A stretch of DNA of 32,768 nt from Brucella haematophila (lineage in GTDB: Bacteria; Pseudomonadota; Alphaproteobacteria; Rhizobiales; Rhizobiaceae): positions 1-32,768 of the forward strand of contig NZ_VCPE01000028.1 in assembly GCF_005938105.1 (NCBI RefSeq), written 5' to 3'. The number at the start of each line of letters is the position of its first letter. The first letter of the stretch is position 1. Made by a program: the position numbers and the translations under genes. Under the pieces are notes generated by a model. That model was given only the letters and a program-made list of their open reading frames with translations. It was not told the DNA's origin and did not search any database. Positions 1 to 32,768 of this stretch are shown piece after piece.

Positions 1-93
1 GAAACTTGACCGTGAATAAAAACCCGAACATTAATTAAAAGGCGGGTCAATTCTCGGTGGAAAAACCGGGTCACTTCTCAGCGGCAATCAACA
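1..93. mobile_element. Probable right end of an IS21-family insertion sequence
   Basis: Two direct copies of an 18-bp motif, CGGGTCAATTCTCGGTGG at 43-60 and CGGGTCACTTCTCAGCGG at 67-84, agree at 15 of 18 positions with a 24-bp period. Repeated GGGTCA-TTCTC motifs near the ends are typical of IS21-family elements, whose tips end in CA; here the last CA is at 92-93. No transposase is visible because istA/istB would lie left of the window. The boundary and family are inferred from the repeats alone. Confidence 0.5.
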
Positions 94-131
94 GAAACAC
101 GCACTTTCACCATTTAGTATCAGGAGGACGT

Positions 132-1343
132 ATGTCCGAAGTTTCTCTTGCCGAGAAGATTGGCGAGCTTGGCCAGTCTTTGGCTTCTATCAAGGAAAAG
201 GTCGGCAATCTTGCAACCGACTTCACCACGCAGCTCCAGCAGCACGGAACTGTTTCAACCGAGCTGACCGGCAAGGTTGACAAGGCGCTGCTCGAACTCG
301 GAGACACCACAACTCGCCTTGGCGATCTTGAAAAGCGCGCCGCGCGCGAGGTGGAAAACGTTGCTCGCGAACCAATGGACATCGGTGATATCGTCGTAGC
401 GTCCGACAAGTTCAAGGCGACGGACGTATCTGGTTCTTGGCGTGGCTCTATTCGAGTAGGTATGGAACGCGCTGACATTACCTCAGCAAACACTACGGTT
501 GGCGCCGGCCGTTCGGCAGGCACTTCGCTCGTTCCTGGTCACCGCGTCCCTGGTATCGTAGCGCCACCCCAGCGTCTTCTGACCATTCGTGATCTTTTGG
601 CCCCCGGACGCACGAGCCAGTCAAGCGTTGAGTTTGTCAAGGAGACGGGCTTTACGAATAACGCTGCTCCGACTGCAGAAGGTGCACAAAAGCCGAAGTC
701 TGACCTGACTTTCGATCTCGAGACGACGCCAGTGCGTACCATTCCGCACATTTTCAAAGCGTCGCGCCAGATCCTCGACGATGCCCCCGGCCTTGCAAGC
801 TACATCAACGCTCGCGGCACCTATGGGCTTAAGTTCGTTGAGGAGGGCCAGCTTCTGAACGGTGACGGCACGGGTCAGAATCTGCATGGTATTGTTCCCC
901 AGGCGCAGGCTTTTACTCCAGCGTTTGTTCCTGAACAGGAAACGGCTATTGACCGTCTGCGCCTAGCTATTCTCCAGGTCATCTTGGCAGAATATCCAGC
1001 GAACGGCTTCGTTCTCAATCCAATTGACTGGACGAAGATCGAGCTCACCAAGGATCTCGGCGGCAACTACATCGTTGGCAATGCGCAATCGCCAATGGGT
1101 CCGTCGCTATGGAACCTGCCGGTCGTTCAGACGCAGGCAATTGCTGCCGACAAGTTCCTGACCGGTGCGTTCAATCTGGCTGCGCAGATCTTCGATCGCA
1201 TGGACATTGAAGTCCTGATGTCGAGCGAGAACGTGGACGACTTCGAAAAGAACATGTTCACGATCCGCATCGAAGAGCGCCTTGCGCTTGCGGTTTACCG
1301 TCCAGAGGCATTCGTGACCGGCAATGTGAACCCTACTCCTTAA
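132..1343 (+). CDS. Phage major capsid protein, HK97 family
   Basis: This 403-residue protein is the shell subunit of the head. It has the HK97 plan: an N-terminal coiled-coil-like delta domain (about residues 1-75, heptad-rich LAEKIGELGQSLASIKEKV), then a linker and the HK97 fold. Family-typical segments include the run around LLAPGRTSQSSVEFV, QILDDAPGL and LLNGDGTGQNLHGIV. The ATG at 132 is chosen because CAGGAGG precedes it by 4 bases; an in-frame ATG at 57 falls inside the IS-like repeats and is unlikely. The prohead protease and portal that normally precede it are not in the window. Head-tail connector genes follow, as expected for a siphovirus. Confidence 0.95.
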   Translation: MSEVSLAEKIGELGQSLASIKEKVGNLATDFTTQLQQHGTVSTELTGKVDKALLELGDTTTRLGDLEKRAAREVENVAREPMDIGDIVVASDKFKATDVSGSWRGSIRVGMERADITSANTTVGAGRSAGTSLVPGHRVPGIVAPPQRLLTIRDLLAPGRTSQSSVEFVKETGFTNNAAPTAEGAQKPKSDLTFDLETTPVRTIPHIFKASRQILDDAPGLASYINARGTYGLKFVEEGQLLNGDGTGQNLHGIVPQAQAFTPAFVPEQETAIDRLRLAILQVILAEYPANGFVLNPIDWTKIELTKDLGGNYIVGNAQSPMGPSLWNLPVVQTQAIAADKFLTGAFNLAAQIFDRMDIEVLMSSENVDDFEKNMFTIRIEERLALAVYRPEAFVTGNVNPTP

Positions 1344-1351
1344 TCGTTGAT

Positions 1352-1369
1352 GGGGCGCTTCGGCGCCCC
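1352..1369 (+). terminator. GC-rich UUCG hairpin after the capsid gene
   Basis: GGGGCGC, loop TTCG, GCGCCCC form a perfect 7-bp stem nine bases after the capsid stop. Only a weak TTCT tract follows, so it may be a partial terminator or an mRNA-stabilising structure that raises capsid expression relative to downstream genes. Confidence 0.5.
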
Positions 1370-1385
1370 TTCTCACGAGGAAAAC

Positions 1386-1619
1386 ATGAAAATCAAAGCG
1401 CTAAAAACCTTGGTCGGCAATTACGGCCGTCTGGACGAAGGCACGGTCGCCGATCTGCCTAATTGGCAAGCCGGCCCACTTCTGGCGCTTGGTTACGTCG
1501 AGAAGTTTACGGAGGTTGGCGATGGCCGACACGAAGACACGCAAGCGCCGGGTGGCGAGCTACATCGGAGCGGGAATCGTCGATCCAAATCCGGCTCCCG
1601 AGCCAGAGCCGGAGCCTGA
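1386..1619 (+). CDS. Small head-region protein, hypothetical
   Basis: This frame encodes 77 residues starting MKIKALKTLVGNYGRL, after CACGAGGAAAAC, a reasonable ribosome binding site. The first 45 residues (to about YVEKFTEVGD) look like small proteins found between capsid and connector genes in rhizobial phages. The last third is basic and low in complexity and overlaps the frame at 1522-1656, which looks more protein-like there. The gene may really end or shift frame near 1520. Function unknown. Confidence 0.6.
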   Translation: MKIKALKTLVGNYGRLDEGTVADLPNWQAGPLLALGYVEKFTEVGDGRHEDTQAPGGELHRSGNRRSKSGSRARAGA

Positions 1620-1656
1620 AACGCCATCGGAGGGTGGTGGGGATGGCACTGGTTGA
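1522..1656 (+). CDS. Overlapping 44-residue Pro/Glu-rich small protein
   Basis: An ATG at 1522, preceded by GGAGG at 1511-1515, opens a 44-codon frame. It encodes a basic start (MADTKTRKRRVASYIGAG) and an acidic tail with PEPEPEPE and a glycine run. It overlaps the 3' third of the preceding gene by 98 bases in another frame and the connector gene by 14 bases. The good ribosome binding site favours a separate gene or a frameshifted extension of the upstream protein. No function is recognised. Confidence 0.45.
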   Translation: MADTKTRKRRVASYIGAGIVDPNPAPEPEPEPETPSEGGGDGTG

Positions 1657-1975
1657 CCTCGAACTGCTGAAGAAACACCTTCGTGTGTTTTATGACGACG
1701 AAGATGCTGAGCTTGAAGTCTATCTGGCTGCGGCAGAGACTATTGTCGTCGAATATGTCGATCGGGAGATCGTGGCCACCGGCGTGACGCCAACCTTGCC
1801 AGATGGCATTGAGTTAACCCCGCCCATTACGGCAGCGATCTTACTGGTCGCGGCTGATCTGTACGAGAACCGCGAACCTGACATGAAAGCCGAAGGCAAT
1901 GCCGTTCTGCCGCGTCACGTTCGGGCTTTACTGGCACCATATCGAGTGTGGCGCACGTTGCCGGTGGAAGAGTAA
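1643..1975 (+). CDS. Head-tail connector protein, gp6-like
   Basis: The 110-residue product starts MALVDLELLKKHLRV, and the all-helical pattern DDEDAELEVYLAAAETIVVEYVDREI is typical of the phage gp6-like connector family (HK97 gp6 / SPP1 gp15). These proteins form a ring under the portal after DNA packaging. The ATG at 1643 follows GGGTGGTGGGG; an in-frame extension upstream reads out of frame through neighbouring genes and is rejected. The stop overlaps the next start as TAATG, consistent with translational coupling. Confidence 0.85.
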   Translation: MALVDLELLKKHLRVFYDDEDAELEVYLAAAETIVVEYVDREIVATGVTPTLPDGIELTPPITAAILLVAADLYENREPDMKAEGNAVLPRHVRALLAPYRVWRTLPVEE

Positions 1976-2175
1976 TGCCCTGGCTCCACTTCACAGCCAC
2001 CTACGACTTCATCCCAAAGCCTGCAGTGACCATCCGCTATCCAGCAGGTTACGTCGGGCTAGTGACCACGCCTTGCGCTAACCGCGCCATTGCCGCTGGC
2101 ATAGCCGAGCGGCTTCCAACCCCTACAAAAGACGAGGCCGAAGCATGGCGAAGCGCGCAGGTGCCGGCAGCCTAA
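1975..2175 (+). CDS. Hypothetical small protein of the head-tail region
   Basis: The 66-residue product, starting MPWLHFTATYDFIPKPAVTI, begins at an ATG that overlaps the previous stop (TAATG) and overlaps the next gene by 31 bases, so it is tightly coupled within the operon. It has a short beta-rich N-terminus and a charged C-terminus (TPTKDEAEAWRSAQ). Similar short proteins sit between connector and head-closure genes in rhizobial phages. Its precise role is unknown. Confidence 0.7.
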   Translation: MPWLHFTATYDFIPKPAVTIRYPAGYVGLVTTPCANRAIAAGIAERLPTPTKDEAEAWRSAQVPAA

Positions 2176-2522
2176 ACTGCCGTTTGACGTTTCAGGTTCG
2201 GCAGGACGTAGACGATGGGTTTGGCGGTACTCGCGGTGAATGGGTTGACCAGTTCACCGTGCCGGGAAGGCTGGAACCACGTTACGGCAGCAATGTCGAA
2301 AGCGTCATGGCCGCGAGAATGCGGTCCATGCAGCCCTATAACCTGACGATCCGTGGCAGCGAACAGGCACGGCAGATTACGGCGTCGTGGCGGGCTTATG
2401 ATGCTCGGGCTGGCCTCACCGGCGGAAAGCCGAACCGGGTTTTCGGAATCAAGACCGTCGTCAATCCTGACGAGCGCGGCGCTTACTTGGAAATGCTTGT
2501 TGTTGAAGGCGAGGAAACTTGA
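2145..2522 (+). CDS. Head closure (head-tail adaptor) protein
   Basis: The 125 residues match the head-tail adaptor family (Phage_H_T_join, SPP1 gp16-like): an N-terminal LNCRLTFQVRQDVDDGFGG followed by EWVDQFTVPGRLEPRYG and a conserved middle strand YNLTIRG. Such proteins cap the connector and form the docking surface for the tail. The gene starts inside the upstream gene and its TGA overlaps the next ATG. It lies in the expected position between connector and gp10-like protein. Confidence 0.85.
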   Translation: MAKRAGAGSLNCRLTFQVRQDVDDGFGGTRGEWVDQFTVPGRLEPRYGSNVESVMAARMRSMQPYNLTIRGSEQARQITASWRAYDARAGLTGGKPNRVFGIKTVVNPDERGAYLEMLVVEGEET

Positions 2523-2986
2523 TGGCGGTTAAGATTAACGGTCTCGACCGCTTACAGATCAAGCTAGCTAAGTTCCCAGAAGTGGCTGAAAAACTCGTTA
2601 GAGCGGCGATGGAGCAAGGCGCTCAGGAAATCGTCAACATGATGCAAAACCTGGTTCCCGTCGATGATGGCGAACTGATGGAAAGCATCGGCTGGACGTG
2701 GGGTAAAGTTCCAAAATACAGCCAGCGCATTGGCAGCGTAAAGTCGAATGACGGCAAGCTGACAATCACGATTTACGCCGGCAATTCCAAAGTGCGTTAC
2801 GCGCATCTGGTCGAGTTCGGCAGCGCTCCGCACGTGAATGGCGGCATGTATCCCGGCACTTTTAATCCCGGCGCCAAGGCGCAGCCGTTTTTCTACGTTT
2901 CTTGGCGAGCCAAGCGACGTAGCGCTAGGGCCCGAGTGTCTCGCGCTATCACCAAGGCAGCCAAACAAATTGCGGCGGATCGCTAA
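2522..2986 (+). CDS. HK97 gp10-like head-tail joining protein
   Basis: The 154-residue product belongs to the HK97 gp10 family, neck or tail-completion proteins acting at the head-tail joint. The diagnostic segments are VPVDDGELMESIGWT (about 44-58), YAHLVEFGSAPH (about 97-108) and AQPFFYVSWRAKR near the end. The ATG at 2522 overlaps the previous stop as TGATG; a TTG one codon earlier is less likely. The next gene starts at the last base of this one (TAATG). Confidence 0.88.
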   Translation: MAVKINGLDRLQIKLAKFPEVAEKLVRAAMEQGAQEIVNMMQNLVPVDDGELMESIGWTWGKVPKYSQRIGSVKSNDGKLTITIYAGNSKVRYAHLVEFGSAPHVNGGMYPGTFNPGAKAQPFFYVSWRAKRRSARARVSRAITKAAKQIAADR

Positions 2987-3402
2987 TGGACCCGGTTTTA
3001 GAGCTTCAGGGCGCGATCATTCAGCGCCTACGCAGCTATCCGGCGCTTGTCTCGCTTATTGGCCAGCGCAGCTACGATAATCCACCAACGAATGATCAAG
3101 GGCTGGTTTCCCCCTCAATTTTCCCCTACGTCAGCATCGGCGCATCAAGTGCTCAACAGGCAGACGCCGATTGCATCTATGCTGACGATGTCATTTTCCA
3201 GCTGGATGTCTGGTCGATCGAGCCCGCCAAGAAGCAGATGCGCGACGTCGCTAACGCCGTGCGGCTCGCAACACGAGGATGGGAACCAGTTCTGACGGCC
3301 AACGCCCTCGTGACATTCGAATATTCGCGAACTGACTACATCAAGGACGGCGCAATCAACCACGCGTCGATCCGCTACACGGCGATTATCGAGCAGCCTT
3401 AA
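2986..3402 (+). CDS. Tail completion protein, DUF3168 family
   Basis: The 138-residue product begins MDPVLELQGAIIQRLRSYP and contains RSYDNPP, FPYVSIG and IFQLDVWS. This is the usual layout of DUF3168 (SPP1 gp17-like) tail terminator or completion proteins, which cap the tail tube at the head-proximal end. Start and upstream stop overlap. The gene is directly followed by a hairpin-T terminator (3437-3460). Confidence 0.85.
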   Translation: MDPVLELQGAIIQRLRSYPALVSLIGQRSYDNPPTNDQGLVSPSIFPYVSIGASSAQQADADCIYADDVIFQLDVWSIEPAKKQMRDVANAVRLATRGWEPVLTANALVTFEYSRTDYIKDGAINHASIRYTAIIEQP

Positions 3403-3436
3403 GGCCTCCACGCCGATCACCCCGAAAACAATTAAT

Positions 3437-3460
3437 GGCCGCCCTTTGGGTGGCCTTTTT
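3437..3460 (+). terminator. Intercistronic intrinsic terminator before the tail tube gene
   Basis: GGCCGCC, a 5-base loop and GGTGGCC form a 7-bp stem with one wobble, followed directly by TTTTT (3456-3460). It lies inside the late operon, so downstream tail genes need read-through, antitermination or processing. Confidence 0.65.
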
Positions 3461-3475
3461 AGTATGGAGGCCGCA

Positions 3476-3925
3476 TTGGCCCAAGCTACCACGATCAAAG
3501 GCGGCAAGGTCCGCGTCAAGATCGGCAACGGCGCTACGCCGATTGTTTATACTTCGCCCTGCGGGTTCACGCAGCGATCGATTACGCTAACAAAGAACCT
3601 CAATGAAGTTTCCATTCCGGATTGTGAAAATCCTGACAAGGTGGACTGGATTGGACGTGACGCCGCATCACTTTCGATGAGTATTAGCGGTGAAGGCGTT
3701 CTGGCTTCTGAATCTGTCGAGGATTGGCTTGATGCTGGTGAAAGTATCGACTCCATTCCAGTACAGGTTGAGATCGAGTTTCCAGCCACGACATACACCT
3801 ATACCGGCAAAATGCACGCCGAAAGCCTCGAAATCGGCGCCAACAACGGCGAGCGTGCCACACTTAATGTGTCGCTGCAGTCGGATGGTGAAATGGTCCG
3901 AACCTCCGCTCCGACGGCCCCATAA
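3476..3925 (+). CDS. Major tail tube protein
   Basis: The 149-residue product resembles tail tube proteins of the TP901-1/Phage_tail_2 class: MAQATTIKGGKVRVKIGNG at the start, QRSITLTKNLNEVSIPDC, and a long beta-rich body ending EIGANNGERATLNVSLQSDG. It polymerises into hexameric rings forming the tail tube. I chose the TTG at 3476 because GGAGG (3467-3471, spacing 4-5) precedes it and the resulting start fits the family; ATG at 3464 or TTG at 3446 would lie in the terminator tail. It overlaps the next gene (ATAATGA). Confidence 0.82.
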   Translation: MAQATTIKGGKVRVKIGNGATPIVYTSPCGFTQRSITLTKNLNEVSIPDCENPDKVDWIGRDAASLSMSISGEGVLASESVEDWLDAGESIDSIPVQVEIEFPATTYTYTGKMHAESLEIGANNGERATLNVSLQSDGEMVRTSAPTAP

Positions 3926-4365
3926 TGAGCAGAGACGCTAAAGTTGAACTCGACTGGGCGGATGGTACTTATACCTTCCGCCTCGGATGGGGTGAATTGG
4001 AAGCGCTGCAGGAAGCCTGCGACGCTGGCCCTTGGGTTATTCTGGAGCGGCTATTCACTAAACAGTGCCGGGTTGGCGATATTGCCCACGTTATCCGGCA
4101 GGGATTGATTGGTGGAGGCTTGGAGCCGACTGCCGCCACGAAGCTTGTGCGAACCTATATCGAAAAACGCCCGCCAGCTGAGAATGTCGTCTTCGCGACA
4201 GTCATTTTGCAGGCTGGCATTCAAGGCGTGCCAGAGGAACCGGTGGGGGAGCAAACGGCGGCAAATCAGACGGAGAGCAACTTGACAGTCTCCCCAACGG
4301 AAAAGTCAGATTTGCCGCGGTCTACGGCAACGGTGCGGCGCTCGGCTTCACGCCGCAAGAGGTAA
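3925..4365 (+). CDS. Tail assembly chaperone, GTA gp10-like, zero-frame product
   Basis: The 146-residue product starts MSRDAKVELDWADGTYTFRL and carries GWGELEALQEACDAGPW, IAHVIRQGLIGGGL and the PPAENVVFATVIL segment typical of the gene-transfer-agent family of tail assembly chaperones. These proteins bind the tape measure protein during tail assembly. The last 30 residues become a basic, serine-rich stretch while the -1 frame shows a conserved-looking sequence, so the functional long form is probably made by frameshifting into the 4490 frame. Confidence 0.8.
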   Translation: MSRDAKVELDWADGTYTFRLGWGELEALQEACDAGPWVILERLFTKQCRVGDIAHVIRQGLIGGGLEPTAATKLVRTYIEKRPPAENVVFATVILQAGIQGVPEEPVGEQTAANQTESNLTVSPTEKSDLPRSTATVRRSASRRKR

Positions 4366-4370
4366 GGCGC

Positions 4371-4490
4371 ATGTCCATGTGGCAGTTCATGGCTGCCGTT
4401 GATGGATATGTGACGGCGAACTCGACCGACGATGGCGGCTTGAGCAAGAAGGAAAAAGAAGAGCTTTGGGAGTGGGTGAACGAGGGGTAG
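4371..4490 (+). CDS. Tail assembly chaperone, -1 frame domain (frameshift partner)
   Basis: From the first ATG (4371) this frame encodes 39 residues, MSMWQFMAAVDGYVTANSTD and an acidic-basic tail to WEWVNEG, which match the second chaperone domain of alphaproteobacterial phages and gene transfer agents. The same frame is open from 4182, has no ATG, GTG or TTG before 4371, and the upstream residues (FAAVYGNGAALGFTPQEVRR) look like part of the same domain. I infer -1 frameshifting from the 3925 gene, though independent initiation at 4371 is possible because AAGAGGTAAGG precedes it. Confidence 0.7.
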   Translation: MSMWQFMAAVDGYVTANSTDDGGLSKKEKEELWEWVNEG

Positions 4491-4513
4491 AGACAGCAAC
4501 GGGCGATGAATAG

Positions 4514-5650
4514 TCAGGGAGCGACTATCAACATCAAATAGGCTACAAAAATGACCAAATGCGACAATCCGGTAAGCAAAGTGGTGCGTCCGGTTCCGAA
4601 GCTTACTACGCTCATTGCTAAGGCCATAAGAATTAGAACAATGTCTCCATGTTCAAGCCCCAACGTCAACGGACGAGATACAACGAGACTGGCTACAGCC
4701 ACGGCCGGTATCGTCAAGCCGATAGTGGCGCATGCTGATCCAAGAGCAATGTTGAGGCCGCGTTGAAGCTGATTGTTTAGCGATGCCTTGATGGCCGAAA
4801 TTGCCTCGGGTAGCAGTATGACTAGTGCAATCATGGCGCCGATGATCGCGTCTTTTTGTGGAACTTCGAAATAAGCCAATCCGTCTTCAACTCCAGATGC
4901 GACGAATTCGGTTAGCAACACGATTCCTATTAGTCCGCCGAATAAGAAGAGAAGGTGGGAAAGTATACTGGAATCTGTTCTGTGATTGTCATGATGTTGT
5001 GCGGTGTCGACCTGGATGAAGTCGTCTTTTTGCCCCTTGCTCTGCGCAAATAAAAAACATGCGTAGAGGAGAAATGAAAGTACGGCCACGAACATCAGCT
5101 GCACGGGCGTGAACGTTCCGGAATCGACCGATAGGGTATAGTTGGGCAAAATCATCGTTAGGCCCGTCAAGGCAATTAAGACGGACAGAAACGCGCTCGT
5201 ACCTTGCGTTTTAAGTTCTTGCCTCTTGTGGCGGACGGCGCCAAGGGTAATTGCAAGCCCCACCACCCCTGTACAGACGATCATTACAGTCGAGAAGACG
5301 GATTCACGAGCTAGCGTTGGATTGTTATCGCCGTGCAACATCATTGATAAAATAATGGAGACTTCGATACATGTGACCGCCAATGTTAGGATCAATATCC
5401 CATAAGGTTCACCAACTCGATGCGCGATATACTCAGCGTGATGCAGCGCCGCAAATATTGTGCAGATAACAAGCGCTGAAGCGCCAGCCTCTATTAGTAC
5501 AAGAAGAATAAGATTTGTTTCTATTAAAGTAGATTTTACAAATAATAAGGCAATCGCGAGAATAAAGCTTGCTAGTGGGATGATTTTAACTGGTGAAAGG
5601 ACGTCAGAACGCACGAATTTGCCCCGGTTAATTTGGGATGATTTTGGCAT
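4514..5650 (-). CDS. Calcium/proton antiporter, ChaA/CaCA type
   Basis: The 378-residue integral membrane protein has about ten or eleven hydrophobic segments in two halves. Each half carries an alpha-repeat with a key acidic residue: LTLAVTCIEVSIILSMM (E96) and VILLPEAISAIKASLNNQLQ (E282, followed by NIALGSACATIG). This is the cation:proton exchanger plan, closest to ChaA-like Ca2+(Na+)/H+ antiporters that export cations at the inner membrane. A His/Asp-rich loop lies near residues 206-227. It is antisense between tail chaperone and tape measure genes and looks more AT-rich than they do, so it is probably an acquired passenger gene. Full length, no breaks. Confidence 0.88.
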   Translation of the reverse strand: MPKSSQINRGKFVRSDVLSPVKIIPLASFILAIALLFVKSTLIETNLILLVLIEAGASALVICTIFAALHHAEYIAHRVGEPYGILILTLAVTCIEVSIILSMMLHGDNNPTLARESVFSTVMIVCTGVVGLAITLGAVRHKRQELKTQGTSAFLSVLIALTGLTMILPNYTLSVDSGTFTPVQLMFVAVLSFLLYACFLFAQSKGQKDDFIQVDTAQHHDNHRTDSSILSHLLFLFGGLIGIVLLTEFVASGVEDGLAYFEVPQKDAIIGAMIALVILLPEAISAIKASLNNQLQRGLNIALGSACATIGLTIPAVAVASLVVSRPLTLGLEHGDIVLILMALAMSVVSFGTGRTTLLTGLSHLVIFVAYLMLIVAP

Positions 5651-5717
5651 GCATTGATCCTATGCCGATCCAAGACGGCGAAATGGGCTAAGATATCTCG
5701 CGTTCTCTCTCGCAAAA

Positions 5718-6014
5718 CTAAAACGTCGGTTCCTTCACGCGAGATGCAGATTTGGCGCCGTCGACTCCCGTGGCAAATCCTTCGAAATCACGACCGATAA
5801 TAATGAGCGGCAACGACGCCAGTGATGCGATGCCGCCAATGATCAGTAGCGCATACGGCATCAACATACTTTGATTGTAATAGCCGCCAAATTGGACGTT
5901 CTTCGCAACGGTCGCGAGCAGATCCCAGTAGCCATACGCGGACACCAGAGGGCCGACGAATAGGAACGCGATTCCTAACCAGCCCACTCCATTAAATCTC
6001 TGTTCTATTTTCAT
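5718..6014 (-). CDS. Small two-span membrane protein, hypothetical
   Basis: From the ATG at 6014 the product has 98 residues, MKIEQRFNGVGWLGIAFL, with two hydrophobic segments (about 12-32 and 50-73) joined by a Tyr/Gln-rich loop (VQFGGYYNQSMLMPY) and a charged C-terminus. A longer form from 6059 would start inside the tape measure gene. The start is 12 bases from the tape measure ATG on the other strand. It may be co-transcribed with the antiporter 67 bases downstream. Superinfection exclusion is possible for a small phage membrane protein but nothing here proves it. Confidence 0.65.
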   Translation of the reverse strand: MKIEQRFNGVGWLGIAFLFVGPLVSAYGYWDLLATVAKNVQFGGYYNQSMLMPYALLIIGGIASLASLPLIIIGRDFEGFATGVDGAKSASRVKEPTF

Positions 6015-6026
6015 AGGTGCCCCACC

Positions 6027-8441
6027 ATGGCCACTGACGTAGAGACTCTTGTCGTTCAATTTTCAGCCGATTTCAAGCGTTTGGAGAACGCGATTAATCG
6101 GCAACGTGGTCAATTCACCCGCCAAATGAGCCGTATGGAAAAGTCCGCAGATGCCAGTGTGCAGCGCATAAATGCGGCGCTTGGAAACATCGGCAAGGGC
6201 ACAATGCAAGACCTCGCTGCTCCCCTAACCGGCATTACTGCCGCATTGGGCGCGCGCGAGTTGATGCAGTATGCGGATGCTTGGACGCAGGCTGGAAACC
6301 TTATTCGTTCGTCAGCGACGGCAGCTGGTGTTGGCGCACGTTCGCTGAATGAGTTGAAGGACGGTGCGAACGAAGCTCGGACAAGTCTCGAAGCCTATAC
6401 TGACCTATATGCTCGGCTGATCAGATCGGCCTCCGCCGTAGCCAAGTCGGAAGACGAGATTGCTTTGGCAACGTCGCTTGTCTCGAAAGCCTTTAAGGCT
6501 GGCGGTGCGTCCGCACAGGAACAAGCTGCTGGCATTCTCCAGCTCGGGCAAGCTTTGGGTTCTGGCGTATTGCAGGGCGATGAACTCCGGTCGTTGCGTG
6601 AAAACGCGCCGGTCATTGCGAAGGCAATTGCTGACGAGTTTAAGACCACGATCGCAGGCTTGAAGCAGCTTGGCGCCGATGGGAAACTGACGTCCGATCG
6701 CGTGTTCAAGGCTATCCTGAATGCACAAAAGGGTATTGAGGCTCAGTTCAAGGCCACCAACGCGACCATTGCCGACGCCTTTACGCAGATTAATAACGAG
6801 TTTACCGCTTATATCGGCAATGCCGATAAGTCAGCTGGCGCGAGTAGGCAACTGGTTCAGGCGCTGCAGTATGTTGCTGACAACTTCAAAGAAATAGCCG
6901 ACGTCGTCGCAGCCTTTGCGACCGTGCTGATTACGGCCTTTACTGGCAGGGCAATTGCAGGCGTCGTCGTTGGACTGGGCCAAGCTGTTGTTGCATTGGG
7001 CTCATTCCTGACCGCACTTCGTACAGGTACGAGTGTAGTTGCCGCCTTCAGTGCATCGCTCGGCCCTATTGGTCTTCTGGCTGGTGCAGCCGCCGGGGCC
7101 GTCTATTTGCTCTATAACAATATGTCCTCCGGTGATCGGGCTGCAAAAGCATTCAGTGACGCCATAGATGCCAACAAAGCAGCGCTCGAAGGCGCCGCCA
7201 CAGCATCGCGCCAGTACCAGACTGAATTGGTCAAGCAGATCAGTTTGCAGCTTGAAGCGGCAAAGTCTGCAGCGACTGCGGCTGACACCGCATTCGACGG
7301 TTGGCTGGCAAAAAGCCAAGCGCTTCGTAGTATGGGACTAGAATTCCAGCCCATTGAATCATTTGCGGCGGCAGCCAAGCAAACTGCGCAAAATGCGGGA
7401 AAAGCAGTTTATGAGCTGGAAAAGCAAAAAGCCCGCGCCGAAAAGATCCTCGCCTCAACGCCATCTGGCTACGGCGGCGGCATCGCGACTGCACCAGACG
7501 ACAAGAAGAAGGGCGGCACGAAGAAGACACCCGCCGAACGGTTCGACAGCGATATTCAACGTATCACCGACCGCACATCGGCTCTTGTCGCGGAGACTGA
7601 AGCGCAACGTCAGATCAATCCGTTGATTAATGACTATGGCTTTGCCATGGAAAAGGCGCGCACAGAGCAGGAACTGCTGAATGCTGCCCAGAAGGCGGGC
7701 GTTGCGCTTACTCCTGAGCTGCGAGCGCAGATCGCCCAGACCGCCGATCAGTGGGCACTTGCGAGTGCAGAGGCTAATAAGCTTGCCGAAGCGCAGAACC
7801 GTATTCGGGAAAACGCCGAAGACATGGCGGCCTTTCAGAAAGAATGGGTTGGAGGAATTGCCAGCGATCTTTTGAACGGGGCTGACGCAGCGGAGATATT
7901 TGCTAACTCCCTCGGACGTATCGCAGACAAGTTTATCGAGATCGGCCTTGCGAATATCTTCGATACCGACAAAGGAGGCTTCAATCTATTCGGTGCTCTG
8001 GGCGGCGTGTTCCGTAAGAACGGTGGCCCGGTAAAGCGTGCTGGCGGCGGTATCGTTCGCGGTCCTGGCGGGCCGCGCGGCGATAAAATTCCGGCGATGC
8101 TGAGCGACGAGGAATTCGTGGTGAATGCGGCAGCTACAAAGCGCAATCGCGCTTTGCTGGAAGCCATCAACAGCGGCGGCGTCATTAGACTGAAGGATGG
8201 CGGATCACCTTTGCGCGGGCCATCCATGCCGACCCTCCGCTCATCTGCCTCATCGCAGCAAGCGCAATCCGGCATTGCCGACGTTCGCGTATACGTGGAT
8301 CGTGACGGCAATTGGCAGGCCGAAGTCGAGCGCATTTCACAGCGGAACGTAAAACAGGGGCTTACCGCTTTTGACAAAACGGGCGCGATGCGAACGGCAC
8401 GCGATCTAAGGCAAGTCAATTCAAGGGGGCTAGCAAGGTAA
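6027..8441 (+). CDS. Tail tape measure protein
   Basis: The 804-residue protein sets tail length and is ejected at infection. Residues about 1-60 are coiled-coil-like (LVVQFSADFKRLENAINRQR). Residues about 75-265 form the tape measure N-terminal domain, including AGGASAQEQAAGILQLGQAL and LQGDELRSLRENAPVIAKAI. Hydrophobic segments near 290-360 are typical. The C-terminus has GGPVKRAGGGIVRGPGGPRG and IPAMLSDEEFVVNAAATKRN, a hallmark of lambda-like tape measures. AGGTG (6015-6019) precedes the ATG; because divergent passenger genes abut it, transcription must come from the upstream late operon or from a promoter inside them. Confidence 0.93.
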   Translation: MATDVETLVVQFSADFKRLENAINRQRGQFTRQMSRMEKSADASVQRINAALGNIGKGTMQDLAAPLTGITAALGARELMQYADAWTQAGNLIRSSATAAGVGARSLNELKDGANEARTSLEAYTDLYARLIRSASAVAKSEDEIALATSLVSKAFKAGGASAQEQAAGILQLGQALGSGVLQGDELRSLRENAPVIAKAIADEFKTTIAGLKQLGADGKLTSDRVFKAILNAQKGIEAQFKATNATIADAFTQINNEFTAYIGNADKSAGASRQLVQALQYVADNFKEIADVVAAFATVLITAFTGRAIAGVVVGLGQAVVALGSFLTALRTGTSVVAAFSASLGPIGLLAGAAAGAVYLLYNNMSSGDRAAKAFSDAIDANKAALEGAATASRQYQTELVKQISLQLEAAKSAATAADTAFDGWLAKSQALRSMGLEFQPIESFAAAAKQTAQNAGKAVYELEKQKARAEKILASTPSGYGGGIATAPDDKKKGGTKKTPAERFDSDIQRITDRTSALVAETEAQRQINPLINDYGFAMEKARTEQELLNAAQKAGVALTPELRAQIAQTADQWALASAEANKLAEAQNRIRENAEDMAAFQKEWVGGIASDLLNGADAAEIFANSLGRIADKFIEIGLANIFDTDKGGFNLFGALGGVFRKNGGPVKRAGGGIVRGPGGPRGDKIPAMLSDEEFVVNAAATKRNRALLEAINSGGVIRLKDGGSPLRGPSMPTLRSSASSQQAQSGIADVRVYVDRDGNWQAEVERISQRNVKQGLTAFDKTGAMRTARDLRQVNSRGLAR

Positions 8442-9052
8442 TGGCTGAACTTCTTCCTACTGGCCTTCGATATCAGCCGACTTTCCCGATCCTGAATCGC
8501 CCGGTTTCAATGTCTCAATACGGAGATCGGGCGATTTCAGCGATTGAAAACGGCGATCCGTTCTGGACGTGGACGGCCAAAGTCACCGATTTGACGAATG
8601 CCAAGAGAAATTTACTTGAGGCGTTCATCGATCGGTGTCGGGGCGGTCTGGTTACGGTGCATTACACCCCAAAGCATGTTTGCATCCCGCAGGCTTATTG
8701 GGGCGACGCCAATAACCCGGCAATAACTGGCACCGCGACGCTGGCTGCGATCAACGGCAATACACTTACGCTAAATGGCGTCGCAGTCGGTCTTAAACTG
8801 ATGAACGGCGATTTGATCGGGTTTACGGTCGGCGATTACAACTTCATCGCCCGCATCGTTGCTGATGCCACAGCAGCCAGCACGAGCGTGCAGGTGAAGA
8901 TCGAGCCGTTCTTACCGTCCTACATAACCGTCGGCGCGGCAGTGCGCTTCAAGAGCCCGGTGATGAACATGCGGCTGATGCCGAGGTCGTGGGAAATCGG
9001 CGATGGCAAGTTTCCCGATGCGTCGTTTCAGTTAATTGAGGTGCCGCGCTAA
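8441..9052 (+). CDS. Distal tail protein, hypothetical (Dit/gpM-position)
   Basis: The 203-residue product starts MAELLPTGLRYQPTFPILNR and overlaps the tape measure stop (TAATG). It has a beta-rich body with a repeat-like insertion around ITGTATLAAINGNTLTLNGV and ends SFQLIEVPR. Its position directly after the tape measure is that of distal tail or minor tail proteins, so a role in the tail tip is inferred. I do not recognise a catalytic motif. Confidence 0.75.
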   Translation: MAELLPTGLRYQPTFPILNRPVSMSQYGDRAISAIENGDPFWTWTAKVTDLTNAKRNLLEAFIDRCRGGLVTVHYTPKHVCIPQAYWGDANNPAITGTATLAAINGNTLTLNGVAVGLKLMNGDLIGFTVGDYNFIARIVADATAASTSVQVKIEPFLPSYITVGAAVRFKSPVMNMRLMPRSWEIGDGKFPDASFQLIEVPR

Positions 9053-9618
9053 TGGCTTTCCCAGCACGTCTACAGCAATTGCTCGACGAGGGCAGGGGCA
9101 AGATAGCCTCGGCCGTCAAAGTCGAATTCGGCACCGGCACTTATGGTTTTTTCTCGGGCAAAGGCAGCATCCCTTACGGCGGCCTCACGTACAACGGCAA
9201 TACGCTGATCGACATCGACGAGCCTATGTATGCGCTCGGCACTGCTGCCCAGCCTGTGACTATGAGATTGCCTGCTGCTGCTGATTTTGGGCTCACACCC
9301 GACAAGCTGAAGCTGATTGAGCAGGAAGACTACAAGAACCGTCCTATCACGTTTTACGACTTCTATTTCGACCCAGACACGAACGCGTTCCTTCACGCTG
9401 AGCCGACCTGGTACGGCTATGTCGATACTATCGACCACCGTGAGGAAGGCGACAATGTTTGGCTGGAAGGCAATATCGAAACCGGTGCGGTCGACAACTT
9501 CCGCGAAGGCTATCGTTATGCCTCGCACGAGGATCAGCAGCTTGTTTCGTTAGGCGACATGCTTTTCGAGTACGCAGCGAGGATCAAGAATGAATTCTTC
9601 AAAATCAAATTCGGCTAG
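9052..9618 (+). CDS. Minor tail protein (tail tip/hub), hypothetical
   Basis: The 188-residue protein begins MAFPARLQQLLDEGRGKI and is beta-rich, with DFYFDPDTNAFLHAEPTWYG and YVDTIDHREEGDNVWLEG. The C-terminal part, RYASHEDQQLVSLGDMLFEY, resembles the end of minor tail proteins that sit in the gpL/DUF2163 position. Stop and start of the neighbours overlap on both sides, so it is co-translated in the tip cluster. Function inferred from synteny. Confidence 0.72.
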   Translation: MAFPARLQQLLDEGRGKIASAVKVEFGTGTYGFFSGKGSIPYGGLTYNGNTLIDIDEPMYALGTAAQPVTMRLPAAADFGLTPDKLKLIEQEDYKNRPITFYDFYFDPDTNAFLHAEPTWYGYVDTIDHREEGDNVWLEGNIETGAVDNFREGYRYASHEDQQLVSLGDMLFEYAARIKNEFFKIKFG

Positions 9619-10027
9619 GATCTCGGGTTGGGATCGGGCGCTGGAAGATATCGCGACGGCGCACGTATCCATCACGCCAGAATGGGGCATCTCGGACTGC
9701 CTGATGACGGCGGCAGAGGCGATCGAAGCGGTTATCGGTGAAAACCCGCTCGCCGAGTTCCGGGGCAAATATAAAACCGAGGCCGGGGCCGCTCGCAAGA
9801 TGCGCGCCAATGGCTGCGAGAACGTCAAGGACGTTTTTGAGAACTACCTCAAGCTTGAACCCGTCAACCGGCTCTCTGCGCGTCGTGGCGACGTCGGCGT
9901 GATGCTGATCAACGACGAATACGTCGCCGGGTTCATTTGCGGCTCTGGCTTTGCGGTCAAACAGCCCAGCGGCCTCGCGTTCTTTCCAGTGACCGAAATC
10001 GAGCAGGCCTACAGGGTCGGCAGCTAA
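9590..10027 (+). CDS. Tail-tip NlpC/P60-like protein (DUF6950-like)
   Basis: The 145-residue product has WGISDCLMTAAEAIEAV (about 34-50), where the Asp-Cys pair matches the nucleophile region of NlpC/P60-like folds, and RRGDVGVMLINDEYVAGFIC (about 99-118), the usual RGD-V/I strand. The clear catalytic histidine of active peptidases is not obvious, so peptidoglycan cleavage during DNA entry is uncertain. It lies just before the J-like gene, the normal place of gpK-type proteins, and overlaps the previous gene by 29 bases. Confidence 0.72.
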   Translation: MNSSKSNSARISGWDRALEDIATAHVSITPEWGISDCLMTAAEAIEAVIGENPLAEFRGKYKTEAGAARKMRANGCENVKDVFENYLKLEPVNRLSARRGDVGVMLINDEYVAGFICGSGFAVKQPSGLAFFPVTEIEQAYRVGS

Positions 10028-10051
10028 TCACCACTACAATTTGCGCCTTTG

Positions 10052-10078
10052 AAGGTCCGCCAACAGCGGGCCTTTTTT
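10052..10078 (+). terminator. Intrinsic terminator between tail-tip genes
   Basis: AAGGTCCGC, loop CAACA and GCGGGCCTT form a 9-bp stem with one wobble, followed by a T6 tract (10073-10078). It separates the NlpC-like gene from the J-like gene inside the same late transcription unit. Confidence 0.7.
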
Positions 10079-10100
10079 GTTGCGCCTATGAGGCCGCCGT

Positions 10101-12701
10101 ATGCCATTTTTAGCGCCTATCTTCACCGCTATCGGCGGCATCGTGTCGAGCGTGGCCGCATGGGCGGCAGCCAGTCCGATCCTCGCCGGTATAGCTCAGA
10201 CCGCATTCGGCATTGCACTGAAATACGCGGTCAATGCTCTATTCCCTCCCAAGACGCAGAGCCGCGCATCTGAACTGGAAACCCAGTATGGCGCAAATAT
10301 CCCGCGCTCTGTCATTCTCGGCACATGTGCGACCGAAGGCCATCATATTTATCGCAATAGCTACGGTAGCGGCGGCCGTCTAATCCAAGACGTGTTCGTT
10401 CTGTCAAGCTTCCGCATTACGTCTGTACCGCGGGTCCGATACAACGGTGAGTGGCGCACGCTTATTGCGCAAGACGCGGACGGATACTGGCTTGTGCCGA
10501 ATGAAGGCACGAGCGGCGACGATCACGACAATGTACGCGTCAAGTTCTACTACGGCGCGATGGATCAGCAGGCCGAGCCGACGCTAATCAATAATGCCCG
10601 TCCTGCTGGTCGCTGGACAACGAACCATCGTGGCGCTGGCGTTGCCTATGCCATCGTGTTTTCCGAACTTCGCAAGAATGGTGATGGCCTCACCTCGCCA
10701 GCAAAGTTGCTGTTCGAAGTTGTCGGCGCGCCGCTGTATGACTGGCGCAAAGACACCACGATGGGCGGTGCGGGAGCGCATCGCTGGGATGACCAGAGCA
10801 CGTGGGAATACTCCGATAATCCGGTTGTCCAGATCTACAACCTGGAGCGCGGTTTCTTCAACGGCACGCAGCGCATGGTTGGCAAGGCTGTTCGTGCAAG
10901 CCGGTTGCCGTTGGCTGAGTATACCCAGGCGGCGAACATCTGCGATGAAAGTATGTCGGACGGTTCGAAGCGCTATCGCTCTCATGCGATTGCCAAGGAC
11001 GGCCCCGGCGCTAATCACGACGCTAACCTGACACCGATCCTTGAAGCCATGTGCGGCTCATGGGTGGAGCGTGTTGACGGCGAGTTCCCGATTGCGGGCG
11101 CTCCACAGGCCATCGTTGCCACGATCACCGATGACGATATCAAGCGTGGTGCGGCGTTGCGCTTCAGCGTCAAGCGCAAGCGCACGGAACTGATCAACAC
11201 TGTCGCGGCCTCGTATGTCTCGCCAGATGACTTCTATGAAACGAAGGACGCGGCAACCCGCATCGATGCCGGTGCATTGGCTGAAGATCGCGAAACGCTT
11301 GCCAGCGCCATTCCTTATGCCGCCGTCACTGATGTTCGGCAGGTGGATCGGCTTGCAGATATCGCGATCCGCGGCGCTCGTTATCAGGCTTCAGCCGAAA
11401 TTGTCGTTCATCCGAAATTCCTAGACACGATCAAGGAAGGCCGGTGGGTGCGCTGGAATAGCGCAAAATATGGCGACCGCACGTTTCAGGTTTTGACGCG
11501 CCAGCTTGGCGGGATCAATACCGATGGCGCTCGCGATATTTCCTTATCTTTGCAGCAGATCAGCAATGGCGTGTTTGATCCGACGGCCTATGAAACCAAC
11601 CCGCCGAACATCGTCGTTATTCCGCCTCCGCAATACCTGGCTGAAGTGCAGAACTTCTTCGCCATCCCGACGCTTGTTGTTGCGGATGGTCAAGGTGAAC
11701 TACCCGCTGCCAGACTGATCTGGGATAGTATCGATGATATCTCGGTCGTTGGTGTCAATATTGAGTACTGGCCGGCGAACGATCCCAGCCAGGTGTTCAC
11801 GCGATTTGTGACATGGGACGTGACGAACGTCCTACTGGTCGAAGGCCTGACCTCACTGACTGACTGGTTCGTTCGTACGCGCTTGCGCGTCGACAATGGC
11901 CGATCGGTGGCGTGGTCAACGAATACGCCATTCACCACGCTCAACGCAGCGGGCGACGATAGCCCGGTTGATTACGAGCGCCTCGACAGTGACGTGAAGG
12001 GCCTCATCAACTGGATGACTGACGACCGGCGCGAGGCGCTTCGTCAGGCGCAGGAAAACGCCACCAAGACCGCTGATGGCATGCTGGCCGGTTATGCAGA
12101 TAGCCGGTCGCTTCGTCGCGAACTTGCCAGCACATACGGCAAGGCGAAAGCTTCGTGGTCGGAAGACATCTATGTGGCGACCGGCCCGAATAGCGCCATC
12201 GTGCAGCAACTGACACAGTTGAACGCCGAGCTTGATGACAAGGCTGATGCCAGCGTCGTGACGCTTCTGTCTACGCGAGTGGATAATGTTGAGGGCCAAT
12301 ACACAGCCGTCGCGGATGCGATCACTGACGTGAACGCGTCGGTCGATGGCACTGTGGTTAACTCCGGCTGGCGCATGACATCGACGGTTGGCGCGGGTGG
12401 CACATCGGCCAGAATATCGGCCTATGCCCGCATCAGCACCGGCGACACTTGGAAACAGGCTGGCTGGTTCATCAACGTGACCCCGACGGGAAGCCAGTTC
12501 ATCGTCGTGTCCAACCAGTTCGCGATTGCCGATCCGAACAATAACGGCACCTTCACCTATCCGTTCGTCGTGCAGAACGGGCAGGTCTACATTCAAAATG
12601 CCCGTCTCGGAACGCTGTATTTCGACGTGCTTCAGTCCAACAATGGCAAGTTGATCATGCGCGGTTACGACAACTTTGCAGATATCAGGATTTTCACATG
12701 A
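10101..12701 (+). CDS. Tail tip attachment protein, lambda J-like host specificity protein
   Basis: The 866-residue protein starts with a hydrophobic stretch (FTAIGGIVSSVAAWAAASPI) and then AVNALFPPKTQSRASELETQ, a common opening of central tail-tip proteins. The region around 60-500 has the J-like hub features VRYNGEWRTLI, NPVVQIYNLERGFFNG and DDIKRGAALRFSVKRKRTEL. After 500 there are fibronectin-like beta segments (LIWDSIDDISVVGVNIEYWP), then a coiled region (LTQLNAELDDKADASVVTLL) and a C-terminal DUF1983-type tip. It forms the tail tip and probably contacts the receptor. Its stop overlaps the next ATG (ATGA). Confidence 0.88.
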   Translation: MPFLAPIFTAIGGIVSSVAAWAAASPILAGIAQTAFGIALKYAVNALFPPKTQSRASELETQYGANIPRSVILGTCATEGHHIYRNSYGSGGRLIQDVFVLSSFRITSVPRVRYNGEWRTLIAQDADGYWLVPNEGTSGDDHDNVRVKFYYGAMDQQAEPTLINNARPAGRWTTNHRGAGVAYAIVFSELRKNGDGLTSPAKLLFEVVGAPLYDWRKDTTMGGAGAHRWDDQSTWEYSDNPVVQIYNLERGFFNGTQRMVGKAVRASRLPLAEYTQAANICDESMSDGSKRYRSHAIAKDGPGANHDANLTPILEAMCGSWVERVDGEFPIAGAPQAIVATITDDDIKRGAALRFSVKRKRTELINTVAASYVSPDDFYETKDAATRIDAGALAEDRETLASAIPYAAVTDVRQVDRLADIAIRGARYQASAEIVVHPKFLDTIKEGRWVRWNSAKYGDRTFQVLTRQLGGINTDGARDISLSLQQISNGVFDPTAYETNPPNIVVIPPPQYLAEVQNFFAIPTLVVADGQGELPAARLIWDSIDDISVVGVNIEYWPANDPSQVFTRFVTWDVTNVLLVEGLTSLTDWFVRTRLRVDNGRSVAWSTNTPFTTLNAAGDDSPVDYERLDSDVKGLINWMTDDRREALRQAQENATKTADGMLAGYADSRSLRRELASTYGKAKASWSEDIYVATGPNSAIVQQLTQLNAELDDKADASVVTLLSTRVDNVEGQYTAVADAITDVNASVDGTVVNSGWRMTSTVGAGGTSARISAYARISTGDTWKQAGWFINVTPTGSQFIVVSNQFAIADPNNNGTFTYPFVVQNGQVYIQNARLGTLYFDVLQSNNGKLIMRGYDNFADIRIFT

Positions 12702-14281
12702 CGCAGATTATCCTTGGCTTCAAACCGGGCGTTGGCCCGGTTCTGAAGTGCCTGAAATATGACACGGATGATCCGCTGACACTGGCAAACACGGCATTCG
12801 ACAGGTTCTTTTACAATTCCGAGAATAGCAACCTGTCCTATGTGTTCCCGACGAACCCGTTTTTCTATCGCTCGGCAGAGCTGTCCGCGCTTCCGGCGAC
12901 ATTCAACATTACAAATGATCGGGGCAATGTTGTTATTTCTGGACGTGCTAACCCATCATCTGGAACAACTTTCTACAATGTCACGACGTACTACAGAATA
13001 ACGAATGCCTATCCGAGCATGGGCTATGTTCCAATGTCGGAGTTCAGACAGGTTGACTTGCTGACCAACCGAATTGAGTGCGGGTCTTTCCTCAGCTATT
13101 ACGCCTTGGTTGGCTCGACCAATCATAACGTGGTGACGGCGCAGCAATTCTATACCGTGATGGGCCGATTGGTTGGAACAACGAGCGGATCAACCACCTT
13201 TCCGACAGTTTACAACGGCATAATCTCCTCGACTGACCAAGGCTTTGTCGGGATGGGGGAATGGTTCGTCTGGAAAAATCAGCTGATCTACACCGACAAT
13301 AGAAACCCGAACGCCATTTATCCGAGTGTATGGGATTTGCCTGCCGATGCGTCGGCTATGCGGACCTATACGTCTACTGCGGGCCTTCTATCGTTGGAAG
13401 CAAGTTCCAGCCGGTTTGTGCTGTCCAGACCCGGCTATGATGTGAATACGACGAATGAGTTTGGCACGATCATCAGCTCGAACAATCGTTCGCCTGCTCT
13501 CTGCGTCATGAACGGAACAGAAAATAATATCCCGGGCAATGGATCGAGAACGATTTCAGCACCTGCTGGCGTCATTCTTTCGCAAAGGGCGGTCGTTGAC
13601 GTGATGTTCCGTGTCTCCGGTCAGACGTGGCGCGTACCTGGACTTCTGACCGACACCACAGCGGCGGGAATTTGGCGTTTATCTTACACCGTGTCCAATA
13701 ACAGCGTCACGTTCTACAATTCGGAGAAAGACGCCGTTGATTTGCGGTATGTCGTTTTCAACGTGGATGATCAGCCGACATCAACGGGCGGCAATCAGGT
13801 TATCTTTCGGGGAAACGATGGAGCGAGGGATTTCGTTCAGATCAAGAAACCCGGCACGAGTGACCCTGCCAGTCGTCCGAACGATATCCTCTTTGACAGC
13901 CGCTACCCGCAATTCCAGATCATCGCGCAGGGCTTTATTCCGATATCCAGCTTTGGCAATTCGTCGGCAGGGGACGCGGTATATAAGGGCGCGAGAACGT
14001 ATCGGCTGAACTTCAACAATGCCGGTTTCGTGCCCTATCTGAAATACTCAACCGTGTTTCCGAACTGCGTGACGACGCCGATCTACAGAGCCGAGCGCGG
14101 GGTTGATGTCTCCAACATATCCATGCTGGCCGAAGTGAACGACACCTATGTCGATTTCTTCTGCTCGCCCGATAGCGGTTGGTCCGATGCTTTCAGTCAG
14201 GCTGGCAGCTGGACCCGCCTTGATTACGGTGCCCGTATTCAGGGTGTCCGGTATTACATCTTCGGCATAACGCCGAGCTGA
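12698..14281 (+). CDS. Tail tip protein of unknown function
   Basis: This 527-residue protein starts MTQIILGFKPGVGPVLKCLK and is strikingly rich in Asn, Ser, Thr and aromatic residues, with no predicted membrane segment, as expected of an extended beta-structured virion protein. It is coupled to the J-like gene by ATGA and followed 17 bases later by the tail fibre gene. Short motif-like segments recur (SVTFYNSEKDAVDLRYVVFN, TFYNVTTYY). I do not recognise the family; a receptor-binding or baseplate accessory role is inferred only from position. Confidence 0.65.
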   Translation: MTQIILGFKPGVGPVLKCLKYDTDDPLTLANTAFDRFFYNSENSNLSYVFPTNPFFYRSAELSALPATFNITNDRGNVVISGRANPSSGTTFYNVTTYYRITNAYPSMGYVPMSEFRQVDLLTNRIECGSFLSYYALVGSTNHNVVTAQQFYTVMGRLVGTTSGSTTFPTVYNGIISSTDQGFVGMGEWFVWKNQLIYTDNRNPNAIYPSVWDLPADASAMRTYTSTAGLLSLEASSSRFVLSRPGYDVNTTNEFGTIISSNNRSPALCVMNGTENNIPGNGSRTISAPAGVILSQRAVVDVMFRVSGQTWRVPGLLTDTTAAGIWRLSYTVSNNSVTFYNSEKDAVDLRYVVFNVDDQPTSTGGNQVIFRGNDGARDFVQIKKPGTSDPASRPNDILFDSRYPQFQIIAQGFIPISSFGNSSAGDAVYKGARTYRLNFNNAGFVPYLKYSTVFPNCVTTPIYRAERGVDVSNISMLAEVNDTYVDFFCSPDSGWSDAFSQAGSWTRLDYGARIQGVRYYIFGITPS

Positions 14282-14298
14282 TCTCAGGAGAAAAATCC

Positions 14299-15342
14299 AT
14301 GACTATTTTGTCCGACTATGTGTCGGGAACGATTTCGCTCGCCAATGGGTCAGTGACGGTCACTGGCACCGGGACGTTGTTCGAGGTGACGCAGTTTCGG
14401 GAAGGCGACACTCTTCAAATCCAGAACCTGACGGCTGTCATTGCCAGCGTCGATAGCAATACCCAGTTGACGCTCACTGAGCCTTGGACCGGCGCAAGCA
14501 TCGTCAACGGTGCATACCGTGCTCGCCAGCTTGGCGATGGATCGCGGGTCTCGACGCAAGCCGCAACCATTATCGAACTGCTGGGCAATGGCATTCTGGC
14601 CAATATCGCTGAACTTGGCGTCGAAGAGAGCAAGGTTCTCATCGGTGGCCCGACAGGGGAATGGCAACTGAAGGACCAAGGCAAAATCGGCATCCAAGAC
14701 CCGAACGGAAGCCTTGGCAAGCTGGCGGCGCTAACGCTCGCGGCGAACAAAATTCTCAATACCGATGCATCAGGTGATCTTACCCAGTCTGACATTACGG
14801 CAACGGCCATTTCACTCCTTGCCGCCGCTGATCCTGCATCTGCTCGTTTGGTTCTTGGGGCATTCGCCTCTGCTGGTGGAGATATTTCAGGCCAGACTAA
14901 CTTCACCGGGGGTACAATCCAACTTGGTGCCGCTGGCGGAACGCGGACGCTATTACGTTACGACGGGACAATCAGTTATGACGGCGGGACCACATGGTAT
15001 CCGATCTATAGTGCTGGTGGGACTGGCTTCGTAATGATGGGCGCTCAAGGGTATATCGTGTTCCCAAATCTAGCCGCCCCCAATCGCCTGACCATTCAGT
15101 GGGGGTATGACACAGGTTCAGGTGATAGAACGATCACCTACCCTATTGCTTTCGCTAATAATTACACTGTCATTCCCGCAATTAGTAATGGAGCGGGGTC
15201 CGATGCCGGAAGTTCTGTATTCGTTGCGGTCAGTGCTTTTGCCACAACTGGATTTACAATCAGGCCACGATACATCAACGGAACAAGTGGGCCGGCTATT
15301 GCAACTCAACCAGTCGGATGGATAGCGGTGGGGAGAACTTGA
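14299..15342 (+). CDS. Tail fibre protein with gp53-like C-terminal domain
   Basis: The 347-residue protein begins with a repetitive beta domain (YVSGTISLANGSVTVTGTGT, residues about 6-75) that likely attaches to the tip. A low-complexity Ala/Leu-rich shaft follows, then a C-terminal domain (about 255-347) with TIQWGYDTGSGDRTITYPIA, FATTGFTIRPRY and final GWIAVGRT. That pattern matches the gp53-like tail fibre C-terminal domain, a receptor-binding knob. CAGGAGAAAAATCC precedes the ATG. The gene immediately upstream of a putative assembly protein and an O-antigen acyltransferase suggests a surface-polysaccharide receptor. Confidence 0.82.
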   Translation: MTILSDYVSGTISLANGSVTVTGTGTLFEVTQFREGDTLQIQNLTAVIASVDSNTQLTLTEPWTGASIVNGAYRARQLGDGSRVSTQAATIIELLGNGILANIAELGVEESKVLIGGPTGEWQLKDQGKIGIQDPNGSLGKLAALTLAANKILNTDASGDLTQSDITATAISLLAAADPASARLVLGAFASAGGDISGQTNFTGGTIQLGAAGGTRTLLRYDGTISYDGGTTWYPIYSAGGTGFVMMGAQGYIVFPNLAAPNRLTIQWGYDTGSGDRTITYPIAFANNYTVIPAISNGAGSDAGSSVFVAVSAFATTGFTIRPRYINGTSGPAIATQPVGWIAVGRT

Positions 15343-15343
15343 T

Positions 15344-15865
15344 ATGATTTTCGCTGTATTAGACGATAACAATGTGCCGAAGGGCTTTTACCGAGATGAT
15401 GTTCACGGTTCTAGAAACCGACCGATTTATGGGAACACTCCGGAACCAACGTCGGATGATCCATACCCAGTTGCGCCAGTAATTGGGGAAGAGACAAACC
15501 CTGATTGTCGCATTCCCGTAGAGGCTATAGAGATTACGGAGGCACAATGGCGTGAATGTCTTGAAAATAGTGGCCGACGCCAGTTCATCAAAAACGATGA
15601 TGGTGAATATCAGCTTGTCGAACATACGCCGCCAGAGCCAGAGCCAGACGCCACCGTTCTGCCAGCCGTTACTCTCTGGGAACGCATGACTGATGACGAG
15701 GCAGAGCAGGTCAACGCGGCGATGGCTACGCAGCCTTTCCGAACTCGACAAATCTTCCTGACGGCGAATACGTTCCGATCAGATCATGAGCTTTGGCCGC
15801 TGCTTGTTCAGATGGCGACGGAATTGTTTGGCGAAGAGAGAGCAGGTGATCTGTTGTTCAGTTAA
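15344..15865 (+). CDS. Tail fibre assembly-like protein
   Basis: The 173-residue product starts one base after the fibre gene stop and reads MIFAVLDDNNVPKGFYRDDV, then VPVEAIEI-like and ITEAQWRECLENSGRRQF, the usual opening of proteins encoded after tail fibres. The second half is acidic (PPEPEPD) and ends in a helical part (LWPLLVQMATELFGEE). Tail fibre chaperones have this position and N-terminal pattern, so an assembly role is likely but not proven. Confidence 0.68.
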   Translation: MIFAVLDDNNVPKGFYRDDVHGSRNRPIYGNTPEPTSDDPYPVAPVIGEETNPDCRIPVEAIEITEAQWRECLENSGRRQFIKNDDGEYQLVEHTPPEPEPDATVLPAVTLWERMTDDEAEQVNAAMATQPFRTRQIFLTANTFRSDHELWPLLVQMATELFGEERAGDLLFS

Positions 15866-15874
15866 CGAGTATAC

Positions 15875-16978
15875 TTAAGCGCGAATTTCTTTGTGTTTGA
15901 AGGCAAAAAAATGGCCACTTACGTGGTCGCGTGATGGCGCGAACTTTGATTTCAGTCTCAACATCGGCTTTTCGACATATTTATATGATGCCCATGAGAG
16001 CATCATCGTCAGTGGGAGAAGAATAAAAATAGCGTGGAGATGTTTCGTCAGCAACGACATTTCCTGGGATCGGAAAAACGTTACATCGAACCAAACAATT
16101 GGGAAATTGTATAGGTATATGCCATAGGAAATTCTGCCTACATATGTCAGCCAGTTCAACTCAAGAACTTGGTGTAGCAGAGTTTTCTTATGCATAGCTA
16201 AAGAGATAACAACAACCGCAGTTGCAGTAATCGCTATCGGTTGTTTCCATATAAGATAATCTACTGGGTAAACTGCAACCGCTGTCACAATTATTGCGGC
16301 GGGAAATGACAGGTATTTAATCGCTTGATTGAGATGGGTCAAAAAGCCGCCATTCAATAAAAGCGCCGCAAGTGCTCCCATAAAGAGCGCTCCCGATCTG
16401 GTTGGCAAGCTACTGCTGACCCACAACATTGGTGCTGAAAAAATGACGGATGCGAGTAGTGTCGCTTGGCAAACAACAATTAGTATGATGGCTGCGAAAA
16501 TAACAGCCCGATAGCGCGGCAAAACCTTAATTAAGCCGAGCAATAAAAGCGGCCAAAAAAGATAAAACTGTTCCTCTATAGAGAGCGTCCAAGTATGCGC
16601 GAACTGTCTCATATCCATAAGGTCGAGTGACCGGACCCAGTTGCTTACATAAAGCAGGGACCATAAAGCGGGCCAAAATGTCTGTTGTACGCTCAAAAAT
16701 CCGAGCGCTACCCCTCCGACCCCAAAAATCAAAACTGTTAAAAGTAAAGCAGGCACTAGGCGCAACGCACGTTTAACGAAGAAAGTGCGGAATGAGATTG
16801 TTCCTGTCCTATCTATTTCTGAGATGAGCAGGGACGTAATGAGGAAACCGCTTAGAACCAAGAATAGGTCAACGCCAAGTTGGGCGCTACGTACACCTAA
16901 AAAGCTGTCGAAATGATGAAATACCACTAAGAGCACAGCAATACCGCGAATGCCGTCGAAGCTTTTTATCCGTCCCAT
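15875..16978 (-). CDS. Acyltransferase family 3 (OafA/YrhL-like O-antigen acetylase)
   Basis: From ATG 16978 the product has 367 residues and about ten membrane segments. Family signatures are FDGIRGIAVLLVVFHHF (residues 7-23, with the His pair), GVDLFLVLSGFLITSLLI, RRALRLVP-like KRALRLVPALLL, WTLSIEEQFYLFWP and GRISYGIYLYNFPIVW. Such enzymes transfer acetyl groups across the inner membrane to LPS O-antigen or other glycans; the extra SGNH domain of long members is absent. It faces the late operon, looks more AT-rich and is bounded on its upstream side by a + strand terminator. Serotype conversion of the lysogen is inferred. Confidence 0.88.
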   Translation of the reverse strand: MGRIKSFDGIRGIAVLLVVFHHFDSFLGVRSAQLGVDLFLVLSGFLITSLLISEIDRTGTISFRTFFVKRALRLVPALLLTVLIFGVGGVALGFLSVQQTFWPALWSLLYVSNWVRSLDLMDMRQFAHTWTLSIEEQFYLFWPLLLLGLIKVLPRYRAVIFAAIILIVVCQATLLASVIFSAPMLWVSSSLPTRSGALFMGALAALLLNGGFLTHLNQAIKYLSFPAAIIVTAVAVYPVDYLIWKQPIAITATAVVVISLAMHKKTLLHQVLELNWLTYVGRISYGIYLYNFPIVWFDVTFFRSQEMSLLTKHLHAIFILLPLTMMLSWASYKYVEKPMLRLKSKFAPSRDHVSGHFFAFKHKEIRA

Positions 16979-17053
16979 TTTGCTGCCCTTGCAAGTCGCT
17001 AGATAGATAGCATTGCTTACTGGCCAACACAACTAATGTAACAACCGGAATTA

Positions 17054-17077
17054 CCGCCCACTGAGGCGGCTTTTTTT
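17054..17077 (+). terminator. Intrinsic terminator, + strand
   Basis: CCGCC, loop CACTGA, GGCGG and T7 (17071-17077). It points in the direction of the tail operon although the nearest gene on its left is antisense, as if the acyltransferase had been inserted between the tail genes and their terminator. Confidence 0.65.
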
Positions 17078-17084
17078 GCTTAAG

Positions 17085-17108
17085 AAAAACCCCGGACTAG
17101 CCGGGGTT
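17085..17108 (-). terminator. Intrinsic terminator of the DUF982/30-residue ORF unit
   Basis: AACCCCGG, loop ACTAG and CCGGGGTT give an 8-bp stem (17088-17108). On the - strand it is followed by a T tract (17085-17089 region), placing it directly after the stop of the 17113-17205 ORF. Confidence 0.7.
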
Positions 17109-17112
17109 AAGG

Positions 17113-17205
17113 CTATTGTCGCCGCCTGGTGTCCCAGAAAAGCACCGATATGACGCTGAGCAATGCAGCGAGGATGGGGACTTCGATTAGAAAATACCAA
17201 TGCAT
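17113..17205 (-). CDS. 30-residue single-span membrane protein
   Basis: A 31-codon frame encodes MHWYFLIEVPILAALLSVIS, VLFW and a basic end DTRRRQ. This is one transmembrane span with positive residues at the end. AGGG lies eight bases before the ATG, the ORF starts 10 bases after the DUF982 stop, and a strong terminator follows its own stop by five bases. That gene-like packaging supports expression. Function is unknown; a small lysis- or exclusion-related membrane peptide is possible. Confidence 0.5.
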   Translation of the reverse strand: MHWYFLIEVPILAALLSVISVLFWDTRRRQ

Positions 17206-17215
17206 TGATATTCCC

Positions 17216-17518
17216 TCATACCAGAACGCGGCCACCGCCGTCGCCATGCGAAGTCATCCACGGCATGGCGGCTTCAGGTTTTTCGAGAATGTTGCGTTTT
17301 CGAGCGAAGCCTTCAAAGGCGTTATGCGCCACGATTAGCGGTTTCAGCCCGCTGTGAGCCTCACAACAGGCGCTCCATGCCACTTCATAGATGATGTCGC
17401 GATCATCCTTTGGCCATTCATAAAGAAAATCGATTGCGTCAATCGGGCCTGCAATCTCCCTGATCAGAAATTTGCCGTCCTTCACAAAAATTGGACTGTC
17501 AAACAAACGGTCGCTCAT
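17216..17518 (-). CDS. DUF982 domain protein
   Basis: The 100-residue product has the DUF982 pattern: FDSPIFVKDGKFLIREIAGP, DAIDFLYEWP, a Cys-containing central helix (YEVAWSACCEAHSGLKPL) and a helix with AHNAFEGFARK. DUF982 proteins are abundant in Rhizobiales genomes and plasmids and have no known function. The ATG at 17518 is preceded by GGAGG at spacing 6; a GTG/ATG four codons earlier is less likely. It is divergent from the endolysin gene across a 107-bp gap and probably co-transcribed with the 30-residue ORF. Confidence 0.8.
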   Translation of the reverse strand: MSDRLFDSPIFVKDGKFLIREIAGPIDAIDFLYEWPKDDRDIIYEVAWSACCEAHSGLKPLIVAHNAFEGFARKRNILEKPEAAMPWMTSHGDGGGRVLV

Positions 17519-17625
17519 CGAAACCTCCATTTGATCGAACGAAGTGTGTTGGAATGACGGCTTCGATTTAGTGATTGCGTCGGCGGTTTCAAGAACCTCT
17601 TATCCTTAATTTTCAGGAAATCCCC

Positions 17626-18489
17626 ATGAACAAAACAACATTCTTCGCATATGCGAGGCGCGCGCCTTTTGGCGGGCGCTTGAGCCAAGCGCAGGTCGAC
17701 GGCACGTCGGCAATTCTGGCTGAAGCTGAGCGCCGAGGCCTGCCAGCCGAGCAGACGGCTTATGTGCTCGCAACGGCATTCCACGAAACCGGCGGCAAGA
17801 TGCAGCCGATCGAGGAAAACCTGAACTACACCAGTGCGGCACGCATCAGGCAGGTCTGGCCGTCGCGGTTCGCTTCTGTTGCTGCCGCCCAGCCTTATGT
17901 GCGTAATCCGCAGGCCTTGGCTAACAAGGTCTACGGCAGGCGCATGGGCAATACCGGTGCGAACGACGGCTGGACATACCGCGGTCGTGCCTTGGCGATG
18001 ATCACCGGCAAGGACAATTATAAGAAATATGGTCTCAGCGATAACCCTGACGCCGCGCTGGAGATGGCGACAGCTATCCGCATCCTGTTTGACGGGATGA
18101 TCAACGGCAAGTTTACGGGCAAGCGGCTGGCTGACTTTTTCGGCGGCGGTAAGGCCAACCCAGAAGGTGCGCGAGCCATTGTCAACGACAGCGACAAGGC
18201 CAGCCTTATTGCGGGGTATTACCGCAACTTCCTCGACAGCCTCGTGGCTGCCCGTGAAATGAAGCCTGCCGCCGCCGAAGACGCCAAGCCTGATGATGTG
18301 CCTCTGCTGCAGGACAAGACAGTGCAAACGATCGTCGCTGGAACAGGCGGCACGCTCATAACGGGCGTTATCGGCGCGGTGAGCAACCCTTGGGCGTTCG
18401 CAACTGTCGCGCTGCTGCTGGTCGCAGCAGGCGCAGGCTTCTGGCTCTGGAAGAGCGGTAGGCTCGAACTGAAGAGGGTGGCGGCGTGA
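17626..18489 (+). CDS. Endolysin, glycoside hydrolase family 19-like, with C-terminal membrane segment
   Basis: The 287-residue protein cleaves peptidoglycan for lysis. Residues about 1-205 form a chitinase-19/lysozyme-like domain: YVLATAFHETGGKMQPIEEN (catalytic Glu likely E54), the YRGRALAMITGKDNYKKYG segment (about 118-136) and GARAIVNDSD. A Pro/Ala/Asp linker (213-228) is followed by hydrophobic stretches at about 235-253 and 257-275 and a basic end. No N-terminal signal peptide is seen. AGGAAA precedes the chosen ATG; upstream in-frame starts lack one. The C-terminal anchor is an unusual addition to a GH19 endolysin. Confidence 0.88.
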   Translation: MNKTTFFAYARRAPFGGRLSQAQVDGTSAILAEAERRGLPAEQTAYVLATAFHETGGKMQPIEENLNYTSAARIRQVWPSRFASVAAAQPYVRNPQALANKVYGRRMGNTGANDGWTYRGRALAMITGKDNYKKYGLSDNPDAALEMATAIRILFDGMINGKFTGKRLADFFGGGKANPEGARAIVNDSDKASLIAGYYRNFLDSLVAAREMKPAAAEDAKPDDVPLLQDKTVQTIVAGTGGTLITGVIGAVSNPWAFATVALLLVAAGAGFWLWKSGRLELKRVAA

Positions 18490-18677
18490 GGATCACAAGG
18501 ATTGCCCTTGAATATGACAGCGACGCGGGAACGGCCACGGTGAGGATCGATAACGGTTCGCAGCAGTGGAACAACGCCAAACTCACAGTCTGCGATGCCA
18601 TCGAAACGCGCGACGGCTACCTGCTGCCGATCACAGGGCAGCAGCGCGCGCTTATTTTGACAGGAGTGCCGACATGA
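18486..18677 (+). CDS. Hypothetical protein of the lysis cassette
   Basis: A GTG start overlaps the endolysin stop (GTGA) and the ORF ends by overlapping the Rz-like ATG. It encodes 63 residues, MRITRIALEYDSDAGTATVR and QQRALILTGVPT, a small soluble beta-rich protein without membrane segments or cysteine pairs. Tight coupling on both sides supports translation. I do not recognise it. Confidence 0.65.
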   Translation: MRITRIALEYDSDAGTATVRIDNGSQQWNNAKLTVCDAIETRDGYLLPITGQQRALILTGVPT

Positions 18678-18910
18678 CCTGGCTCTTATCCCTGCGCTCC
18701 AAAATCACAGGCTGGGCCGTGGCAATCGCTGCGGCCCTTGCGATTCTGGCGGGTGCTTACCTCAAGGGCGTGGCGGACAACGCCACAATCGCCACCGCCG
18801 ACCGGCTGAATGCCGCCAATAAAGCAAGGAAGATCGAAGATGAAACCAGCAAGCTTGGCGGCGGTGATGTTGACGCTGCTCTGTCTCGGTGGATGCGTGA
18901 CAGCCGGTAG
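18674..18910 (+). CDS. Rz-like inner membrane spanin subunit
   Basis: From ATG 18674 (CAGGAG upstream) the product has 78 residues: an N-terminal transmembrane signal anchor (ITGWAVAIAAALAILAGAYL, about 10-29), a helical periplasmic part (DRLNAANKARKIEDETSKLG) and the ending DAALSRWMRDSR. That is the layout of short i-spanins. The Rz1-like lipoprotein gene starts inside it in another frame, the classic embedded or overlapping Rz/Rz1 arrangement. Together they fuse inner and outer membranes in the last lysis step. Confidence 0.8.
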   Translation: MTWLLSLRSKITGWAVAIAAALAILAGAYLKGVADNATIATADRLNAANKARKIEDETSKLGGGDVDAALSRWMRDSR

Positions 18911-19031
18911 CTATTGCGACGTTGCGCGGCCCGTTCGCCCGAGCATTGAGGACAGCCTGACCGACAGCACGAAGCGCCAGATCCTCGCGGAGAACTCGAA
19001 ACTGGAAAAGCTATGCGGGGTGCGGCCGTGA
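18840..19031 (+). CDS. Rz1-like outer membrane spanin lipoprotein
   Basis: The 63-residue product starts MKPASLAAVMLTLLCLGGC, a lipoprotein signal peptide with lipobox LGGC (Cys19), leaving a 45-residue mature lipoprotein (VTAGSYCDVARPVRPSIEDS). It begins 70 bases before the Rz-like stop in a different frame, preceded by AAGGA. An in-frame upstream ATG at 18810 would spoil the signal peptide. The short Pro-containing mature part and overlap with the i-spanin gene support the call. Confidence 0.82.
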   Translation: MKPASLAAVMLTLLCLGGCVTAGSYCDVARPVRPSIEDSLTDSTKRQILAENSKLEKLCGVRP

Positions 19032-19093
19032 GGACGCGAATGTGGCTGGCCTGCCTGTGGCTGGGTGTGGCAGCAAGGGGGATTATTGGATGA
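19028..19093 (+). CDS. Possible 21-residue hydrophobic coupling ORF
   Basis: GTG at 19028 overlaps the Rz1 stop (GTGA), and the TGA at 19091-19093 overlaps the next ATG (ATGA). The peptide MRTRMWLACLWLGVAARGII is basic then hydrophobic. It may be a real micropeptide or only a translation bridge to the next gene. Confidence 0.35.
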   Translation: MRTRMWLACLWLGVAARGIIG

Positions 19094-19425
19094 CCGGCGC
19101 TGAAATCATGGCCGTTGTCGGCTTTATCGTGATGCTGATGGGCTTCCTGTTCGGACTTTGGAAATACGTCGAAAGCCAGATCGCGAAAGCCGAAACGCGC
19201 AACGCGGCGAAGGCAGAAGCTGCGACCGCTCTTGCCAGCCTGACCCGTCAGGAGCTTTCCGACTACAAGCTGCGCGCGGCAGAGACGTTCGCCACGAAGG
19301 CAGGCATGCAGGAGCAGACGTCGCAGATCATGCGGGCCATTGAAAGTGTGGCGCACCGTATCGACGGGCTCACCGAGCGGATTGATAATCTGATGCAGCC
19401 AAAAGCGATGAGAAGTAGAACTTAA
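19090..19425 (+). CDS. Holin-like membrane protein with coiled coil
   Basis: From ATG 19090 the 111-residue product has one N-terminal span (IMAVVGFIVMLMGFLFGLW, about 6-24) followed by a long helical region with heptads (YVESQIAKAETRNAAKAEAA) and a second coil (IMRAIESVAHRIDGLTERID). This architecture is seen in XhlA-like and other accessory lysis proteins. Its place at the end of the lysis cassette suggests holin or holin-accessory function, but no specific motif proves it. A start at 19042 is also open but has no better ribosome site. Confidence 0.6.
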   Translation: MTGAEIMAVVGFIVMLMGFLFGLWKYVESQIAKAETRNAAKAEAATALASLTRQELSDYKLRAAETFATKAGMQEQTSQIMRAIESVAHRIDGLTERIDNLMQPKAMRSRT

Positions 19426-19503
19426 TTCCAACAAGGCTGGAACCAAAGATACTGCATACGCATTATATGTTCGGAAATACCAAGTAAGAATGGAGAATAT
19501 AAT

Positions 19504-19899
19504 ATGCGTCGTATTTTTCTAGCTGCTGTTGCAACTGCCGCACTCGTTTCTTTTGCAAATGCGCAGAACGCCACCGCAACACAAGAAGAGGCGTTTGTTA
19601 CTGCGAAGACTACCGACGTTATTACTAGTAATATTCTAAACCTTGATGTTACGAATTCTAACGATGAGAGCATCGGTAAGATCCAGGATGTGGTGATGGG
19701 CGACGGTGACGTCGAAGGCTATATCGTATCGGTTGGCGGCTTCTTGGGCGTTGGCGAAAAGTATGTGGTCGTTGACCCGGATGCCATCGAGATTGTCTAT
19801 TCTGAGAACGATAAGAAATGGTCGGCGAAAATGAACGCCACCAAGGAACAGCTCGAAAAGGCCACCGAGTTTAAATACGAGGGCCGCTGGGCAAAGTAA
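19504..19899 (+). CDS. Secreted PRC-barrel domain protein
   Basis: The 131-residue product has a signal peptide (MRRIFLAAVATAALVSFANA, cleavage about after residue 20). It then has a PRC-barrel-like domain: LDVTNSNDESIGKIQDVVMG, VEGYIVSVGGFLGVGEKYVV and VDPDAIEI. PRC-barrel proteins of this exported type are common in Hyphomicrobiales chromosomes. It has its own ribosome site (GGAG) after a 78-bp gap and its own terminator, so it behaves as an independent cargo gene that may act in the lysogen envelope. Role unknown. Confidence 0.8.
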   Translation: MRRIFLAAVATAALVSFANAQNATATQEEAFVTAKTTDVITSNILNLDVTNSNDESIGKIQDVVMGDGDVEGYIVSVGGFLGVGEKYVVVDPDAIEIVYSENDKKWSAKMNATKEQLEKATEFKYEGRWAK

Positions 19900-19911
19900 C
19901 CAGTTCTTGAG

Positions 19912-19938
19912 AGAGCGGCTTTCGGGCCGCTCTTTTTA
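19912..19938 (+). terminator. Intrinsic terminator of the PRC-barrel gene
   Basis: AGAGCGGC, loop TTTCGG and GCCGCTCT form a perfect 8-bp stem followed by T5 and further T-rich sequence. Confidence 0.85.
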
Positions 19939-19988
19939 TTTAGTCCATTAACACCACATTTATCGAGATATTCCATCCTGCATATTGC

Positions 19989-20002
19989 GCCGCTCACCAC
20001 GG
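19989..20002 (+). repeat. 14-bp direct repeat, copy 1
   Basis: GCCGCTCACCACGG is repeated exactly at 20344-20357. This copy lies just downstream of the ribbon-helix-helix gene stop. The core has CCG-N7-CGG symmetry. An operator is one possible explanation. Confidence 0.6.
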
Positions 20003-20020
20003 TTAGCGAGGCTGTGCTGA

Positions 20021-20200
20021 TCATTTCGTAACATCTAACTGATATTCCCGTCTTACAAGTTCGGCGATATTCTCGCGCCAATTGGGGTCAGGCGCTTGTA
20101 TTCTGTGCACTAATTCAACTTCAAGCCGAATGGAAATACTGGTCTTTTCGATTGGATTTTTTGGGCGACCACGGCGCTCACGCCTACGGGTTTCATTCAT
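20021..20200 (-). CDS. Ribbon-helix-helix DNA-binding protein, small
   Basis: The 59-residue product starts MNETRRRERRGRPKNPIEKT and continues with SISIRLEVELVHRIQ, a beta strand and helix as in Arc/MetJ-type ribbon-helix-helix proteins, then NWRENIAELVRREYQ. The basic RGRPKN stretch is common before such domains. It is probably a transcription regulator of nearby genes. It is transcribed away from the metallophosphoesterase operon, with 183 bp between them. Confidence 0.6.
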   Translation of the reverse strand: MNETRRRERRGRPKNPIEKTSISIRLEVELVHRIQAPDPNWRENIAELVRREYQLDVTK

Positions 20201-20289
20201 CAACAACTACACCTGTTCCATATTCACAAAGCGGAGGCTGGGGGATGAACCTTGCGTGAAGGTTGTGTTGCAGCTTTTCCATTTCCCAC

Positions 20290-20318
20290 TTGACATCTCA
20301 CCTCGAGACTCATTCTCT
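20290..20318 (+). promoter_or_regulatory. Candidate promoter of the 20384-23292 operon
   Basis: TTGACA (20290-20295) is a perfect -35 box; 17 bases later TTCTCT is a weak -10, acceptable for alphaproteobacteria. The region lies between divergent genes and upstream of the 14-bp repeat copy 2. Confidence 0.35.
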
Positions 20319-20343
20319 TTCCGCTTTCGGACGACCAATCCGA

Positions 20344-20357
20344 GCCGCTCACCACGG
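20344..20357 (+). repeat. 14-bp direct repeat, copy 2
   Basis: Second exact copy of GCCGCTCACCACGG. It sits between the candidate promoter and the ribosome site of the metallophosphoesterase gene, where a bound repressor could act. Confidence 0.6.
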
Positions 20358-20383
20358 CTACCAACCAAACACGAGGAGACTGT

Positions 20384-21736
20384 ATGTCCCATGACAGACA
20401 GGGCGCGGGCGCGCGCCTTTCACACGAAGAACTCCTGCGGCGCGCGGAGGCTTACCGCGAGCACGGCACGCTGGTTAAGGCTGCTGCTGCGCTTGGCATC
20501 AAGAAGTCGGCATTCCACGAGAGCATTAAGCGGGCCGCGGAGATTGGGCTGTTGGGTCCGTCGCCGACGTTGCCCGGCTATGCGATCAAAAGCCTGACCG
20601 AGACGCCGAACGGCACATATATGCGCCAGACGAAAGAGGCTGATCCGGTTTACGAGCCAACGGCTGGCCTCGCTGTCAAAGGCAAGACGACGCTCGTCAA
20701 TGCCGAAGGCAGGGTGATTACGCAGCACATTATGGAGCGGGCTGATGCCAGCGCACAGCGGGCGGCACTCGATGCCATGGTGGCAGCCCTGTCCGAAAGC
20801 TTACCGCGCGTCAGTATTATGCCCGCTCCGCGCGGCACTAGTGCGGATTTATTGAACTTCTTCTGCCTAACGGACGCCCATTTTGGGATGCTGGCATGGC
20901 GGGAAGAAACCGGCGCTGATTACGATATCGAGATTGCAGAGCAGCTTGTTACGGACTGGTTCGCTGCCGCGATTGATCTCGCGCCTGACGCTCATACCGC
21001 TGTGCTGGCGCAGCTCGGCGACCTTGCTCACTACGACAGCATGGAAACCGTTACGCCTGCCAGCAAGCACGTGCTGGATTCGGACTCACGCCTGCAGAAG
21101 ATAATTCGCGTCATCATCCGGACAGTTCGGCGTGTCATCGACATGCTGCTGCAAAAGCACCAGCACGTGCACATCATTATGGCACAGGGCAATCACGACC
21201 CGGCCTCATCGGCGTGGCTGCGAGAAATGCTGGCGGCGATGTATGAGAACGAGCCCCGCATCTCCGTCGATAACTCGCCCAGCCTTTATTACGCCTACGA
21301 GTGGGGTAAGACAGCCGTATTCGCACACCACGGCCACAAGCGCGGCGTTAATAACGTCGATGCGACGCTCGCTGGCATGTTTCGAGAAATGTACGGCCGG
21401 AGCAAATATGCCTATGCGCACATCGGCCATTTGCATTCGGACGAGGGGCGTAAGTCCGGACTGATGTATGTCGAGCGCCATGAGACGCTGGCGGCTCCAG
21501 ACGCATATGCTGCTGGCGGCGGCTGGTTGTCAGGCAGATCGGCGAAGGTCATCACGTACTCGAAGCTGTACGGCGAAGTTTCACGGCTGACACTCCGGCC
21601 TGAAATGGTGCAGGGCGCGGTACGCATGCCGGTCGCCGCAAATGATAATCACCCCAGCGGGCTGCAGCCTAACCAACCACCGCGCCGCCCACCAAGTAGC
21701 GCTTTCACCACACACACGAGGAGACAACATGCTTGA
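20384..21736 (+). CDS. HTH-containing calcineurin-like metallophosphoesterase
   Basis: The 450-residue protein has an N-terminal helix-turn-helix-like part (AYREHGTLVKAAAALGIKKS, about 23-42). A metallophosphoesterase domain follows with all metal-binding motifs: LTDAHFG (D164, H166), GDLAHYD (212-218), GNHD (269-272), HHGH (315-318) and GHLH (348-351). Such enzymes hydrolyse phosphodiester bonds, here probably on DNA, but the substrate is unknown. GAGGAGA precedes the ATG. A proline-rich C-terminal tail overlaps the next gene start by 8 bases. It leads a five-gene operon. Confidence 0.88.
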   Translation: MSHDRQGAGARLSHEELLRRAEAYREHGTLVKAAAALGIKKSAFHESIKRAAEIGLLGPSPTLPGYAIKSLTETPNGTYMRQTKEADPVYEPTAGLAVKGKTTLVNAEGRVITQHIMERADASAQRAALDAMVAALSESLPRVSIMPAPRGTSADLLNFFCLTDAHFGMLAWREETGADYDIEIAEQLVTDWFAAAIDLAPDAHTAVLAQLGDLAHYDSMETVTPASKHVLDSDSRLQKIIRVIIRTVRRVIDMLLQKHQHVHIIMAQGNHDPASSAWLREMLAAMYENEPRISVDNSPSLYYAYEWGKTAVFAHHGHKRGVNNVDATLAGMFREMYGRSKYAYAHIGHLHSDEGRKSGLMYVERHETLAAPDAYAAGGGWLSGRSAKVITYSKLYGEVSRLTLRPEMVQGAVRMPVAANDNHPSGLQPNQPPRRPPSSAFTTHTRRQHA

Positions 21737-22256
21737 AGAAGCAGAAGACCGCGCTGCGCGAGCCGCCGTTGAAGGGCGGCAGATGAGGGCAGGTGGGAAG
21801 GTTATAAGTCGCCTGCCAAAACCTTATAACGACAACTTGCCGGTAACCAGAGTGACGATAAGGGCCGACAAGTTATATATCGGTGACGTTCCCGTGCCGC
21901 AGCCGGCGTCAGTTGCCCATCAACCGGCACGCAAGCCGCTTGTCATCATCGAAAGCCCATATAGCGGCCCGCTGGACAATATATGGTACGCGCAAGCCTG
22001 CCTTCTGGACAGTTTGCGCCTGGGTGAAGCGCCGATTGCGAGCCACTTGCTGCATACGCAAGTGCTGGATGATATGCACCCCGACGAGCGAGAGCTAGGC
22101 ATAGAGGCTGGGCTTGCATGGTATCGCGTGGCGGAGAAATGCGTTGTTTACAGTGACCGTGGCATTAGCGGTGGTATGATTAAAGGCATCGAGCGGGCCA
22201 AGCGATTTGGCGTGCCGATCGAGTTCCGCAATATTGAAGCAAGCGCAGCTGCTTGA
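21729..22256 (+). CDS. DUF7768-like protein
   Basis: The 175-residue product has a basic 85-residue N-terminus. A compact domain follows with IESPYSGPLDNIWYAQACLL, LGEAPIASHLLHTQVLDDMH, WYRVAEKCVVYSDRGISGGM and KGIERAKRFGVPIEFRNI. This matches a conserved phage domain (DUF7768) that resembles nucleoside deoxyribosyltransferase-like or DUF4406 folds; enzymatic role is not established. CACGAGGAGACAAC precedes the ATG, nearly the same leader as the preceding gene. Confidence 0.75.
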   Translation: MLEEAEDRAARAAVEGRQMRAGGKVISRLPKPYNDNLPVTRVTIRADKLYIGDVPVPQPASVAHQPARKPLVIIESPYSGPLDNIWYAQACLLDSLRLGEAPIASHLLHTQVLDDMHPDERELGIEAGLAWYRVAEKCVVYSDRGISGGMIKGIERAKRFGVPIEFRNIEASAAA

Positions 22257-22277
22257 GAGCGCCGCAGGAGAAAACCC

Positions 22278-22685
22278 ATGAGTAACCTTGAAACAGCAAT
22301 TGCGGTAGCGGCAGCGGCGCATATGGACCAGAAGAGCGACAACGGCGATCCGTACATTCTGCATCCACTGCGCGTTATGATGGCTCAGGAGACACGCGAA
22401 ACGCAGATCCTCGCTGTTATGCATGACATGATCGAGCACACGAACACGTCGCTTAACGATATCTATTCGTTCGGCTTTGATGATGACATCGTGTTGGCCT
22501 TGAATGCGATCACCTGTCGCGATGATGAAGACTATCTCGTCTACGTCAAGCGGGCCTGCTCCAATCCTATTGCGCGACCGGTGAAGATCGCAGACTTGCG
22601 CGACAATCTACGTTCCTATGGCGACGATGAGGAGCATCGAGTGCGCTACACCGCCGCTCTCGAAATGATCGGGGAGGCGCCATGA
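22278..22685 (+). CDS. HD-domain alarmone hydrolase-like protein (MESH1/SpoT-HD type)
   Basis: The 135-residue protein has the short (p)ppGpp hydrolase plan: AAAAHMDQKSDNGDPYILHP (H29 in the ILHP motif), VMHDMIEHT (H49, D50, E53) and VKIADLRDN (D106, N110). RSH and MESH1 enzymes normally have HDxxED; the final Asp is His here, which may alter activity. It is shorter than MESH1 (about 180) and lacks synthetase and regulatory parts. AGGAG lies before the ATG, and its stop overlaps the next ATG. A role in removing ppGpp or a related nucleotide is inferred. Confidence 0.78.
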   Translation: MSNLETAIAVAAAAHMDQKSDNGDPYILHPLRVMMAQETRETQILAVMHDMIEHTNTSLNDIYSFGFDDDIVLALNAITCRDDEDYLVYVKRACSNPIARPVKIADLRDNLRSYGDDEEHRVRYTAALEMIGEAP

Positions 22686-23014
22686 CTAACTTCCACGTAG
22701 GCCAGAAGGTCGTCTGCATCGATGCCAAGGTCGGCTTCGAGCAGTTCATCGAAATCCGGGAAGGCGAAGTTTACACCATTTCGTGGATAGGCCCGTTTGA
22801 ACATTACACGCAGGGCAACTACATCGGCGTTCGCCTTAAGGGCATTGATCGAGGCATCTGCCCGCAGTTCGGTTATGACAATCCGCCGTTCGCGGCGCGT
22901 CGGTTTCGCCCGCTTGTTCGCGATAAGCTGTCGGCGCTGCGCGGTCTGCTTGCGGGCGGGCCAGTAACTGAGAAGTTTGAAGAGCCGAAGCGGAAGGTGA
23001 GGGAAGAGGTATGA
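22682..23014 (+). CDS. Phage protein of unknown function, SH3/KOW-like start
   Basis: The 110 residues start MTNFHVGQKVVCIDAKVGFE and have LREGEVYTI-like IEIREGEVYTISWIG, YIGVRLKGID and FAARRFRPLV, a layout common among small phage proteins with a beta-barrel fold. The gene overlaps both neighbours by ATGA. The C-terminal 30 residues are charged. No biochemical role is known to me. Confidence 0.7.
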   Translation: MTNFHVGQKVVCIDAKVGFEQFIEIREGEVYTISWIGPFEHYTQGNYIGVRLKGIDRGICPQFGYDNPPFAARRFRPLVRDKLSALRGLLAGGPVTEKFEEPKRKVREEV

Positions 23015-23292
23015 GTTTCGTCGTCGACAGAACAGCGCCCATTTATGCCGACCTCAAGTTTAAATCAGTCACCTCCGACGGCGGCAGCACGAGCTATTAC
23101 GAGCTGCCTCCCCATGCGACCGAGCTAAACGACCTGATCGAGCACAAAGGCATGTCCTTTGCTCTCGGCAACATTTTCAAGGCTTGCTATCGGTTCGGCG
23201 AGAAAGACGCGGCCAGCCGAATGTATGATCTGAATAAGATCGTTTATTTTGCGGAGAGGCTTAAAAAAGTAGAGGAGAAGCGGGTCGCTTAG
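23011..23292 (+). CDS. DUF3310-like protein
   Basis: The 93-residue product contains YYELPPHATELNDLIEHKGM and SFALGNIFKACYRFGEKDAA, then DLNKIVYFAERLKKV. This is the pattern of the DUF3310 family (often labelled nucleotide-kinase-like) found in many phages near nucleotide or DNA metabolism genes. The ATG overlaps the upstream stop (ATGA). The first 30 residues are not part of the domain. Function unknown. Confidence 0.75.
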   Translation: MSFVVDRTAPIYADLKFKSVTSDGGSTSYYELPPHATELNDLIEHKGMSFALGNIFKACYRFGEKDAASRMYDLNKIVYFAERLKKVEEKRVA

Positions 23293-23437
23293 TGGTTTTC
23301 ATGGTTAAGTCAACAATGACGCTGTCTACCTCTTTTTTGGAGGCCCAATTATACCTTCGTTATACTGGACGTGGGATATTGCAATAAAATAGTTATTTGT
23401 TGCCATATTCCTTGGTTAACGAGAGGGGGAAAAGAAA

Positions 23438-23818
23438 ATGGACGCTGATTCAGAGTATGTTGGCGTAAATTTAGGATGGGCTGATAAAGATTGGGGGTTT
23501 AATGAGGGCGCTCAAGAGGCAATAAATCTTATAAATACTATAGTGTCCGCAGGGTATGCAAACCAAGTTAGCACAATTATAGGCGTTATAAATAATATAC
23601 CTGGTGGCTTGGGCGGAGCTATTGCTGGCAATACGTTGAAGCGCCCACCAATTATGGATGCGGCTAGAGGGCTTGTATTGGCCAATTCAGATCTAGCCGT
23701 GCAACTTGCTTTAACGTGTCAACACCATAACCCACCTGTTCGGAGTAAACTGGCGTCTTTGAGTAATCTGGTAGTGGAATATCTGAAAGGCAACATACCC
23801 AATCTATGGAACCATTAG
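23438..23818 (+). CDS. AT-rich orphan protein, unknown
   Basis: The 126-residue protein starts MDADSEYVGVNLGWADKDWG and includes a hydrophobic glycine-rich segment STIIGVINNIPGGLGGAIAG (about 45-64) and a soluble helical end. GAGAGGGGGAAAAG is a strong ribosome site. Base use is clearly more AT-rich (ATA, TTA, AAT codons) than neighbouring genes, a sign of recent transfer. A 145-bp AT-rich leader precedes it and TAGATTGC repeats follow. I do not recognise the family; membrane or toxin roles would be guesses. Confidence 0.65.
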   Translation: MDADSEYVGVNLGWADKDWGFNEGAQEAINLINTIVSAGYANQVSTIIGVINNIPGGLGGAIAGNTLKRPPIMDAARGLVLANSDLAVQLALTCQHHNPPVRSKLASLSNLVVEYLKGNIPNLWNH

Positions 23819-23822
23819 AGAT

Positions 23823-23866
23823 GCAATCTAGGTGATAGATTGCCAGGGTCGTTCAATAGATTGCCA
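23823..23866. repeat. TAGATTGC repeat cluster
   Basis: GCAATCTA (23823-23830) and TAGATTGC (23836-23843) form a perfect 8-bp inverted repeat with a 5-base loop. ATAGATTGCCA occurs at 23835-23845 and again at 23856-23866, 21 bp apart (about two helical turns). It lies 5 bp after the orphan gene. Confidence 0.7.
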
Positions 23867-24054
23867 ATGGCAGTCGGATCAGATAACCGAATTTTGTTAT
23901 TGAGCGAATTCGCGAAGCACGAGCGCACCTTTCACCAAAATGAAGGGTGCTGCCTGCTGCGCTGAATAACTAAGTTGCGGGAGTTTGCATGCGCCCGCGA
24001 GCGCAATTGCCTGCTCGGCCATTATCCTTCTGGATACGCCTACGCTTGCGGCTT

Positions 24055-24088
24055 AAAAAAGAACCCCGCAGCGAAAACCGCGCGGGGT
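24055..24088 (-). terminator. Intrinsic terminator, - strand (second of a tandem pair)
   Basis: ACCCCGC (24063-24069) pairs with GCGGGGT (24082-24088); on the - strand TTCTTTTTT follows. Confidence 0.65.
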
Positions 24089-24141
24089 CAAGCGACTGCG
24101 TCCCCTCTCCAAAAGGACAATCAAAATTTACCCTTCTGGTC

Positions 24142-24182
24142 AAAAAAAGTAAACCCCGGCAAGGTGGACGCCGTGCCGGGGT
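24142..24182 (-). terminator. Intrinsic terminator after the 24267-24491 gene
   Basis: ACCCCGGCA (24153-24161) pairs with TGCCGGGGT (24174-24182), 9 bp. A T7 tract follows after a short TTAC on the - strand. Confidence 0.65.
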
Positions 24183-24266
24183 CACGCAGGTTGGGTTTTC
24201 ATCGGTCTGAAAAGCCTGCGCAATTTATAATTTATGCGGACTAGATTAGTGGTCAAGCACAACCGA

Positions 24267-24491
24267 TCAATCGAAAAGCCTAGCCAATTCGGCCGAGCGC
24301 GTTGCCGTTATTTCTGGATCGTGGTTGCTTTCCTCGAAGATTCTCATCACGAGTCGGGCTAGTCGGTCCTTGTCCTCATGGGTGGAGGGGCATCGTTCAA
24401 GGAGATCGCAGCATTGGGTATATGCTTGCTGTAAAAGCTCCAGTTCGGTCGGGTTATATGTTCCCTGATAGTCTGCGGATCTGAACGGCAT
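24267..24491 (-). CDS. Small rhizobial-type protein, MPF family copy A
   Basis: The 74 residues start MPFRSADYQGTYNPTELELL and continue with QQAYTQCCDLLERCPSTHED and LARLVMRIFEESNHDPE. The layout (MPF start, NPTE helix, LE turn, LAR..MRIFE helix) is shared with the product of 25494-25787, and similar short proteins occur in many copies in Hyphomicrobiales. AAGGAG precedes the ATG. A - strand terminator lies downstream. Function unknown; probably a small helical regulatory or stress protein. Confidence 0.75.
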   Translation of the reverse strand: MPFRSADYQGTYNPTELELLQQAYTQCCDLLERCPSTHEDKDRLARLVMRIFEESNHDPEITATRSAELARLFD

Positions 24492-24591
24492 CGGTGGCTC
24501 CTTCTATGCAACCACAGCGCTCAGTTTTGGCAAATTTCAAGTGGTATTTTGCGTTCGAAAATCGGGTGCTTTAATTGTCGCATGGGCGCGG

Positions 24592-24627
24592 AAAAGTAAC
24601 CCCGGCTCCGAAGGGGGGGCGCCGGGG
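24592..24627 (-). terminator. Intrinsic terminator after the 53-residue ORF
   Basis: CCCCGGC (24600-24606) pairs with GCCGGGG (24621-24627); on the - strand a short T4 tract follows after TTAC. It begins right at the stop codon of the 24628-24789 frame. Confidence 0.6.
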
Positions 24628-24789
24628 CTACATACCAGTAGGGGTGTCAACAAAGCCAACCTGGTTTGTAGGGTCAGAAAGCCACTGATCGCGGTCCTGT
24701 GGCGCCCTAGATGCGTTAGCAAGTACCCGTGAAAAAATGGGGAACGTTTTATCACTCTCTTCGTTTTCACACTGCGAAGAAATTCCCAT
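24628..24789 (-). CDS. 53-residue hypothetical protein
   Basis: This frame (ATG 24789, TAG 24630-24628) encodes MGISSQCENEESDKTFPIFS, a middle part with RVLANASRAPQDRDQWLSDP and a tail TNQVGFVDTPTGM. The composition looks like a normal soluble protein rather than random translation, and a terminator hairpin starts immediately after the stop. The weak point is the lack of a clear ribosome site before the ATG. It is divergent from the CsbD gene, 18 bp away. Function unknown. Confidence 0.45.
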   Translation of the reverse strand: MGISSQCENEESDKTFPIFSRVLANASRAPQDRDQWLSDPTNQVGFVDTPTGM

Positions 24790-24807
24790 CGTTCAAAGGA
24801 TGAAGAG

Positions 24808-24999
24808 ATGAGCAGCACCACGGATAAAATTAAGGGAAAAGCCAATCAGGCCGGCGGAGCGATCAAGGAAGAAGCTGGCAAGCTTACAGGTAACCGAAAG
24901 GTTGAAGCAGAAGGTGCGGCCCAGAAGCTGAAGGGCAAGGCTCAGGAAGCCAAAGGCAAGGCAAAAGACGCCGTAAAGTCGGTTGTCGATAAAGCCTAA
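24808..24999 (+). CDS. CsbD-like stress protein
   Basis: The 63-residue highly charged protein starts MSSTTDKIKGKANQAGGAIK and repeats KLKGKAQEAKGKAKDAV, the classic CsbD pattern (four-helix, Lys/Ala/Gly rich). CsbD-like proteins are induced by general stress in many bacteria, but their biochemical role is unknown. AAAGGATGAAGAG precedes the ATG and a terminator follows at 25017. Being single and terminated, it looks like cargo expressed in the lysogen. Confidence 0.88.
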   Translation: MSSTTDKIKGKANQAGGAIKEEAGKLTGNRKVEAEGAAQKLKGKAQEAKGKAKDAVKSVVDKA

Positions 25000-25016
25000 G
25001 TAATTTGCCGCTAGTA

Positions 25017-25047
25017 TCTCCCTATCCTCTTGGGTGGGGAGATTTTT
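25017..25047 (+). terminator. Intrinsic terminator of the CsbD gene
   Basis: TCTCCC (25017-25022) pairs with GGGAGA (25037-25042) around a 14-base loop, followed by T5. Confidence 0.65.
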
Positions 25048-25082
25048 ATTGAACTCATTAAAAGCCCCGGCATACGGGATGG

Positions 25083-25131
25083 ATTAAAAAAGAGTAAACT
25101 CCAGTCGCATCCCAACGACACCGGAATTTAC
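25083..25131 (-). terminator. Intrinsic terminator after the second DUF982 gene
   Basis: On the - strand GTAAATTCCGGTGTCG and CGACTGGAGTTTAC pair imperfectly around an 8-base loop, then TCTTTTTTAA. It lies 43 bases after the stop at 25174. Confidence 0.6.
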
Positions 25132-25173
25132 GTCATCCAGACGTTTGTTTCGCCGCACTCGTTTGGATGAATA

Positions 25174-25422
25174 CTAAAGGTAGCTGGATGGCCTAATTGT
25201 CATGCCTGCCGCATTTGCTGCTTTGATAAAGGCGGCGCGCGGTGAACTTCGTTTTCCTTCTAGGTCAGCCAAACAAGCGCGGAGCGCAGATCGATATTCT
25301 TTTCCAATTGCATTTTCAGGCCAAGATTCAAGCAAGCATTCTGCCGCTCCAGCGGTGCTTGTTATAATGCGGTATTTACCTACTACGTAGATCTCTACGT
25401 CGACAGGATCACCCCAAGGCAT
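25174..25422 (-). CDS. DUF982 domain protein, second copy
   Basis: From ATG 25422 the 82-residue product has the full DUF982 pattern: PWGDPVDVEIYVVGKYRIIT, AAECLLESWPENAIGKEYRS, ALRACLADLEGK and RAAFIKAANAAGM. CGGAG lies before the ATG. An upstream TTG at 25497 is in frame, but it would place a terminator-like hairpin inside the coding part and adds residues outside the domain, so it is rejected. Distant copy of the 17216-17518 gene. Function unknown. Confidence 0.8.
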   Translation of the reverse strand: MPWGDPVDVEIYVVGKYRIITSTAGAAECLLESWPENAIGKEYRSALRACLADLEGKRSSPRAAFIKAANAAGMTIRPSSYL

Positions 25423-25434
25423 TGCACGCACTCC

Positions 25435-25469
25435 GAAAAAAGCCCCACCTGAGATAGTTACGGCGGGGC
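25435..25469 (-). terminator. Intrinsic terminator after the 25494-25787 gene
   Basis: GCCCCACC (25442-25449) pairs with GGCGGGGC (25462-25469) with one wobble on the - strand, followed by T6. It separates two small - strand genes. Confidence 0.65.
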
Positions 25470-25493
25470 CAAACTTGGTGTCATTGCTGCAAA

Positions 25494-25787
25494 TCAACTA
25501 TCCATCGGGACGTTTGTTCCCTCGGCCTTGTTCGAATTTGCCGGTATGGCACTGATATCGTGCCGTACTATATATCTTTGGTGAGCCAAGCGAGATGCTA
25601 GCTCGCATAATTGCGACTGGTCACGAAGACCATTCTGAAAGAGCATAATTATGCATGATGCGAGTTCTTGAGCAGAATAATTTCGGTCGCTTTCTTCGAG
25701 GATAATGGCTGAATTATTAAAACAGCTACGTAAGAAATTGACTTCATTAGGCATAAATATTCGGCTCGCTTCGTTAAAAAACGGCAT
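25494..25787 (-). CDS. Small rhizobial-type protein, MPF family copy B
   Basis: The 97-residue product starts MPFFNEASRIFMPNEVNFLR and has ILEESDRNYSAQELASCIIM and LFQNGLRDQSQLCELASRLA. It shares its helical layout and start with the 24267-24491 product, so the two are probably divergent paralogues. The last 25 residues are extra. AAAAGGAGG at spacing 6 before the ATG is a strong ribosome site. More AT-rich than copy A. Function unknown. Confidence 0.75.
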   Translation of the reverse strand: MPFFNEASRIFMPNEVNFLRSCFNNSAIILEESDRNYSAQELASCIIMLFQNGLRDQSQLCELASRLAHQRYIVRHDISAIPANSNKAEGTNVPMDS

Positions 25788-25882
25788 GTCAGCCTCCTTT
25801 TATTTATCAATCAATCGTACTCTGATTAGAAATATTAGATAGATAAATAATATCACTTAATATTACTTTATAAGTGGACCCG

Positions 25883-25920
25883 AAAATATTGAACCCCGCC
25901 AGCCGTTTAGCTGACGGGGT
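25883..25920 (-). terminator. Terminator-like hairpin after the SRAP operon
   Basis: ACCCCGCCAGC (25893-25903) pairs with GCTGACGGGGT (25910-25920) with one mismatch; on the - strand the tail CAATATTTT is only moderately T-rich. Confidence 0.5.
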
Positions 25921-25960
25921 ATGCGCCTGCCGAAGCGAGCCACGCCGTAAACAGGCGCAT
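25921..25960. repeat. 9-bp perfect inverted repeat
   Basis: ATGCGCCTG (25921-25929) and CAGGCGCAT (25952-25960) are separated by 22 bases. It directly adjoins the previous hairpin, so the - strand transcript could form two consecutive stems. No T tract of its own. Confidence 0.5.
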
Positions 25961-26007
25961 TCTGACATTCGTTGCAGCCCCTAACAGGTGAAACAACAGG
26001 TTGTTCC

Positions 26008-26289
26008 TCATTCTGCAGGATCAGTTCCTTTCACGCCGCGGTGCATGTTCTCAGCAACTATCCTGATTGCAGTCGCCGCTTCCTCCTCCGACCATCCGGC
26101 TTCTACAGCGTCCTGGATGAGTTCGGGCACACCTATCACCTGAGTGCGGGCTATGGCCGCAGTGACCTCTGCGTCTCTGGCGCCGGATACCACAGCTCGC
26201 TCGACCAGCTCCGCAATTCCTTGCGAAACCGCTTCTTGGCAGTCGATTTCACGATCTGGATAATCACTGGGTTGTTTTGGTCCGAACAT
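26008..26289 (-). CDS. Hypothetical helical protein downstream of SRAP
   Basis: From ATG 26289, preceded by GGGAGG at spacing 6, the product has 93 residues: MFGPKQPSDYPDREIDCQEA, then helices SQGIAELVERAVVSGARDAE and LIQDAVEAGWSEEEAATAIR. It starts 10 bases after the SRAP stop, so the two are co-transcribed. The internal two-helix unit looks duplicated (VERAVVSGARDAEV / IQDAVEAGWSEEEA). No family is recognised. A longer form from 26334 overlaps SRAP and is less likely. Confidence 0.65.
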   Translation of the reverse strand: MFGPKQPSDYPDREIDCQEAVSQGIAELVERAVVSGARDAEVTAAIARTQVIGVPELIQDAVEAGWSEEEAATAIRIVAENMHRGVKGTDPAE

Positions 26290-26299
26290 TAAATCCTCC

Positions 26300-26977
26300 C
26301 TAGAATAAACTCGCCTGTGCTTCCTTGTTGTCAATGCTTGGCGTTAGGTCGATCAGATCGGCGTCGGGCAGGGGCTTCTGCATGTCTTTGGCTTCATTCC
26401 ACGGAGCACGTAGCCACGTGTCTATCTCCTCCGTTGTGCGGAGAATGACTGGCATAGCCTTTGGATGAACGGGCCAAACAACACCATTCGCCTCGGTCGT
26501 AAGAAATGCAAAGATATCGATCTCGACCAGACCTTCTTTACGCTTTCGGATCGCCTTCCATCGCGTCCAAAGTCCGGCGAACGCAAACAAAGGCTTTTCC
26601 TCATTTAAAGCAAACCAGTGAGCGGTGAGCTTCCCTGTTTTCGGGTCGCGGACTTTACCGTACTCGCAAAATGAGGTGGCCGGGACGACGCAACGATGCT
26701 CGACGCCAAACCATGGCCGCCAATGCCCTGACTTGAGATTTCGTATGTTGGTGACGCCGCTGTCGACATCAGACTTCAACTTCTCTGGCGGTGTCGGCAT
26801 GCCCCATCGAAGTATCGCCAGTTCTGGCTCATCGCCTTTGACGTTTCTCATTACTGGCGCTGGATAGTCGGGGTAGATGTCCAATACCGGATTAATGCGG
26901 TTTGTCATATCCGAGAATTTCGGGAACAGGCGGCGCATGGCCTCATGGTTCGTCGTGATGTTGTATAGATTGCACAT
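26300..26977 (-). CDS. SRAP domain protein (SOS response-associated peptidase, YedK/HMCES type)
   Basis: The 225-residue protein has the SRAP hallmarks. Cys2 after Met (MCNLYN) is the catalytic nucleophile; TNIRNLKSG matches the Asn motif; CVVPATSFCEYGK carries the conserved Glu; and HPKAMPVIL carries the active-site His. SRAP enzymes crosslink to abasic sites in single-stranded DNA and shield them; Cys2 needs Met removal. Phage copies may protect replicating DNA or act on modified DNA. Length is typical. It precedes the 26289 gene in a two-gene unit. Confidence 0.9.
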   Translation of the reverse strand: MCNLYNITTNHEAMRRLFPKFSDMTNRINPVLDIYPDYPAPVMRNVKGDEPELAILRWGMPTPPEKLKSDVDSGVTNIRNLKSGHWRPWFGVEHRCVVPATSFCEYGKVRDPKTGKLTAHWFALNEEKPLFAFAGLWTRWKAIRKRKEGLVEIDIFAFLTTEANGVVWPVHPKAMPVILRTTEEIDTWLRAPWNEAKDMQKPLPDADLIDLTPSIDNKEAQASLF

Positions 26978-27096
26978 GCGCGCCTCCTCGCTTACAAGAA
27001 GGTAGGGCGCTTATTTTCTGCGTCCATACGTCGATGGAACATCACTGCGATAAGACAGTTACCTTAGACGATTGAACATGCCGAGGAGCCGGTCAA

Positions 27097-27366
27097 ATGA
27101 AATGGATAGCTGCAGCAGTTGGCCTCGTGATCGTGTCCAGCGCGTCATTTGCACAAGGATCTGGAGCGCCATCGCAATCTGGTGGGCAGGAACCTGAAGT
27201 GCCGGGTAACCCTCCAGCAGCACCGGGCCAGCCACCATCCGATCCAGACAGCACCCAAGTCCCGTCGTCGCAAAAGCAAGATCAGATACAGAAGCCGGAG
27301 ATAGACGCATGTTCTCCTGGGCAGGAAGCAAAAACCTGCGTTGAAAAGCAGCGTGGCACCAAGTAG
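27097..27366 (+). CDS. Secreted Pro/Gln-rich small protein
   Basis: The 89-residue protein has a signal peptide (MKWIAAAVGLVIVSSASFAQ, cleavage near residue 19-20). A low-complexity Pro/Gly/Ser/Gln mature part follows (PGNPPAAPGQPPSDPDSTQV), ending with two cysteines (DACSPGQEAKTCVEKQ) that could form a disulfide. GAGGAGCC lies before the ATG. It stands alone between convergent - strand genes. Function unknown. Confidence 0.65.
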   Translation: MKWIAAAVGLVIVSSASFAQGSGAPSQSGGQEPEVPGNPPAAPGQPPSDPDSTQVPSSQKQDQIQKPEIDACSPGQEAKTCVEKQRGTK

Positions 27367-27369
27367 CTC

Positions 27370-27555
27370 TTATTTGCGCCGTCCAGCCAAGGCTTCTTCG
27401 CCTTCCTGTTTATGCTCGCGGCAGAACCAGCGTTGGACAGTAGCGGTCTTGTAGCCGAATGATCCCCACGCTTTGCAGCCCTTCGCATCGCAGAAGTGCT
27501 CAAACAGCTTGTTGCCTTTGGCGCTGGGAGTTCGGTCGGTCTTGTATCCAGTCAT
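27370..27555 (-). CDS. Small zinc-finger-like phage protein
   Basis: The 61-residue product has FCDAKGCKAWGSFGYKTATV and RWFCREHKQE: two Cys pairs (C..GC and a final C-xx-H) as in small phage zinc-binding proteins with the CxxxGC...WGSFG pattern. It is the last gene of a five-gene - strand unit, 3 bases after the preceding stop, and ends 3 bases from the convergent secreted-protein gene. Role unknown, nucleic-acid binding inferred. Confidence 0.65.
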   Translation of the reverse strand: MTGYKTDRTPSAKGNKLFEHFCDAKGCKAWGSFGYKTATVQRWFCREHKQEGEEALAGRRK

Positions 27556-27558
27556 TCT

Positions 27559-27804
27559 CTATCTCGGTGGTTTTGTCACTCCGAACTGAGCATCGCCCTT
27601 GGCCGTGCAGGCCCGGCAACGCATTCGTCGGTGAAGATCAACAAAGTATGTATGTGTTCCGAACTTCCGCAGAATGATCCGTTTGTCGACCGATCCGATA
27701 TGACCGCAGCGGCAGCAATAACCGTACAGTTCGTACCAGCCAAACAAATCCATGATCCGCGTCGAGACCGGCATATCCATCAAGTAAGGTGGTCGAATCT
27801 TCAT
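27559..27804 (-). CDS. Zinc-ribbon-like phage protein
   Basis: The 81 residues include YCCRCGHIGSVDKRIILRKF and RRMRCRACTAKGDAQFGV: CxxC (CCRC) and a second CxxC (CRAC) about 38 residues apart, a zinc ribbon. The start overlaps the upstream stop by ATGA. Such proteins are common in alphaproteobacterial phages near integrase or early genes. Function unknown. Confidence 0.68.
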   Translation of the reverse strand: MKIRPPYLMDMPVSTRIMDLFGWYELYGYCCRCGHIGSVDKRIILRKFGTHTYFVDLHRRMRCRACTAKGDAQFGVTKPPR

Positions 27805-28097
27805 TTTTCAAAATACGTCTCCCATGGTTTGGAAGACTTATCGGCGGGGTCGTGCGGCTTGCCACCATAAAGGCGGATGAACTCTTTCTGTCCCTCCCGA
27901 GTGTTAAAGCGCGCAATGCTAAATCCCGTCAGATTGTGTTGGGCTCCACCCCAAAGCCGGTAGCCGCCCAATCTCTCTCGGTCGGTCAACATTTGAACCA
28001 GACGCATCCGATGCCATTCGGTAAGTAGAAGAACGACCTGAAATGGGTATTCCTTGTTGATCAGCGTTTTTGGCGGCTCACCGCGTGAACGGCTCAT
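27801..28097 (-). CDS. Small early phage protein, GGKP family copy A
   Basis: The 98 residues start MSRSRGEPPKTLINKEYPFQ and have LLLTEWHRMRLVQMLTDRER and REGQKEFIRLYGGKPHDPAD, ending WETYF. The end resembles the neighbouring 28114-28362 product (FMRRHGGKP...DKWERIV), so both may be related by duplication. It is in the same - strand unit; the ribosome site is weak. No function is known. Confidence 0.65.
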   Translation of the reverse strand: MSRSRGEPPKTLINKEYPFQVVLLLTEWHRMRLVQMLTDRERLGGYRLWGGAQHNLTGFSIARFNTREGQKEFIRLYGGKPHDPADKSSKPWETYFEK

Positions 28098-28113
28098 TTG
28101 GGAGACTCATTTC

Positions 28114-28362
28114 TTATCGCACAACGATTCTTTCCCACTTGTCGGCAGAAGCGGTGACACCAAAAGGCTTGCCGCCATGCCGACGCATGAAAGCGCTCAT
28201 GCACTTTTCAGTAGGGAAACTGAATACGCAGAAATCGATTCCGGACTTGCGGGCCATGCGATGAGGTAAGCGAGCGCCAAGGCGGTCGGCATCGCGATGC
28301 ACTTCGCGCCGGGCGCATTTCAGAGCGTAAGCTTCAGGAAGGGCGACTTGGAACGTTTTCAT
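28114..28362 (-). CDS. Small early phage protein, GGKP family copy B
   Basis: The 82-residue product starts MKTFQVALPEAYALKCARRE, with DRLGARLPHRMARKSGIDFC and a C-terminal CMSAFMRRHGGKPFGV, DKWERIVVR. Rhizobial phages carry such proteins in clusters of small genes. The ATG at 28362 overlaps the stop of the upstream gene (TGATG), so it is translationally coupled. A GTG one codon earlier is less likely. Function unknown. Confidence 0.65.
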   Translation of the reverse strand: MKTFQVALPEAYALKCARREVHRDADRLGARLPHRMARKSGIDFCVFSFPTEKCMSAFMRRHGGKPFGVTASADKWERIVVR

Positions 28363-28547
28363 CACGCTGCCCTCTTGAAGATGTCGGCGCGCTGGCCGTG
28401 TGTGACGGCAATGCGAGCGAGTTCAACTTCACGCGCCAGAAAGTCGCGGTCTTTCAGAAGCGCCTCAATGGCCGCGCGCACATCTCCCCTATGGTAGGCG
28501 AGTACCTGCTGAATTTCGTCTTCATAATTTTGCACAAGAGCGTTCAT
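28362..28547 (-). CDS. First gene of the LexA-box operon, small helical protein
   Basis: The 61-residue protein starts MNALVQNYEDEIQQVLAYHR and continues GDVRAAIEALLKDRDFLARE, VELARIAVTHGQR, an all-helical charged sequence. AGGAGGAAGCC precedes the ATG. It is the promoter-proximal gene of the five-gene - strand unit and starts 24 bases below a LexA-type box, so DNA damage may induce it. Function unknown. Confidence 0.68.
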   Translation of the reverse strand: MNALVQNYEDEIQQVLAYHRGDVRAAIEALLKDRDFLAREVELARIAVTHGQRADIFKRAA

Positions 28548-28570
28548 GGCTTCCTCCTGCTAATTTATAT

Positions 28571-28596
28571 GTTCCCATTTTGTTCTCATATAGAAC
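28571..28596. promoter_or_regulatory. LexA-type SOS box with a third half site
   Basis: GTTC-N7-GTTC spans 28571-28585 (GTTCCCATTTTGTTC), the known form of alphaproteobacterial LexA operators. A third, inverted half site GAAC (28593-28596) follows at the same 7-base spacing. The box covers the likely -10 of the - strand operon. No lexA gene is in the window, so the host LexA would be the binder. Confidence 0.7.
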
Positions 28597-28605
28597 GAAA
28601 GTCAA
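28577..28605 (-). promoter_or_regulatory. Candidate promoter of the five-gene - strand unit
   Basis: On the - strand TTGACT (28605-28600) and CAAAAT (28582-28577) are separated by 17 bases. The -10 lies inside the LexA-type box, consistent with SOS repression. Confidence 0.5.
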
Positions 28606-28641
28606 CAGGCCATGATTCCGTTCCGTCGACTTGTCGGCTCG

Positions 28642-28665
28642 TGTGCCATTGTATATTGTGTGCCA
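28642..28665. promoter_or_regulatory. Pair of TGTGCCA sites upstream of integrase (candidate arm-type sites)
   Basis: TGTGCCA at 28642-28648 and 28659-28665 are direct copies 17 bp apart, just upstream of the integrase ribosome site. The same heptamer occurs inverted twice after the gene. Integrase binding here could also autoregulate int. Confidence 0.6.
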
Positions 28666-28684
28666 AAATTATCAGGAGTTCATT

Positions 28685-29830
28685 TTGGCCAAAATTAAGA
28701 AGCGATCCTGGGAGAATGCCAGCGGGCAGCATGAGGCTTGGCAACTCGATTTTACGGATCGTCTTGGCAAGCGGCACCGTGAACAATTCACAAAGAAGCG
28801 CGAAGCGGAAGCAAGGCTGGCGGAACTCATCGCCACGACAGGTTCAGCCACTTACAAGGAAGAGGCGAAGAAAACCACAGTCGCGGATGTTTGCGACGAT
28901 TTCTATAAAGCCATGGAGCTTCGCCACAAGCGCGGGGAGAAGGTCGTTCAGTCCTATCTTCGGACGACGAAGCAGCATTTCGATAATTGGATCAACCCTA
29001 CCGACGAAAGCAGCATTAGCTTCGAAAACGGCATAGGCGAGAAAACGCTGGCAGAGTTAACGACAGCCGATGTCATCAAGTTTCGTGATGACATGCGCAA
29101 TGCGGGGGCGGGAATCGTCACAACACGGCGCGTCCTAGGCACCTTAAGCCGCACCCTCAAGCATGGTATTGAAACGAACAAGGTCGGCGTAAACGTTGCG
29201 AAGGGTGTCCGCGTCATTGGAAAGCGAGACGAAGGATCTGAGCGAGTAACGCCACCGTCCAAGATGGCTCTAGCGGCAATCCTCAATCTTGCTAAGGCGC
29301 CTATCGACCTGCGTATCCGCTTTGCCGCCGCCACTGGCCTGCGTGCTTCGGAACAGTGGGCGCTGCGATGGACGCATATAGATATGGAAAACGGTCATGT
29401 CAGTGTCGAGACGCGCGTTGATGCCTATGGCGAGTTTGACACGACAAAGTCAGGGGCGGGCCGCCGAACCGTTCCAATTGGCAAGGCGATGATTGACCAA
29501 CTGAAGGCTTGGAAGGCTACATCCAAACATAACGGATTTGATGACTTCGTGTTCACCGACAGCAGGGGCGGCTTCATTCGCCATACGAACTTTATGAAAC
29601 GGGATTGGAAGCCCCTTATCGCAAAGACGAACGCCCCGGATATCGGATGGCACGCGTTGAGGCATTATGCGATTTCGACGTGGATCGAAGCCGGCCTTTC
29701 CCCCAAGGCCGTGCAGACATTGGCGGGCCACGCCAGTTACGCAATAACCATGAATCGATACGGCCATCTGTTCCCATCCGACGATCATAAGGCAGCATTC
29801 GACAGGATTGCCGAAACGCTCGCCTCATGA
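28685..29830 (+). CDS. int: Tyrosine recombinase / phage integrase
   Basis: The 381-residue integrase starts at TTG 28685 (MAKIKKRSWENASGQHEAWQ), preceded by AGGAG at spacing 6; the frame is open to 28631 but without a ribosome site. An N-terminal arm-binding-like part and a SAM-like core-binding domain (about 60-185) precede the catalytic domain. Its residues are visible: R220 in TGLRASEQWALRW, K255, HALRH (H323, R326), H349 in LAGHASY and the nucleophile Y359 in MNRYGHL. It drives insertion at and excision from the tRNA-Lys att site 60 bases downstream. Confidence 0.93.
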   Translation: MAKIKKRSWENASGQHEAWQLDFTDRLGKRHREQFTKKREAEARLAELIATTGSATYKEEAKKTTVADVCDDFYKAMELRHKRGEKVVQSYLRTTKQHFDNWINPTDESSISFENGIGEKTLAELTTADVIKFRDDMRNAGAGIVTTRRVLGTLSRTLKHGIETNKVGVNVAKGVRVIGKRDEGSERVTPPSKMALAAILNLAKAPIDLRIRFAAATGLRASEQWALRWTHIDMENGHVSVETRVDAYGEFDTTKSGAGRRTVPIGKAMIDQLKAWKATSKHNGFDDFVFTDSRGGFIRHTNFMKRDWKPLIAKTNAPDIGWHALRHYAISTWIEAGLSPKAVQTLAGHASYAITMNRYGHLFPSDDHKAAFDRIAETLAS

Positions 29831-29835
29831 TAGAT

Positions 29836-29853
29836 TGGCACACAAATGGCACA
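29836..29853. promoter_or_regulatory. Inverted TGTGCCA pair next to attR (candidate arm-type sites)
   Basis: TGGCACA occurs at 29836-29842 and 29847-29853, the reverse complement of the two sites upstream of the integrase, 11 bp apart (one helical turn) and about 40 bp from the att core. Confidence 0.6.
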
Positions 29854-29889
29854 TGATGCTTATAACATATTGAAAATAAACATGTTATT

Positions 29890-29940
29890 AACTGACTTTT
29901 AATCAGTAGGTCCAGGGTTCGAATCCCTGCGCGCTCACCA
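29890..29940 (+). other. attR core: 3' part of tRNA-Lys(UUU)
   Basis: The sequence has the anticodon stem ACTGA/TCAGT around loop CTTTTAA (anticodon TTT), the T arm with GGTTCGAATCC, and the acceptor 3' side ending CGCTCACCA. The D arm and 5' half are missing, so this is a displaced tRNA end, the usual scar of phage integration in a tRNA gene. The intact tRNA should be at attL, left of the window. The left limit (29890) is where a typical tRNA-Lys sequence stops matching. Confidence 0.88.
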
Positions 29941-29966
29941 CTTTCAAAGACTTAGCCCTAAAATTG

Positions 29967-29998
29967 AAAAGCCGATTTTACACTTGGCCGGTTTTTTT
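29967..29998 (+). terminator. Possible tRNA transcript terminator
   Basis: AAAAGCCG and GGCCGGTTTT pair imperfectly and are followed by T7 (29992-29998). It would end the original tRNA-Lys transcript of the host. Confidence 0.4.
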
Positions 29999-30043
29999 AC
30001 AGTCTATGTCTGACGTGATCTCATCATGATCGTTCTGTTAAAC

Positions 30044-30077
30044 ACAAAAATCACGAGAGGCGACTTACGACGCCTCT
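30044..30077 (-). terminator. Intrinsic terminator of crcB
   Basis: AGAGGCG (30056-30062) and CGCCTCT (30071-30077) form a perfect 7-bp stem across the crcB stop. A T5 tract follows after a 5-base gap on the - strand. Confidence 0.55.
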
Positions 30078-30493
30078 TCTTCAACGGTTGTCTGTGCAAT
30101 CTGTTGAGAACCCGCGTTGATCTGTTGTGCAGCAAGGAAGCCCAGCCAGACCGCAATCAGGCATATAATCACCGAAATACCGATATTGAGAAGGGCCTTG
30201 CCGGGCTGACCGGCTCTCAGAAGATCCAGCGTTTGCAGGCTGAATGACGAGAAGGTGGTGAAGCCGCCGCAAACACCGACCATAAAGGCCAAGCGCCAGA
30301 TTTCCGGCACGGCGAAGCGTCCGTGTTCGAGCGTCAGCGTTCCGAAAAAGGAAATCGCGAATGATCCAACGATATTGATGACAATTGTGCCCCAAGGCAG
30401 GTCACGGCTGACTGGTAGCATCAAAAGGGCGAGCCAATAACGCGCCACGCTTCCAATCGCTCCGCCGAGCGCTACCATGATGGTTGCTTGCAT
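30065..30493 (-). CDS. crcB: Fluoride ion channel CrcB/FluC
   Basis: The 142-residue protein has four transmembrane segments and the Fluc signatures: [11 protein letters not shown] near the start, [11 protein letters not shown] (Asn of the pore region) and [14 protein letters not shown], the Phe/Ser/Thr track that conducts fluoride. Fluc proteins work as dual-topology dimers in the inner membrane and release toxic fluoride. The length is normal, with an unusual acidic C-terminal tail. An upstream fluoride riboswitch in the same orientation confirms the function. It is host sequence beyond attR. Confidence 0.93.
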
Positions 30494-30608
30494 AATTCAC
30501 CTGTCAAAATTGCGAAACGAAAATGCTTGCTGGATAAAGCCGGGCAGGGGATATCCCATGACCTCAATGGCTTCAACCATCGACGCATTGCGTTCCGATT
30601 GTCAATTC

Positions 30609-30658
30609 GATCAGGAGTCATCAGCCAGAAGCGGCGGTTTCGGGAGAACCCCATTCCC
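30609..30658 (-). promoter_or_regulatory. Fluoride (crcB) riboswitch
   Basis: On the - strand the RNA reads GGGA, loop ATGGGGTTC, TCCC (P1 stem-loop), then AAACCGCC and a GCC/GGC stem, ending with CTGATGACTCCTGAT. The order matches the crcB motif, and loop GGGG can pair with downstream CTCC as the required pseudoknot. It lies 116 bases before the crcB start, leaving room for an expression platform. Confidence 0.85.
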
Positions 30659-30748
30659 ATCATGCACGCTGTTTATACAGAAAAGCCGCGCCTCACGTCA
30701 ACGATCCTGTCCCGCCTGATGGCTGTTCGTCGTCACCGCCGCTCACCT

Positions 30749-31258
30749 CTACAGGCGTGCAACTCTGTTCCGCACAGCGTCGCTGACGCGATAAATTGCA
30801 GAAGCCGGGGCAGGGAGAGTGCGCCGCATGAACGCAACTTTCTTGAGATAATGGTCGATTTTCCAGGTGGCCCAGGTTCCACCGCGAAAATAGGCGACAT
30901 CGCCAGCTTTCAGCGTACGGTGCTTGCCGTCGGCGTCGGTCACATGCACCTCGCCTTCGAGAATATAGACTGTTTCATCCCATCCGAAATACCAGCGGAA
31001 CTCACCCGCGGTGCAATCCCAGATCGCGGTGAAGGCCGCACGGTCACCGCTGGCCGACTGCTCACATGAACGCGCCTGTGGCGATCCTTCCAATATCCAG
31101 TCCGGATTGATTGGCGCTGGCTTAAGCTCCATGTCAAAGGCGCTGTTGGCGACAAGCGCTGGCCTTACCGGCGTGGTAAAAATGTTTGGCTTAAAAACAT
31201 TCGGCATTGTACGCGCAACCGCCATAACGGCTGTCGCCAGCATGAACTTCCAGGCCAT
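30749..31258 (-). CDS. Cupin domain protein
   Basis: From ATG 31258 (GGGGGA ribosome site) the product has 169 residues. Residues about 1-20 are hydrophobic and may be a leader. The cupin core follows with WDCTAGEFRWYFGWDETVYI, LEGEVHVTDADGKHRTLKAG and DVAYFRGGTWATWKI, close to the Cupin_3 (DUF861) family of sugar- or amine-related proteins. The usual metal His/Glu set is only partly recognisable. Host gene, divergent from the flavin reductase. Function unknown. Confidence 0.8.
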   Translation of the reverse strand: MAWKFMLATAVMAVARTMPNVFKPNIFTTPVRPALVANSAFDMELKPAPINPDWILEGSPQARSCEQSASGDRAAFTAIWDCTAGEFRWYFGWDETVYILEGEVHVTDADGKHRTLKAGDVAYFRGGTWATWKIDHYLKKVAFMRRTLPAPASAIYRVSDAVRNRVARL

Positions 31259-31520
31259 GAAATCCCCCAAACGATGTTGGCCTCTGTTTAATTGCAAATC
31301 GTCGGAAAAGTATTAATTCGCGCGCGAAAATTGTCTCGCAATACAACCGGAAATTTTGGCATCAGCTTGATCGCGCAGTGCCGAACATGCTTCAATTTTA
31401 TTGAACGTAATATGATTTATAGACAATGAAAATGAAACATGACCTGTGATAAGTGTGATCGCGAACCTCCTGAGAGCAGGGGGCATTGTCAGATCGATTC
31501 CGATAAGAGGCGCACGAGCT

Positions 31521-32630
31521 ATGAGCCAGACGAAGCTATTTTCTCCTTTGGAAGTGGGCGGTTTGCATCTGAAAAACCGCATTGTTATTGCCCCAATGTG
31601 CCAGTATTCGGCCGAAGACGGCAAAACGACAGACTGGCACCTGATGCATCTGGGCAATCTGGCCCAATCCGGAGCAGGGCTGTTAACGATAGAAGCAACG
31701 GCGGTCAGCCCTGAAGGCAGGATCAGCTATGCGGATGTCGGCCTTTATTCCGATGAAACGGAAGCGGCGCTGGAACGGACACTCGATGGCGTTCGCCGCT
31801 GGTCGACGATGCCTATCGCCATTCAGCTTGCTCATGCAGGCAGAAAGGCTTCCACCGATCTGCCGTGGAAAGGCGGGCGTCAGATTGCGCCAACGCACGA
31901 AAATGGCTGGCAGACCATCGCGCCGTCTGCGTTTGCATTCAATTCTGCCGACAACGCTCCGACACAAATGGACAAGGACGAGCTGAAGCGCATCCGCGAA
32001 GCATTTGTAGATGCTGCCAAGCGTTCCGCGAGGCTGGGTCTGGACGCGATTCAGATTCACGGGGCGCATGGTTATCTTCTGCATCAATTCCTGTCGCCAC
32101 TGTCGAACAAGCGTGGTGACGAATATGGTGGCTCCTTGGAAAACCGCATGCGTTTCCCATTGGAAATTTTTGACGCTGTTCGCGAAGTCTTTCCAGCGGA
32201 TCGTCCGGTCACCATGCGGCTTTCCGGGACGGATTGGGTCGAAGACGGCTGGGATATAGAGCAGACCGTGGCGTTGTCGCAGGCTCTGGCTGCACGAGGC
32301 TGTGCGGCAATTCACGTATCGAGCGGAGGACTTGATGCAGGTCAGAAGATTCCAGTCGGACCAAGCTATCAGGTGCCATTGGCGCGTGCGGTCAAGGCAG
32401 CCGTCAATATTCCTGTTGTGGCAGTGGGTCTCATTACCGATTACGAGCAGGCGGAAGCCATTCTGTCCACCGGTGATGCCGATATGATCGGGCTTGCGCG
32501 CACGGTTCTCTACGATCCGCGCTGGCCGTGGCATGCAGCAGCCCATTTTGGCGAGACGATTGAAGCTGCACCGCAGTTTCTGCGCTCACAGCCACGCCAG
32601 TTCCGCAATCTCTTTACGCAGATGAACTGA
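31521..32630 (+). CDS. NADH:flavin oxidoreductase, old yellow enzyme (YqjM/NamA-like)
   Basis: The 369-residue FMN enzyme reduces activated C=C bonds with NAD(P)H. Motifs are those of the YqjM class: IAPMCQYSAEDG (Cys modulating the flavin), IQLAHAGRKAS, IQIHGAHGYLLHQFLSPLSN (active-site His pair) and RGDEYGGSLENRMRFP, then VAVGLITDYEQAEAIL and GLARTVLYDPRWPWHAA. AAGAGG precedes the chosen ATG; an in-frame ATG at 31446 has no ribosome site. TIM-barrel length is normal. Host chromosomal gene. Confidence 0.93.
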   Translation: MSQTKLFSPLEVGGLHLKNRIVIAPMCQYSAEDGKTTDWHLMHLGNLAQSGAGLLTIEATAVSPEGRISYADVGLYSDETEAALERTLDGVRRWSTMPIAIQLAHAGRKASTDLPWKGGRQIAPTHENGWQTIAPSAFAFNSADNAPTQMDKDELKRIREAFVDAAKRSARLGLDAIQIHGAHGYLLHQFLSPLSNKRGDEYGGSLENRMRFPLEIFDAVREVFPADRPVTMRLSGTDWVEDGWDIEQTVALSQALAARGCAAIHVSSGGLDAGQKIPVGPSYQVPLARAVKAAVNIPVVAVGLITDYEQAEAILSTGDADMIGLARTVLYDPRWPWHAAAHFGETIEAAPQFLRSQPRQFRNLFTQMN

Positions 32631-32651
32631 AAACACGCCGAGAAGGGTTTT

Positions 32652-32674
32652 GAGGGCAGCCATTGGCTGTCCTC
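32652..32674. terminator. Hairpin after the flavin reductase gene
   Basis: GAGGGCAGCC, loop ATT and GGCTGTCCTC form a 10-bp stem with one wobble, 22 bases after the stop. It lacks a T tract, so it could be a weak or Rho-assisted terminator. Confidence 0.4.
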
Positions 32675-32768
32675 ATGTGAGGTCAGGCTGAAGCGCGACT
32701 TTTCGATTTGAGTTTACGCAAAACGATGTCTGTTTGCGATGAGTTTTTGTCGGAAGACTTCTGCGGGC

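What the first reader, a model, noticed from the sequence alone, without database searches (positions are those of the whole stretch)
4514..6014. Calcium/proton antiporter and a small membrane protein embedded antisense in the tail operon
A full-length, apparently intact CaCA antiporter sits between the tail chaperone and tape measure genes, a place where siphovirus gene order is normally strict. The pair is on the opposite strand and more AT-rich. A phage-carried cation exporter could give the lysogen calcium or salt tolerance, or change Ca2+-dependent adsorption by rival phages.
Basis: partly seen in the sequence, partly recalled or inferred. Interest (0 to 1): 0.7.

Follow-up and report, generated by a model that had tools for sequence, protein, structure and literature searches.

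The report
Antiporter in a swappable prophage slot
A prophage carries an ordinary cation/proton antiporter and a small membrane protein, read backwards between two tail genes, and this spot proves to be a swappable cargo site where related phages keep other envelope and defence-like genes, probably to shield the bacterium from rival phages.

Summary
A 378-aa CaCA (ChaA-like) antiporter (4514-5650, -) and a 98-aa two-helix membrane protein (5718-6014, -) lie between the tail chaperone genes and the tape-measure gene (TMP) of a temperate siphophage. The host genome falls in Brucella in the GTDB sense (inferred). The antiporter is ordinary: under purifying selection, with many chromosomal and plasmid relatives, and seen at this junction only here and in 7 near-identical metagenome contigs.

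The junction is the interesting part. In relatives the space before TMP runs from nothing to about 3.4 kb. In 61 of 68 examined loci a credible antisense ORF starts within 75 nt of TMP. These proteins form about 16 unrelated families, each with a hydrophobic, export-type segment. One family is a secreted copy of host TolA domain III. Larger cargo beside it includes RelA/SpoT, TIR-ATPase, NYN, DUF3800 and HIRAN proteins. HK97's exclusion gene 15 sits at the same junction.

Best reading: a modular moron site. The TMP-adjacent slot (here the hairpin protein) encodes entry exclusion; the distal slot carries variable defence or fitness cargo, here a cation exporter. Function is inferred; no expression or phenotype was tested.

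The parts
4514..5650 (-). CaCA-family (ChaA-like) cation/proton antiporter, 378 aa; distal cargo of the site
   Evidence: Pfam Na_Ca_ex 2.2e-23; aligned with E. coli ChaA with an acidic residue kept in both repeats (meaning of the motif recalled)
5651..5717 (.). 67-nt spacer between the two antisense genes; 100% identical in L024, unlike the other relatives
5718..6014 (-). 98-aa two-helix membrane protein in the TMP-adjacent slot; member of the largest slot family (21 of 63 slot proteins)
   Evidence: dN below dS
3446..3925 (+). tail tube protein (flank)
   Evidence: Pfam Phage_tail_2 5.8e-19; phrog_1407
3925..4365 (+). tail assembly chaperone, GTA-gp10 type (flank)
   Evidence: Pfam Phage_TAC_11 1.9e-22
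4371..4490 (+). 39-aa ORF after the chaperone; its stop codon is the left boundary of the cargo site
   Evidence: phrog_18467 2.5e-4; boundary alignment
6027..8441 (+). tape measure protein; its start codon is the right boundary of the cargo site
   Evidence: Pfam TMP_3 8.9e-53; phrog_17300 1.9e-237; boundary alignment

Best explanation
The chaperone-TMP junction of these alphaproteobacterial siphophages is a modular moron site. Its boundaries are the stop codon of the short ORF after the tail chaperone and the start codon of TMP (shown in close relatives). The slot next to TMP encodes, antisense, one of many unrelated small proteins with an export-type hydrophobic segment (shown), which I infer are made in the lysogen and block genome entry by related siphophages at the inner membrane or in the periplasm, as HK97 gp15 does. 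In this window the slot holds the 98-aa hairpin protein. The distal slot holds exchangeable cargo; here it is an intact CaCA cation/proton antiporter taken from the accessory gene pool of rhizobia and their kin (shown by kinship), which I infer is made in the lysogen and exports Ca2+ or Na+/K+ in exchange for protons, as fitness cargo. It need not act together with the hairpin protein.
For: Variable spacing and cargo at one precise place. Of 68 loci examined, 63 have an antisense ORF of at least 45 aa starting within 75 nt of TMP, 61 after setting aside two doubtful ones; the other 5 have gaps of 171 nt or less. With one representative for each of 18 families, doubtful ones included, 16 of 18 have a hydrophobic segment (mean KD over 17 residues at least 1.3) against 60 of 154 other antisense ORFs of 80-200 aa in the same loci, p = 5e-5. 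The hairpin family spans 21 loci down to 28% identity with fixed G, P and R residues. HK97 gp15, the described exclusion moron, lies between gp13/14 and the TMP gp16; HK97 hybrids with another phage's tube and TMP escape it (passage in PMC10883804). Defence-like distal cargo: RelA/SpoT = PADLOC PDC-S33 6.6e-121, TIR+AAA = PDC-S59 1.1e-14, and by Pfam NYN, DUF3800, HIRAN. Antiporter: both repeats intact and purifying selection, relatives at E <= 1e-50 in 83 of 394 family genomes. Integrase in the window.
Against: No transcript or phenotype data. The sigma-70 scan found no promoter on the minus strand in 3800-6600. HK97 gp15 has no detectable sequence relation to the hairpin family (hhalign probability 0.2) and lies on the sense strand. 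Association of slot type with TMP sequence is highest near the TMP start (r2 0.18-0.28 in the first 360 nt, 0.25 at 481-600, 0.07-0.16 beyond 600), which physical linkage explains; it gives no clear sign of a matched target region. The slot is missing in Labrenzia phage V1, which has an annotated CI repressor. PADLOC has no match for the antiporter, NYN or DUF3800 proteins.
Confidence: 0.5

Rival explanations
1. Pure lysogenic conversion for host fitness: both genes serve cation, envelope or pH homeostasis of the lysogen, and neither acts on phages.
For: The antiporter's relatives are ordinary chromosomal or plasmid 'ionic transporter' genes. The Ochrobactrum phage POA1180 carries putative chromate and sulfate transport genes (abstract and passages of PMC5492332). 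The window prophage also carries an antisense O-acetyltransferase-like gene.
Against: Does not explain why the TMP-adjacent slot is filled by many unrelated small envelope-type proteins, nor the defence-like distal cargo.
Confidence: 0.25
2. The antiporter is itself part of phage exclusion: by changing local Ca2+ or the proton gradient it hinders adsorption or genome entry of rivals, alone or with the hairpin protein.
For: It sits in a site whose other cargo is partly defence-like; both products are membrane proteins. That phage entry can depend on Ca2+ and membrane energy is recalled, not tested.
Against: No PADLOC match; its relatives lie outside phages among ordinary genes; the hairpin protein occurs without it in 16 of 21 loci.
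Confidence: 0.12
3. The antisense genes are lytic-phase factors (tail assembly, lysis or control of the tail operon by antisense transcription) rather than lysogen genes.
For: The slot gene starts 12 nt from TMP, divergently, and the first 20 TMP codons have low synonymous diversity (0.195 against 0.359; rank 9 of 705 overlapping windows), so the two starts may share signals.
Against: Slot families are unrelated to each other, 5 of 68 loci have no slot ORF, and the cargo is exported or defence-like rather than structural.
Confidence: 0.13

Closest known systems
HK97 gp15 moron (superinfection exclusion)
   Same: Small predicted inner-membrane protein encoded between tail chaperone and tape measure genes; reported to block DNA injection, with escape by exchange of tube and TMP genes (passage in PMC10883804).
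   Different: Sense strand with an annotated putative terminator; 62 aa; no detectable sequence kinship with the hairpin family.
Phage and satellite defence hotspots (P2/P4-type)
   Same: One genome place with variable anti-phage cargo (PMC9122126, title and abstract start in the listing).
   Different: Different phages and place; here an extra TMP-adjacent slot with small exported proteins.
ChaA-type CaCA antiporters
   Same: Full-length alignment with E. coli ChaA, both repeats kept; Pfam Na_Ca_ex.
   Different: Below the NCBIfam cut-offs of ChaA and caca2; encoded in a prophage tail region.
Defences that act through the tape measure protein (Tab, SNIPE, TP-J34 Ltp)
   Same: Small or membrane proteins whose action depends on TMP (passages of PMC10884400, PMC13190303 and PMC10883804).
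   Different: Tab is encoded between the terminase genes (passage); no sequence link to the window's genes was tested.

Membership tests
CaCA (Na_Ca_ex) superfamily | Pfam Na_Ca_ex match over the curated cut-off | tested here: met
   83.3 bits against 24.9, two stretches
CaCA (Na_Ca_ex) superfamily | conserved acidic residue in both repeats (recalled as ion-binding) | tested here: met
   E in VTCIEVS and E in LLPEAIS align with E. coli ChaA
ChaA equivalog | NCBIfam ChaA model over its cut-off | tested here: not met
   217.9 bits against 505
ChaA equivalog | Na+(K+, Ca2+)/H+ exchange | not testable with these tools
   needs a transport assay
HK97 gp15-type superinfection exclusion | gene between tail chaperone and TMP | tested here: met
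   window; HK97
HK97 gp15-type superinfection exclusion | small membrane protein | tested here: met
   hydropathy, helical hairpin model
HK97 gp15-type superinfection exclusion | sequence homology to gp15 | tested here: not met
   hhalign probability 0.2
HK97 gp15-type superinfection exclusion | blocks DNA injection by related phages; expressed in the lysogen | not testable with these tools
   needs plating tests and RNA-seq
Phage cargo/defence hotspot | same flanking core genes with different cargo in relatives | tested here: met
   gap and cargo tables, boundaries
Phage cargo/defence hotspot | cargo includes known or candidate defence proteins | tested here: met
   PDC-S33 6.6e-121 and PDC-S59 1.1e-14; two strong matches, and two weak ones (PDC-M03B 3.8e-4, PDC-S66 6e-4), among the 25 proteins scanned; candidate systems only
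TolA domain III (slot family of relatives, not in the window) | sequence and fold match to the TolA C-terminal domain | tested here: met
   hhalign 98.3, 39% over 80 columns; BLASTP 33% over 78; Foldseek first hit 1lr0, E 4.2e-3, probability 1.00, no hit at E <= 0.001, model pLDDT 71; direct PDB sequence search found nothing

The most novel reading that the evidence does not exclude
Siphophages of rhizobia, Brucella-type bacteria and their kin keep a dedicated entry-exclusion slot, antisense to the tape measure gene and within 75 nt of its start, filled by convergent, unrelated envelope proteins (hairpins, lipoproteins, and a secreted decoy copied from host TolA domain III) that block genome entry of kin phages; a second, distal slot trades intracellular defences and, here, a cation antiporter. 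The TolA copy would be a prophage-made decoy of a cell-envelope machine that filamentous phages and colicins use as a receptor.
Probability: 0.35. Interest if true: 0.78.

Novelty: new variant of a known kind. Interest (0 to 1): 0.6.

Why it matters
If the reading holds, one precise genome position predicts exclusion genes in a phage group whose defences are hardly studied, without needing homology to known systems. It gives a list of about 16 unrelated candidate exclusion proteins, including a TolA-domain copy, for direct plating tests, and asks why such genes gather beside the tape measure gene, the protein through which several known exclusion systems act. The antiporter itself adds a cation exporter to the ion-transport genes seen in phages of these hosts.

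Tried and rejected
Promoter: no minus-strand sigma-70-like site in 3800-6600 (one on the plus strand, 2.4 expected by chance). Low synonymous diversity at the start of TMP (24 sequences) hints at overlapping information but ranks only 9 of 705 overlapping windows and could reflect translation initiation or recombination. Matched TMP target region: association with slot type is highest near the TMP start and not clearly elsewhere; nearly all windows exceed label shuffles, which ignore relatedness. HK97 gp15 homology: none. Fold search of the hairpin in viral models: best match A0A6G5Y1P0, unnamed, E 1.0e-3. PDB sequence search: none for the hairpin or the TolA-like protein; the antiporter hits only YfkE, 1.3e-3. 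Fixed pairing of antiporter and hairpin: rejected. Antiporter as a general feature of this phage group: rejected. Slot as a mark of temperate phages only: unclear; RHph_X2_26 lacks a credible slot gene and shows no annotated integrase or repressor in 9119-18849 and 19000-68000 (the rest was not looked at), but V1 lacks the slot and has a CI repressor. A paper search for antiporter, prophage, moron and calcium (15 of 272 listed, titles and abstract starts only) showed no phage-borne calcium antiporter.

Rows dropped before counts: the 68 loci are the window, 42 of 49 viral loci, 13 of 22 genome loci and 12 phage records (11 distinct of the 13, plus V1). Left out: viral L022, L054, L058, L059, L065-L067 and genome loci L099, L102, L106, L107, L109-L113, for lack of a chaperone or TMP match, L112 by hand in the script. 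Of these, L022 has the hairpin and L102 a signal-peptide-like ORF at the slot, while L106, L107, L109 and L111 show only doubtful antisense ORFs. Boundaries of 14 loci were set by hand from annotations or earlier output. Many loci are near-identical: the 63 slot proteins are 39 distinct at 95%. HK97 is not among the 68. In one search I had hand-picked 19 representatives (two from one family, doubtful ones left out: 19 of 19 against 70 of 167); one search repeats the test with every family and is the one to use. 'Export-type' rests on hydropathy alone; no signal-peptide or topology program was run.

Full report
What is there. The window is bases 1-32768 of contig C21 of a 5.5-Mb genome. Contig G031:C52 (28,185 bp), with the 78%-identical antiporter, matches in length and gene the Brucella thiophenivorans contig NZ_NNRJ01000057.1 (28,185 bp), and G031 is 'same genus', so the host is inferred to be Brucella in the GTDB sense, which includes former Ochrobactrum (recalled). 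The window holds a siphophage late region: major capsid 57-1343, tail tube, GTA-gp10-type chaperone, tape measure, and an integrase at 28631-29830 (phrog_1, 1.7e-62), so the phage is of temperate type.

The two antisense genes. Both reported genes are real and at the reported place. The antiporter (378 aa) matches Pfam Na_Ca_ex (2.2e-23) and aligns with E. coli ChaA, keeping an acidic residue in both repeats (the meaning of the motif is recalled). It is below NCBIfam's cut-offs for ChaA (217.9 against 505 bits) and caca2 (189.5 against 317): a CaCA antiporter of ChaA type, not a ChaA equivalog. The ion is not known. dN 0.18 and dS 2.65 (saturated) against the B. thiophenivorans copy show purifying selection. 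The host genome has a second, distant copy (28%).

Where the antiporter comes from. Relatives at E <= 1e-50 are in 83 of 394 genomes of the family, and 105 of 72,556 plasmid records match at 1e-5, the best 62% identical and many annotated 'ionic transporter' (neighbours are not phage genes). The B. thiophenivorans copy lies about 3 kb from genes that I read as plasmid replication genes from their translations (recalled, not scanned). None of 35 other CaCA loci checked (L136-L164, L002, L010-L012, L115, L116) shows a tail gene of this phage within the DNA held, mostly 1.5 kb on each side. In the viral collection the antiporter occurs in 7 contigs, 99-100% identical, all beside the chaperone genes, and beside the hairpin gene and TMP in the 4 whose DNA reaches that far. 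The phage collection has two weak matches, 31% and 36%. So it is a captured accessory gene, seen in this phage and in a metagenome phage that shares about 99.5% of the chaperone-antiporter-hairpin-early TMP stretch; after the first ~800 nt TMP drops to about 80%.

The junction is a cargo site. Forty-nine viral loci with a related TMP and 22 genome loci show chaperone-to-TMP distances from about 0.1 to 3.5 kb where both genes were found. Close relatives agree up to the stop codon of the short ORF after the chaperone and again from the TMP start. Where the hairpin gene is shared, the neighbouring DNA changes exactly at its stop codon: antiporter here, DUF6966 protein, HIRAN-like protein or TIR-ATPase elsewhere. 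Distal cargo identified in single representatives: RelA/SpoT (PADLOC PDC-S33, 6.6e-121), TIR+AAA ATPase (PDC-S59, 1.1e-14), NYN, DUF3800, HIRAN-like, BRO- and Rha-type antirepressors. PADLOC gave no match for the NYN, DUF3800 and antiporter proteins. Some of the larger cargo lies on the sense strand.

The TMP-adjacent slot. In 63 of 68 loci examined an antisense ORF of at least 45 aa begins within 75 nt of TMP; two look spurious (L108, L121), leaving 61. The 5 without one have gaps of 171 nt or less. Compared from residue 23 onward the 63 proteins form 20 BLAST groups; three of these are one 55-aa protein and two are the doubtful ORFs, so about 16 unrelated families. With one representative for each of 18 families, doubtful ones included, 16 of 18 have a hydrophobic segment against 60 of 154 other antisense ORFs of 80-200 aa in the same loci (p = 5e-5); at a stricter threshold 9 of 18 against 5 of 154 (p = 3e-7). 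Two pass the looser threshold only just (L101 1.31, L027 1.38). Published records annotate an antisense 'hypothetical protein' there in RHph_TM3_3_14B, vB_MseS-P1, RHph_X2_25, NV1.1.1, AP-16-3 and RcapNL; none is annotated in RHph_X2_26, V1, ppBeUSDA76-1, Nsp-JY10 and HMSP1-Susan, nor in 16-3, where the ORF is nevertheless present.

The window's slot gene. The 98-aa protein belongs to the largest slot family (21 of 63; 11 distinct at 95%), reaching 28-40% identity in three aligned phages whose TMPs have also diverged. Invariant residues of the 10 aligned sequences include G11, G14, G21, P22, Y54, G60, P69, G74 and R75. It is modelled as a two-helix hairpin with short strands at both ends (pLDDT 78.9). 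dN is below dS in 28 of 28 pairs. All 15 viral loci retrieved with it have it beside TMP; most are contigs already seen.

A TolA copy in relatives. The second slot family is about 114 aa with a signal-peptide-like start; its mature part matches the C-terminal domain of host TolA (host gene read next to tolB): hhalign probability 98.3, 39% identity over 80 columns, BLASTP 33% for a second member. The model (pLDDT 71) finds P. aeruginosa TolA domain III first in the PDB (E 4.2e-3, probability 1.00) and other TolA and TonB C-terminal domains next, though no hit passes E 0.001 and a PDB sequence search found none. A search for papers naming TolA, prophage and superinfection exclusion listed 14, none with such a copy in title or abstract start (not read further).

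How it most likely works. HK97 gp15 stands at the same junction and is reported as a predicted inner-membrane protein that blocks DNA injection, escaped by exchanging tube and TMP genes (passage, PMC10883804). TP-J34 Ltp, Tab and SNIPE also act through TMP (passages). By position, size, hydropathy and variety, I infer that the slot proteins are entry-exclusion factors expressed in the lysogen, and that the antiporter is distal fitness or defence cargo. Shown: anatomy, variability, hydrophobic segments, selection, kinship. Inferred: expression, target, ion, phenotype. Against: no promoter found, no homology to gp15, no clear TMP region matched to slot type beyond the start of the gene.

Novelty. 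Morons, gp15-type exclusion and phage defence hotspots are known. A convergent antisense exported-protein slot at the chaperone-TMP junction across rhizobial-type phages, with a TolA copy, did not appear in the listings of my searches, of which I saw titles, abstract starts and passages of four papers only (PMC10883804, PMC13190303, PMC5492332, PMC10884400); the HK97 gp15 paper itself was not held. I therefore file it as a new variant of a known kind.

Noticed in passing
L030:5642-5986 (-) and relatives L033-L036, L043, L047, L048, L050, L052, L094: Prophage-encoded secreted-type homologue of host TolA domain III in the TMP-adjacent slot.
   Followed up: partly
window 15875-17032 (-): Antisense O-acetyltransferase-like gene (phrog_6705 'O-antigen acetylase', 2.5e-50) after the tail genes: a second likely lysogenic conversion gene.
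   Followed up: no
L037:3969-5573 (+): TIR domain with an AAA ATPase in the distal slot, on the sense strand: likely defence protein.
   Followed up: partly
L039:2693-3781 (+): RelA/SpoT-domain protein in the distal slot matching PADLOC candidate PDC-S33 at 6.6e-121.
   Followed up: partly
window 6027-6086: First 20 codons of TMP have low synonymous diversity (0.195 against 0.359; rank 9 of 705 overlapping windows), perhaps a hidden element for the divergent slot gene.
   Followed up: partly
L029:5647-5985 (-): The slot protein's N-terminal export signal looks disturbed compared with its close relative L047.
   Followed up: no
G000:C1:124154-125263 (L091, L111): A second TMP relative (51%) elsewhere in the same genome, with no convincing slot gene.
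   Followed up: no
window 6801-8400 against L024: TMP is mosaic: about 99.5% identical for its first ~800 nt, then about 80%, so the cargo travels with the TMP 5' end.
   Followed up: partly
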